From positions 1 to 64,000 of the forward strand of contig CANXME010002496.1 in NCBI GenBank assembly GCA_948144175.1: a stretch of DNA of 64,000 nucleotides. Reading direction: 5' to 3'. This document shows positions 1 to 64,000 of the stretch, one piece after another. The notes below the pieces were generated by a model. The model was not told the origin of the DNA. It saw only the letters and a list, made by a program, of their open reading frames with translations, and made no database searches. A program made the position numbers and the translations under genes. Within the stretch, counting starts at the first letter, position 1. Every line of letters starts with the position of its first letter. The stretch comes from Closterium sp. NIES-65 (lineage: Eukaryota; Streptophyta; Zygnematophyceae; Desmidiales; Closteriaceae).

Positions 1-49
1 TGAGAATCATGGAAGCTCGTGTCCTCTGAGAGGCTAGGCGGTGCCGCTT

Positions 50-2450
50 CCAGGATATGAGTTGCGGCCGAGGGAGAACACGCGCTCGCTCGACGCGGAC
101 GTGGCAGGGGATGGCAAGATAATCCCGGGCCATGCGCCTTAGCGTCTGCATGTTGGTGGCGCTGCGCCAATACTCCAACGCTGACACGTCGCACCGCACC
201 CTCTCTGATAAGTACCTGCCAACCTCGTCATCCTGCACCATCCCACCCCTCCCCGCCTCCTGGCTCGCCGACAGACGGCGCCGCAAGCGTCGGCGACTAG
301 GGAGAACTCGGCGTCTTCGTCGTCATCCGCCGCGTCTCCCTCCTCCTCCTCCGTCACTGGGGCAAGTGGGGTCGGCAGAGGGGCAATCGCTGCAGCCCGG
401 GCCTGGTACTCGGCCACGCGTTCGCGAACCAGCTGGATCACCTCGCCTGACGGGGGACGAGGCCTCGCCCTCCGCTCTGTATCGGGATGCAGCGTCTCCC
501 AGTGCGCGTCGTCAAACCACGCCGCCTTCATGGAAGGGTCCAGGAAGGTGGCGATCCACAACTCGTTGCTTGACATCAATTCATACTTCTTCAAGAGACC
601 CAGCGCCGCCTCAATCATCGGCTTCAGCATAGCCGATGGCCCCTTGGCAAGGCGCGACTCCATAGCGTCGATCAGGCCATTGTAGCACGGCAGGACCATC
701 GACACTGTAGGGTACGCCGCTCCCTCTGCGGCCTTGGAGACTTTGGCGAATGGGCTGAGGAAGGTCTTGACAGAATGCAGAGTCTCCCAGTGTGCGTCCG
801 TCAGGCGCAAGGTGTCCATCTTCGCCTTGTCAGCCTTCGACACGCCCTGTCGGGTAGAACGTATGGGTGGGCGGGTGATAGGATGGAAAGTGGGGTGGTT
901 GAGGTTGTTGGAGGTCCGAAAAGTTTAGTCAAGCATGGCCAACAGTGGTGCAAGTCCCAGAAGAAAACACCCCGACCGACATACCAACACATAAAACAGC
1001 ATACACAACACCTGGCACACACACACACCTGTGTCTGGGCAAAGAAGACAGAGATGGGTTCCTGCAGAACCCCGGCTCGCTCGACCATGTCGTGGGTCGA
1101 CCCCCAGCGTGTAGGACTGTCCTGCACCAGCTTCAATGCTGGCTTCGGTTTGGCGGGGTTGCCCCTACTCGCGTTCAAACTCCACTGAAGGCCCAAGAAA
1201 TTCCCCGAGCGCTGTGGGCGAGTAGCCTATCCACGACCCATCTCTCTCAGAATCTTCAGCAACTTGCGGATGGCGGTCACAGCGAGTGCTTGCCTCACTG
1301 CAAGGTTGATCACGTGTGCCAGGCATCTGCGCACATCACAAAAACATTCATGGCGGAGAGAAAGGGAAGTGGTGAGTACACTTGGCATAGATCCGAGATA
1401 CACTCCACTCTCAAGCCGCATAGGCCCACCCGCCTGTACTACAACCACAACATGTTCACATCACGAGGAACGGACGCACCCAGACTCCCTCATCGCACAT
1501 CCCACGCACACTCCCTTTCGTACCAGAAGTGCATGCGCGAGTTGAAGAAGCACTGGCCACCACCCTCCTCCGACATCCATCTGAAAGCAGGCAGTGTTGC
1601 TGGAGGCGTTGTCGAGGTGAACCCAAGACAACGCGTCTCCAACCCCCACTGCACCACCGGCACCTCAACCACCCTCGCCATCTGCTTGCCCGTGTGACGC
1701 CCGTGAATCTCGCGAATTCAAACACCATTGTGCGCAAGCTGGTAATTCTCGTCGATCCAGTGACCCGTTACCACTAGCCACGCCCTGTTGTTGGGCGACG
1801 GTCCACATGTCGATGGTGAACGACACCTGCACCACAGCTCCCCCTCCTTCGCCAGCATCTCCGCGATGGCTGACTGAAGAGCGGCAGCCGCATAGACCAC
1901 TGTGTCGCGGGGAAACCGTCCAGCGCGAGGGGATGAAGGTTGTTCTGCGCGCAGTTGCGGTTTAACAGGATGAGTAGCTCACGAACTGGAGAGGGGAAGA
2001 GACAAGGGGGGAGAGGGGAGTACACGTCAGGGGGATGGGATGAAAATAATAAGCACTGCATTGGGCCACACGCAAACAGTCAAAACACAAAGGGACAGAC
2101 ACGTCCACTAACCACATTACTTGCCCAATCATGCATGGGATGGGCTGGGGCACTTACACCCTCGGCCCTCGACGATGCGGAAGGGGAGGTCGCAGGTGAC
2201 CACCAGCTTCGTGATCGCCTGCCGTAGCTGCACCGAGGTCAGTTTGATTGTCATCCACCGCTCGATCCCTCCTGACCCATCACCTCCACCAGTCGCCATC
2301 GCTTTCCCCTTGGCGAGCTGCGGCCAAGTCTTGGCATGTGGCCACTGATAGACGTAGCATCCGCACTCCCTTGTAGCCCCCCTCGGGGAAACGTCTCCCC
2401 TGGCAAGTGAACGGACGGGGTGTGGTAACGGTGATGGCACACATGCATGT
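50..2450 (-). pseudogene. Decayed hAT transposase
   Basis: Reading the minus strand from right to left, hAT family blocks appear in order but in different frames. LVVTCDLPFRIVEG (about 2230-2170) is the block after the BED finger. SPNNRAWLVVTGHWIDENYQ (about 1830-1740) is the core containing the first catalytic region. LDNASSNTACF (about 1630-1600) matches the family TTDNASNNT block. RCLAHVINLAVRQAL (about 1330-1290) matches the CFAHILNL block. FLSPFAKVSKAAEG and YPTVSMVLPCYNGLIDAM (about 770-660) match the segment before the C-terminal dimerisation domain. LEYWRSATNMQTLRRMARDY with SSERVFSLGR (about 180-65) is the dimerisation domain. Frame changes between blocks and the absence of one continuous frame show an inactive copy. 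Introns may account for some joins. The BED zinc finger was not convincingly seen. Confidence 0.7.
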
Positions 2451-3187
2451 GCGCAGTGTGGAAGCTCGCAAAGTGCCGCTCAGCCCGGGGTTGTTGTGGA
2501 TTGCTTCCACGAAATCCTGTCTGTGCAAATCTTGCACTGACGCTTATCGTCTGCCCCTAACGGTCCGAACATCATAACTTGCCACCCCGGCTTCCTATTA
2601 CCCTTTGCCAGTCCCCTTACTACTCTCGGACCCTCCGTCCTTGTCTAGGAACTCGGGAGCGATCCACACCCTCGCCCAAGGGCTCCCCAGGTGAACGTGC
2701 AGGGATACGCCCGCTCTCTCAACTTGTTCGCTTTCTTCCTCTGCCTCGGCTCCCTAATGGTCATGGCCTTTCCCCCCCCCCACCTTAACCCCCACGCTCC
2801 CTCCCCCTTCACGCACATTGCTGTGATCCCGCCTCTGTCGCCGCCCTTCCACCACCCTCTCCCACCTCCTCCTCCCGGCCCTCTGGCTCCAACCCATCCA
2901 TCTCGTGGTCTTCATCATCAACGTTAGCGTTGGATGGTGCCGCACGTTCCTAATGCCCGATCCGAATCCTACGGCGAAGGATACGCCCTACTTGAGCCCT
3001 TTGCGGAGATGCTCGCTGAACCTTAATAGTAACCCTAAACTCCCCTACACTACGTTAAACCCTATGCATAGATCTATCTATGTAATGTTCGTTTACACTC
3101 CAAGTATTAACGTGCACCTTGCTTGCACCTAGAACAAGGAGGCTAGGGCGCCTGTGTGAGGGAGCGCTAAAGCCTAACAACTTCTGA

Positions 3188-3453
3188 GTTTGAGCTCACG
3201 AAATGAGCTCAAACAAAAATTGGCCGCGACCTAAATCTGGTCGCGGCCAATTTTGACGCGAACACTTTTGGTGTTCGCGTCGAATCCCAGCCGAACACGA
3301 ACATGTTCGTGTTCGGCTTGGAGAGGCGAAATCCAAAGCCGAACGTCGAACATGTTCGGCCGAACACCGAACATGTTCGGCCCGAACAATTTAGCCAAAA
3401 AAAAAAAAGCCTGTTTCGGTTTCGCCTCGAACATGTTCGAGGCGAACCGAACA
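3188..3453. repeat. Cluster of seven hairpins in the hAT subterminal region
   Basis: Seven near-consecutive inverted repeats lie just inside the hAT right end. Arms of 11 bp occur at 3188-3198 and 3204-3214. Arms of 16 bp occur at 3216-3231 and 3239-3254. Arms of 11 bp occur at 3255-3265 and 3271-3281. A perfect 30-bp palindrome spans 3289-3318. Arms GCCGAAC and GTTCGGC lie at 3338-3344 and 3354-3360. Arms GGCCGAAC and GTTCGGCC lie at 3358-3365 and 3375-3382. A perfect 26-bp palindrome spans 3421-3446 and extends outward with a one-base bulge. The core GAACATGTTC occurs four times. hAT transposases are known to bind subterminal repeats, so a binding-site role is plausible but inferred. Confidence 0.85.
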
Positions 3454-4249
3454 AGCGTTCGGGATCTTGCTCATCCCTAGACGCAGGTAGGGCCAGGCCC
3501 CGGAGGAAGGGGAGGGAGAGACCGAGGGAGACCAAAGACAAGGACACGGGAGGCCATGCCTCGGAGACGAGGCAAGGAGGGGTGACCAAGGCGGTGGTTG
3601 CCAAAGGAGAGTCTGGTGGGACAGCAGACGACATGAGCAGGGGCAGACTCAGGACCAGACCTGGACGCCGCAGCAAACCTCGACTCGACGCAGCTATCTG
3701 GCCAGACTCAGGACCAGGAGGAGACTCAGTAGTAAGGGTGTACAGGCTCGACCCTGGCCGACGGGTGAACGTGGCCAAGTGTCAGCCTGTCCAAGCACAC
3801 ATGCAGTGGGTCACTCGCTGACTCGCAGGAGTGAACTGGTCAACCCCTCGATCCTGTAGGTCCGCTCCACTCACCAAGTTCGTAGAGAACGAGGGGAGGT
3901 ATAGACCACACAGGGTGCCAGAGGGGGCTGCAGGGCACGGAAGGACAGTGGAGAAGCTAGCAAGGACAGGACCCCCAGAGGGGTCTGCCAAGGAGACCAC
4001 GTGTGGCCCACTGTGAGCGAACAGTGGCGTCAGCATCAGCAGCAGGGGCAGGGGAGGCACCAAAAGTGAGGTCAAACAGGGAGAGGCCGTCTGCCCTATC
4101 GCACTGCAGGAAAAGCTGCAGATCATCTACCCAGACCTCAAAGTCCACTGCCCGACCCTCAGCGTCAAAGGTGAGAATGCTAGGGGAAGCCATAACAGCA
4201 GTAGGTGGCAGAGACTGTGCTCTTACTAGGTAGGTGGAGCGATCGGGCT

Positions 4250-5215
4250 ACTCGGCGGCTCGGCTGTCGGGCGGCTCGGCTGCAGGGCGGCTCGGCTGCA
4301 GGGCGGCTCGACTGCTGGGCGGCTCGGCTGCAGGGCGGCTCTGCTGCTGGGCGGCTCGGCTACTGGGCGGCTCGGGTGCAGGACGGCTCGGCTGCTGGGC
4401 GGCTCGGCTGCCGGCCGGCTCGGTTGCTGGGCGGCTCGGGCGGCTCAGCTGGCCGGCGGTTCGGCTGCTCGGCGCTGCGGGCGCTGGGAGGTGGGGTCGC
4501 TGGCGGTGGCGAGGTCACAGGTGGGGGCGGGCCGCAAGGGTGGGCGGGGCCGCGTTGGCGACGGGGCCGAAGTGGGCGACGGGGCCGCAGCGGGGCCTAA
4601 GAGGGGCCGACGGGGCCGAAGTGGGCGACGGGGCCGAAGTGGGGCCGTAGCGGGGCCAACGGGGCCGAAAGGGCCGTAGCGGGGCCGTAGTGGGGCCGCA
4701 GCGGGGCCGAAGTGGGGCCGACGGGGCCTTAGCGGGGCCGTAGCGGGGCCAACGGGGCCGTAGCGGGGCTGTAGCGGGGCCGCAACGGGGCCTAAGTGGG
4801 GCCGACGGGGCCTAAGCGGGGCCGCAACGGGGCCGACGGGGCCTAAGTGGGGCCGACGGGGCCTAAGTGGGGCCGACGGGGCCGTAGTGGGGCCGACGGG
4901 GCCAAAGCGGGGCCGACGGGGCCGTAGTGGGGCCGACGGGGCCTAAGCGGGGCCGACGGGGCCGTAGCGGGGCCTAAGCGGGGCTGTAGCGGGGCCGACG
5001 GGACCTAAGCGGGGCCGATGGGGCCGTAGTGGGACCGTAGCGGGGCCGTAGCGAGGCCTAAGCGGGGCCGACGGGGCCGTAGCGGGGCCGACGGGGCCGT
5101 AGCGGGGCTGACGGGGCCGTAGCGAGGCCGTAGTGGGGCCTAAGCGGGGCCGACGGGGCCGTAGCGGGGCCGAAGCGGGGCCGTAACGGGGCCGACGGGG
5201 CTGTAGCGGGGCCGA
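4250..5215 (-). repeat. GC-rich tandem repeats in the copia A leader
   Basis: Two repeat families sit end to end. From about 4255 to 4450, a unit close to GGGCGGCTCGGCTGCAG is repeated about a dozen times. From about 4560 to 5215, a unit close to GGGGCCGACGGGGCCTAAGC or GGGGCCGTAGC is repeated dozens of times in irregular order. Long open frames seen here are a by-product of the repeat composition and are not genes. Confidence 0.8.
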
Positions 5216-5377
5216 AGTGGGCGGCTCGAGGAGCAGTAAGGGCGGCCAAAAGGGGCCACTAAGGCGACTCGGGACGCTCTTCGGGTTAGGAGCCAAGCGC
5301 GCTCCGGGCAGGGAAGGGAAAAAAAATACGTGGTGGGCCCTAGGCAGAATTCCCACTTAGGAACCTGCTCGATACCA

Positions 5378-5504
5378 TGACGAGAAGTGAGGATGGATGA
5401 ACTATGAAAGAGTTGGGTACAAGTACTAACCCTAATTGGGTTGTACCCCATATGGGCTACCCCACTACAGCCTACACAAAAGTATAAGCTATAATGTTCT
5501 GACA
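5378..5504 (-). repeat. 5' LTR of copia A
   Basis: Begins TGACGAG and ends TTCTGACA. It aligns along its length with the 134-bp LTRs of copia B, sharing for example the block CCCACTACAGCCTA and a TATAATGTT end. Next to it, on the element side, the minus strand reads ATGGTATCGAGCAGG, a primer-binding site like the plant initiator-Met tRNA type. The five bases that follow (5505-5509, ataag) would be one copy of the target duplication. Confidence 0.75.
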
Positions 5505-5535
5505 ATAAGCCGTCGTACTCTCACAGCGGAGAAAC

Positions 5536-8500
5536 TTGACTTCTTCCGCCGACCGGGACCGAGGTCCTTCAAAAGCAGCAACTGGGGACATCGGTCTCGT
5601 GGGACGAACAAGGGCGCTACGATACGTACCGTCGTTGCGAATGCTGATGCAGCACCGTTCAAAGGGCGCTGCTTCGTGTGCAATAGGCCGGGACACTGTA
5701 AGAGCGAATGCTTGGAAAACGCTAAGGGAAAGGGGGAAGCTGAGCAGCATAACAGACCAAGCAGCAGAGAAACGCTGGGAGTCATTAGCTGACGGGCCCT
5801 CTACTGACAGGTCACGCTGCTCGCCCGACCCAACCGACCCTCACCGAGTGATTGTGCCGGTTCACGCAATCGACCACACCCGGCCAAATATGGAGGGTAC
5901 TACGGTAGACAGCCCCATACTGCTTAGTGGGAAAATCGGGACAGACTTAGTTAAAATCTTCGTAGACGGGGGAGCCAGCCATAGCCTTATCAACACTGCC
6001 ACAACACGGAAACTACAACTGTCACTGGACAGATGCTTACCTGAAATCGATGCAAGACTGGTCGACGGCACGCTGCTGGCGATACGGGAACGTGTAGACC
6101 GGGTTCGGATTCGATGCTGGGGTAACTTCACGTTTAGCCAAGAAATGCTCGCAACGACCCTCGACAGATCCGACATTTTAATCGGTCGTGATTGGCTGCG
6201 ACGACATAATCCTTGAATCGACTGGACGACGGGTGAGTGCATCGTGCGAGTGAACGGTAACAACATCGCCTTACCTCGCTAGGGCTCGCCTGAGTCTTTG
6301 TCGGTGCGTGTCAACGCAATCACGATGAAACGCGCCGTAGCGGGAGGAGCTGACGTGTACGCGATTGACATTCGGGAAGCCGAGGCAGCAGACAAAGGGG
6401 GGGATTTACAGAAACTGCTAACCGACGTACCGGATGACCTGGCAGCACTCCTAAAGCAGTACAGTGAAGTATTTCCGGACGATCTGCCGGCGGGACTGCC
6501 ACCTCAGCGACCGCACGACCACAGGATAGAACTAGAACCGGGGGCACAACCGTGAGTACAACGACAGTTGCGACTGACCCAACCTGAATTGAACGAAGTG
6601 AGGAAGCAACTGAATTACCTGCTCAAAAAGGAGTTTATTCGTTCGAGTTCGTCACCTTTCGCAGCACCGATAATGTTCACTACGAAGAAGGACGAGGGTT
6701 TTTGCATGTGCATAGACTACAGAGCACTAAACAAAATTAGCATTAAGTCCCGTTACCCCATCCCGCGAGCGGACGAACTGATCGACCAACTGCGTACTGC
6801 GTACAGCCCGGGTTTTTTTTCGAAAATTGACCTTCGAGGAGGTTACCACCAGATCCGCGTCGACCCACCCGACAGCCCCAAGACAGCCTTCCGAACACGC
6901 TATGGATCCTTCGAATATACAGTCATGCATTTCGGATTGACCAACACCCGCGCCAGTTTTCAAATGACCATGAACGAAGCTCTCCGCCCATTTTTAGATA
7001 AGTGCGTCATCGTGTACCTTAATGACATACTGATTTACAGCCTCGACAGATCCCAGCACTTACAGGACATCGAAGCCGTTTTTAAAATACTGAGTGAGAA
7101 CCGCCTACTGACCAAAGCCTCTTAGTGTGAGTTTCTACAGGACCGACTGGAGTTTTTAGGACACATTATTTCAGCTGATGGAATGGACATAGACCCGAAG
7201 AAGATTGCGACGATTCAAGCATGGCATGCGCCGACCAACTTGACCGAGTTGCAGAGTTTTCTGGGGTTTGTCAACTATGAGCGGTGGTTTGTCCTCGACA
7301 TGGCGAAGTTGACTGCCTCGTTGACCGACCTGCTGAGGAAGGGGGTTGCGTACACATGGGGGGAGAAAGAGCAAGCTGCCTTCTCGACCCTCAAAAATAT
7401 TTTGTGCTCGCTGCTCGTGCTTCACATCGCAGATCCGCACCGTCTGTTCGAGCTCGTCACCGACGCAAACAACGTCGTTGTGGGAGCAGTACTGTTGCAG
7501 GACTTCGGGAACGGCCTCCAACCAATCGCGTACGAGTCCCGCAAGCTTCACCCGCCCGAACGCAACTACCCGATACTCGACCGCGAGATGCTGGCGATCG
7601 TGCACGCGTTCAAGGTGTGGCGATGTTACCTCACGCGAGCAGACGTGACAGTACGGACAGACCACTGATCACTACACTATCTTCACGCCCAACTGAACCT
7701 CAACCCATGACAGATCCGCTGGTTGGACTATCTCGAGTCCAACTTCCACTACACGGCCACGTACAAAAAAGGTGCATCCAATATCGCCGACGCACTCACA
7801 CGCCCCACCGCCCAACTCCACGCCATCCTACTCGCCCAAACCAACCCACTTCTAACAGGCCTATTCACCCATGGATACAGGACTGACCCATTTTTCACGA
7901 CTGGGAATTCACAGCAACTGGTAGAAGCAAAAGGAGTCTATTTCGTAAAAACAGGCACCAACCGTATCCGGGTGTTACCGAGGGAACTGTTACTGCAGGA
8001 GGCACACGACGGGATTACCTCGAGACATTTTGGGGCTGCATAAATGGGACAGTAACTGCAGCGGTACTACTACTGGCCAGAGCTGTTGACTGACGTACAG
8101 CACCACATGGGCTCATGTTTGGGGGCAACGACGCGGTTATGGTGGTCGTGGACAGGTCGACGAAAATGGCACACTTCGCTGCGTGCAAGAAATCGATCTC
8201 AGCCAAAGAACCCGCTCGCCTGTTCATCGCAGCCGTCGTTCGACTGCACGGGATACCAGCCGCAATAATCAACGACCGCGACACGAAGTTTACAAGCAAC
8301 TTCTGGAAGAACCTCTGGGAGCAGCTCGGGACCAGGCTACAGTTCAGCTCGTCGTACCATCCCGGGACCGACGGTTAAGCGGAGCGGACGAATCAGACGA
8401 TGGAGCAGTTGATTCGTGCCACGTGCGATGACCCGACAACTTGGGAGCAGTAGTTGCCGCTGATTGAGTTCGCGTACATCAACGCCACGTCAGCGACGAC

Positions 8501-8852
8501 GCAGCAGTCCCCGTTCTACCTGAACTACGGGCATAACCCTACAGTGCCCATGGCGCCGAGTTCGGACAACCCAACGCCACGTGCACAACAATTTGCCGAA
8601 ATTCTGCAAGCTACCCGCACCAGAGCCGCTGAAGCAATTAAAAAAGCAAATGCCATCGCTAAACGCAACTCTGACCGCCACCGCCGCTTAGTCACATACC
8701 AGTCAGGTGATTACGTACTGCTCGACACACATAACTTAAGACTGCCCATCGTACCCGTCGTACTGCCCGCATTACTGTGGACAATTCCAGATGAGCCACA
8801 TGATTACCCAAGTGACAGCACACTTACTGTTGTCGACAAACTGGTACATTAG
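5536..8852 (+). pseudogene. Gypsy gag-pol remnant: zinc knuckle, protease, RT, RNase H, integrase
   Basis: Zinc knuckle CFVCNRPGHCKSECL lies at about 5670-5715. A retropepsin-like segment (FVDGGASHSLI) is at about 5960-5993. A reverse transcriptase spans about 6568-7110, with the palm-type blocks SKIDLRGGYHQIRV and VIVYLNDILIYS. The connection and RNase H region spans 7130-7665 (FLGFVNYERWF, then DREMLAIVHAFKVWR). The integrase region spans about 7720-8440 (TKMAHFAACKK, then IINDRDTKFTSNFW). The order protease-RT-RNase H-integrase is that of Ty3/gypsy. Many breaks; fossil. Confidence 0.85.
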
Positions 8853-8877
8853 CCCTTCATTCAACGTCACCCTGCTT

Positions 8878-9011
8878 TGTCAGAATGAGAACCGAGAATG
8901 AGGAGTGACTAGTAGGAACAACAGTACAAATATGTCAAACCCTAATCTGGTGTACCCCTTATGGTGTGACCCACTACAGCCTAGAACCACACAAACATAT
9001 AATGTTTGACA
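8878..9011 (-). repeat. 3' LTR of copia B
   Basis: 134 bp, starting TGTCAGAATG and ending ATGTTTGACA. Unusually short for a copia LTR. About one base differs from the LTR at 16082. Confidence 0.92.
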
Positions 9012-9398
9012 CACCCCCATAGGCAAAGTGGGGGAGACCTAGGGGTCACAAGACCAGTCAAGGCAAAACAAGGCAAACAAGCTCAGGGTGGATCTCGAGG
9101 ATTCCACACAAATTCCGAGCACAAGCAAGCGGTCACAAGACCAGTTCACATGCAGTTTTATAATAGAGCAAGAGGTACAATGATCACAAACTAACAAGAC
9201 AAACATGCAGGTATATATATAATGATCACAATACAGGTAAAGTCAAGAAGTAAGTAAGTGAGAAACAGTCGGCACAAGGCCTAGAAGAGTGCAAAAACGC
9301 TGATGGTAAACAGGCGGAAGCGCCTTGGTGAACACATCAGCAGTGTTGGCCTCAGTGGCCACGTAACGCAGAAGAAGCTGACCACGCTGCTGTAGCTC

Positions 9399-12300
9399 TC
9401 AAGCTAGAAAGTAACGCAGAGCAATGTGCTTCGTCCTGTGCTCCAGTCTGTGCTCCTGGCACAAGGCAATGGTTGCCTTGTTGTCGACGTACAGCACTGG
9501 AGGAGAACGAGGCTCCTCTCCAAGGTCAGTCAGCAGGTAGGTGAGCCAGCGAAGCTCCTGGGCAGCCATGGCCGTGGCGTAGATCTCAGCCTCACAGCTG
9601 GAGCTGAGAACAGAAGAAGAACGACTAGAACGCCAAGAGACAGAGCCAGAGCCAAGACTGAAGGTGTAACCCTGAGACGACCGCTGAGTAGCCTGGTCGT
9701 CTGCCCAAGAAGCGTCTGAGTTCCCAGTGAGAACAGGCCGGTCTCGCCCTCCAAGCACTAGCCCCATGCCTGACGTACTGCACAAGTAGCGCAACACCCT
9801 CTTAGCTGCATCCATGTGCTCCTTCCGATGACGGCCGGGAGCAACATAGCGTGCTAAGATGCTGAGAGGGTATGCTAGGTCAGGTCGAGTGCAGGTCATC
9901 AGGTACATGAGGCAGCCCACAAGCTCTGGATACGGACCACTCGACTCTACGGACTCATCCGAAGGCAGAGCTGAGAGCGAGTGACCCGTAGGCAGAGGAG
10001 TGGACTGAGGCGAGGAGTACGTGAAGCCGAAGCGCTGAAGGACCTGCTGCACCATGTGTGACTGAGTCAGAGTAATGGTGCGGCGTGCTCTGTCCCGGGT
10101 GATCCGCAAGCCAAGATAGCTTGTCAGTTCACCCAGGTCTGTGCACGTGTGTCTCTTCTGCAGCTCGGACTTCACGTGGGCGAGTGCGGCAGTGTCGGTA
10201 GTGGCAAAGACCAAGTCGTCGACGTACACGAGGATGTAGAACGGCGGCAGCGAGGTGTCGGTGCGCAGAACAGCGACGGGTCAGCAGTAGAAGGAGCAAA
10301 CCCAAGAGCCGCAAGTGTAGTCCTCAGTGTGTCGTGCCACTCACGCGGCGCCTGGCGGAGACCGTAGACTGGCCGCCGGAGGCTCCACTGGGTGCCAGGA
10401 GGGAACGACCCAGTGAAGCCAGGTGGGCGGCGCAGCCAGATCTCCTCGTGCAGGCTGCCCTGCAAGAAAGCTGTGCTGAAGTCAAGAGAGTGGAGCTCGT
10501 AGTCACGCTGAGCGGCGACGTGTAGCAGAACCCGAAGAGTGGTCATCTTCGGGGTCGGGGAGAAGGTCTGGAAGAAGTCAACTCCCTCTCGCTGACTGAA
10601 GCCTCGTGCAACGTAACGCGCCTTGAAGACAGGCGGAGAGCCCGGCGGCCGCTTCACCCTGAAAATCCACATGCCACTGACGATGTTCGCCCCAGGTGGG
10701 GGAACCTCGTCGACGTAGGTGCCTGTGGACTTCCAGGAAGCCATCTTTGTGTCCATGGCTGACTGCCACTGAGAGGAGTAGGGACCGGCCATCGCCTCTG
10801 CGTAAGAGCGTGGGGTCGGGATGTCTGGTGCATCCGGGTCTCCCTCAGGGGCAACAAGCATGGACACGAGATGGGGCAAAGCAGCGGCAAGGCAACCAAA
10901 CTCCTCCTGCCTGTCCTCAAGGACGTCCGTGCCAAGAGCACACTCACCCCCGACGGACGGAGGACAGGCAGACCCAGACTCAGCAACAAGACTCGCTGCG
11001 TAGTCTAGACGACACGCAACTGCAAAGTCGACAAGCTCAGTGACTAGGGCAGACGCAGCAGCGGACTCAAAGGAAGGGTCAGTGACAACCGTAGCCAGGA
11101 GACGTGTGACAGTAGGACTGGCAGCACGAAGGGAGTCTGACTCCGGGTCAGCAAGATCAGGAAGAGAGGACGCATGAGGCGACGGGAGAGCAACACGCTG
11201 CGGAGCAGTGGACTGACGAAGCGCCATCCGGTGCGTGCCTGGGACAGCAGGAGGACGCTCACGCGGGACACGACTACCAGTGGTAGCAGCTCGAACAGGC
11301 GACGCTCGACGAGACGCAGGTGACACAGGACGTGACGCAGGCTCACGTCTCTCAGCAAGACCGTCAGTCGGACCAGTGTAAGGAGCAGGCACAGGGAGTG
11401 GGGAGGCAGGCGGTAACTGTGGCTGTGACTGGACAGACGGCGGACACTCTAAGGCGAGAGGAGAACAAGGAGGAGGAGGCTGACCAAGAACCTGCTGAAG
11501 GAGCGGAACGAAGTACGATCGTGGCCGTGCAGCAGCTCTCGAACCAGCAGAGACACCAGCGGTAGCAGCAGCACCTCGAGAAGCAGCAGCACCTCCAGCA
11601 CCAGGGTCCGCAGCACCTCCAGCAGCACCGCCAGCAGCAGCAGCACCTCCAGCAGCACCGCCAGTAGCAGCAGTACCTCTAGCAGCACCGCCAGCAGCAG
11701 CTGCACCTCCAGCACCAGGGTCCGTAGCACCCACAGCAGCTCCAACGCCCGGGTCCTCAGTACTAGCAGCACCTCCAGCAGCACCGCCAGCAGCAGCAGC
11801 ACCTCCAGCAGCACCGCCAGCAGCAGCAGCACCTCCAGCACCAGGGTCCGTAGCACCCGCAGCAGCGTCAACTCCGGGGACCCCAGCACCAGCAGCTCCA
11901 CTACGGAGACTGATGTGCCTAGCGTACCACTCTCGAAGCTGAGGGGAAGAGGGCGGCTCCCGCCGTGGTGGGGAAACACGAGTACCAACTCCAGCAGCAC
12001 CACGAGCCCGAGACTCACCCCGCCGGAGGCTGCAGTACCGTGAGTACCACTCACGCAGCTGCTGCGAAGAGGGAGGTCCTCCAGGCGCCTCATAGTCAAC
12101 TGCAACACCACCAGGCTCAGCACCCCCAGGTTCAGCAACTCCAGGCGCAGCACCCCCAGACTCAACAACGCCAGGCTCAGTACCCCCAGACCCAGCACCC
12201 CCAGGCTCAGCACCCCCAGGATCAGCACCCCCAGACTCAGCACCCCCAGGCTCCGCCCGCTCAGGCTCCGCACGCTCAGGCTCAGCACCTCTAGTAGGAC

Positions 12301-15300
12301 GCAAGTCGACAGCTACCTCGGCAGGCTCAACCGGGTCTACCTGAGAGACACCTGAGGGAGCGGCACCCTGAGGGGGAAGGGGGTCTACCACTGCAGCACC
12401 TGGCGCGAGGAAGAGAGGCGGGGGAGGGAGCGGGGCAGTGCGGTAGGGGAAGAGGCGGTAGAAGGGCACGGACTCGTCAAAGGTGACGTCCTGAGAGGGG
12501 AAGACTCGGTGCGAGGCGGGGTGGTAAAACTGCCAGCCAGACGCATCCGGGACAAAGCCAAGAAAGACACAGGGAGCAGTGCGGGAGGAGAGCTTGTCTG
12601 CAGACGTGTCGCGAACAAAAGCTCGGGATCCCCAGACACGGAAGCGTGACGCATCGCCAACCTCCCCCGTCCAGAGCAGTGTGGGCGAGGTCTCCGGAGC
12701 GGAGACACGGGGCCAGAGGTTGAGCTGATGCGCAGCGTACCGGACCGCAAACGGCCACAGAAAGTGGGGGGCAGCCGCGTGGACTAAGGAGGTACGAGCG
12801 ACCTCCATGACCAAGCCAATGCGGCGTTCAGCAACCCCATTCTGCGGTGGAGAGGCCGGGAGCGTGAACGACTGGCGAATGCCGTGCTCGGCACAGTAGG
12901 CTGCCAAGAGGTCGGAGGAGAACTCGCCACCTCTGTCAGAGTGCAAGCGCAGAACAGGAAACTCCGAGCGAAAACGCTCTCGCAGCTGAAGACGTGCTCT
13001 GCTGATCCAGGGGATCAGAACATCAGGGACTTCACCCTTGGTGCGCAAGGGGAAGACCGTGGTGTAGCGTGAGTAGTCGTCAACGACGATCAAGAAGTAC
13101 CTCTCCTGGCCCTGACCACGGACGCGGGCTGGGCCCCACACGTCCATGTGGAGCGTCTGCAAAGGAGCAGTCGTCGGGGGGAACGAGGAGGAGTGAGGGG
13201 CAGCGCGCTGCCGCCCCTCGACACAGGGAAGACAAGGAGGAGCAAGGGAGGGTGGGAGGGGAGGGAGTACCCGAGGAAGACCAGAGACAAGGTACCGGGC
13301 GTGCATGCCCCGAAGGCGCTGCACTGACGGGTGACCAAGTCGGTGGTGCCAGAGGACAGTCTTGTGCGCTAGAGAGCGACACGAGCAGGGGGCAGAGAGC
13401 TGACCTGACGCAGACGCAGACGCCGCTACCTGAGGGGACTCAGTGGTCAGTGTGTACAGGTCCGACCCCGGCTGCCGAGTGAAGGTAGCCAGGTGACGGC
13501 CCGTCCGAGCACACGTGCAGTGTGTCACACGCTCGTAGGCAGGGGTGAACTGGTGAACACCCCCATCCTGAAGCGCACAACCCGCCACCAAGTTCGTAGA
13601 GAACGAGGGGAGGTGGAGACCTGACAGTGTGCCCGACGGGACAGCAGGACAAGGAAGGAGGGTGGAGGAGGTCGCAATGACCGGACCCCCAGAGGGGTCA
13701 GCGAGCGAGACAGCGACTGGTCGAGCAAGGGGCTCAAGAGCAGTGCGGTCACGAAAGAAACAGCGCGAAGCGCCTGAGTCTAGAGTGAAGGTGTGCAGTG
13801 CCTCAGTGGACTCAGTAGTACCTGGGGTGGCGGACACACACGCACCTAGAGCAGTAGCCTCACCAGTACCTGGGGTAGCAGACACGCAAGTACCTAGGGC
13901 GGCAGCCTCACTCGTGCGGATGCCTGGGTCAGGCGGAACACTCAGGTACTGGTCCTCCTCTCCACTAATAGTCAATGCATACATTGCTTTGAGAATAACA
14001 TCAAAATCAAGAGCATAGATATCGATATCCTTCTTGAGGAGATCAGCCCACTGAGGGAGCTCAGGAGCGTCAGGAAACTGAGCACGCCAAGCGTCATCTA
14101 GGCGAGAGAAGCAGCGCTGCAAAGTGTGCGCCCTCCCGCACGTCTGTCCCTTGCGGCGACCAGTGCGGATGACGTACGTGCAGCTAAGGCTACCCCCCCC
14201 ACCCCCGTGCTGTAAGTACCACTCACAAAGCTCCTGGGAGGACTGAGGAAGCTGCGCACTCTGGCCAGTGCCAGAGCCTCCACGACCACCACCGCCGCCT
14301 CCACCACGACCACCACCGCCCCTGCCGCCGCCACGTCCACTGCCGCCACCACCACCGCCCCCACCCCGGCCACCGCCGCCGCCGCTGCCTCCACCACCCC
14401 CACCGCTGCCACTAGCCCCTCCAGCCCCGCCACCGCCCCCGCCGCTGCCACCACCCCCACCACCGCCTCCCCCGCCGTCACCCCCACCGCCCTTGCCTCC
14501 CCTGCCCTTGCCGCTGCGGCGCCCGCTGGGAGCGGACGCAGAGCCGACCTGCTCAGCACCAAGAAGGTCGACAGCAGCAGCAGAGGCGACAGAGGGGAGG
14601 AGGGGGGAGGGGGAACACCCCTCGAAGAAAGGGGTGCGGGGGTCGCCACGAGAGGTACCTACAGCTACAATGCTCTTCTCAGCTGCAAGTAGTTCCTTCT
14701 CTAGGGCGGTAATGGTGAGCTCAGTGGGGCAGCGAGCTAGGAAGTGGTCCCTGACTGTACGCAGAGTGTCAGGGAGGCGGGTGACTAGGTGGTAGAGAGT
14801 GAGCCAGAGCGGGGGAGGGTTGGAGGCAAGAAACTCAGCGGGCATGGCTGCACGGAAGCGGGCATCACTAGTACGGAGGTGAGTGATGAGGTCAGCGACT
14901 GTCTGGAAAGCGGACAGGTCGGGGAACAGGTAGGGAAGGGAGAGACGGCCTAGTGCAGCTGAGGTCGGGGAGGAGTAGCGCGCAACTACTGCAGTGTACA
15001 GGGCCTGCGCAGTCTGATGCTGGCCGAAGTGCTCACGCTCATCTACTGGCAGGGAGTTGCGAATAGCAAAGCGGGCGTGGGCATCGCGAGTCTGCCACTG
15101 CGAGCGAGCAGTAGCGGTAGCAGTAGTAGCAGGAGCAGGGACTGTGCCTAGTGCGTGATCGTACAGCGAGATATCCTCTCTGGCAGTGAGCTGGAGGAAC
15201 AGGTGCAGATCATCGAGCCAGGTATCAAACTTAATCGGGTGGCCCTCAGAATCGAACGAGAGAACTGTAGGGCTAGCCATAGCTGAAGTAGCAGTAGTGG

Positions 15301-15370
15301 TAGTAGCAGTAGCAGTAGCAGTAGCAGTAGCAGTAGCAGTAGCAGTGCTGTGCACAGGTAAGTAGGGCAC
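9399..15370 (-). pseudogene. Copia B gag-pol polyprotein region
   Basis: Reading from 15370 leftward on the minus strand. The gag begins MASPTVLSFDSEGHPIKFDT at about 15279. A very glycine-rich, Ser/Arg-containing stretch follows at about 14540-14270. A Cys/His block (about 14210-14110) sits in the nucleocapsid position. A GAG-pre-integrase block HRLGHPSVQRLRG lies at about 13350. The integrase follows with LHMDVWGPARV, VDDYSRYTTVF, LHSDRGGEF and NGVAERRIG (about 13160-12830). A long Ala/Glu/Pro/Gly-rich linker spans about 12350-11030. The RVT_2 reverse transcriptase follows (MWIFRVKRPPG, LDFSTAFLQG, MYVDDLVFA), and the copia RNase H is at about 9740-9450 (VDNKATIALC). Order integrase before RT is diagnostic of Ty1/copia. 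About one break. Confidence 0.9.
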
Positions 15371-15970
15371 GGCTCGGCTAGGGCGGCGCGGCTCGGCTAG
15401 GGCGGCGCGGCTCGGCTAGGGCGGCGCGGCTCGGCTAGGGCGGCGCGGCTCGGCTAGGGCGGCGCGGCTCGGCTGGGGCAGCGCGGCTCGGCTGGGTCGC
15501 GCGGTTCGGTTCGGGTCGCGCCGTGCGGCTCGGTCGTAGAGGGGCGAGCGCGGGAGGGCCGGTCGGGGCTAGCGCGGGGCCAAAAGGGGGGGGGGGGCGT
15601 GAGAGGCTAGCGCGGGGCCTGCAGGGGACGTGGGAGGCTAGCGTGGGGCCGTGAGAGGCTAGCGCGGGGCCTGCAGGGGCCGTGGGAGGCTAGCGCGGGG
15701 CCGACGGGGGCCTTAGGAGGCTAGCGCGGGGCTAGCGTGGGGGCCGACGGGGGCTTAGAAGGCTAGCGCGGGGCCGATCGGGGGCCTTAGGAGGCTAGCG
15801 CGGGGCTAGCGTGGGGCCGACGGGGGCTTGGGAGGCTAGCGCGGGGCCGATCGGGGGCCTTAGGAGGCTAGCGAGGGGCTAGCGTGGGGCCGACGGGGGC
15901 CTTAGGAGGCTAGTGCGGGGCCGACCGGGGGCCGTAAGAGGCTAGCGCGGGGCCATACGGGGCCTTGAGA
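15363..15970 (-). repeat. Tandem repeats in the copia B leader
   Basis: From 15363 to about 15480 there are about six units close to GGCTCGGCTAGGGCGGCGC. From about 15600 to 15970 there are about twelve longer units built on GAGGCTAGCGCGGGGCCGAC. Upstream of these, at 15296-15350, lies an (AGTAGC)n-type run inside the 5' end of gag. The organisation resembles the copia A leader, but the unit sequences differ. Confidence 0.8.
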
Positions 15971-16081
15971 ACGAGGCGCTCGAGGCGCAGGAAAAAGAAC
16001 GGCGGCGCACGAGGGCGCGGATAGCGGAAACGGTGGGCCCTATCGTTTCGGTCCTAGGTGGAACCTAGGCTCGTAATACCA

Positions 16082-16215
16082 TGTCAGAATGAGAACCGAG
16101 AATGAGGAGTGACTAGCAGGAACAACAGTACAAATATGTCAAACCCTAATCTGGTGTACCCCTTATGGTGTGACCCACTACAGCCTAGAACCACACAAAC
16201 ATATAATGTTTGACA
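16082..16215 (-). repeat. 5' LTR of copia B
   Basis: 134 bp, same ends as the LTR at 8878. The adjoining TGCTT matches the five bases left of the other LTR, which proves the insertion boundaries. Confidence 0.92.
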
Positions 16216-16493
16216 TGCTTCGCCCTTACATCCCAACCACAAGCCAACTGCCTCGCCACCGCCCGCCATCCATGACTCGCCCTGCATCGGAGCCGATCAT
16301 CGAGTCCAAAAAAATCCTAAGCCATCGGATTCGACACCCCACGGGAATCACGAGGATTGAATTCCTCATTCGCTGGAAGGACCGCACGCCAATTGAGGAT
16401 ACCTGGGTGCCCCTGGCCAACATCGAAAACCAACTAGCCCTGCAAATGTACCTGAGGAGCCGGGGTTTCCGCGATATACACGCACTCGCGTAG
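16216..16493 (+). pseudogene. Gypsy integrase C-terminus with chromodomain
   Basis: This resumes directly after the copia B target duplication (tgctt, 16216-16220). A chromodomain-like block at about 16318-16450 (ILSHRIRHPTGITRIEFLIR, then WKDRTPIEDTWVPLANI) fits the C-terminal chromodomain that defines chromoviruses. These domains are known to steer integration toward particular chromatin marks. Belongs to the broken gypsy element. Confidence 0.8.
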
Positions 16494-16539
16494 CGGAGGG
16501 GGCTTCTTGAGGGGGGGGGGGGGGGGAGGGGGGGGGGTA

Positions 16540-16868
16540 GTGTAAGGAATTTTATCGACGTTTCTTAGCGCGCATTACAACATCGCGTACATCAGCAACC
16601 GTTGTACGCTCGTTAATGCTAACGGGGCTTCGCCGACTTCGGGCGCAGTGTTTCACCAAACCTCCCACTGCTGGCCTGGCCGTGTCGGCCTACGCTTCGG
16701 GACTAGCCCGAGCATCGCTAACAACATAGCACCAGCTAGCTCGCACGCACTGCGTTACCGTTTGCATGTTTCGGCTTATAAATGTTCGCTCATGCCTTCG
16801 CTCATATTTTGTACCCGTTTGACACCTTAGTGCAATCCTCGCTACCTCGTTTCATTGCACCCGTAACA
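16540..16868 (+). repeat. Probable gypsy 3' LTR
   Basis: A very G-rich tract (16512-16536), suitable as a polypurine tract, is followed by TGTAAGGAATT at 16540, a plausible LTR start. The end at about 16868 (CCGTAACA) is a guess, because the partner LTR is not in the window. Confidence 0.4.
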
Positions 16869-17824
16869 ATGAGCTAATGATACCAGTCACGTTTCAGCAA
16901 CGCTTTCGAAACGTATAAACTCTTGGAAGCTGTCTAAACCATAGTCGTATGAACTCATTAAGGCATCACGAATGGTAATAAACATTGCCGATGCTGCTCA
17001 TAACGCTCGTGTAACGACCAACAACCTCCAACCAACACACGTAACACCATGGAGGATGTACAGTGCCGTAAACTGCGGCTATTTCCGGCACGCTACTCGT
17101 CGCAAGCAATCAGCTGCTTTTGTAAAGAAACCTCCAGGTTGCCCGCACGCCAACAGTGACCCACATTCAAAACCTGCCCATTCTCCTGGGGTAAATTTGC
17201 TCCCCGCCACCCTTTTTACACTCCCGCTCACCGCACCAGTGTACAGAAATTAACCACCTCCAACCCACCCTGCATCGGTGCCATCCGACGCGGCGCGATG
17301 CAATGCGCCCTCCCCCATTTCCGCTTCGCCGCAACGCAATCACTGCCAAAATCTCTGTCAGTTCCGTACGTTCAACTCACAAATCACCAAGCAGAGGCGG
17401 TATGTGAGGTGCGGCCGTAGCACGCCCTTAGACGACTTTTGCAGCTGAAGCAGAAATCACAAGCAGCCAACAGCATTTGCGTCGCGTCTCTTCCACAGAC
17501 TCCTCCCTGTACTGCCACAACAGCATGTACATAACCTTGGACTCAAGTCAATCACCAGCCCTACGTACCCACGCACCAGCTAGAAGGATTATCACTTTCA
17601 ACAGGCCAGGCTTTGTTTGAGCATCGAAACGCACTAAAGCTTGTGAATCTCTGTTTCGCACTCTATTCGCTACGCAATAGTTATCCGTTCCCATATTTCT
17701 TCTCGACAACGGATTTTTAGCTCTTTGAAGCCCCAGTCAGTATTTTCTTTCCCTCCTTGGACCATTTCTTTCAGTCAAGACCCAGTTCACCCTTTCTCCC
17801 ACATCTCCACGCGTCGCCGTTGAA
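16869..17824. other. Intergenic stretch and upstream region of the first duplicated gene
   Basis: No convincing coding sequence. At about 17095-17210 it carries a block (CGTCGCAAGCAATCA, then GTGACCCACATTCA and AACCTG) that is repeated in diverged form at about 20085-20200, upstream of the second gene copy. The duplication unit therefore included the 5' flank. Confidence 0.6.
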
Positions 17825-19549
17825 ATGGCTGCGATTCACCAGACACCGCCAAATCAACGAGATAGATTCTCATCGACGAGTCGCCGCCGCTCGTGTACGC
17901 GATCAGCCCCACGGAGCGCTACCAGTCGACTCCAAGTACACCTGCTCCTCGCTACCCTTTTCTTACCCGCCTTGGCGCTCGCGGCTCGCCCCCAGTTTCC
18001 GACAGAAGGAACGCGCGACTCTAAGGACAGCGTCGTCATTGCGGTAAGCTCCAAGTCTCCGACGCTTCGTGCAAGGTCGTAAAGAGAGCAATTTGTGCGT
18101 GGTCTTGTTGGACACACTTTCCAGAAACAAACTCACGCCGTTTAATTAAATCAAGCATCCCATAAGTTTTTTTTTTTTTTTTTTTCAACCTCATAAGTTT
18201 TTTTATCTGACGCTCTTTTCTTTCCTTGGCGCTGTTCTCCCCAGAGGTATCAAGCGGGGCTGTCGAAGCTGTGTCTCGGAGCCAGTCGCGACAGGGCACG
18301 GGCGGTTATTTCAAACGCCGATTATGCCGGCAGCGACGCCAACGTGGCGCTCGCCTATTCGCAGCCCACGAACGCCACCTTCATGTACATCGGCGGCGCG
18401 AGAATTAAAGGTAAACTTCCCTTTTTTTTGTTTGTACCAACCTCCGTTATTTCTCTCTTCCCCTCTCTGCAACCCGTCGCTCCATCTAATCCACTTGTCC
18501 CGTCCCCCACGCCTCACCCCTGCCCCCCACTCGGACTTGCCCCCATTACTCAATTGCATACCATCCCCTCAGGCCTCCCTTTCTCCCCCCTTCTCTCTCC
18601 TTTATTCCTCTCAAGATTATACCATTCCCCTTACAACAGAACTTTCGTTTTCACATCCCCTGTATCTTCCATCTACTATCCCCTCCTTCCTCAGGACCTC
18701 GCCGCTGCGTCCCACCGGGTCTATTGGGTGTATACTCCTACTACCCCTCTACAAACAAATTCGTGAAGGGCGATCTGCGCAGCCTACCCGAGCGTGTAGT
18801 GGACTCGTCGTATGTGGTCTCCCTGACAGTGCCATCCGCGTTACAAGTCGCCCCGCAAGTGACTTTGGACGTGTCGAACATGTATCCTACGGCTCTCGAG
18901 GTTGACGCTGCAGGAACAGTATCAGCCCCTCCCATGACGCAGACCAATTTCACGGTAAGCGAGTTTTTGCCTGCCTTGAAAGTCCTTGTTCTGTAACCTC
19001 CACCTTATCCGGTACTCATGCCCCTGCATATAAGCTTCCATGTCTACATATTTCATCTTCCATGTCCTGGTTTCCCTGCGTTTAGTAGCTATGCACTTGT
19101 TCATATTTCCCCTCCTCATTCCAAAATCACCACATTCCTTCCTCCACTTTCAGGTCTCAGGTGCAGATCTCTCCCCTCCGGCCGACCCATATGGAATGGT
19201 TTCTTCATACCTTGAGCAATACGGCGCCAAAGCTGACCCTAACGACCTCTCGGGGGCAATTCTCGTTACTTATGACCCGTATATCGAGGCGCACGTTACG
19301 GTGTACATGATTTACCGACCCGTCTACAGTCCCGCAGCGGTGGTACAGCAGTACTGCAACTCGAACGCTCCGTGCTACTTTGCATACGAAATGGTTGGGA
19401 GGTATGCAGCTCCTCAGGATGTATCTGCGAGGCGTCGACGAAGGCTGCTCGCAAGCAGTTCGCGAGCGGATACAATATCATCGATGGGAACGTGTGTGCG
19501 ATACGTGTATGTCCCTTCGTGCAAGTGTTACAGGACCCAGCCCTGTTAG
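17825..19549 (+). CDS. Unrecognised secreted or membrane-anchored protein, copy 1 (346 aa, four exons)
   Basis: Exons 17825-18043, 18245-18410, 18695-18954 and 19154-19549 join in phase through GT/AG introns and give 346 aa. The start was chosen as the first ATG before the Arg/Ser-rich N-terminus. Residues about 37-55 (LQVHLLLATLFLPALALAA) form a hydrophobic segment that could be a signal peptide or a type II anchor. The rest looks extracellular: NATF and NFT glycosylation sites, a Tyr/Pro-rich centre (YDPYIEAHVTVYMIYRPVYS), a polyarginine patch RRRRR, and a Cys-rich C-terminus (CVRYVYVPSCKCYRTQPC). I do not recognise the family. The gene is duplicated at 20911-35861, and sequence, exon sizes and phases agree closely. 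Confidence 0.75.
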
Positions 19550-20910
19550 AGTTCCAAGGTGCCAAAAAAAGGCATGACTTGCTATGTACAAATACGTGCT
19601 CCTTGGACAAGGCGTCTGGCCTAAACGCACGACCCCTGAAGTAGTAGGACCTGCGTACGAGGACTAACGCAGAGTGGACTGTTGTATGGTAGTAGGAGAA
19701 TTGTAAATGTTGATCACTTGCTCCATAAAGGAAATTTGACATCACTTGCTCAGTGCTAGAGTAGGAGTTTATTACAATACACCCTCTTTCTCGCCATTGT
19801 GAATTCGGTTATAGTGAAGTCAAGATGGGAAAAGCACGGTTAACGGTGGTTAGATTAAGTCTAGGTATGGTTCAATCAGACAAATCGAAGGTAACTAGGT
19901 TTTCCATCAGTTCAGCACAGTTCAGTGTAGTGAGAAAGAGGGTGTATCCTGAGTGAAAGACACTATGTTCGAACTTCCTATTCGTCCCGTTACAGCCCTC
20001 CCCGACCGATGCTAGGGCAAAATCCAGCATTGCGGTGGCGCACAAAGAGGATGCAGTTATTTTGGGCAAGCGCATTCGTCGCAACCAATCGTATTTGTCG
20101 CAAGAAAACCTGCAGGTTGTTTGCTTCATCTCGATTTGTCGTTTCAACCTGCTTTCAACAACCACACCTGTACAGTGACCCACATTCACAACCTGGCCCT
20201 GCCCTTGGCGAAAATTGCCAAATCTATTCACTCCCCCAACCCAGCCCAAACCACTCTAGCCTCCAACCAATCGGAAGTCGCGCGATGCGATGTCCCTCGG
20301 CATTTCGGCCATGCAATCAGGGGCGGCATGGCTGGCTGGATCTCGGCCATGCAATCAGGGGCGGCATGGCTGGCTGGGGGACGATTCGACAAGACATTGA
20401 CGAACCAACAAGCAGCATGATTGACGACGAAAGATGCCAAGTCATTTCTGGGTGACACAGTCTGGTCGGGGGAAGAAATTGCAGGGGGCAAGAAGGGGAA
20501 GCGTGGGGGCTTGCAGGGGCGCAATGTGTGGTGCGCATGTCACACTGATTGCGCTGGAGTGGCGGAGGGTTGACAAATCTAAGCCAACCCCAAGCAGCCA
20601 ACAACTTATCGCCTCGTCACTTACCGACCGATCGACAGCTTCAGCAGCATTGCCAGAGCTGCCAGCACACTACCTTGAAGTAGATTACTAGCCATCTCAG
20701 TCTACGCACTACATGCACACAGTCAATCAGTCACATTCCATCCAGGTTATCTGCCATTCGAAGCCATTGTCATCTTATGTGCTCTCCCTGTAACACTTGA
20801 ACAACAACCTTTTTCAGTCGCGTTTCCGGCAGTCGTTCCACTCAGCGATTCCGTCGACTCGACAAAGCTCGCCATCTCGCTTACCTCGCAACTCTGTCGA
20901 ATTGGCTGCA
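19550..20910. other. Intergenic region between the duplicated genes
   Basis: No gene seen. The left part is the 3' flank of copy 1. The part from about 20085 repeats the upstream block of copy 1 in diverged form. At 20305-20378 a unit of about 36 bp (core CGGCCATGCAATCAGGGGCG) is repeated twice in tandem. Confidence 0.6.
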
Positions 20911-23900
20911 ATGCAGCAGGAACAGTTGAATCGACGAGGCTCTTTCTCAGCCACCGGCCGCAGACGATCGTTCACCTCTTCCCTGCGGAGAAGTTTTTTC
21001 GATCAAATCCATCTCCAAGTGCTACACGTGCTTGTGGCTGCACTTCTCGTACATTCCCTCAGTCTCACCGTACGGGCCCAGTTCTTGACAGAAAGAACGC
21101 GCGCGCAGGACAGCGTTATGATTGCGGTAAGCTCGAGGCCCCGCACAAGGCAACCTCGTATCTTTCAATGCGTCCTAGTGTCCTATCACAAATTTGGCCT
21201 TCTCTGGCCTTCGCATTTCACTAACTTCGCCCTTCTCTCTCGTCGTCTTCCCCCCTACCGCAGAGGTATCAAGCGGGGCTGTCGAAGATGTGCCTCGGAA
21301 CCAGTCGCGAGAGTGCGCGGGCGGTTGTCGCCAACGCCGATTACGCCGTCAGCGACGCCAACGTGGCGCTCGGCTATTCGCAGGCGACGAACGCCACCTT
21401 CATGTACATCGGTGGCGCGAAAATGAAGGGTAAAGTACCCCTCTTTTTCTTCTACATCGCGAAATTGGGAAGTGCGGAAAGTAGCCCTGAATACACTCTT
21501 GCACAACTTACCCGATAGTACACCCCCGGCACTTTTGAGTCAAGGTTTTAGAACTGCGTGGCGACAGTCACTGGCGTAGTAACTTCCGAGTCACTTTCCC
21601 GCGCCTTTCTGCACAAACTCAGTCAACCGTTTAGCAACGCCACCCGCATCTGCGCACATGCTAAACAGTCACGGGCTGCTCCACCCAAATGTTCACCTGC
21701 CCATACCGTGTCAACCAACTCGAAAGCGACGAGCACGTAACCCCAACTGCCAATCCGTACGGGCTTCCCCACGTGGCATACTGTTTCAACTCCCACGTCC
21801 ACGTAAGCGTACATGCAGCAAAACGTACAGCAACCACAACCGTTGGATGGACACCCTGGTCACGCAATCACTACGGTACACGTGTCGCCTGTACATAAAC
21901 TCGCATAGCACGTTACGCATTCGCGCACACAAACTCGCACATCCTTGCAAGCTCACCGCGCTCCGATCTGCACCGTACATCTGGTGGTCAAGCATCCTTC
22001 CCACACCGTACATTTGGATGCATCCCATAGGGCAGCAAACCGCATATCACGCCAACGGTAGCCACTACCCCTCATCCACGCGGCCTCACTCCACTTGCGC
22101 ATCGTGCGTCCGCACCAGACGCGCCAATGCATAAACACCGTACACCTGAACCAATGCCACCGTTTCGTGCACTTCGCGAAAAGTCTCGCCTACCATTAGG
22201 GTTGCGCTCGCAACTAGATGACGACGACACCTGCGTCGTCCATCTGTATACATCGTAAACACCACCGACCTTCCACGTCACGCACAATTAATCCATCTTA
22301 CCCGTACACTTGCAACCCGATCATGCAATCGCACAAACGGTAACCGGTTGCCCTACCCATCGTGGCTCACGTTTGCGACGTATGCGCGAACCACTCACAA
22401 CCGTGCATTTGTCGCACCCGTATAGCATATCACAGCGCACATCCCACCGTCGGCCTCATCTTCACGCTCGTCCACGATTGTGACACGGGTGTACAAGCGC
22501 GTGCCACCCTCCCATACCATTGGCTCCACGTCATCCCTTAGCCTTGTTGCGGTCCAACCAGATGTCCACTTACGCGCACCGCTGCGTCCTTTACGTCCAA
22601 CGTACAGGTGACACATGGCACACACCGTAAAATTCGCCGCAGAATGCGGCGCATCCCTCTCCGTCCCGCACATCTGGGCGACGGCGGGTTCGCTGTGGCA
22701 TGCACCATATAGTTTCTGTTATGTGCTGTCATATGCGAGCAATACCCCAATTGAAGCTTTTCCCATTAACAACAAACGCACACACAAACATACAACGCCT
22801 CCACGCCTATGTCTAACCCCCCCACATCTTCAACACTGACACATGCTTAACCCAGGTGCGCGTTCCACAGCTACACATAACCCTGTCACACAGCCGCAAA
22901 TCATCGTACACACGCAGCCAATCTACTGTCCCCGCAACGGTAAAACCCACGCTTCCCCCATCCCCTCCACGCCAGCCGTCCTACTCATCCCCCACGGATG
23001 CCGAAAGGTCGTCGTCCCCCACTGGCTCCTCCGGCTGGGCTGCGCCGGCGGGCCTCATGTGCTCCAGGCCGCACGCAGAGATGCGCAGACCATGGCGCCC
23101 CCAGATCCACGCCTCCCGCTCCGCGTCATACTCCGGGTTGCGGATCCTGATCGCCCTCTCCACGGCCTCCTTAACCAGGACCTTGAGGCCGTCCACAACG
23201 TGGGCGTTTCCGCCGGCCGAGTTGGAAAGCCGGCCTTTCCTCTGCTCCCAGTAGAGGACGCAGTCGGAGACCTGCGCCATCACGCATCGTGTCACTCAAA
23301 TGGTCCGACGTAAACAACACAGATGCATGGCACACATAGAGCGCACAGACTCACCACATGCTCCAACCAGGCCAGGTGGTACACCTTCAGCGTCATCACC
23401 AGGCCGGCCTTCTTGGGCCTGAATGCAGCCTTCGCACATGTCGCGAACGCCCGAGAGGCGAACGGCATGCCATCCCGGTCTGTCGCCCATGTCGTGAGCA
23501 CCAGTGTTTCTGCATTCCCACGTGCATGCAGGTCAGTGTCAACGGCCGTCACGCACGAGGGTGACAGCATAACGATGCGGTGGCAAGCCTGGTTGCTGGG
23601 GTAGACCGCACCAGGGGGGTCAGCGCCGAACCCAATGCGCTCCCGGATCTTCTCAATACTGCGTTCCTTCTCCGGTGCCCATGGGCTGGATGCGTCCCGA
23701 TCGTCGCGGAACAAGCCGAGCTTGGGAAGTGCAATGTCGCGCACGCGGGCGGCAGCCCGCGTCTTCCACTCAGAGAGTGTCTTGTTGAGATCAGCGCGAC
23801 GCGACTTGTCAGCCGCCAACGCCAAACAGGCGAAGCTATGCGGCAGGCGGTCCAGCACCGCACACACCCCGTGTGTCTTGTCGTCGCTGCTCGGGTAGAA

Positions 23901-26900
23901 GGTCATCATCGACGTCGGCCTGTTGAGAAACATGTGCACCCTGGCCAGCTCGCACACCCGCTGCGCACATAAGGTATACACAACAACATGAGTGGCGCAC
24001 ACCGGTATGCATGACGGTTGAATAATGGAACCGGACGGGAACGGGCCCGCTCACCTTCCACGCCTTGTCCGCAGGCAAATGCTCCAAGGCGCGCTGCAGA
24101 ATAGGAGACTTGGCCGTGCGCATATGACGGCCACCAGATCCATGTGTGTCGTCATCGTCGTCCTCGCCGTCATCGTCTGACCCGCCACTCCACGTCTCGC
24201 CACGCTTACGCTTCGGGTTCATACAACCCTGCCCCGGGTCTCTCTGCCTGGTCGCCTTACGCTTATGAGAGCCACTGGACGGCCTCGACATCACATTCAA
24301 GAACAGCGCCTCCAACCGCGCGTTCTCCTTGGCGCTCTTGTCCTGAGCCTGAATGAGTTGCTCGAGGATACGGCTCGGTATGCGCACGTCATCGCTGTTG
24401 GCGTCCACTGTGTCCCAGCGTGTGGGTCCCACCAGTCCGTCCACGTCGTGATTAGCGCGAGTGTCAGAGTTGGCCGCGGATGGTCCCGCACGCCCATCGT
24501 CGTCCGTCTTCCCCCCCTTAGCGGGCTCGGCTGATTCTTCGCCTGATCCTGATGCCGACGTGTCTCCGCCTTCCTCGTCCTCATCCTCGCTGCGCTCGGA
24601 CGAATCTGCACTCTCCGCCCCAGTGCCGTCATCTGTGGGTGACAGAATGACAACAGGCGCACAGAACCGCAAGTTAGCATACGCGCGCAACAACCGCCGC
24701 GAACGTCGTGACTGATCCACTCATGATCGTAATGCATACCTTCCTCTGGCTGCACCACCTCCTTCCCCTTCTTGCGGAAGCTCAGGCTCTTGGGTAAGGG
24801 CGCCCCACGGTTCCCGTTGGACAGTCGACCTCGCGGCATCGTCAACTGGTATGACGCTCGCAGGTACGCAGGCGGGAGCGAGACACGACGGGAGCGTCCC
24901 CCAGCTCGGGTATCCTCAGAAGCAATTGAGGTATCCATTGAAGCAACTGAAGTATCCAGTGAGATGCGCACATAATGACGCGATAACCACTTTTCTACGT
25001 AGCGGTGAGATGCTCAGCTTCCATGACACTCCGCTGCACCGAATACATGAGGAGGTTGGTACCCAATACTGCCTCGTACACATCTGGATGACCGCAATCC
25101 AAAACCCCCAATTACAGAACACCACGTCACTCGCACATTGACGGGTGTCCACCCCCGAACCATACACTGCGCACATCATGTGGTCACAACATTGTCCACA
25201 TACCTTCATTGTGTGGACACTCGTCACGGAACTGGTTCCGGTATTCGTTGAGGCCCTTACTCACTTAAACATGTAGTACACCAAGTTCACGATTGCATTA
25301 CCAGCTAACGGTGTTTGTCGTTCATACTTTGCACGCACAAGACTCTTCATTCCAAATGCAACATTATCCGAAAGCTACACAAGGGTGAGCAACTACGTGC
25401 ACGGACATGTTTCAACCACACATTGACTCCACACCAATTATGCAGCCATCTCTGATGTCTTCTCCTCAGCTCCAGTGTCTTCCCTCCGCTCTTCCTGGTC
25501 ATTGTCCCTTGCACCTTCGCCTTGCTCGTTTGTCACTGGGGCCGTCCCCCCACTCTCAGCATTGTCGGTTGCCGCTGGGTCGTTGGTAGCTGTGTGGTCG
25601 TGGTCCACAACCCTGCGCCTCTTTGATGCACCTGTTGCACCCCCACGCTTCCTCACTCGTTTCAACCGCTGGCCCACGCTCTCCAGCGCCTCACGCCAAC
25701 TCCTCCACCTCCACCACTTCCTCGCTTCCACCAGGGTCTGTAAATCTTCTTTGGTGCACCCCCGCAGCGTTGCCTTCTCTGCGGCCGACAGGCTGACGGT
25801 GTTGGGTATCCTCTCGCTAGGCCTCAGCACGAACGCACCGGCGGCGTATGCAAATGCCGCCTCCTCCTCAGTGGTGTACCCTCCCAATCTCTGCTGCTTG
25901 CGCTTCCCACGTTCTTTAAACAGAATCTTGACGCAGTACTTGCCGGTGTTCGGATCCAGCTTCACACCCGTGTACCTGGTTGCACATGTATCTTCGCCAC
26001 CGTCCTCGTCATCTGAGTCTGACACGAGATCCTCCTCTTCGTCGGCCTTCGCCGTCTCCTGCCCAAGCCTGTCTCCCCACACGTCAGGTCCAGCTGGCAC
26101 ACCCGTGCCGGACAACAGCCGCGGGCGCGTCAACATCCAGGGAGGTATGGCCCCGTTCGAGATCAGCGGGTTCTGCAGCAGGCTCGGTGTCGGCGCACAT
26201 GCGGCGAACGTGGAGGCCAGCGCCACCTGGGTGAGGTTGCGCACGCCGTCCTCCTCAGGACTGCTGTCATCTCGCCTCTTCCGGGCAGACGGACGCTGGG
26301 GTGTGCGTGGCGCATGCTTGTTGCCACCCGCCTCTGTTTTCGTGCCGTTCCCCGCGACCCCTCCATGCAGCAGCAGTTGGGTTGCAGCGGACACCACCTC
26401 GTCCCGGCTCAGGCCCACGAAGTTGGCGATCACGGTGAAGCTGGCGTCCAGGTACCTCACATCGTTATGCAGCGATGCTATGCGCCTCGTCATCTCCGTA
26501 AACCGAGCGTCCTCATCATGGCGAGTGTTTGGCGCCTGCCTCCCATCTCCCTCCGCAGTGTTTCTCACCTGCACCACTGTCCCCTCTGCGGTAACCAGGC
26601 CTTCGTCTTGCGGCGGGACTTCAATCCCCAGTTCCTGTAGTTGTTTCAGAAGCTCTCCGCCAGCGTGTGCACACAAGTCTCGGCGCATCTCCCGCCTGTA
26701 TTGGTGCGGTGTCACACCCTGGAACCAGAGGCCCGAAAACACCGTGGCGAAGTCGGTATGCACCAGGGTCTTGAGGTACTGACAAACAAAAATCCCACAG
26801 TCCTCCTTGTTCGGCTGCTGTGGCAGCTTATCCTCCTGTCATAAGGGTAACGAATACCGAAGTTATCAGTATGCACACCTGTGTATGCAACCAGCACAGC

Positions 26901-29900
26901 TGTGTACAGAACGAACGAGGCGTACTCACCCGTAGAATTACGCAGTCCGCCGCGCTCAGCGTCCTGTCCACAACCTCCATGTTAGCGTTTGGGTTACTCG
27001 CCTTTGCGAGTTCGGACAGCAACCTGCATACAAGAGTTCGTCCGGTATTAACAAAATTGAGCATGGACGTATATGCTATGCGCTTCGTTATGCCGAAACC
27101 CCTACTCACAGCTTCGTGCCTGCGAAAATCTTGTGGCTATTTCGATTCTTGATCGCGCTGTCCAGCAAGACCAAAGTCAGGCGCTCCTTGCCCTTGGTTC
27201 TCTGCGTCTTGGTGAGCACCGATGGGTTTATAGCGATGACGAGGGAATAGTGCTCACTGCGCGCAAGAAGATTGGGGTGAAACGGGATCGGTGTTAAACA
27301 GCAGTCGGTTGCACATCACGGAAACCAACCGGGAACACTGGTAAGATGAGTACACTCACGACTCTAGGACCGGGATCGCAAGATAATCGTGTTCCAAAAT
27401 CGGCCGCCCACTCCCCAGCGTTAACGGCACTCCATGCGCAGCTGTCGTCTGTGAATAGGCCTTGCAGTCCATGGCGGCCCATGTCTTGCCGTCGCGGAGC
27501 GACGGCTTCCTGATGCTAAGCAGCCTGCGCAGAGGTGAACACGAACAAGTTAACACACCGTGCTACAGTGAGATGCGCAGAAAATCGTACAAAAGCGCGC
27601 GCATGTGCGGGGCTGTCAGCACGGTACTTACACGTTGTGAAAGTCCACCACGCCATCGGTGATCCACTGTTCGTCCTCGATCGACATGAAGTCGTCCTTG
27701 TCCACCTCACATCCGACACCGCGGTGATTCATGAGCCTGATGTTGCGGTAAGATGATTTCGCATAGTTCCGGGCGATAGCGGCCACCACATCGTCCGGCA
27801 CCGGCTCTGTCGCCTTTTCCACGACATGGGTCGCGAACCTAGAAGCCCTTCCGCCGTCCTTTGTCGGCGGACACGGAGGTGATTTTTTGTCGCCCTTGGT
27901 CGACGCTCTGGTTCTGGGAACAGACGGGTCAGGATCTTGGTCATCGCCGCTGCTGCTAGTCTCCGGTTCATGGAACCGGTTGCGCTTAGAGACAGACTGT
28001 TTAGGAATCGCCATCAAGAACGGACACTGAATACCATGCGGAGGAGGCCGGCCTTAATACGAGGTGAGCACGGAGGGGATGACTGGGAGAACACAGCCAC
28101 TCACGGATCTCGCCTGGAGGGAACTACTCTGATTGACGGGTGGGCCAAGATGTCGCCTATAACCTGGTGGGTGTTGGGCATGCATAGGCGAAATGGTATA
28201 CACCGTTGGATGAGATGCGCATGCGATGTCCACCTGTGACTCGATAACGAGACTGGATGTGATGGTGAGGCAGCATGCATATCCACGTGTTGTAAACCAA
28301 GGGGTTCGGAACACGAGGATGCGAGATTTAGGGTGGGTCAGCAATTCTGGTGCATGGAACACCATTTGGTTTTCCTTGTACAATCCAAGTGACGCGGAAT
28401 CCGATAACGGCGTACGCGGACGTCAGCACTTGGGTTGTTGGGCCACCAGCGCGCACTAAGTATGGGTTGTACACGATGTAGTCGTGTACTCTTAAAAGCG
28501 GAAGTAAAATTTGTAGGTTGTCGTAAACAATATTGCAATATGCATAACGGGTATATGACGTGCAAAAACAATACACAACGTCTTATGGAGCCAACTGTGT
28601 ACAATCCCACGACGTCAGTTATTGGCTATTTCTATTTCTGGTCGTACTAATTACCGCGCTGATAATTCCGGGTCAAAAACGGGGAGTGTTATTTACCGGA
28701 CCACCGTTACACATTCTGCAATTATAATATGGTTGTGCATTATGGTTGGGTGTATAATGTTTACCGGTGACAATCGAACAGATGGTATGTGCACACTTTT
28801 CAAGGTTCTGTGCACATGAGTGTGCACCATGTTGATCCTCTGAGTTGTGTTAGAGCACACCTGTGGCCAGTCCGAGTTTCTATCGCCACGGTCTCTAGGG
28901 TTTCAAGGTTGCAGGATGACGGGGAACAGTTGCATGGTGTGCGAGACGGTGTTTAAGGACGACAGCCGGTTACAGTCACATGTCGCTAACGGTGCAATTT
29001 GTCGCGCAGAGTTGAAGAGGAAACGGGAGAGTCTTTTGTTGGCGGCATATTTGGAAGCAATTGCCCGTGACGGAGAGAGTAGACCAAACACACCGCCCGC
29101 ATCGCGGCTTAAGGATAATGACGGCAGTGTTGTATCGGTTGCTCCGACCGCCTCTATTCCCGAAGTTAGCCTGGTTAGCGTCGCGGATACACCAGCTGAC
29201 GGCGAGAATGCGGAGTCATCGGAACACAGCGAGAGGGCGGAGATTTTCGACACACTGACCGAGTTGTATCTATTCTTCCGTGACGCCGATCTTTCGCACC
29301 GGGAAGTTAACCGTCTGTTACACATTTTCCGCAACCCGCGCTTCAACTTACGGGCCCTCCGACGATGGCGCAACTGGGTGGACGTGCGCCGATGGGGAAT
29401 GGCGCGCGCTCCAGCAGACATGGTCCCGTGGAAAACGGAGGAGATAGTGGTGCGGGGCCCCAAAGGAATGCAAATGAAGCTGCTACTGCACTACCGCGAC
29501 ACAGAGCTGGTTCGTAAACGGCGGCCACACCCGCATCCCCCGTCGTCGTCACTGGGAAGGAATCTTGCCGCTCACTCCTGATTATATCCCGATGCGCGCA
29601 GATTCTGAAGAAGCTGGTGCGGACGTTCTCATCCAAGAAAGGGTTCGTGTGGAAACCTAAGAAGATTCATCGGAAGAAGAATGGCGAGAGGGTATTCGAG
29701 GGGCCGGAGACGGGCGATTGGATGCACGCTGCTCAGGTAAGTGCATCGGTAGGCCAGTCCACATTACATGTGAGTCCCAGAATGCTATAAGACGGAGTCT
29801 AACATTTGTGCAAGGGCATGTATGGTTGGCATGGCAGAAGGAGATTAATGACAGTGAGGCACTCATACTAGGCGTGCTGATATACAGTGATAGCACCCAG

Positions 29901-32900
29901 GCATCACGGAATGGTCGGAGGAACGCGTGGCCGGTGCTGATCTCGCTTATCAACATACCAGCGGAATTACGTGGGGTGGAGCCTGGGCACACGTTGGCGG
30001 CGGTGCTGCCATTCCCACCCGAATGGGCATCGCCCACGGAGAAGACGCGGGTTTTCCAGGAGGCATTGAAGATCATCCTCGCGCCCATCATGCGAGAATC
30101 TGCAAGGTACTGAGGTGCATATGCTACACGAGCAGCAGGCCAGTGGGGACCCCAGCAGATATTGCCCCGTGTTATGACCGCGTATTGTGTGTACGTTCCT
30201 AACCTAACTCACGGCCACGTGTGCATCGTCACAATGTGCAGCGGGCCAGTTCGCTTCTTCTACTGCACGGACGCGGACGGGAAGGTGCACAAAGCGGTCC
30301 CTTGCCTGTACGGATACCCTGCCGACTTTCCGGAGTCCAGCAGAGCTTCTGCGACTCTTCAGCAGGGGACGCACCGGCCGTGCGCTAACTGCTATGCAGA
30401 CAAGGGGGAGTTGACCATGATGGTGGGGAAGGCCGATCCGCGTACCCCCGAGATGCAGAGGGACATTGTCCGCCAGATCCTGGCGTGTAAGAAGAAGGGC
30501 GACGCTGACGCCGTGCGGAGGCTATGGTCAACACATCCGATCGAGGTGGGCTAAACCCTGAGGGCGTTTGCGTGCCTGTAGTGTACGGTGGAACCTAATG
30601 ACGCGGTGGTGTCTTTGGTTGGACATTGCAGTGCGTACTTCACAGGTGGAATTTCGCGGACACAGAGTGGGGCAACGTGTATCTGGCATGCCTTGCAGAC
30701 ACACTGCATGTTCTGGACTCCGGTGTGCTGATCCACATGATGGACACCTACATCGAACCGCTTGGGAAGGTTGAGATGCGGACGCTTGAACAGTGAGCAG
30801 ACTGTAGCCTGCATGTCATATCCTGGTGGGGTCATTTGGGTTGTAGTACACCATGTGTGCAGCGCTGATGGGCACGTCGAATACTTGGTGTGCGCAGACG
30901 CAAGAAGGAGTTTAAGGCCATCACGCCTAGCGTGCTCCTCCGAATCCCAGGGGGCTCATCGTTCTTCAGTTCCGGCGCAAACTACGCTGCGTTCGAGCAC
31001 AGAAGCATGATGCAGATAATGCCGATCTTGGTGGCTGACGAGAGCGCGTTGAAGGGTGATGAACCGGGAGAGCTGCGCGCGTTGCAGGTCAAAGCGTTCA
31101 GGCTGTTTGCTGTGTTTTACAAGGCGTTTCTGGCTGTGGACCGGCACACACATACCACCATTGCGATTGCACGGCAGCATGCGATAGCGTAAGTGTGTGC
31201 ATTAGGTGCATCGCTGGTCGGAATTGCGGTGGGTTTGTTGTGGCGGCCGTCGGGTGGCACACGAGTGTGCATTGACTGTTGCCTGCCATCGTGGACGATG
31301 TGGCAGGTTGGTGGCGTTGCTCCCGAGAGCATTTCCAAAGCAGGCATCCCACTGGAGACTACCAAAGATACACATGATAAGACATTTACTGGACAACGTG
31401 GTGGAGCGCGGGATGCCGCACCATTATTCCACTGAGATGTGGGAGCGCACGCACAAGGGCACGGTCAAGGGTCCAGTTAGAGGGAGCAACTGGAGCGACA
31501 TTCCGCGCCGAATCGTGGAGGAGGAGGTGCAGAGAGAGGTGTACCGTGAGGTGGCTGCAGACGCCGGCGGTGGGCGGCAGTATGCGTCTGCATTGCGCGA
31601 GGTGCGTAGGGGAGTGGTTGGTGCTACGATGGCCATTCATTGTGTAATGTTGCACGGGTGCCCATGTACGAGCGGAGCCTGAGGCAGGTTGCGGCTTGTT
31701 GTGGGAACGTGGTTGTACACGTGCAGGCAATCAAGACGAGGAAACCGGTGCTTACAAAGAAGTATCGGATCATGCGCATAGGCGGGGCGTCGGATCCGGT
31801 GTACGATGAGTACACAGCCGCGCTTGGAGACGAGATGAAGGGGATGGCCGCGGAGTTTAAGGCGTTGGACCTGGCTACCAACAACGTGCAGGTGTGGTGA
31901 TAATGCTGTCGCACATACATCTCGCACCTGGGGCTTGCACGTTGGTTGCCACTGCACTCATGATGCTAAGAGATGTTGGATTGTACACAACCGCGTGACA
32001 GGTCCACACCGCGGTGGCCATTCCGCGCACAAGAGGCGGCGAGCTGGTGGCCAAAGGGACGTTTGTGAAGGCATCTCCACGAGAGAGGTGGTACTCGAAC
32101 GTGGCACTTCTGAACAACAAGAAGGGGGACTGGTATGCAAGATGTCTGTGCATCTTCAGGGCGCTTGACCGTGATGGGGAGTGGAAGGGATACGCATACG
32201 TGAGGTACTACGAGAGGGCGGGAAGCTGCAAGCTTACAGGGTGCACGCAGCTGCACAAGAAAGTGGAGAAGGTGAGGTATTCGGTGGTGGAGCTGGGCAG
32301 CCTGCAGAGAGTTGTGCACGTGTGCCCGTCGTACAGCAACAACAAGGTGCAATTAGTTAACAGGTTTTTGCTATGTGAGTGACGGCACGTGTTGGTATGG
32401 TGGAACTTAGGAATGATGGGTACAGGATTGCAGGGAGTGTAGTCAACTGTGGTGGGATGTTTATACTTTGGGTGGTTCAGGTTAGTGTTGACGCTGATGT
32501 GTCGCCACATATTGTGATGAATAAATGTGATATGGTGTCCGTGGGTGTACATTGGCATTTTGTGCATGGGTACGCGGTGGCAACCCTAAACCCGAAACGT
32601 ATATGTTGGTGTTTAAACAGTGAGGTTATAGTGGTAGCGGTCAGTAAACCCGGCCTATAACGGGTCTTGGTACGGTTGACGCTTGTGCGGTCGAAGTTGA
32701 CGCGCTTCAATGTGTGGTGGTGTGACCGACCGAACACCCGCCGTTGGTTGGTCGGATACGGGTGACGCGTACATGGCTTCGATTCGCGAGGTGGCCTATC
32801 TGAATGTCACAGGTGGCCGTTTCACATGTGTCCGTTATCTTGGAGCGGCGCAGGAGTTGTGCTCGCAAACTTGTGTGGCGCTTGTCAACCCTCGTACGTA

Positions 32901-35861
32901 GTGTGCGTACGAGGGCAAACCGGGGTACGTTCCAGTGAACTACAACGTATATAGCAAGACTGGGTGCCATCCCCCAACGCATACTTGCCCACCTGGGTGA
33001 CACACAGCTTCAATGGGTGACCTGAAGGGACTGCTGGCTACTGCGCACCCGGACGATGCGTTCTGCTTCCACGAGATTAATTTTCTTCCGAGCCGCCTCC
33101 CGAAGACATACATTCCAGACAAGCGTAATGTTTGCGAGCGGATTGTCAGCATCGGCATTCTTTACAACGCGACGGGCAGTTGTTCCGCGGTGCCACTGGT
33201 GGTCCTATCGCCGTACGATAGGCCCGAGCGCAGGCGGGGGCGCGCGGCATCGCGCATGGTGGCAGTCCGATATACGCACCGCGGCCGGTTGACTCCGGAG
33301 GTAGGTGACAATTACACCTCGCTGTGCACCATGTCTGTGTCATGTTTGCAACGTACATGTGTGGGCCGACACACTGATGGTGTTGTGCTGTCGGTGTATG
33401 ATGCTATGCTCGCAGGTGTTCACGGAGTTTGTGGAGACTGTCAACGGTGTGCACTTTAGTCGTGATCGCAACACACTCATCCTAACCATACACGAGGCGC
33501 ATCGCATCACCGGCGAGGTCGCGCGCCCCGTCTCGGAGCACGGCTTCAGTGTGCAGCACCTCACCAACACCCGTGTCGTCAACATACGTGGGTCGGTTCC
33601 CGAAGGGGGCCTTCCGCACCTGCAGGGAGTGGAGGACGCGCTGAAGGCCCATTACCGCGTTATGCTGATGAAGCGGGCGATCGCGGCGAAGCGGTTCCAG
33701 TTCGACTATGCCGCTTCTATTGCCGACGTGGACTACGGACTCATGCTGGAGTGGCTGGGGGAATCGTGGACCCGTGTGCGCGCTGCAACCATGCAGAGGA
33801 GCTGGTGGCGCGCCGGATGCGTGCCGCCGAGCTGGCCGCCGCTGATGGCGTACCTGAACGACACCAGCGCGACAGGCATGTTTGAGCCGCTCATTGCGAC
33901 TTGCGTCGAGCTGCAGTTGCTCATCGAGAAGTTTAAGATGAGGCCTGCGTGCTACATGACGGCGGCGGAGTTCGTCAACTGCGACGCGGGGCTCTGCGTG
34001 GAGCAGGGGTTCGTTGCCACACCTGCTGCAAGCGCGTCGGATGACTCGTCGGGCGAGATGAGCCTGCCAGACGGCCCGCTGCTGCGGGACGAGCGCAGCA
34101 GGCGGCGCGTCATTCGCAACGTCACAAACGCGTACGTGGAGCGTGCCGATGAGCTCGGCATTCCCCCGGCCCTCGTGCCAGCAGAGGTCGGCGCATCTAA
34201 CCAGGAGGTGATTTCCCGCCTCGGCAGGACGCCAGTTAAGCGTGCGCGAGCGGGGCTGCGCACGGAGGACATGGCAGGCCCTTCGGAGCGCAAGGACGAG
34301 GACGACGAGTGATGCAGTTGGTTGAAGTTGTGCGGTGTGTGCGTTGTGCGTGGTGTGCGTAGTTGGCGTTGTGTGTGTGCGGTACCGTACGCCTGTGGAT
34401 GACGGGGTTGGGGTTGTATTGCTGTTGTAATAGTGGTTGGAGGATTTTAATGAAAATGGATGAGTTGGGGAACCTTGTGAGACATTTGACGGTACGCGTG
34501 AACTTCGTTTACGGTCCGATGTTATAAGTTGGCACAATGGACGCACCGCGGTCACCATAACGCGGGAATTTCATCGGGAAATTTGTGCACACGTTCGCGA
34601 CTCGGGGTGTAGGTGTGCGCTCCGGGAATTCGATAGCTTTGCGACAAGGATACTGTAATGTCAGTTTTTTGTGTCTGATGTACGCGCGCGTTTCCGGTGT
34701 TCAGAATGTTGCGATTTGCGTGCGTTGTTTTACCGCAGCTTTCCGCAACATTCACGCAAGGCAGAGGCAAAAAAACCTTCGGGGGCCAAAAAACGCAGTT
34801 TTCCTTTTTCGCGATGTATCCTTCTCTGTCCCTGCTCTGCTCTCATGTGTCCTCGCCATCCTCCGTGCTGTTCCATTTTTCCAGACTCGCCCGACGGCGC
34901 TACTCTTTCTTCCCCTTCGATCCCTCTCCTCAACTGTCTCCCACCGCTACCTCTCCGTTTTCCCCCTTCCCCCCTTTCCTCTCCCCTGTCTCTTCGTTCG
35001 CGCGTGCGCTCATTCCTCCCGACCTCACGTCGTCCCTCCTCCTCCCCTTCCCCGTTTCTTCTTCTTATCCTCTTTCCCCAGGCCCTCGCCGCTGCGTTCC
35101 CCCGGGTCTTTTGGACGTGTACACTTACTACCCTTCTACAAAACAATTCGTTAAGGGTAATCTGGGCAGCCTGCCCGAGCGTGTAGTGGACTCGTCGTAT
35201 GTGGTTTCCCTGACAGTGCCATCCTCATTACAAGGCGCCCCGCAAGTAACGCTGGACGTGTCGAACATGTACCCCACGGCTCTCGAGGTTGACGCAGCAG
35301 GAATGGTGTCAGCTCCTCCCATGACGCAGACAAATTTCACGGTAAGCACGTTGTTCTGTGAGATAAAATTTCTCGTCATCCGTTACTCATTCGGTGTCTA
35401 CATGGTGCTTGCAGTTTTGGTTCCCACACCTCATTCCATGATCACCGCATCCTTTCCTCCATAATTTTCAGGTAGCTGGAGCAGATCTCTCCCCTCCGGC
35501 CGACCCATATGGAATGGTTTCTGCTTACCTTGAGCAATATGGCGCCAAAGCCGACGCTAACGACCTCTCGGGCGCTATACTCGTAACCTACGACCCTTAT
35601 ATCGAATCGCACGTTACGGTGTACATGATTTACCGACCCGTCTATAGTCCCGCTGCGGTGGTGCAGCAATATTGCAACGCGAACGCTCCGTGTTATTTTG
35701 CGTACGAAATGGTTGGTAAGTATGCAGCTCCACAGGATGTGATTGCACGGCGTCGGAGGAGGCTACTCGCTACACGATCCGATTCGCTGACGACGATGGG
35801 GACGTGTGTGCGATACGTGTATAGCCCTTCGTGCAAGTGTTACACAACCCAGCCTTGCTGA
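20911..35861 (+). CDS. Unrecognised secreted or membrane-anchored protein, copy 2 (343 aa), with a transposon in intron 2
   Basis: Exons 20911-21126, 21264-21429, 35082-35341 and 35472-35861 join in phase to 343 aa. Exons 2 and 3 have exactly the lengths seen in copy 1 (166 and 260). The protein keeps the Arg-rich N-terminus, the hydrophobic segment (LQVLHVLVAALLVHSLSL), the NAT and NFT sites and the Cys-rich tail (CVRYVYSPSCKCYTTQPC). Intron 2 is 13652 nt. Removing the transposon (13366 bp) and one TC target copy leaves 284 nt, the same length as intron 2 of copy 1. All splice sites and the frame look intact, so the gene may still be expressed if the long intron is spliced. The function is unknown. 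Confidence 0.75.
21453..21464 (+). repeat. Left terminal inverted repeat
   Basis: TACATCGCGAAA, followed by imperfect similarity (TTGGGAAGTGCGG versus AAGGAAAACTGCG at the other end). Preceded by TC. Confidence 0.8.
21465..22980. other. Left non-coding subterminal region of the transposon
   Basis: No supported coding sequence. A motif CACCGTACAYYTG recurs at 21971, 22004 and 22136, with a relative CCCGTACACTTG at about 22301. Related CGTACG and GGTACG words occur near the right end (34383, 34490). CACTA-type elements are known to carry subterminal transposase-binding repeats, so that role is plausible but unproven. Confidence 0.4.
22981..24839 (-). CDS. Unrecognised acidic 524-aa protein of the transposon
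   Basis: Exons 24839-24740, 24632-24055, 23960-23355 and 23271-22981 join in phase (525 codons with stop). The N-terminus is basic (MPRGRLSNGNRG). Residues about 35-110 are Ser/Glu/Asp-rich. A predicted helical stretch follows (RILEQLIQAQDKSAKENARL), then a basic patch KRKATRQRD and a second acidic run (DDDGEDDDDDTHG). The C-terminal half, about 225-510, looks folded: it has conserved-looking Trp and Cys positions (TLKVYHLAWLEHV, then DCVLYWEQRKGRL) and ends acidic. I do not recognise a domain. By position it could be an accessory DNA-binding protein like TNPA of plant CACTA elements, but nothing in the sequence proves that. Confidence 0.65.
25438..28014 (-). CDS. Ulp1-type (C48) cysteine protease with C-terminal AP2 domain, 728 aa
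   Basis: Exons 28014-27632, 27524-27360, 27256-27110, 27023-26930 and 26835-25438 join in phase to 728 aa. The join across exons 2-5 rebuilds a Ulp1 core. It has GKTWAAMDCKAYS, then EHYSLVIAINP (His185), LTLVLLDSAI (Asp215), and QQPNKEDCGIFVCQYLK (Gln270, Cys276), which are the His-Asp-Gln-Cys positions of SUMO/ubiquitin-like proteases. The N-terminal 125 residues are Ser/Pro/Lys-rich. After the protease comes a linker with a basic patch (RKRRDD) and an acidic run. An AP2/ERF-like domain then spans about residues 549-612 (TRYTGVKLDPNTGKYCVKIL, then LGGYTTEEEAAFAYAAGA), followed by a basic, acid-tailed C-terminus. Ulp1 genes are known cargo of CACTA and KDZ-type elements; fusion to AP2 is unusual. 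The start is the only ATG before the long first exon. Confidence 0.82.
28015..28915. promoter_or_regulatory. Divergent promoter region of the transposon
   Basis: A 901-bp gap lies between the Ulp1-AP2 start (minus) and the transposase start (plus). It is more AT-rich than its surroundings, with AT-rich words such as TATAATG at about 28751 and several TATTT runs. No coding sequence is supported. Its position implies it drives both gene pairs; this is inference. Confidence 0.45.
28916..32382 (+). CDS. Plavaka-like transposase, 864 aa, nine exons
   Basis: Exons 28916-29509, 29602-29736, 29838-30106, 30242-30545, 30632-30792, 30898-31188, 31307-31601, 31727-31891 and 32002-32382 join in phase (865 codons). 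The N-terminus has a C2HC finger (Cys6, Cys9, His22, Cys29), as in fungal Plavaka proteins. The core matches that family in order: NIPAELRG after YSDSTQAS (Asp261), CLADTLHVLDSGV (Asp457, His460), and FPKQASHWRLPKIHMIRHL followed by STEMWERTHKG (Glu628 or Glu631). These fit the D-D-E acid triad of the CMC group, so catalysis looks possible. The C-terminal exon (DWYARCLCIFRAL, then VHVCPSY) fits the family tail. The first donor (GTTCGT) and the acceptor at 29837 are weak, so these two joins are the least sure. It acts on the terminal repeats at 21453 and 34818. Confidence 0.8.
32383..33012 (+). other. Spacer between transposase and downstream gene
   Basis: 630 bp, AT-richer than the genes. No coding sequence is supported. 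A short open stretch at 32710-32901 lacks recognisable similarity and does not join the next gene. Confidence 0.5.
33013..34312 (+). CDS. Pogo/DDE_1 transposase-derived protein lacking the catalytic triad, 394 aa
   Basis: Exons 33013-33300 and 33416-34312 join in phase 0 to 394 aa. The fold blocks of the DDE_1 (pogo/Tigger/Fot1) catalytic domain appear in order: FCFHEINFLPSRLPKTYIP where the family has the DET block; CERIVSIGILYNATGSCSAV and PLVV, as in the family's core strands; FTEFVETVNG before LILTIHEAHRI; and LPHLQGVEDALKAHYRVML where the family has PLDQGVIRAFKAHYR. LMLEWLGESWTRVRAATMQR then matches the C-terminal helix. By this alignment the three catalytic Asp are His20, His122 and Leu165. 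The helix-turn-helix/CENPB N-terminus is absent. The C-terminal about 150 residues are extra, ending basic then acidic. Catalysis is therefore unlikely. It may have become a structural or regulatory protein of the transposon. Confidence 0.72.
34313..34806. other. Right non-coding subterminal region of the transposon
   Basis: GT-rich and T-rich non-coding DNA between the last gene and the right terminal repeat. It contains words related to the left subterminal motif (GGTACCGTACGCCTG near 34380, ACGGTACGCGTG near 34489). Nothing else is seen. Confidence 0.4.
34807..34818 (-). repeat. Right terminal inverted repeat
   Basis: TTTCGCGATGTA, the exact inverse complement of the left end, followed by TC and then by the pyrimidine-rich remainder of the host intron. 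Confidence 0.8.
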
Positions 35862-36233
35862 GTTACAACCTCCTAAAAATGTTCGAGAATCCGTTGGTTC
35901 TAACTCGAAGCCCCAGTGGTGTTGGAGAGGAGGGAGGTGTACAATACGTGATGCATTCGTATTGCCTGTATAATAACGCTGCAATTTAGCATATCAAGAA
36001 AGTAAGCAATTTCCCTGTGAACAGTCTAGGTAACTCTTCCCATGGTGAACAGTATGCATGTATTTAGCTCGCATCAAGGATAATGCAAACATCTTGTAAG
36101 CACACATGAAACAGTTCTCCCCATACCCTCATAGGTTCTTTTCTACGCACTTTTATGGGAGCCATATGGTGCTTCTGAAGTCATGTAAACCACTAGCTTT
36201 CAGAATTACAGTCATTCCAAACACACAATAACA
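35862..36233. other. Convergent 3' intergenic region
   Basis: 372 bp between the stop of the plus-strand gene and the stop of the minus-strand glycosyltransferase. AT-richer than the flanks. No gene is seen; it should hold both polyadenylation regions. Confidence 0.5.
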
Positions 36234-39200
36234 CTATGTAGTCGCCTTAATCACCTTCACCTCAGGTACAATCACGTCCGGAAGCTTGCTGTGCCAATCC
36301 CACGTGCACATCCGTCTCAACCCATCGTAGTGCCAAAACGAGTTCACCACAAACCTCTCTTTCTTAGCATCCTTTCCAGCGATCCAGTTGTTGTGCAGAA
36401 TCTTACTCCCCTTTCTCCGGCACGCCCCCATCACATCTGCCGCTTCCCAAAACCCGTGCACCGCGCCGTTAGGGTAAATCGCCCTGTCGAGGAAAATCGT
36501 CCGAAGACCGTTCTTCCACACACATTCCTCCTTTCCGGGAACCACATTCTCTCCTTTCACCCCGCAGAGGATATCATAGAAGCTCGGCTGCTCGGATAGC
36601 TTAGTTGTGGCTGCGTGTGCTGTGATCGCCTCAAACCCTTCGATTGTCCGCGCATCTGACCTCGCGAAATAAAACCCGGAGTTGATCCTGCGGATTCCAG
36701 TCCCAGGAAGGCTGGCGTTCGGCTCGTTGCTCTGGATCGGGAAGGTGCCAGGCCCGTACGACATGAGGTCCGGGAGAGGGTCGGAGAACCAGACGATGTC
36801 AACGTCGGTCCAGAGGACCGAGTAGCCTGCCTTGAGCACTCGCAGCACGGCGCGGGATTTGAGCTTGGTGAATTGGCGGAAGCACTGGCTGCCAAAGGCG
36901 CAGTTCTTAGAGTCGATGCCCTTGAGACCCACGCTAACCTGGAGCAGGGAGAGGAAGGGAAGGAAGCGGGGGAAAGGAGGAAGTGTTGAATTGAGGCAAT
37001 TTGAGATTGACGATTTGGCAAAGAACTGGCTGCAAAGACCAGCTCCCTTTCATGGAAGAGGAAAAGGAGGGAGGAGGAAGGGGGGAGAGGGGAGGGGGAA
37101 GAAATAGGAGAAATGTGAGGGGGGGAAGAGTGGGGGATGCAAAATGACTTCGACAAGGAGGTGCTGGCCTCACTGGTTACTGGCCTCACTGGTTACTAGC
37201 CCATCCATTGCTCATTCATCCATAGCCAGATTCATTACTGGCCCAGCTACCAAGTAGCATGATCCGTTACTAGCCTGATTCGTTAGGAGGGCTCACCTGC
37301 TCGTAGTACACCGCCAGCCCTTGCGTGAACGCGAAGCGATAGAGGTCCTCATCGAGCGCTGCGACCACGAGATTATCCGCCAGGCCGAGTCCCCTCAGGC
37401 GGCACACGAAGCTCATCAGCATCTCCGCGTAGCCGAACGTAACCGCGACTAGGGTTACCACCTTGAGCCCGTTCTCCTCCCTCGCGACGCGCGGCAGCAG
37501 CTGCTCCATTGTGTGCGGCAGACCGATGGAGGTTTTTGGCGAAGGAACGGCTGCGATTGAGTAATCCTCCTGCTTATCGACGGACACGGTTCCGCACTGC
37601 CACTTGTGGCCCGTCGCGTCGAGCTTGGGATCCGATTGGCTGTTTTCGACGAAGTTGGAAAACTCGCACGTGCACGTGGCGGGACGCAGGCGCTTCTGAA
37701 GACACATGTTGAAGACTGCGGGGGGGGTGGCGGAGGGGAGAGGGGGACAGAGGGTGAGAGGGAGAGGGGAAAGTGGGAGCGGGGAAAGAGGGGGAAGGGA
37801 AAGGGGGAAGTTGGGTTGGAGAACTCGTGCGTGGTGGGGCGCAATCGCTTTAACATGTAGGGGGAGCGGGGGAGAAAACTGTGGAGAGGGGTGATTGGGG
37901 GGTTGGTGGGGGGCGGGGTAAGGGGGTTTGGAATGAGGGGAAGGGGTGATTCGTTCGCACATGCACCTGACTGGGCGCACACACCCTAAACGAGTTCAAT
38001 CATAATTATGTTCTCTTGCAACTTTACTCAATTTGCGGTTGAAGAGTACACCCCATACAGCCCCTCCGCTACTGTTTTCCTCCTCCCCGCCTTTTCTCCA
38101 TTCCCCCCTCCCCCACCAGCTGTCCCCCCAACCCGACTTCCCCCCGCCCCCCCAATTCTTTCCGCCTGCGAACCCTGCTGTATCCTAACACCCCCGCCTC
38201 GACCAGCGCCATACCTGACGGTTCGTGACACGTGGCGAGTTTCCACGGCACGTGCAGCGCCGTGCCCTTCTGGTTGACGTACGATCCGTGGGTCTGCGCC
38301 ATGTGAATATTCGCGAATAACTCCCAGCTGCTATGCTTCCTCGTCGACCAAAAACTCTTTCCTAGAAGACCCTTCCCTTCCTTAGTCGCGTCGCCCTCCA
38401 CCACGTGCGAATAGGAATGGGCCACGTGGATTGCCGTCACCGCGTCGCTCGCGTCGACGACTTGCCGGACGCCCGACGCGACCATCTCGTGCGTCAGCCA
38501 GTTGTCGTATTTGCCGCGTCCGAACATGAAAGGAGGCATAATTCCCGTGAAAAGCGGAAGCGGAGAGTTGTTCCAAGCCCAAAAGTCAACTCCACCATAG
38601 GTATGCAACGACCCGGTTTCCCGAACGAGCTTCTTAATCTCCTTCTCGATCGCGGCGCTGCTGCGTCCGCCGCCGCCGCCAGACGAAGCCCACATGGAAG
38701 GTTCGAACGAGTACGGAAAATCCTCCTTCACGTCCCACCGCGCTGACGTCATCACCCAGTGCGGGAAGCTGCGGTGAATCTTCTCAATGGCAACCATGAC
38801 GTCATTGAGGAGAATAATATCGCCGTTGATTATCATGGAGAGGTCCGTATCGGCGGCCTGTGCGCGCGCCACGATGCTGTGAAACTGCGGCACGCCGTAG
38901 AAATTGGTGTCGATCGCGTCGTCCACGGAAATGCGCGTCGGGAACTCCCGCGCGAGCGCGTGAAACGTCGTGTCGTTCCCGAGAAGGACAATTTTAGGAG
39001 CCGGAGTCAATCGCAGCCACGACAGCAGCGCGCGGCGCTGGTTGTCAACTGCGCGATCCTTAGGGCTCAGCACCGACTCGTACGGCTTCGGGGCGCAGAA
39101 GATCGTCAGCGAGGGAGCAGCGCCATCTGCGGCGCCTCTCGCGGCGCCACCTGCGCCGTCCCCGCCTCCAGAGCCTTTCACCTCCTTGTTACGGTATAAG

Positions 39201-39358
39201 CTCTGACTCTTCTTGGCCAAAAGGAGGCCTTCCTGGAGCTCGCGCCGCTTGTGCGTGGCGAGGGATGGAGATGCGACCACGATCGCGGCTAGGAACGCTA
39301 AGACGAAAAGTGACCGAAGCTTCATGGTGAACGAGATTAAAGCGCCTTTAGGGCGCAT
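36234..39358 (-). CDS. Two-module Golgi-type glycosyltransferase with C-terminal GT77-like domain
   Basis: Exons 39325-38215, 37715-37297 and 36938-36234 join in phase to 744 aa from the ATG at 39325 (CACCATGAAG context). An upstream in-frame ATG at 39358 would add 11 residues. Residues 5-21 are a hydrophobic signal anchor (LRSLFVLAFLAAIVV), typical of type II Golgi enzymes. A Gly-rich stem follows. The first module, about 75-370, begins SLTIFCAPKPYES and has an acid motif MIINGDIILL (Asp169). Exon 2 starts a second module (VTLVAVTFGYAEML). In exon 3 it has GYSVLWTDVDIVWFSDPLP, a DxD motif (Asp555, Asp557) of nucleotide-diphospho-sugar transferases related to plant cell-wall arabinosyl- and xylosyltransferases (GT77, Nucleotid_trans). 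Donor sugar and acceptor cannot be told from sequence. Introns contain only G-rich, C-poor filler. Confidence 0.78.
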
Positions 39359-41024
39359 ACGCGCGAAGGTCTCTCGCAGCTTGGAAATCCAAAAGGTGCT
39401 AACTTAAACCGGGCAACTGAGCCGAAAAAGGAGGATAAATAGAGCGCCGCGTGTGCTGTGTGAGCACAAGCGTTGTACGTACAGGTATATCAACTGCGCA
39501 ATGGAGGGAACTTGAGGCAGCTCGTGTGCTTTGTGGGCTGGGCTACAAGGCAAACACATCAATCCTAAGAACAAAGTTTTATATCGGCTTCGTATCAGAA
39601 GGGGTGTGGGTGTTGGTGGGTTCCTAAATGTGCGGGCTGGTAGTCTCGTGCTCGTGCTGCTGACTCAGGGAGCGCGGAAGGAGAAATTAGACAGGTTAGG
39701 TGGACAGCGCATAGCGAGGTGGGAGCAAGGTGGGTGTGCTACATATTTTTTTTCGGTTGTGTGCTTTCCCATACGGTAACAGCCAGGCTTTGCGCTGTAC
39801 CGCTTTGCAGCGCAACACATGGCTTGAGGAATGCTGCGGGCGGGACTTTTCTTGGTTGCGGGAACTGAGGCGGGGCTAAGTAGGCTCGGGCAAATCAGAA
39901 CTGGGGCAATCGAGAAGCACCGGGGGGAGGGAAGCGAGGGAGAAGGTTGGGGGAGGCGGGGGGGTGAGGGGGGAAGAGGAGGGGGAAAAGAAGGAACATC
40001 CGATCAGTTCGGCACATGTGATGAACCGAATCGGATGTTCCTTCGTGCCGGTAACGTCGACCATCCGATGCTGTGGTGGTTGGTGAAGAAAAGCATTCGG
40101 CGGTCAGGATGTCTCGTTACAGATGGTTGGCTTGCTTCCTGGCACACTGCATGAGGGGAGACTCGGGGGACAGGCATGGTGCAGTGCAAATCAAAGGAGC
40201 GTTACAACGCCCTTATCACACACCGTGATAGGTAAAATAACCTTACGGGTGAATCGGGGGCAGGGTATCATATTCGAGTCACATTCAAAGTGGAGGCTGT
40301 ACTGTATGTTACAAGGCTCGGTCAGAAAAAGAAAGGGATTGCGCTGACGAGGAATTGCGGGCAGCTGCCAATGGGCAGGTACAGCACTCCCCCCAATCTC
40401 CGCCCCAACCGACATCCTGAACTTTTGACTCCGATTCGTCCGATTCGTTCGGCAGGGGGGCGGTCAGCCACACCACCAGCCGAATAGAGAAGATGAGGGT
40501 ACAGTACCGAGGTCAGAAAGAAACAGTTTCGGTTCGGCGACGCGCTGATGCATGTCAGGTAGGAATTCCCGCGTCGCAGGGTTAGCGAAACATTTTCGAA
40601 GTTCGTAAAACTGTTGAGGTGGAGCAGAATCGGGGGAAATTTCAGGTCATCTGGGGCAACCAAATCGCAGATCCTTCAAGCAATATGATTCGGCAATAGA
40701 CACCTCCAGCTGCATGACGGACCGCAGGTAAATTGTCTTCTGCGCTCATAAAGCATGTCTCGTACTACGTACATTACAAGAGGTGAGACAAATGGCGACA
40801 CCAAACAACTCCTAGTTATCCAAGTTTTCCGGTTCAATTTGGCCCATCACTTGAGTGACAAGAGCCAGAGGCGCATGGCTACCACCTACGGTACTCTCAC
40901 TTCATGCACCCATGGCTACCGTCAAGTACCTTCCGATGCCACAATTTTAGTGCTAACAACCATGATAAGTGGTAAGGTTCAACGGACATCAAGGAGAGCA
41001 AGAGAAGCTTAGTTACATAAGCAA
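39359..41024. other. Intergenic region with a 53-bp inverted repeat
   Basis: No gene is supported in 1.67 kb. Toward 39430-39445 the minus strand has CTATTTATCC, a weak TATA-like word about 75-85 bp upstream of the glycosyltransferase ATG. A G-rich tract at 39918-39990 ends in an inverted repeat at 39991-40043, listed separately. Confidence 0.5.
39991..40043. repeat. Imperfect hairpin with 14-bp perfect outer arms
   Basis: AAGGAACATCCGAT at 39991-40004 is the exact inverse of ATCGGATGTTCCTT at 40030-40043. Inner arms TTCGG and CCGAA extend the stem with a small mismatch. It directly follows a long purine-rich tract. It could be a terminator-like hairpin, a small inverted-repeat transposon remnant or a regulatory stem; I cannot decide. 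Confidence 0.7.
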
Positions 41025-42671
41025 TTACGGGACAGTAATACTAACATTGCTCTCATCATGGCGGGCATTGCTAGCCCTAGAAGGACTCAAAGCCTTCACC
41101 TTATCCCCATACTCCCTAGGCACCAGAAACACCAGGCAGTACGCCACACTAACAACACAAGCACCAATTATACTACCAACCCAATAAATCCAATGGTTCT
41201 CCCACACATTCGACCAGACAGCAGCGCCGAAGGAACGGGCTGGGTTCATGGAGGCTCCCGTTAGAGGAACACCCACTATGTGATCCACAAGCACGGCAAA
41301 ACCAATCATCATCGGAGCGAGGTGGGACGGACCCTTGGGGTCGACAGCAGTAGCAAAGACTGCGTAGACTAGAATGGCTGTGAGAATGATTTCAGTGAGG
41401 ACGCCTTGGCCTACAGAGACCCCGGCACCGAGCACGTGTGCACCAAGAGCGTCCTGCAGAGGAGACACACGGATGAGAGACAGAAAAATTGGTGTTAAGT
41501 TGCACAAAATCTGAAGAGAAGGTTGGAAAGGAAATGGGGTGAAAGGGGAGGAGGGAAGGCGGGGAAGGGAGACAAGGGGATGGGGGGGTGGGGGGGTTAA
41601 GGGTGGGCAGGGGAAGGGAAGAGTTGTGCTGGGGTGTAGAGAGGGGGGAAAACCCAGTGAAGGGAATGACTGGGGTGGTCAGAAAGGGACTTACATGCGT
41701 ACTGGCAGGAGTTATTGCCTTAACAAGACCAGCACCGAACACAGCGCCTATCAGCTGCGCTGCCACGTAGGCTGCTGCTGTGATGACGTCAACGAGGCCC
41801 ACTGCTAGCATGCCAAGTGTGACAGCTGGATTGATGTGTCCCCCTGAAATCCCTGATGCAGCCCCCACAGCAACCACGAGAGCAAGACCGTGTGCGATGC
41901 CAATGGAGAGTATGCGGGTCACATCCAGTCCCTGAACGAATTCACCTGCAATTCAACAGAGAAAGAGAGAAACAGGAAAAAGAATATTGGCCAACCATCT
42001 CAAGTTTCAGAAGTCTCAAAACGCAATGCGTATGGAGACTATGCGGGTCACATCCAGAACCTGAACGAACTCACCTGAAGATCAACAGGAGAAAATGAGA
42101 TGGGAGAGAAAACTAAGAACATCTGCCAGGTTCATCATGAAGCAAGCACCCAAAACTTTTCCAATTTTGTAAGGCCCAACTTCACACAGATTCTTGAACC
42201 AGACCAGATTGAAGTAAATCAACCATGGAAAGGGGAGAACACCAGCTTGAATTGAACTCACTTGAGACAGCCACTGACCCCACGCCAACGAAGATGGAGA
42301 ACATGGTTCCAACCAGCTCCGCCGTTGCGGCACAGGCAAGGTGAACCAGGTTCAGCATGTGGGCTATATGGACGGAACTCGCACAAGAGCTGCTTTTTAC
42401 TCACTTGAGACGGCCACTGACCCCACGCCAACGAAGATGAAGAACATGGTTCCAACCAGCTCCGCCGTTGCGGCACAGGCAAGGTGAACCAGGTTCGGCA
42501 TGTGGGCTATATGGACGGAACTCAGACAAGAGCTGTTTTTTACTCACTTGAGACGGCCACTGACCCCACGCCAACGAAGACGAAGAACATGGTTCCGATC
42601 AGCTCTGCCATGGCCGCACAGGCAAGGTGAACCAGGTTCGGCGGCTGAAGCCACTGCTTGAACTGAGGCAT
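41025..42671 (-). CDS. Aquaporin of tonoplast (TIP) or hybrid (HIP) type, 267 aa
   Basis: Exons 42671-42548, 41945-41695 and 41453-41025 join in phase to 267 aa, the normal size for plant intrinsic proteins. Both signature loops are present: SGGHINPAVT (Asn80) and GASMNPARSFG (Asn195). The first helix is AMAELIGTMFFVFVGVGSVA, and later helices are ILTAILVYAVFATA and WIYWVGSIIGACVVSVAYCL. The family conducts water and small solutes across the vacuolar membrane. Selectivity-filter residues read by eye are His60, His183, Ala192 and Arg198. A His in helix 5 is PIP-like while the rest is TIP-like, a combination described for the hybrid intrinsic proteins of mosses and lycophytes. Intron 1 contains two further first-exon copies and one partial second-exon copy. 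Confidence 0.9.
42030..42085 (-). repeat. Partial copy of aquaporin exon 2 start
   Basis: The acceptor (TTGATCTTCAG) and the following bases repeat the start of exon 2 (41945) with several changes. They would encode SEFVQVLDVTRIVSI before similarity stops. No matching donor follows, so it is probably an inert echo. Confidence 0.7.
42262..42501 (-). repeat. Two alternative first-exon copies of the aquaporin gene
   Basis: Copy b (42501-42405) and copy c (42358-42262) are each 97 bp. Each begins with its own ATG and ends in the same phase-1 donor (A then GTGAGT) as the main first exon at 42671-42548. They would start MPNLVHLACAATAELVGTMF and MLNLVHLACAATAELVGTMF instead of MPQFKQWLQPPNLVHL. Both keep the first transmembrane helix (copy c has FS for FF). 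Confidence 0.85.
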
Positions 42672-43918
42672 GATGCTGACGTCAGGTCGATCCGGAACAG
42701 ATTACAATAGTCCAATCGCTGGGTCGGTCAGAAGCGCGTCGGCCGCAGGTACTGAACCAGTCTCAACGAAACTGACTATGGAATTGGTTGAAATTGATTT
42801 ATCTTCTAGACTGGATCAAAGAACAGCTGGAAGACCAGGAGATTAAGCACAACGGATAATGGTCTGGACGAAAGATTTTATACTTACTAAAGCTGCAATG
42901 ACCCTCGCCGTGACGTTCGTCAGTCATCTCTTTTCACCGCGGCGGCACAAGTCCTCAAACTCCCCCTCCCCCTTGCGCGTAGCAAATGCGTGCTTTCCAC
43001 ATATCACCTCAAACCGGGCTGCCATCTGTGCGTGCGTCCCTTCCGGAACACGTCATTGTCTCCTGTTTCTCCGCGGCGGCTGAGAAACTACTTACGAAAC
43101 TTCCGCCGCCGCGACATGCGTCGTCAAAGACTCAAGTCAGTTTCGAGATACCCGAACCAACGCGCGACGATAAGATAGCTCAAGCATGGCAACGTCACAA
43201 AATTTTCAATGAGCGAGCACGTGAGCAGTCGAGAAGATTCTCCCAATCGGAGGTCGTCATCGTCAATTGCCGGGCCGATAACGTTGTCTCACGGCTGTAA
43301 GGTTCATTCGACTGCCAGCGTCAGTTGCAGAGGCTGTGAGACATCGAGCGCACGCGACGCGAGGCTTTGCCAGCACGACAGCGACCCGTCACGCTGGACT
43401 CTCCCATGCTTCTTCAGTCGACCTGAAAACATCGAAAGTGACTGACATACGTACGACCCTTGGACGATGCCATTCTCTTACACTGGACTTGAGGTAGAGA
43501 AGCCGAACAATGATAGTGACTGCCACGCTGGATCGTGCCATGTCATCACACCAAACCAAACCCGAACCTCCCCTGCTCTGCTGCGCAGCGAAGACTAGAC
43601 AAGCGGGGACAAGCAGCCATGCTTGCATGCAACGGCATGCGCGGGATCATGCTACAGGAAATGGATATGTAAATGAGCTAGATAGTCACCACCATTGTTC
43701 AGCTTCTCCACCTCAACACGAAGGTACCTCGATTTTGACGCCTGCCGTAAACGTCATGTCACGTCAACACAGGCTTTATATTAAACGTGCTTCTACGCAA
43801 ACCAAAATACACCACAATACATAAATTCAGCAATGAATACTAAAACTAATGGAAATATAACAGCAATTTGTGCAACAGAACATAATATCATATTCCGACA
43901 TATGTTCAGCACGTCCTT
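42672..43918. other. Intergenic region upstream of the aquaporin and downstream of L-aspartate oxidase
   Basis: Apart from the TATA-like word, I see nothing in it. Short open frames at 43209-43445 and 43510-43824 have no recognisable similarity or supporting splice structure. Confidence 0.5.
42883..42889 (-). promoter_or_regulatory. Possible TATA box of the aquaporin gene
   Basis: The minus strand reads GTATAAAATC here, about 215 bp upstream of the main ATG (42671). The match is good, but the distance and lack of transcript data make it tentative. Confidence 0.35.
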
Positions 43919-46900
43919 TCATTGAGGCGGAGGCTGGCTCTCCAAACGTTCTGGCTTCCTTTTTAGAGTCGGCTTCGCTTGCGGACGCAGCGGACCTCCC
44001 TGTCTCCTTGCACCACCAGCTCTCCTTTGCACTGGCCGAGCCTGCCCCGCACCCGAACCTGTCTGCCGAACCACAGGCCCAGATTGCCTCCACCACGTGG
44101 TCCACCCGAGCCTCTCCGTGGCCCCGAACCTCGCCTCTAATTCACCCGCACCATCACTATCACTCTCTCTCTCCCTTCCACCCTCCTCCCACTCATCCTC
44201 CTCTTCATCTAAACACCCCGCCACCAACACTGTATGCAGACTCGCCGATTCTGACTGCCCCGGAAAATCCGTGGTGAAATGCAATCCACGGCTCTCTCTC
44301 CTCCTCAGTGCGCTACGTACGACCAGAGACGCGACATTGATCAGATTCTCCATCTCGCACGTCTCCATTGAGACGGCGCCACGTGGCAGCAGCACATTGG
44401 TCTCCAGGTCAGCTCGCCAGGAGGACGCCAGCATGTCGATTTCCCTCTGGGCTATTCGGAGACGGTCGGTGGATCGGACAATGCCGACGTAGCGCCACAT
44501 AATAGCCTGGGGATACAATGGTGGGTGGAAAATGGAGTGGTAAGGGAGATGAAGTCAAAGAAAACTAAGGGAAAGTTTGAGGAGGAAAAATAACTTCCAT
44601 CCGTACACTAAGTCGATGAACGTGCCCCTCAGTCCATTAAAAACAGATGCCTACCTATAGTAATGACGAATGCTCTTCCAAAAAGGCTCACCTTAAGTTG
44701 CTCCCTGTACTTGGCAGTCACTCCAGCAGCAGCAACCGCTCCTGAATCCCCCTTGCTCAACCCCACCACCTTCACCTCCTCCCCCTCCCCTTCCACCTCG
44801 CCCTCCCACTCCTCCCCCCCCCACATCGTTCCATCCATATCCCTCCCATCAGGCAACCCCGCAAGCACATGATTCAGCGGCGCAGCAGCCACCGCATGTT
44901 CAATTGCCGGCTCGACTGCTCTCTGCGCAAACACCAGCGCTTCCAGCAGCGAATTCGATGCCAGACGATTCGCCCCATGGAGACCCGTGCATGCCACCTC
45001 CCCCGCCGCCCACAACCCCCGGATCGAAGTCTCCCCAAACAACCCCGTTTGGACCCCCCCGCACATGTAATGCGCGGCGGGGACAACTGGGATCGGGTCC
45101 TTGGTAATATCCACCCCCCACCGCTTGCATTCTGCTGCGATGTTCGGGAAGTGCCGGAGGATCTCGTCCGTCGGTTTGTGGCTGATGTCGAGATAGACGA
45201 ACAGATCGCCGCGCCGCTTCAGCTGGTCGTCAATGGACCGGGCGACCACGTCGCGAGGGGCGAGCTCTGCCCGCGGGTCATAGTGAAGCATGAAGCGCTC
45301 TCCCGCTTGGTTGTACAGCAGCCCGCCTGCCCCTCGAACAGCTTCGGAAATGAGGAAGGAGTTGGGGCGCGGCCCTGGGGGTTGGATGGGCAGGCCTGCG
45401 TCCGCAAGGGCTGTTGGATGGAACTGGATGAACCTGAAGGAGGGGGGATGGAGGAGAGCGGAAAGAGGAGAGAGAGGAGTGAGTTGAGCCCGTGGGCGAC
45501 CACGTCCTGGGGAGTGAGCTCTGCCTGCGGGTCGTAGTGCAGCATGAAGCACTCGCCGGCTTGGTTGTACAGCAGCCCGCCTGCTCCCCTCGCGGCCTCG
45601 GAAATGAGGAAGGAGTTGGGGCGCGGGCCGGGCGGGTGGATGGGCAGACCCGCGTCTGCCAAGGCTGTTGGGTGAAACTGGATGAACCTGAAGGGGGAAG
45701 GGTGGGGGTGGGGTGAAAACAAGGGGAGGGGGATGAGGGTGTTGCGAAGGGCATGGAGTGGGGGAGGGGCATGACAGCACTGAGTGGGGGGAGCGGGGAG
45801 GAAAGGCAGGAAAATTGGGGGGAGAGGGGGATGGGGAAGACCCAGAGGAAGAGGAAGTGGACTCACTCCATGTTTGAGATGACAGCGCCTGCACGCAAAG
45901 CCAGAGCTACACCGTCCCCAGTTGCCACCTGCACACATACATACACACACACATACACACATATGCATAGGCGGTGAGACACTGGGAGACTGAGAAACTG
46001 AAGCATCTTGAGAACAGTAACATGTGCAGGCGAGACATGAACCGGTTCCAAAAATGGAGGTGCCAAAAAAACAATCTTCGTACCGTGGGGTTGGTGGTGT
46101 TGGGGTACACGTGGCCTGCTCCCCCTGTAGCGAGCAGTGTGGATCCCGCTATAAAGCGGATGATCTGCCCCGTCTCCGTGTCCAGCGCCTCCACGCCGTA
46201 GCACGTGCTCTGCCCGCCGTCCTCCTGTAGATACCAAGGAGGAAGGGAGTGGGGAAAGAGTGGGAATGTTGATGCTCTGCTTCCTTGATCTGCCCCGTCT
46301 CCGTGTCCCGAGCCTCCACGCCGTAGCACGTGCTCTGCCCGCCGTCCTGCTGTAGATACCAAGGAGGAAGGGAGTGGGGTAAGAGTGGGAATGTTGATGC
46401 TCTGCTTCCTTGATCTGCCCCGTCTCCGTGTCCAGCGCCTCCACGCCGTAGCACCTGCTCTGCCTGCCGTCCTCCTGCAGGGGTGGTGAAAGGGGGAGGG
46501 TAGGGAAGAGGGAAGCGTGGGGAAAGAGTGGGGTTACTGATGCTCGAGCTTCTTCAAGCATAATCTGCCCCGTCTCTCTGTCCAATGCCTCCACGCCATA
46601 GCACGTGCTCTGCCCGCCGTCCTCCTGCAGTGGTGATAAAGGGAGGGGGGGGGGGGGGGGGGGGGGGGGGTGTGGTGGGAGCGTGGGGAAATAGCGGAGA
46701 GATTGATACTCAGTCGATCTGCCCTGTCTATTCGTCCAGTGCCGTGCCTCCACGTCATAACACGTGCTCTTCTACAAGGGTTGAAAAAAGGGGTGAGCGA
46801 GACCGACAAAGGGCCCCATGCAACAAATTGAGACACAAATGGGCTGTGGGGAATGAGGAGAAGTTTGGCTCAGTGGAATGATGTCAAGCCGTATGCCCGC

Positions 46901-48351
46901 CTCTGCAGCTGCCTCTGGCGCTGCTTCAGGCGCTGTGTCTGGTGCTGCTTCAGGCGCTGTGTCTGGTGCTGCTTCAGGCGCTGTGTCTGGTGCTGCTTCA
47001 GGCGCTGTGTCTGGTGCTGCTTCAGGCGCTGTGTCTGGTGCTGCTTCAGGCGCTGTGTCTGGTGCTGCTTCAGGCGCTGTGTCTGGTGATGCTTCAGGCG
47101 CTGTGTCTGGTGCTGCTTCAGGCGCTGTGTCTGGTGCTGCTTCTGGCGCTTCTTCTGCCCTACACCTGCCGCTGCCTCTGCCTCAGCCCTACATTGCCCC
47201 TAACCCTAATAGAAAAGGGCTTCTCTGCTCCTCTGTGTGGCCCACTCCAATGTCCCCATCCCGTCTCCCTCCCCTCTCTTCGCCTCGACGTCTCCTCCTC
47301 TCTCCCTTCTACGCCTCTCTCACCTGCCACGTCAGCAGGTCGATCGCCATGTGGTGTTCAAACATATCGATCCACTTCGTCTTCAAGTTCTGAGACATCT
47401 AAGCACTCGCCGTCACTCCCCTGCCCTCCTCTACGCTCTCTATTCCTCTCTATCTCTTCATTACTCCTCCCTACTCCTCTCTATTCCTCTCCACGCCTCT
47501 CTCACCTGTCGCGTGAGAAGGTCGATCGCCATGTGGTGTTCAAACATGTCGATCCGCTTCGTCTTCTGCGCGGCCGTCAGCAGCGCGCGCTGAATCTCCC
47601 GCCCGGTCACGTCCGCCGCGTGAACGATCCGCGAGTGCGAGTGCCCCCCCTCGCGCGCAAGCAGCAGCCGCCCGTCATCCCCGCGGTCGAAGCTTGCGCC
47701 CATGCGCATCAGCTCGCGAACGCGCTCCGGGCCCTCGCGGCAAACCACCTCCACGACTTCCACGTCATTTAAATACGCGCCCGCCACGATCGTATCCGAG
47801 ATATGATTCTCGATCGAATCTAGCGGATCGAGGACCGCGCTCACGCCGCCCTGCGCGTAGTTCGTGCTGCCCTCCTGCGGCTCGGCTTTCGTCACCACCG
47901 CTACAGTGCCCTTCGCCGCGACGCCTAGCGCGAATCGGAGGCCGGCAATGCCGCTCCCAATAACCACGTAGTCGTATAGCTTGGTCTCCGGTGGGGGGAC
48001 TTCCGCCGCTCCCGCGCCTGCTTGCGCTTCCGCGCGCACACGAGTGCGGCCCGCCAGTGCTTCCGCTGAGAGGGATGGGCGCGGGGAAGCGGCACGCGGG
48101 GCGCTGAGGGCATCCGCGCAAGGAGCCAGCCAGAGGCGCTTGGCTTGCAGTGGGACGGGGAGTGCTGACGTGGCAACAGCTGCAGTACCGGAAGTAGCGC
48201 AGCTTGGCTGTATGAGGAAGGGGAAAGGTATGGGAGAATGGGGGGAAGCGAGGAGGGGTGGAGGAAGAAGGGGGTGCGGGGAGGGAAAGATGGGGTTGGG
48301 GGACGAGAAAGAAGAGGGTGAGGGAGGAGAAACAGGCGAGGGTACTTTCAT
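43919..48351 (-). CDS. L-aspartate oxidase, plastid type
   Basis: Converts L-aspartate to iminoaspartate with FAD and oxygen, the first step of plastid NAD synthesis in plants. Exons with consistent phases are 48207-47506, 46224-46084, 45928-45867, 45433-44692 and 44506-43919 (745 codons). The first of these carries an Ala/Ser/Arg-rich transit-like segment, then [18 protein letters not shown] (Rossmann FAD motif) and [15 protein letters not shown]. The next gives [18 protein letters not shown], then [43 protein letters not shown] and [19 protein letters not shown], the usual succinate dehydrogenase/AO family blocks. The last gives [14 protein letters not shown] and a long charged tail. The start is unsure: either ATG 48351 read straight through a Pro/Ser-rich stretch, or a tiny exon ATGAAA before a donor. 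Introns hold several exon echoes. Confidence 0.88.
45506..45687 (-). repeat. Tandem copy of an L-aspartate oxidase exon 5' part
   Basis: This repeats the start of the exon at 45433, including its pyrimidine tract and acceptor: [16 protein letters not shown], then [20 protein letters not shown]. It runs without a donor straight into the pyrimidine tract of the downstream copy, in another frame. Only splicing to 45433 gives a full protein, so this copy must be skipped or gives a dead-end transcript. Confidence 0.8.
46287..46775 (-). repeat. Four extra copies of an L-aspartate oxidase exon start
   Basis: The first about 65 bp of exon 46224-46084 ([18 protein letters not shown]) recur at about 46350-46287, 46472-46410, 46623-46560 and, more diverged, 46770-46715. 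Most copies keep a CAG acceptor at their start. Similarity stops after the GQI codons, where each copy continues into similar intron-like sequence. They are separated by about 120-150 bp of pyrimidine-rich intron sequence (minus strand). Confidence 0.8.
46915..47150. repeat. 24-bp minisatellite in an L-aspartate oxidase intron
   Basis: The unit GCTGTGTCTGGTGCTGCTTC followed by AGGC is repeated about ten times with one or two base changes. The open frames it produces in several registers are repeat artefacts. Confidence 0.9.
47335..47395 (-). repeat. Echo of the 3' end of the FAD exon of L-aspartate oxidase
   Basis: It encodes [20 protein letters not shown] followed by the same donor (GTGAGAG) as the true exon end at 47506 ([20 protein letters not shown]). 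This is an exon end repeated inside the intron, in contrast to the exon starts repeated at 46287-46775. Confidence 0.8.
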
Positions 48352-48431
48352 TCCTCGTCTCTTAAATCCGTTATGTGAGAGCTGGAGGTATGCATGTAGC
48401 GTCCTCTGGTATAGCCTCCAAACAACACTTG

Positions 48432-48636
48432 ATGACAAAGTGAAAATATTGTCAGAGGCAAATCCAAAAAGGGGGTCCATTTCACACAAGTGTTAACCAC
48501 GATTGTCTTTTCTCGAATGCCAGCCAATATCACGTACCCGAAAAGCATCGTCATTGCGACGAGTGATCCGCCATTGCTGGGACCTCCTTCCATGCTTGGA
48601 CCGGCGATCTTGCGCTGCAGCCTGGAAAAACAAAAC
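48432..48636 (-). other. Possible exon with one membrane helix
   Basis: A CAG acceptor-like site (TTGTTTTTCCAG) at about 48625 on the minus strand is followed by an open stretch. This has MEGGPSNGGSLVAMTMLFGY and continues VILAGIREKT, one hydrophobic helix. It could be an exon of a small membrane protein gene with upstream sequence near 48800-49200, or a 5' part of the oxidase transcript. I do not recognise it. Confidence 0.25.
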
Positions 48637-48639
48637 CAC

Positions 48640-50380
48640 ATACACAAAGGTTGTGTGAGCAGATTTATTTTTTGGATCAGCCGTTTCTTTGTTTCTTTAA
48701 AAACCCACTTGGTTATAGTAGCAGAAGCTCTTTCACCGACTTAACAATACTTGATATCAAGTTATAGGCTAATAGAAAGAAAAAGAGGGAAATGTACTAG
48801 CGGAATCTCGTACCTTCCATACCTAGTAAATGCTGGTCACTAACGGGGAGCATCGACGCAGAGCTAACGCATGTCAGAAAGAGATACCCGCGGATCCAAT
48901 CCGAGCAAGCCACATTGACCAGAAAGCTAGTGTGCGACACGCATATCCCTTTCTGATCGATTTCAATCCCTACGACCAGCAACCTAACGCGCTTTACGCA
49001 CATCCTTTTCTGTTCGATTTCAATCCCTCTGACCAGCAAGCTAGCCTGCTATCACCAAGTTTCGACTTCAATCTCTATGCGAGCTCTGGACTGCCTGTCG
49101 GAAAAGCACGCACCTGGTGCAAGGAGCACACGGACGGTCCAGTCGCTGCGAGAGCCTCCATGGTTCTCACGTGACCCGGCTGCAAACTAGCTCGAAGGTA
49201 GCCTGGTCTAAACCTAGCTACAGCGAGACCAGTACACAGCAGATTTGACCCCTGACCAGGACAGATGAACGCATGTAGGAGAAGCCGAAAAAGAAGAAAA
49301 TCACTCTGAAGCAATCCCAAGCTAAATACTGTAGAACAGTTGTGATTTCAAGGCCAGAGCATGTCTGTAAACCCGAGGTCTCCTGAACCTGTTCCCGAGG
49401 AGCATGGAAGGCAAAAGCGTGAAGCGGATTGGACGATGCCGAGATATATTGGGCTGGGGAGCCATTGGGCAGCCAACCGCAGTCCAATCAGCCGCATGCA
49501 AGCTGAGCCAGTTGAGCCACAACACCAGCAATTCTATAAGAGCCACGTTTACCGAGTTGGAGGGGTTATCTTCGGAATTCAAACGTTTATTTCGAAGCTT
49601 CAAGAGTGAGTTTTAGCCAAGCAATGCCACTACGTTTCGCAACGGGCTTGTGGCTTGGGTGACGTGTGGTGGTCGTCAAGCGTTTCTAGCGGGGATTCGT
49701 CAGCTTCAGGAGAAGGTGGTTGTTGCAACCAATTCTGATGGATTGCGTGGCGCACGCTAAATGGGCGATGACCCAGAAGCTTCGGAAAGTGGATTTGATG
49801 GCGGGGCCTTGTCGAAGCTCGTCCATCCGTCAGATCGTGGAGGAGGTGAGCAGAAGGGGAGAGCATGATCAAGGACACAAATGCAGGGTAGACTTGAGGT
49901 AAAAATCCGTTCCTTCTCTGGGCAGGTTTTGTGGCGGTTGACCAATCCGCACGCTGCATAGCCCGAGATCGGGCACCTGAATTTGAATGCGGTGTGCGCT
50001 GGCAGCTCCTGGTTCTTCGGAAAATGTAGATGCGCCACAGCCAGTCAGTGAATCCAACGGGCCACCAAACAGTGTCTCCTGCATTTCCCGCCATCCTTCG
50101 CATCTGAAATGGATGGAACCGTGGTGTATCTGTATCAAGGTTGAATATTCAGAATAATCTGAGGCACGAAACGGAAGCATCGGTATTGAAATAAGTAGTG
50201 GCTGGGCCTGCCTCGGCGGATGTGCTCACTGTAGAAAGTTATCAAATGAAAAAAAACTCAATGATTGCCGGACACAAAATTCTTAGTGCTTGTTCTCTCT
50301 TTCCCCAAACTTTTACGGGTAAAGCATACAGACACGCTGTGCGTAATCATGCGACACTTGATTAATCACCCTGCCTAGGC
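48640..50380. other. Intergenic region between L-aspartate oxidase and the acetyltransferase gene
   Basis: No supported gene. Open stretches at 49630-50103 and elsewhere lack similarity and codon order that I recognise. Near 48950-49060 a short block (TTTCTGATCGATTTCAATCC and TTCTGTTCGATTTCAATCCC) is repeated twice. Confidence 0.5.
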
Positions 50381-53300
50381 TTACCCTCGTCCTCCCTTAC
50401 CCTTCCCCTTGCCTTTTGCCCCACCCTTCATCCTCTTCTTCCCCCCCTCACCACCACCATCCAAATTCCCATCCCCACCACCACCCCTCTTCTTTCCTCC
50501 TCCCTGTGCCTTGATACTCAGCACACCGCTTCCTGGAAGCTTCCCCCCTCCTGCAGCAATCGCAGCCTCAAAGTCTTGATCTCGGCCGTCGATCGCAAAC
50601 TCCTGCATCTGTCCAGGTGTCAGTGACGTCAGCAGGGTGGCTGTGCCAGGCTCTGCCGCCCCCTCCAGCCGGGATTTGATCACCTTCTGTTACAGGGGCA
50701 ACAGTCATAGAAAAACAATATCATGTTTACATAGTGCAATAACCACAGCCCTCGGCACTGCAGCTAAAGAGTTAAAATTGCTTCGACATGGATATAGTGA
50801 GGTGGCAAATGAAAGAAACAAGTCTATCTCTCGACTGACTCACCTTGGCCTGATCTGCTGCCTCTGCAAGATCCTCATCCACTGACTGGGGGTGGGGGCG
50901 CAGGTCCACCTGGTGGGGATAAGACAGGCCCGGGAAGAGGGGAGAGGAGAGGAAGGGGAGAGGAAGGGGAAGAGGGGAGGTGGGGGACGGAGGACAGGGG
51001 CAATGGAGGGGAAGGCTGACTCGCTGCCTCTGCCAGGTCTTCATCCACTGACTGGGGGTGCGGGCGCAGGTCCACCTGGTGGGGAGGAGAGAACGGAGAG
51101 GCAGTGGAGAGGCAGAGGAGGGAAGGGGAGGGGGCAGAGGACAGGAGCTCAGCAGAGCAAAAGGCTGACTTGCTGCCTCTGCCAGGACCTCATCCACTGA
51201 CTGGAGGTGGGGATGCAGGTCCACCTGGTGGGGAGGGGAGAGGCGGGGGAGAGGCAGGTTGAGTCGGGGGAGAGGCAGGTTGAGTCGGGGGAGAGGCAGG
51301 TTGAGTCGGGGGAGAGGCAGGTTGAGTCGGGGGAGAGGCAGGTTGAGTCGGGGGAGAGGCAGGTTGAGTCGGGGGAGAGGCAGGTTGAGTCGGGGGAGAG
51401 GCAGGTTGAGTCGGGGGAGAGGCAGGTTGAGTCGGGGGAGAGGCAGGGTAGAGGACGGCGAACAAGATAGGTGGGGGACGAAGGAAAATGGAGGGGAAGG
51501 CTGACATACAGCAGGGGAGTAGAAGTAGAGCAGCAGAGAGATACAGCACGTGTTTTGAGTCGACTCAAAACACGAGGGATACAGCACTGACGTACCTCCT
51601 TGATCCTGGGCAGAGCAGCCTCTATGGTGCGCGCAGCAGCAGCGGCAGCAGCATCAGCCAGAGCAGTCAAAGATCTCATAAAGCAGAGACACAGGAACGG
51701 TGGAGGAGGGCAGCACATCCATACCTCCTTGATCCTGGGCAGAGCAGCCTCTATGGTGCGCGCAGCAGCAGCGTACAGAACACTGTGAATCTTCCGAATC
51801 GCCTTGTTGAACAGGGCAAGAACTTGCGTCCCGGGCAGCCGAAGGTTCGCCTGTTTGAGATTTGGCCAGAGGAATGAGGAAGTGAGCGAGTGGGAAGAAT
51901 AAAAGCTCGCCCGTTTATGACAATGCAGATGAAAGGTGGTCATTACCAAAAAAAAAAACAAAAAAAGCCACACAAATCGCTACAGGCGTAACAGAATGAC
52001 ATTCGTGGGTGTGCTACAGCCAGCTTGCTACAGCCAATATACGCTACAGCCGTACCTCAATGGTGGAGAGCTCGTGATGCTGTAGACCGAAGGAGAGCAG
52101 AATGGCAGCTTGGGCATAGGAGAGCGATGCAGGGATGAGACCCAGGAAGTATAGGCGGGCAAGTGGGGGAATGAGGTCCATGATCTAATTGGGCGAGGAG
52201 AAGGGGGGGAGAGGAGAAGGGGGGGAGAGGAGAAGGGGGGGAGAGGAGAAGGGGGGTAGAGGAGAAGGGGGGGAGAGGAGGGGAAAAGCGGGAGAGTGAA
52301 GAAGGGATGAGAATGAGGAAGTAGAAGCGGGCTAGAAAGGGAATAAGTTCCATGATCTGATTTGGGGAAAGCAACCAGGGGGTGGTGACATGGAAGGTTG
52401 GGAGGAGTGGGTACGGGGGAAGGAAACTTGCGTTGCTTTGAGTGAAGTGCAAGTGAAAATTGCACGAGAGCGACTTGTAATGTCAGGGGTGCTCCTAGTA
52501 AAGCATCATTACCAGGTGATAATCAACCAGGTTGTTGTTGGCGTCCGACGCGAGTCGCTTCATATCGTATGGCGACAGCAGCGCATCTTCAACCATCTAG
52601 GGTGTAACCAGCAGGGCATCCTTACCAGGGCGTGGGCTCTGGAATGTTACAACCTACCAGGTGATAATCGACCAGGTTGTTGGCGTACGATTCCAATCGC
52701 TTCATATCATACGGAGACAGCAGTGCCGCCTTCCCCTCCATCAGCCCTGCTGGGACGACTGCTTCCCGTGCCTCTGCCTCTGCAAACTCAATCTGCGGAT
52801 CCAGAATGCTGGTGAATGGAGGGAAGGAGGAATGGGGGGAGAGAAGCGAGAAATAGCAAGAAGTGTATTGAGTTTTAAGATGGCTCGAAACATGTCTTCC
52901 CTTCCCTTTCCCTGCATCAGCCCTGCCAGCACAGCACAGCTCCCTCCCGTGCCTCTGCCAAGAGCTGGTTTTTGAGAATTCTCAAAAACTGCCTCTGCCT
53001 CTGCAACCTCAAACTGTGGGTCCAGAATGCTGGTGAATGGGGGTCGGTGGTGGGGGAGCAGAGGGGAAGGGAGGGGTAGGAGGCGAGAACACCCAGTTCT
53101 GAGATCCAAGCTTGCCTTCCCTTCCCTTTCCCTCCATCAGCCCTGCCAGCACAGCTCCCTCCCGTGCCTCTGCCTCTGCAACCTCAATCTGTGGGTCCAG
53201 AATGCTGGTGAATGGGTGAGGGGAGGGGAGGGGAAGAGGGGGGGGGAAAGCGAGGGAGGGGTGGATGGGACATGGCAGGCAGAAAGCAAGCACGCTGCAA

Positions 53301-56300
53301 TATGCGGGTCACACAGGGAGATAGAAAGAGAGCTGTGAGAGGGACAGAAGGGTAGAGAGTGTTGGGGCGTGCACACTGCACCTGAGGCAGAGGGCGGGCG
53401 GCAGGGGCCTGAAGGAAAAGAGGCAATTTTCCTCTCCTCATTCAGGCAAGAGAGAGAGAGGCATATACGATGGGCTGGGGAGAGAGAAAAAAAGAGAGTG
53501 CAGCGTACCTGAGGCAGAGGGCGGGCGGCAGGGGCCTGAAGGAGAAACCGAGGAGAGACAGGAAGCGACGGTGGAAGTCTGGTGGGTGGAGGGTGGGAGA
53601 CAAGGAAGAGGAGGTGAATTGGAAAGAGGACATCAGACTCAGTCATTGGCTCCCTCACCCTAAACACACACACTCACTCACGCACTCACTCACTCACTCA
53701 CTCGCTTGCTCACTCATTCACTCGCTCACTCACTCACTCACCCCCAGAAGTCCCCCAACCAACCTTGAGAGAAGGAGCCAAGCCACGAGTCCTTGTTCCG
53801 GGGAGGCTTGAGCTGAGCATGATGCACGCGTGCTTGCCCCCACAATCCACCAAACCTCATCTCAACAACAGCACACCAACCTTGAGAGAAGGAGCCAAGC
53901 CACGAGTCCTTGGAGTCTGCTGGGCCCAAGTCGTCACTCCGAAGGGGCTTGAGCATGATGCACGCACGTGTGCTCGCCCCCACAACCCACCAAACCTCAA
54001 TCCCAGAGCCCACCAACCTTGAGAGAAGGATGCAAGCCACGAGTCCTTGGCGTCAGCCGCACCCAAGTCCTCGTTCCGGAGGGGCTTGAGCATGATGCAC
54101 GTGTGCTCTCCTGTGATGTCGCTCTGTGGTGAGGGAAGGAAGGCACGAGGGGAGAGGGTGGGAGGGAGGAGAGGAGAAACACAGGACGATAAGAAGCAGT
54201 ATAGCCCGCCCAAGCCATTGTTCCGGAGAGCCTTGAGCATGATGCACGTGTGCTCTCCTGTGATGTCCCTCTGGTGTGAGCAGGGGAAGAAGGGAATAGA
54301 GGAGAAGAGGAGAAGCAGAGCAGAGGACAATCAAGAGGCTCTAGGGCCCCAGCCATCACCCGGAAGGGCTTGAGCATGATGCACGTGTGCTCTCCTGTGA
54401 TGTCAGTTGTTGCCGGCGCCAGAAGTCGAGCTTTGAGTCGACTCAAAACTCGACTCTGACATCACAGGAGAGTTGTTGCCGGCGCCAGAAGTCGAGCTTC
54501 AAGTCGACTCAAAACTCGACTCTGACATCACAGGAGAGTTGTTGCCGGCGCCAGAAGTCGAGCTTTGAGTCGACTCAAAACTCGACTCGACATCACAGGA
54601 GAGTTGTTACCGGCGCCAGAAGTCGAGCTTTGAGTCGATTCAAAACTCGACTCTGACATCACAGGAGAGTTGTTGCTGGCGCCAGAAGTCGAGCTTTGAG
54701 TCGACTCAAAACTCGACTCTGACATCACAGGAGAGTTGTTGCCGGCGCCAGAAGTCGAGCTTTGAGTCGACTCAAAACTCGACTCTGACATCACAGGAGC
54801 GACATCACAGGAGAAGTTGAAGAGCTGCTGCTCCAGCCCAAACGACACGCCCACATAGTACAGCTTCTCCTGCCGCACTGTGCCGTGTGGTGCTGTGCGG
54901 TGCGGCGCGATGCTGTGCGTGCGGTCCTGTAGTACTTGCTCACCGGTGTCTGTCTGACATAGAGCGGCACGAACTGCTGCCTCCGTTGAAGAGCTGCTGC
55001 CCCAGCCCAAACGACACTCCCACGTAGTGCAGCTGCTCCTGCCCATGGCGCTGTGCGACGCTGAGTGGTGAAGTGCAGTGCAGTGCGGTACTGTGCGGCT
55101 TACAGGGGTTTGCCTGACATAGAGCGGAACGAACGCCTGCCGGCGCCAGAAGTTGAAGAGCTGCTGCCCCAGCCCGAATGACACGCCCACGTAGTGCAGC
55201 TGCTCCTGCCGCCTCTCCCCCACCGGCTGCAGCAGTGGCGGCAGTCCCGAGCGTGGAGCCAATTGCTCCTCCAACAATGAACCCTGGCGGAAAGAGGGTG
55301 GAGGGAGTAGGGCGGTGGGGTTGGGGAGTAGGGCGGTGGGGTTTGGGAGTAGGGCGATGGGGCCACTTGAGTCAACTCTCCCCCTCATTAGCTGCAGCAG
55401 CGGTGGCAGGCCCGAGCGCGGCGCCAACTGCTCCTCCAGAAGTGACGCCTGGGGAGGTGAAGGGAGGGGGGAGGTTGGGGGCGAGCGAGTAGCAGGGGGG
55501 TGACAGGGGGAGTAGCAGGGTTAACAACAATTCGGATAAACACCCACACTCAAGCAATCAAAGCAATCCAATCCAAGCAGTGCACCCAACCCGCTATGTT
55601 GGAGTGACTTTTGAGAATTCTCAAAAGTCAATCAAAGCAATCCAATCCAAGCAGTGCACCCAACCCGCTATGTTGGAGTGACTTTTGAGAATTCTCAAAA
55701 GTCAATCAAAGCAATCCAATCCAAGCAGTGCACCCAACCCGCCAAGCTATACGACACGAATCCAAGCACGACACGAATCCAAGCACGGGGAATGTCACAG
55801 AAGCAAACAGAAGGTATTGGCATCACAAAATGCGTCTTCCGCATTGGACGATCATTCGAGAAATCATACTCATAAGAGTCGACAGCGATTACCATACCAA
55901 ACCAACCAATACCCTGTACCGTACCGATCCATTCTCCCGAGCCTCTTGAACAGCCTTGGAGTGTCGCTTCCCGCCTTCCTCTTCCTCCTCGCTCTCCTCC
56001 TCGCTATCCTCTCCCATGCTTGTCAACTGCCCCTCATAGTACCTGCAAACACCAACAAAAGTGAGGAATGAAAGAGAAAAAACTTTGAGGCGCCTCTAAG
56101 AGAGTCATTCCCCTTTCTCTACCTTGTTGCTCTCTCCCCCTCGCTCTCCTCCTCGTTATCCTCCCCCATGCTTGTCAACTGACCCTCATAGTACCTGTGC
56201 GCACCGAGACATGAGAAATATCATCAACACCAGATAGGTAACTTAAGAATGTAGAAAACATGACTCAAAGAGGAGGCTGAGATGGCCTGGAGGCTGGAGG

Positions 56301-59300
56301 CATGACTTGGATGCGGATCAACGGCTCAGATTGCATCATCACCTGGACAGCAGATCAACGGCTCTGGATCCGTATCCCGCGTGCATCAGGTCGGGATGAA
56401 CGGCGATCCGGACCACCCGAGCGCCGGAGAGTGAAGGAAACTCGGAGTCCTGGAACTGCTGGGAGAGCGTCCATGGCAGCAGGTCGCCTGTGGGCTGGTG
56501 TCCCTGGGAGAGGCCTTTCAATGCTGATGCCCTTGATATCTCTCCTTCCAAGCACACCTGGTGTGCAGGGTGGGGGGAAGAGAAAGGACAGTGAAGGAAA
56601 CTCAGAGTCTTGGAACTGCTGGGAGAGCGTCCAGGGCAGCAGGTCGCCTGTGGGCTGATGTCCCTGAGACAGACCCTTGAGTGCTGATGCCCTTGAAATT
56701 TCTCCTTCCAAGCACACCTGTTGTTGAGAGGAGTGGAGAGAGGAAAAGGAAGAGGGTAATGAGCAGAGTGGGGAGGGAGCTCAGAGTCTTGGAACTGCTG
56801 GGAGAGTGTCCAGGGCAGCAGGTCGCCTGTTGGCTGATGGCCCTGTGAGAGACCCTTGAGTGCTGATGCCCTTGATATCTCCCCCTCTAGACACACCTGG
56901 TGTGCAAGGGTGGCGGGTGAGAGGAGAGGGAGGAGTGGAGAGAGGAGAGAGGATTGGAGGGAGGAGAGAGGCGTGGAGAGAGGGGGGAGGAGTGAAGGGG
57001 GGGGGCTGAGAGTGTTGGAAAAGCACTGGCGTTCCTTCCAATCTAACACGAAGGGATTTCATATTGCTTGATGATACACTGGCAAAGCTCACCTGCAGCA
57101 CACACAGCACATCAGGTAGCGAAGTCTGTGACTCGTCCACTGGACCTGCATCGGTGAACGGGTGCACGGGCAGACGGGTGGAAGGGGGAAGGCCAGGGAG
57201 AGAGGAGGACAGAGAAACGTTGGTGAATGCAAGGCCAGGAAGAGAAAGAGCTGGGGAAGAGAGAGAGGGAGGAAGAGACAGGGGAGGGCGACTGGTGCAT
57301 GAAGAGTGTACGCTGTCATGTGTATGTGCAACGTACCGAGGAGGACAAAGAGGTGGTGGGCTGGAGCATCGGACATGAGCTGCAGGTCGTACATTGAAAT
57401 AACAGTACATATGTACTATGCACGCTGTATGTAGTGTGTGTGCACAACGTACCCAGAAGGACAAAGAGGTGGTGGGCTGGAGCATCGGACATGAGCTGCA
57501 GGTCGTACATTGAAATCACAGTACATATGTACTATGCACGCTGTATGTAGTGTGTGTGCACAACGTACCCAGAAGGACAAAGAGGTGGTGGGCTGGAGCA
57601 TCGGACATGAGCTGCAGGTCGTTGGGCGTGTTCTTATAATGAGAGGACACGTATAGTGCCATCATTCTCTGTCACATGACGGGAAGAGTTGAGGGCGAGA
57701 ATAAATGGAGGGAAGGGCGGAGTAGTGAGACTTAAGCTTTTTCCACAATGCGGAAATCATATTGACCGACCATGCTGTGGTGTGGCTTAACAGAAACGAG
57801 ACGATTTTTTAGTCGACTCAAAAACTGGCTTAGCAGAAACGAGACATCTGACGAAAGAGACAACAATACAAGGAAACCGTGTGAGAGGAGGTACCTGGAG
57901 GAAGACTTTTGAGGCGCCTCAAAAGTCGTGTGAGAGGAGGTACCTGGAGGAAGAGCTCTGACGCGGAGTGGAAGGAGAAGAGCGTGTCTCGGTTGACATA
58001 GAACAATTCACACTCGTCTGGGTGCGGCATGCTGGCAGGTGGGGGGGGGGGGGGGGGGGGGTGGGGTGAAGCGGGGAAGGACAGGAAGAGCAGGGGAGCA
58101 GCAGGGAGTGGAAGGAGAAGAGCGTGACGCAGTTGACATAGAACAATTCACACTCGTCTGGGTGCGGCATGCTGGGGGAGAACAGGGTACACGTGAGAGT
58201 GAGACATGGTTGAGTCGGGGGAAGAGGAGTAGAGGAGCAGCAAGGAGTAAACGGAGAAGAACGTTTGTAGGTTGTCATGCGTCTTGATCAAGGAGAAATG
58301 ATAATGGTAATGTTAATGATAATGGTAATGGTAATGGTAATGGTAGTGGTAATTGTAATGGTAATAGTAATGGTAGTGGTAATGATACTGGTAGTTGTAA
58401 TGGTAATGGTACTGGTAGTAGTTTTGGTACGTAGTAGTAATGGTACTGGTAATGGAAATGATAATGGTAGTAGTAATGGTAATTGTAATAGTAATAGCAA
58501 TGGTAATAGTAATGGTAATGGTAATGGTAATGGAAATAGTAGTGGTAATGGTAGTGGTAATGGTAATGGTAGTGGTAATGGTAATGGTAGTGGTAATGGT
58601 AATGGTAGTGGTAATGGAAATGGTAATGATAGTGGTAATGATAATGGTACTGCTAATCGTAATGGTAATGGTAATGGTAATGACAATGGTAATGGTATGG
58701 TAATGGTAATGGTATGGTAATGGTAATGGCAATAGTAATGGTAACGGTAATGGTAATGGACCAAGGAGTAAAAGCAGCTCACACTCGTCTGGATGCGGCA
58801 TGCTGGCAGTGTGGGTGAGTTGGGGGGGGGGGGGAAGAGAGAGGAAATATAGGGATGGTTGCAGTTGACATGGAAGAGCTTGCATACGGCAACGACTATT
58901 TAGGCGCCTCAAAAACAGAGGCAGCAGGGAGAGGAAGGAGAAGGATTGCTGTGCGATTGACATAGAAGAGATTGCATACGTAGGTTAAGGCGTTGGGTAA
59001 GGGTTAGGCATGCTGGGGGAGGGTGTGAGGGAAAAGAGGGTACACGTGAGGCAGAATTTGAAACTCTTGCTTACCGAGCCTGTGCCCCCCTGTACCTAGT
59101 GCTCACCGAGCCTGTGCCCCCCTGTACCTAGTGCTCACCGAGCCTGTGCCCCCCTGTACCTAGTGCTCACCGAGCCTGTGCCCCCCTGTACCTAGTGCTC
59201 ACCGAGCCTGTGCCCCCCTGTACCTAGTGCTCACCGAGCCTGTGCCCCCCTGTACCTAGTGCTCACCGAGCCTGTGCCCCCCTGTACCTAGTGCTCACCG

Positions 59301-62300
59301 CGCCTGCAGCTTGGGCACTTGAGAGGTGGCATCGAGGCACAGCAGGTGGTTCAACCATCGCTCCACAGGGTCCCCCTCCGCATACCGGATCGGCTCCTGC
59401 AGCTCCACCTCCCTCGGCACCCGCAGTGATATTTCCCCCCAGATTATTTCACCTTCCCAGACCTTTTCTTTACCAAATCAAGCCTAAGTTTTACCAAGCC
59501 TGTGACTTACCGTGCCTGTAGCTTCGGCACATGAGAGGTGGCGTCGAGGCACAGCAGGTGGTTCAACCATTTCTCCACGGGATCCCCCTCCGCATACCGA
59601 ATCGGCTCCTGTAGCTCCACCTCCCTCAGCACCCGCACACTCACCCCCCCGCCCCCACCACTGCCACTACCATCAGCGGTTGCACCAGCACCGCCACCAG
59701 CAGCAGCGCCAGCAGCGACGGCCCCTTTGGATTGCTCCCTGAGTTGCTGGATGAGCTTCAGGGAGAGGGACCGCCCCGTGCCCTCATAGCTGTAGGTGGT
59801 GGAGGGAGGTGGGGGAGGTGGGGGAGGTGGGGGAGGGGAGAGGAGATGGCAGCAGCGGTGGCTCCTTTGGATTGCTCTCTGAGCTGCTGGATGAGCTTGA
59901 GGGAGAGGGACCGCCCTGTGCCCTCGTAGCTGTATGGAGAGGTGGGCCACGTGGTTGGGAGAGGGGACCCATGAGGCACGTTGAACACGGTTCCTTGAGC
60001 AACTGGGAGGGAAACAGCGACTCTTGACCATGGGCAGCGGGTTGGCTGGCTGCTCGCCATACCCCTTACACAGCAATCCGCTAAAAGACATACCCGTCAA
60101 CACTGGAGCCCATGAAAACAAGGCACGGCCACTGAAGCGCCTTGACCATGGGCAGGGAGATGGTTGCTGCCTGCTTCCTGTACCCCTTAGGTCATCTTTT
60201 GAGGCGCCTCACAAGGAAGATGGCTGCTGCCTGCTTCCTGTACCCCTTAGGTCATCTTTTGAGGCGCCTCACAAGGAAGATGGCTGCTGCCTGCTTCCTG
60301 TACCCCTTACAAACTAACCCCCTGCATATGTACCCGTTAACAGTAGAGCCCATGGGCCATGAAGACCAGATAGGGCCCCAGCAGCGCCTTGACCATGGGT
60401 AGGGGGATGGCTGCTGCTGCCTCACCGTACCCCATACAGGGTAACCCATTACCAACACATAGCACGTACCCGTTAACAGTCGAGCCCATGAACACGAGGT
60501 ACGGTCCCAGGAGCGCCTTGACCATGGGCAGCGGGATGGCTGCTGCCTCGTCGATCACGAGCAGCTCCGCCTGCTGCACTCGCTCTGCGTGCTGTGGCAT
60601 CACGTACTGCATGGGGGGGAGGGGGGGAGGAAGAGAGGAAAAAGGGCGAACATGGAGACGGGAGAGACGATATCGGGCAGAGGGGGGTGGCAGTGGCAGT
60701 TGCCTTGCCTGCCTCGTCGATCACCAGCAGCTCCGCCTTCTGCACTCGCTCCGCGTGCTGTGGCATCACGTACTGAATGGGGGCTGGGGTGGGGTGGGGT
60801 GGGTGGGCGGGGGTTGAAATGGAGAAGGTGAGTGGACAAGGCAGGCAACCAGGCGCATTGCTCCTTGCACCCCAACCTGCATGGCCCTCAAGCACCTGAA
60901 TGGTCTGCGTGTGCTGGTGAAACACGTTCACTCGCAAGATGGCGCGGTTGAAAGCCGGGTTGGTGCTCTCCACATGTGCTGGGACTGATTCAACCGCCTT
61001 GAACCCATTTGAGCTCCTTCGCTGACCACAAGGACAAGCTCTCACCTGAATGGTCTGGCGGTGCTGGTGGAACACGTTCACTCGCACGATGGCCCGGTTG
61101 AAGGCGGGGTTGGTGCTCTCCACTCCACGTGTGCTACTTTTGAGAATTCTCAAAAGTTTCCACTCCACGTGTGCTGGAACTGACTGACTCAACCACCTCG
61201 CACCCCGTTGAACCCACCTGGATGGTCCCACCTCCAGCCTACAGGCCAGGATCCCCCCTCACACACACCTGAATGGTCTGCCGGTGCTGGTGGAACACGT
61301 TCACTCGCACGATGGCGCGGTTGAAGGCGGGGTTGGTGCTTTCAACGAGCTCGTAGTCTATGTGCTCCTGTTGCACAGCACAGAGGGGGCGTGGGAAGGG
61401 GAAGGGGGTAGTGTGTGTTAAGGAAAGGGACGCAACGGAAGGGGGGGTATAGGGAGCTGGTTGAAGGCGGGGTTGCTGCTCTCCACGAGCTCGTAGTCTA
61501 TGTGCTCCTGGAGCAAGGAGAGTGGGGAGGGAGGATAGGTAGGAAATCGATTGACAACAATCCCCGATGAGAAGGTTGATCAAATCTGCTACTGCAGCCC
61601 TTCGAAACATGAGTCAGGGTGACCCCTGAGAAGGTTGATCAAATCTGCTACTGCAGCCCTTCGAAACATGAGTCAGGGTGACCCCTGAGAAGGTTGATCA
61701 AATCTGCTACTGCAGCCCTTCGAAACATGAGTCAGGGTGACCCCTGAGAAGGTTGATCAAATCTGCTACTGCAGCCCTTCGAAACATGAGTCAGGGTGAC
61801 CCCTGAGAAGGTTGATCAAATCTGCTACTGCAGCCCTTCGAAACATGAGTCAGGGTGACCCCTGAGAAGGTTGATCAAATCTGCTACTGCAGCCCTTCGA
61901 AACATGAGTCAGGGTGACCCCTGAGAAGGTTGATCAAATCTGCGCGAGGTGAGTAGATCTTTCTGTGTATTACCCAACCCGGGAAATCTGAAACTGACCC
62001 ACCTTGTACCCGATGGCATCAAAGCCCTTGCGTGCCTTACCTTGTACCCGATGGCATCACCCAACCAAGGAAAACTACTAGAGGACAATGAAACTGACCG
62101 ACCTTGTACCCGATGGCGTCAAAGCCCTTGAACACAAACTCAAACAGTGTCTTCAGATTCTCCGGGCTCGGCGCCGTCACGAATATGTTGGAGTAGCTGC
62201 AGAGAGGGGGAGGGGGGGAAAGGGGGAGAGAGGGGGGTGGCTTGGTTAGAGGCTGAAGAGGAGTGTGCAATGCAATGCTGCAGTGATTCTCAGAAGACCT

Positions 62301-64000
62301 GCCAGCGATGGCATGGCAGCCGTCGATCGCAAAGTCTTCTCATTCAGAGACGGCACAGAGAAGGGTCACCACCGTCTACAACCCATCTTTCAATCCCACC
62401 CTGGCCCATCCATCCCAACCCCTTCCAACCACACTTACCCCAGCGCCACGGCACCAGCCACAGCGACACCAAGAGAAGCGGATTTCCCCCTTCCTCTGGC
62501 AGCAGCGATCGCAACAGTCGACCTCAGAGTCTTCTACACCAACCCATCCCTCCTTCCACCGCACCCAACCTATCTCAACCCCTTCCAAACCATTCACCCC
62601 AGCGCCATGGCCCCTGCCACACCACAGCCACGCCCAGCGCAGCGGATTTTCCCCTGCCTCTGGCAGCCGTGATCGCAACAGTCGACCTCAGAGTCTTCTC
62701 AGAGACAGCATCCAGGAACGTCACCACTGCCTTGGCCTGGTCCTCCAACCAGCCCATCGACCCCACACCACCCCACCCTACCCCACTCGATGCCTCTATT
62801 CAAAACCAAACAAATCAACCCTTCCAACCCCTCCCAACACCCACTCACCCCAGCGCCACGGCACCAGCCACAGCGACACCAAGAGAAGCGGATTTCCCCC
62901 TTCCTCTGGCAGCAGTGATCGCCACGGTAGATCTCAGAGTCTTCTCAGACACAGCATCAAGGAACGTCACCACTGCCTTGGCCTGGTCCAGCGTGCGACA
63001 CGTGGCCACCAGCGCCCCCACTGGCTGGGTGTCTGCTAGCGACTCCTTGAGCTCCTTCAACTCCCTGTCGGATTCCGACTCCACTGCCTCGCCCTGGGAT
63101 GGAATGGAGTGTATGCGGTTGGGAGGGGTATGGGGAAGGGCATGGGCTAGTGACTCATGGTAGCTGTGTGTCTGCCAGAGACTCCTTAAGCTCCTTCAAC
63201 TCCCTGTCAGACTCGGACTCCACTGCCTCGGCCTGGGGAGGAAGCATGGAATGAGGGAGCGGGGTATGGGGAAAAGGCATAGGCTCGTGACTCACGGCAT
63301 GTCACCACTGCCTTGGCCTGGTCCAGCGTGCGACACGTGGCCACCAGCGCCCCCACGGGCTGTGTGTCGGCTTTTGAGTCGACTCAAAAGTCACCTCAGC
63401 ACGCCACACGTGGCCACCAGCGCCCCCACGGGCTGTGTGTCGGCTTTTGAGTCGACTCAAAAGTCACCTCAGCGCGCCACACGTGGCCACCAGCGCCCCC
63501 ACGGGCTGTGTGTCGGCTAGGGACTCCTTGAGCTCCTTAACTCCCTGTCAGATTCTGACTCCACTGCGTCGCCCTGTGGAAGAAAGGAGAAATGGGGGAG
63601 GGGAGTACGGAAGCAGTGGGTATGGGGGCATGGCCGACACTGGCTGTGTGTCGGCAAGCGACTCCTAGACTTCCTTCAACTCCCTGTCTGACTCTGATTC
63701 CAATGCCTCTCCCTGCGGACGGACGGGGAAATGAGGGCGGGGGGTATGGGGAAAAGGCATGGGCCTTGGCTTGGTCCAGCGCGCCACACGTGGCCACCAG
63801 CGCCCCCATTGGCTGTGGGTCGGCAAGCGACTCCTAGACTTCCTTCCTTCACCTCCCTGTCAGATTCCAATTTCACCGCCTCGCCCTGTTGTTGCGGGTT
63901 GATACGTGAGAAAGAGGGAAGTTGGGCAGGTGGGAAGGGGCGGGAAGAACAGAGGCACGTGGCCACCAGCGAGGTGGCTTTTGAATCGACTCAAAAGTCA
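50381..64000 (-). CDS. NAT10: RNA cytidine acetyltransferase (NAT10/Kre33/TmcA family), C-terminal three quarters; 5' end outside the window
   Basis: Makes N4-acetylcytidine in 18S rRNA and, with an adaptor, in tRNA; nucleolar in eukaryotes. Family blocks run right to left: TLDQAKAVVTFLDAVSEKTL and ARGRGKSASLGVAVAG (Walker A, about 63005-62860); YSNIFVTAPSPENLKTLFEF (about 62195); ESTNPAFNRAIVRVNVFHQH (about 61350); ELLVIDEAAAIPLPMVKALL (Walker B, about 60570); YEGTGRSLSLKLIQQLREQS (about 59785); ECELFYVNRDTLFSFHSASE (about 58010); NDLQLMSDAPAHHLFVLLG (about 57635); CLEGEISRASALKGLSQGH and ARVVRIAVHPDLMHAGYGS (acetyl-CoA site, about 56560-56360); EQLHYVGVSFGLGQQLFNFW (about 55210); TGEHTCIMLKPLRNEDLG (about 54115); SLSYAQAAILLSFGLQHHE (about 52130); ARTIEAALPRIKE (about 51755). 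Exact last exons are 50910-50844 and 50683-50381, ending in a Gly/Lys-rich tail. Almost every exon has partial tandem copies, so the intermediate exon limits are approximate. Confidence 0.9.
50869..51445 (-). repeat. Tripled acetyltransferase exon and a 21-bp minisatellite
   Basis: The exon start VDLRPHPQSVDEDLAEAA (true exon at 50910) recurs at about 51080-51035 and 51220-51175, each behind a CACCAG acceptor. Beyond the third copy, 51241-51445 holds about ten copies of a 21-bp unit (GGGGAGAGGCAGGTTGAGTC plus G), probably intron sequence expanded by slippage or unequal exchange. Confidence 0.85.
51600..51850 (-). repeat. Duplicated acetyltransferase exon segment
   Basis: The block AAARTIEAALPRIKE with the following donor (GAGGTA) occurs at about 51770-51723 and again at 51648-51598. 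The copy on the right is attached to the full exon (LRLPGTQVLALFNKAIRKIH). This is an exon-end echo. Confidence 0.8.
52195..52285. repeat. Short purine-rich minisatellite
   Basis: About five copies of a unit near GAGAGGAGAAGGGGGG inside an acetyltransferase intron. No other content. Confidence 0.8.
53677..53745. repeat. (ACTC)n microsatellite
   Basis: A tetranucleotide run with a few interruptions inside an acetyltransferase intron. Open frames over it are artefacts. Confidence 0.9.
54406..54800. repeat. Six-unit tandem array with internal palindromes
   Basis: Units of 65-67 bp start at 54406, 54472, 54538, 54603, 54669 and 54735, each GTTGTTGCCGGCGCCAGAAG and so on, ending GACATCACAGGAGA. 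Each contains an inverted repeat centred on GAGTCGACTC (first at 54431-54448) inside outer arms AGTCGAG and CTCGACT. Parts of the unit (CAACTCTCCTGTGATGTC on the minus strand) derive from the acetyltransferase TGEHT exon region nearby, so this is an expanded exon echo. Confidence 0.85.
55555..55735. repeat. 75-bp tandem duplication carrying a 26-bp palindrome
   Basis: A block with AATCCAAGCAGTGCACCCAA and CTATGTTGGAG is present about two and a half times. Each junction carries a perfect 26-bp palindrome centred on GAATTC (55605-55630 and 55679-55704). Confidence 0.9.
56338..56900 (-). repeat. Tripled acetyl-CoA-binding exon start
   Basis: CLEGEISRASALKGLSQGHQ with its acceptor occurs three times: the true exon from about 56562, and echoes at about 56720-56590 and 56897-56770. 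Both echoes run to the SQQFQDSE region and then end in C/T-rich intron sequence. Only the leftmost copy continues into SGARVVRIAVHPDL. Confidence 0.85.
57335..57665 (-). repeat. Tripled LQLMSDAPAHHLFVLLG exon end
   Basis: Three copies, at about 57390-57335, 57505-57450 and 57620-57565. Each is followed by a near-identical donor side and about 60 bp of intron containing ACATATGTACTATGCACGC. The period is about 115 bp. Only the rightmost copy continues upstream into the rest of the exon (LYVSS-type sequence). Confidence 0.85.
58295..58760. repeat. (AATGGT)n-type satellite, 465 bp
   Basis: An interrupted run of AATGGT and AGTGGT hexamers inside an acetyltransferase intron. It gives open frames on both strands (Asn-Gly-rich or Val-Met-rich), which are artefacts. 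Confidence 0.95.
59069..59300. repeat. 32-bp minisatellite, about seven copies
   Basis: The unit GTGCTCACCGAGCCTGTGCC then CCCCTGTACCTA is repeated head to tail with almost no change. The unit contains a donor-like CTCAC on the minus strand and ends at the echo of the 59510-59790 exon, so it too derives from an exon end. Confidence 0.9.
60140..60320. repeat. 60-bp tandem repeat with GGCGCC palindromes
   Basis: GATGGCTGCTGCCTGCTTCC then TGTACCCCTTA is present three times. Palindromes of the TTTTGAG-GCGC type lie at 60196-60215 and 60256-60275 between copies. Confidence 0.9.
61568..61945. repeat. 59-bp minisatellite, six full copies plus a partial one
   Basis: Copies start at 61568, 61627, 61686, 61745, 61804, 61863 and 61922 (TGAGAAGGTTGATCAAATCT and so on, ending GGTGACCCC). 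They are practically identical, which points to very recent expansion or an assembly effect. Confidence 0.95.
62435..63840 (-). repeat. Multiple copies of the Walker A region of the acetyltransferase
   Basis: TVAITAARGRGKSASLGVAV is seen best at about 62940-62860, and as copies at about 62705-62630 and 62520-62440. VGALVATC with the preceding SLADTQ recurs at about 63025, 63360, 63430, 63510 and 63810. The copies alternate with short intron-like pieces and TTTTGAG palindromes. Which copies are spliced cannot be decided from sequence. Confidence 0.75.

What the first reader, a model, noticed from the sequence alone, without database searches (positions are those of the whole stretch)
51549..63997. 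A family of short palindromes with exchangeable self-complementary centres at duplication junctions
Seen: about 20 palindromes share the arms TTTTGAG and CTCAAAA but differ in the central tetramer (TCGA, AATT or GCGC). Most lie exactly between direct repeats of 10-75 bp, for example 51549-51574 between two GATACAGCAC copies and 61136-61157 between two CCACTCCACGTGTGCT copies. I noticed none in the first 51 kb. Inference: they could be footprints of a small hairpin element that duplicates its target, fold-back joints of a replication-based duplication process, or a library or assembly artefact, since the centres equal common restriction sites (GTCGAC, GAATTC, GGCGCC).
Basis: partly seen in the sequence, partly recalled or inferred. 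Interest (0 to 1): 0.87.

Follow-up and report, generated by a model that had tools for sequence, protein, structure and literature searches.

The report
Tiny palindromic inserts duplicating their targets
A green alga, probably of the desmid genus Closterium, carries thousands of tiny mirror-image DNA inserts, many of them lying between two copies of the stretch of host DNA they landed in, and they do not fit the defining features of the mobile elements they were tested against.

Summary
The window has 8 exact and 20 near-exact copies of TTTTGAG-NNNN-CTCAAAA beyond 51.5 kb (0.14 expected). It lies in an 874-Mb assembly whose best named protein hit is Closterium; there the pattern occurs 30,327 times (reversed pattern: 4), and a fourth centre, ACGT, exists.

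Adjacent direct repeats (about 10-120 bp) flank 47 of 55 exact copies in 264 kb (arrays included), against 87 of 648 control positions and 0 of 114 chance matches in viral contigs; 22 of 66 isolated copies lack one. Empty sites show insert and duplication arriving together: a NAT10 paralog has an insert between two 42-bp repeats where the window has one copy and none. Artefact is rejected.

The core is the tip of a longer palindrome whose arms differ between copies yet stay complementary: 69 two-sided changes in 16 copies, 11-17 in slid controls.

Best reading: a tiny palindromic element, remade from one arm at each copying, truncated, and captured at staggered breaks whose fill-in duplicates the target. 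Insertion with duplication is shown; copying and capture are inferred. No partner or source was found.

The parts
51549..51574 (.). TCGA-class palindrome, 26 bp perfect; repeats GAGAGATACAGCAC / GAGGGATACAGCAC at 51536-51549 / 51574-51587
52968..52989 (.). AATT-class palindrome, 22 bp; flanking 10-bp repeat weak
54405..54799 (.). Array of six 66-bp units, each with a TCGA-class palindrome (arms GTCGAG/CTCGAC, one arm mismatch)
55555..55742 (.). A-P-A-P-A array, 74-bp unit, two AATT-class palindromes TGAC-core-GTCA
56083..56100 (.). Decayed GCGC-class core (3 mismatches)
57783..57845 (.). TCGA-class insert (core 57806-57823) between diverged 20-bp repeats
57878..57954 (.). GCGC-class insert (palindrome 57904-57927) between identical 28-bp repeats; from the reading frame it straddles an exon-intron boundary of the NAT10 gene (inference)
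58865..58980 (.). Decayed GCGC-class insert (core 58897-58914) between 24-bp diverged repeats
60154..60309 (.). A-P-A-P-A array of a GCGC-class insert; the paralog L257 has A-P-A, so the array differs in length between the gene copies
61119..61175 (.). AATT-class insert (palindrome 61136-61157) between identical 17-bp repeats
60967..60981 (.). Paralogous intron copy without the 61138 insert and with one target copy (empty site)
59970..60011 (.). Empty site: single copy of the 42-bp target that in paralog L257 is duplicated (one mismatch) around a TCGA-class insert with core at L257:3984
63333..63518 (.). A-P-A-P-A array, 73-bp unit, two TCGA-class palindromes
63979..63996 (.). TCGA-class insert with one core mutation; right repeat lies beyond the window end
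42004..42021 (.). Possible decayed ACGT-class copy (3 changes) with a diverged adjacent repeat
51600..64000 (-). Host gene: NAT10/KRE33 RNA cytidine acetyltransferase, with several partial exon copies in its introns
   Evidence: PF05127, PF13718, PF13725

Best explanation
This is a dispersed family of tiny, non-coding, palindromic mobile elements in the nuclear genome of a Closterium-like desmid. The source molecule is probably a perfect palindrome of at least 54-64 bp with a conserved tip (TTTTGAG, then TCGA, AATT, GCGC or ACGT, then CTCAAAA) and, in the ACGT class, conserved CACGTG and AG blocks; the rest of each arm is free to change but matches its partner. That pattern suggests that the palindrome is remade from a single arm each time it is copied (hairpin or fold-back copying, or pairing of two identical half-molecules by their self-complementary 4-nt ends). 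Copies are trimmed from both ends (insert about 20-65 bp at isolated copies with repeats) and joined into staggered breaks with overhangs of about 10-120 nt; filling in the overhangs duplicates the target on both sides. Later unequal exchange turns target-insert-target into tandem arrays. SHOWN: dispersed copies, insertion plus target duplication at the loci with empty sites, ragged ends, covarying arms, array length differing between paralogs. INFERRED: the copying route, the staggered-break capture, the nature of the source, and the organism's name.
For: Copy number 30,327 vs 4 in the reversed control. Adjacent direct repeats (score >=14) at 47 of 55 exact copies (array members counted singly) vs 87 of 648 control positions in the same 264 kb, and at 0 of 114 same-pattern matches in viral contigs. 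Of 66 isolated copies 44 have an adjacent repeat scoring >=13; among these 44, insert 20-65 bp (median 31.5), repeats 16-119 bp (median 43.5). 17 of 68 distinct sites have identical repeats. Empty sites: C9:124164, C6:118971 and window 61138; L257:3984 against window 59970-60011. Covariation: mean complementary extension beyond the core 3.07 vs 1.22 shuffled within class, maximum of 2,000 shuffles 1.77 (n=94); in 16 ACGT copies chosen for having both arms, 69 cells with two-sided changes vs 11-17 in slid controls, covariation score 0.464 vs 0.144 shuffled. CACGTG-N12-TTTTGAGACGTCTC 517+554 vs 0. Nearly full-length copy between identical 19-bp repeats at L203:354. Staggered breaks filled in by polymerase are a known source of tandem duplications under 100 bp (PMC8355091, passages).
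Against: No protein, no autonomous partner and no active source was found, and no genome-wide search for one was made. Arms shared between loci that I take as unlinked stop at about 34 nt, so the source and its size are guesses. 22 of 66 isolated copies lack a convincing adjacent repeat; so do 6 of 20 AATT loci, 5 of 20 ACGT loci and 4 of 9 TCGA loci. These may be old, or insertions without duplication. Two of the five covariation measures do not exceed the shuffles (pairs with a two-sided change 10 vs 10.5; further pair types 31 vs 28.0). Decay of the core and of the repeats is not significantly correlated (Spearman -0.20, p=0.25, n=34). The target boundaries show no convincing motif, so nothing points to an enzyme. 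Tandem duplications without the palindrome are common here: only 23 of 137 two-copy duplications carry the core.
Confidence: 0.6

Rival explanations
1. Retroposition: a short hairpin RNA is copied into nicked targets by a LINE-type reverse transcriptase (target-primed). Variable target duplications and variable truncation come from that machinery.
For: Target duplications of variable length and end truncation are typical of target-primed retroposition (general knowledge). TCGA-class copies with one long arm (up to about 32 nt) and one short arm are common among the loci fetched by a long-arm motif, which resembles 5' truncation, though those copies were picked for a long arm.
Against: Both ends vary (left and right overhangs uncorrelated, r=0.01, 44 copies), with no fixed 3' end. 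Repeats reach 119 bp, longer than usual for LINEs (recalled). I did not search for LINEs. A plain retroposed RNA does not explain why arms covary.
Confidence: 0.2
2. Ordinary miniature inverted-repeat (MITE or foldback) DNA transposon family, mobilised by a transposase and later eroded.
For: Palindromic, non-coding, dispersed, many copies, flanked by target duplications, empty sites.
Against: Duplication length is not fixed (15-101 bp among 46 high-identity sites); inserts are 20-68 bp there; ends are ragged; no transposase partner was seen in the sampled loci.
Confidence: 0.1
3. Break-repair scars: tandem duplications formed by fill-in of staggered breaks, with palindromes made afresh by fold-back at the junction; nothing is mobile.
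For: The sampled sequence is full of small tandem duplications without the palindrome, and staggered breaks do give such duplications in other organisms (PMC8355091, passages).
Against: The same 18-bp core recurs 30,327 times; long arm types recur at separate loci; at clean loci the arm letters do not come from the target.
Confidence: 0.05
4. Artefact of library preparation or assembly (adapters, chimeric reads).
Against: Graded decay of cores and repeats; inserts shared inside a 99.5% identical tract of two NAT10 paralogs, other inserts private to one; arms that differ between centre classes.
Confidence: 0.02

Closest known systems
MITEs / foldback DNA transposons
   Same: Non-coding, inverted-repeat, high copy number, target duplication, empty sites
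   Different: About 20-65 bp instead of about 100-600 bp (recalled); duplication length varies from about 10 to 120 bp; ragged ends; arms differ between copies yet covary
LINE/SINE retroposons (target-primed reverse transcription)
   Same: Variable target duplication, truncated copies
   Different: No fixed 3' end seen, palindromic, covarying arms, far shorter
Palindromic mobile repeats of organelle genomes (double-hairpin elements, GC clusters, Volvox palindromes; recalled, some papers seen only in search listings)
   Same: Short hairpins scattered through non-coding DNA
   Different: Here nuclear (NAT10 gene, 874-Mb assembly), with long target duplications
Bacterial REP palindromes moved by RAYT (PMC3733652 seen in a search listing only; RAYT recalled)
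   Same: 20-40 bp palindromes in high copy number
   Different: Eukaryotic host, long target duplications, self-complementary centre without a loop; tag and transposase not tested
Small tandem duplications by fill-in of staggered breaks (PMC8355091, passages)
   Same: Duplications mostly under 100 bp at the repair joint
   Different: Here a specific palindromic insert lies between the copies
Introner elements (recalled)
   Same: Many-copy insertions in genes of algae, with target duplication
   Different: I saw no sign that these inserts themselves form introns; in NAT10 those examined lie in introns or at a splice boundary (reading frames)

Membership tests
MITE / foldback transposon | Terminal inverted repeats | tested here: met
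   The element is a palindrome
MITE / foldback transposon | Target duplication of fixed, short length | tested here: not met
   15-101 bp, median 37.5, at 46 high-identity sites
MITE / foldback transposon | Precise element ends shared by copies | tested here: not met
   Left and right overhangs range from 0 to 30 and are uncorrelated at 44 copies (30 was the limit of that search)
MITE / foldback transposon | Autonomous relative with matching ends | tested here: inconclusive
   No shared sequence beyond about 34 nt of arm between separate sampled loci, leaving out three pairs that I take as segmental copies; no genome-wide transposase search was made
LINE/SINE | Target duplication of variable length | tested here: met
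LINE/SINE | Fixed 3' end or tail with 5' truncation | tested here: not met
   Both ends vary; I noticed no tail in the printed inserts
LINE/SINE | RNA intermediate | not testable with these tools
   No RNA data
Known structured RNA (Rfam) | Score above a family's gathering threshold | tested here: not met
   8 loci, 20 matches at E<=0.5, none at its gathering score; 19 of 20 are miRNA hairpin models
REP/RAYT | GTAG or CGTC tag and RAYT transposase | not tested
   Neither the tag nor RAYT was searched for
Helitron | Insertion without target duplication | tested here: not met
   Empty sites show duplication

The most novel reading that the evidence does not exclude
A new kind of mobile DNA: a self-regenerating palindrome whose hereditary unit is a single arm of about 25-40 nt. 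At each cycle the arm is copied into a full palindrome through its self-complementary tip, so arm mutations become symmetric and many stem lineages evolve under a fixed tip. The product is captured at long staggered breaks, making target duplications of 10-120 bp without a sequence-specific integrase. The conserved blocks separated by 5-bp free stretches in the ACGT class would be contacts of a protein that binds one face of the DNA.
Probability: 0.3. Interest if true: 0.92.

Novelty: new variant of a known kind. Interest (0 to 1): 0.76.

Why it matters
A pattern with 30,327 exact occurrences, many of them short inserts with readable scars, gives a record of insertion and break repair in a close relative of land plants. 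It also poses a clear puzzle: how can a palindrome of a few dozen bases, with free but matched arms, spread at all? Where the target is duplicated, insertion age and empty sites can be read locus by locus. The arms give a direct test of whether a palindrome is inherited through one half. If capture at breaks is right, the same process may explain part of the small tandem duplications and intron growth in these large, copy-number-variable genomes.

Tried and rejected
Fold-back of target sequence as the source of the arms: rejected because at clean loci the arm letters are absent from the target beyond the right repeat. CCATGG as a second universal end motif: rejected; it belongs mainly to one arm lineage, CCATGGTAACGAGGTGAC (34+32 matches). 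'Sticky-ended 24-bp monomer' and 'replicated hairpin telomere' ideas: considered, not testable here, kept only in the spirit of the novel case. Target-site motif: a C at position +5 of the left repeat (0.61 of 46 sites) is not mirrored as a G at the right end, as a palindromic insert would require, so I treat it as chance. Other palindromes at duplication joints: 0 of 371 non-core spacers had an arm of 7 or more by that script; but a decayed GCGC relative (C6:46577) and some doubtful ones appear among 'non-core' spacers, so heavily decayed members are missed. Correlation of core decay with repeat decay: not significant. Rfam: no family at its gathering score. Literature: eight searches, seen as listings except for two papers, showed no description of this family. 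In PMC10407611 (12 of 14 passages shown) the main text has no occurrence of 'palindrom' or 'inverted repeat'. PMC8355091 was read in passages. Most subscription-journal papers are not held.

Full report
WHERE IT IS. The window is contig C2198:1-64000 of an assembly of 874,075,685 bases in 2,400 contigs. A reading frame at 44629-45894 (minus strand) finds L-aspartate oxidases, mostly of land plants and their algal relatives; the best hit is Closterium sp. NIES-54 at 93% identity over 65% of the query. The assembly size is close to the 876 Mb listed in PMC10407611, which from its repeat figures I take to be strain NIES-65 (passages); genus and strain are inferences. The region 51.6-64 kb encodes, on the minus strand, a NAT10/KRE33 RNA cytidine acetyltransferase (PF05127, PF13718, PF13725) with several partial copies of its own exons in its introns.

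THE OBSERVATION. There are eight exact copies of TTTTGAG-NNNN-CTCAAAA and twenty with up to three arm mismatches and a self-complementary centre, all beyond 51.5 kb; simulations give 0 and 0.14. One more, at 42004, may be a decayed ACGT-class copy. Genome-wide there are 30,327 exact matches, one per 29 kb, against 4 for the reversed pattern. Of the 50 places listed, arrays included, 46 have one of only four centres (TCGA 22, ACGT 12, GCGC 10, AATT 2) and 4 are single-base derivatives. In 264 kb of sample, 90 of 97 near-exact copies have one of the four. AATT totals 2,601. Copies are clustered: in the sampled contigs 10-kb bins hold from 0 to 20. The sampled contigs, other than the window's, were chosen because they carry copies.

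DIRECT REPEATS. In 264 kb of sample (window plus L125-L144), a repeat with score 14 or more, its ends within 20 bp of the core on both sides, is present at 47 of 55 exact copies and 76 of 97 copies including mutated ones, array members counted singly, against 87 of 648 random positions of the same sequences. The same 18-bp pattern in viral contigs has such a repeat in 0 of 114 cases and one of the four centres in 1 of 114; its mean palindromic extension there is 0.39 bp. Among 66 isolated copies (contiguous sample and loci L165-L204, one of which was chosen by an arm motif), 44 have an adjacent repeat scoring 13 or more; in these the repeat is 16-119 bp (median 43.5) and the insert 20-65 bp (median 31.5), with left and right overhangs uncorrelated (no matched control was run for that setting). 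In samples chosen by motif, at least one core with a repeat was seen at 18 of 20 loci, 14 of 20, 17 of 19, 5 of 9, 15 of 20 and 17 of 20. Those calls used thresholds of 9-10 and wider search ranges, where 15% of controls reached 10, so some of these repeats are chance, and a few are pieces of the element itself or of arrays.

INSERTION IS SHOWN BY EMPTY SITES. At C9:124164 the sequence CGGCCCAGCCCCAAGC occurs twice around a 28-bp insert, and a nearby paralogous stretch has it once, with no insert; C6:118971 shows the same at lower identity, and so do the window's own intron copies (61119-61175 against 60967-60981). The first two were picked from 29 BLAST rows for 195 joined queries, most other rows being arrays or segmental copies; the third was picked by eye. 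The NAT10 paralog on C2165 (found, fetched as L257) has a TCGA-class insert at 3984 between two 42-bp copies, one mismatch apart, of a target that the window has once, at 59970-60011. The window has target-insert-target-insert-target at 60154-60309 where the paralog has target-insert-target, so array length changes after insertion. Both gene copies share the 61138 insert inside a tract of 99.5% identity. Together this excludes an assembly artefact at these loci.

ANATOMY. The core is the tip of a longer palindrome. In copies not chosen by arms (with one exception), complementarity runs on beyond the core by 3.05 bp on average against 0.98 when right arms are dealt out among copies of the same class (n=81; 3.07 against 1.22 for all 94, maximum of 2,000 shuffles 1.77). 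Arms differ: many TCGA copies carry GAGGTGAC, extending to TGTGTCGTGTGCCATGGTAACGAGGTGAC; AATT copies carry GAGTGAC, TATATTGGTGCGAC, TTGTTTGAGGTTGA, AAATCAC, GTATGTT and others. ACGT copies carry CACGTG-N12 (517+554 matches, 0 in the control), with dozens of different N12 in the listing and a nearly constant AG at positions 6-7. An alignment of 16 ACGT copies chosen for having both arms gives CACGTG-N5-AG-N5-TTTTGAG-ACGT; ten free pairs show 69 cells with two-sided compensatory changes, against 11-17 when the pairing is slid by 1-3 columns, and a covariation score of 0.464 against 0.144 shuffled; two other measures, the number of pairs with a two-sided change (10 vs 10.5) and of further pair types (31 vs 28.0), do not exceed the shuffles. 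A nearly full-length copy, CACGTGAAAGAAGGAGTG-core-CACTCCTTCTTTCACGT, sits between identical 19-bp repeats at L203:354; L230 is, read by eye, a palindrome extending past CACGTG on both sides, and has no adjacent repeat. Between separate loci no similarity extends beyond about 34 nt of arm, leaving out three pairs of loci that share nearly all of the 80 nt examined and look like segmental copies; so in this sample these are not the ends of a longer repeated element.

HOW IT PROBABLY WORKS. Two facts need explaining. First, arms change between copies yet stay complementary within a copy: this suggests that the palindrome is regenerated from one arm at each round. Hairpin or fold-back copying would do this, and so would pairing of two identical half-molecules by the self-complementary tetramer, which would also explain why the centre is self-complementary rather than a free loop. 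Second, duplications are long and variable and there is no convincing target motif: this fits capture at breaks with staggered ends that are filled in, a route shown elsewhere to give tandem duplications under 100 bp (PMC8355091, passages), better than a transposase with fixed stagger. Tandem duplications without the palindrome are also common here (of 137 two-copy duplications, 23 carry the core), as expected if the break-filling process is general and the palindrome a frequent passenger. Retroposition of a hairpin RNA is the main rival; nothing here tests for RNA.

COMPARISON. It behaves like a miniature transposon in being dispersed and duplicating its target, but it fails the fixed-duplication and precise-end tests for MITEs. 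It shares variable duplications with retroposons but shows no fixed 3' end. It reaches no Rfam gathering score. Palindromic mobile repeats are known from organelles and bacteria, as far as I recall without these long duplications. I therefore call it a new variant of the short palindromic mobile element, with a 0.3 chance that its mode of inheritance is new in kind.

LIMITS. No source, enzyme or RNA has been found. Genome totals for three of the four centres are missing because the genome tool was mostly unavailable. Several samples were chosen by motif. A third of isolated copies lack a convincing repeat, and core and repeat decay are not significantly correlated.

Noticed in passing
window 3285-3446: A second palindrome group sharing CGAACATGTTCG with different self-complementary arms (38-bp and 26-bp palindromes) in a repeat-rich stretch; no test for direct repeats was made.
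   Followed up: no
window 51600-64000 and L257: NAT10 introns hold several partial copies of neighbouring exons, and two paralogs share a 1.7-kb tract at 99.5% identity next to tracts at about 80%, suggesting gene conversion.
   Followed up: partly
window 59068-59306 and 61568-61943; L257 5556-6501: Nearly perfect tandem arrays (32 bp x 7.5; 59 bp x 6.4); the 59-bp array runs to the end of the fetched stretch in the paralog and is longer there.
   Followed up: no
window 10172-15370 (minus): Copia-type polyprotein reading frame of 1,732 aa (RVT_2, rve, gag_pre-integrase).
   Followed up: no
window 33305-34312 (plus): DDE_1 superfamily endonuclease fragment, a likely transposase relic.
   Followed up: no
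L257 3836-3912 (minus): Hairpin scoring E=6.8e-6 with a miRNA model but far below its gathering score; it lies close to the palindromic insert at 3984.
   Followed up: no
L234 and L235 (C229 and C277): Composite of TCGA- and ACGT-class palindromes next to each other, in what look like two segmental copies of one locus.
   Followed up: no
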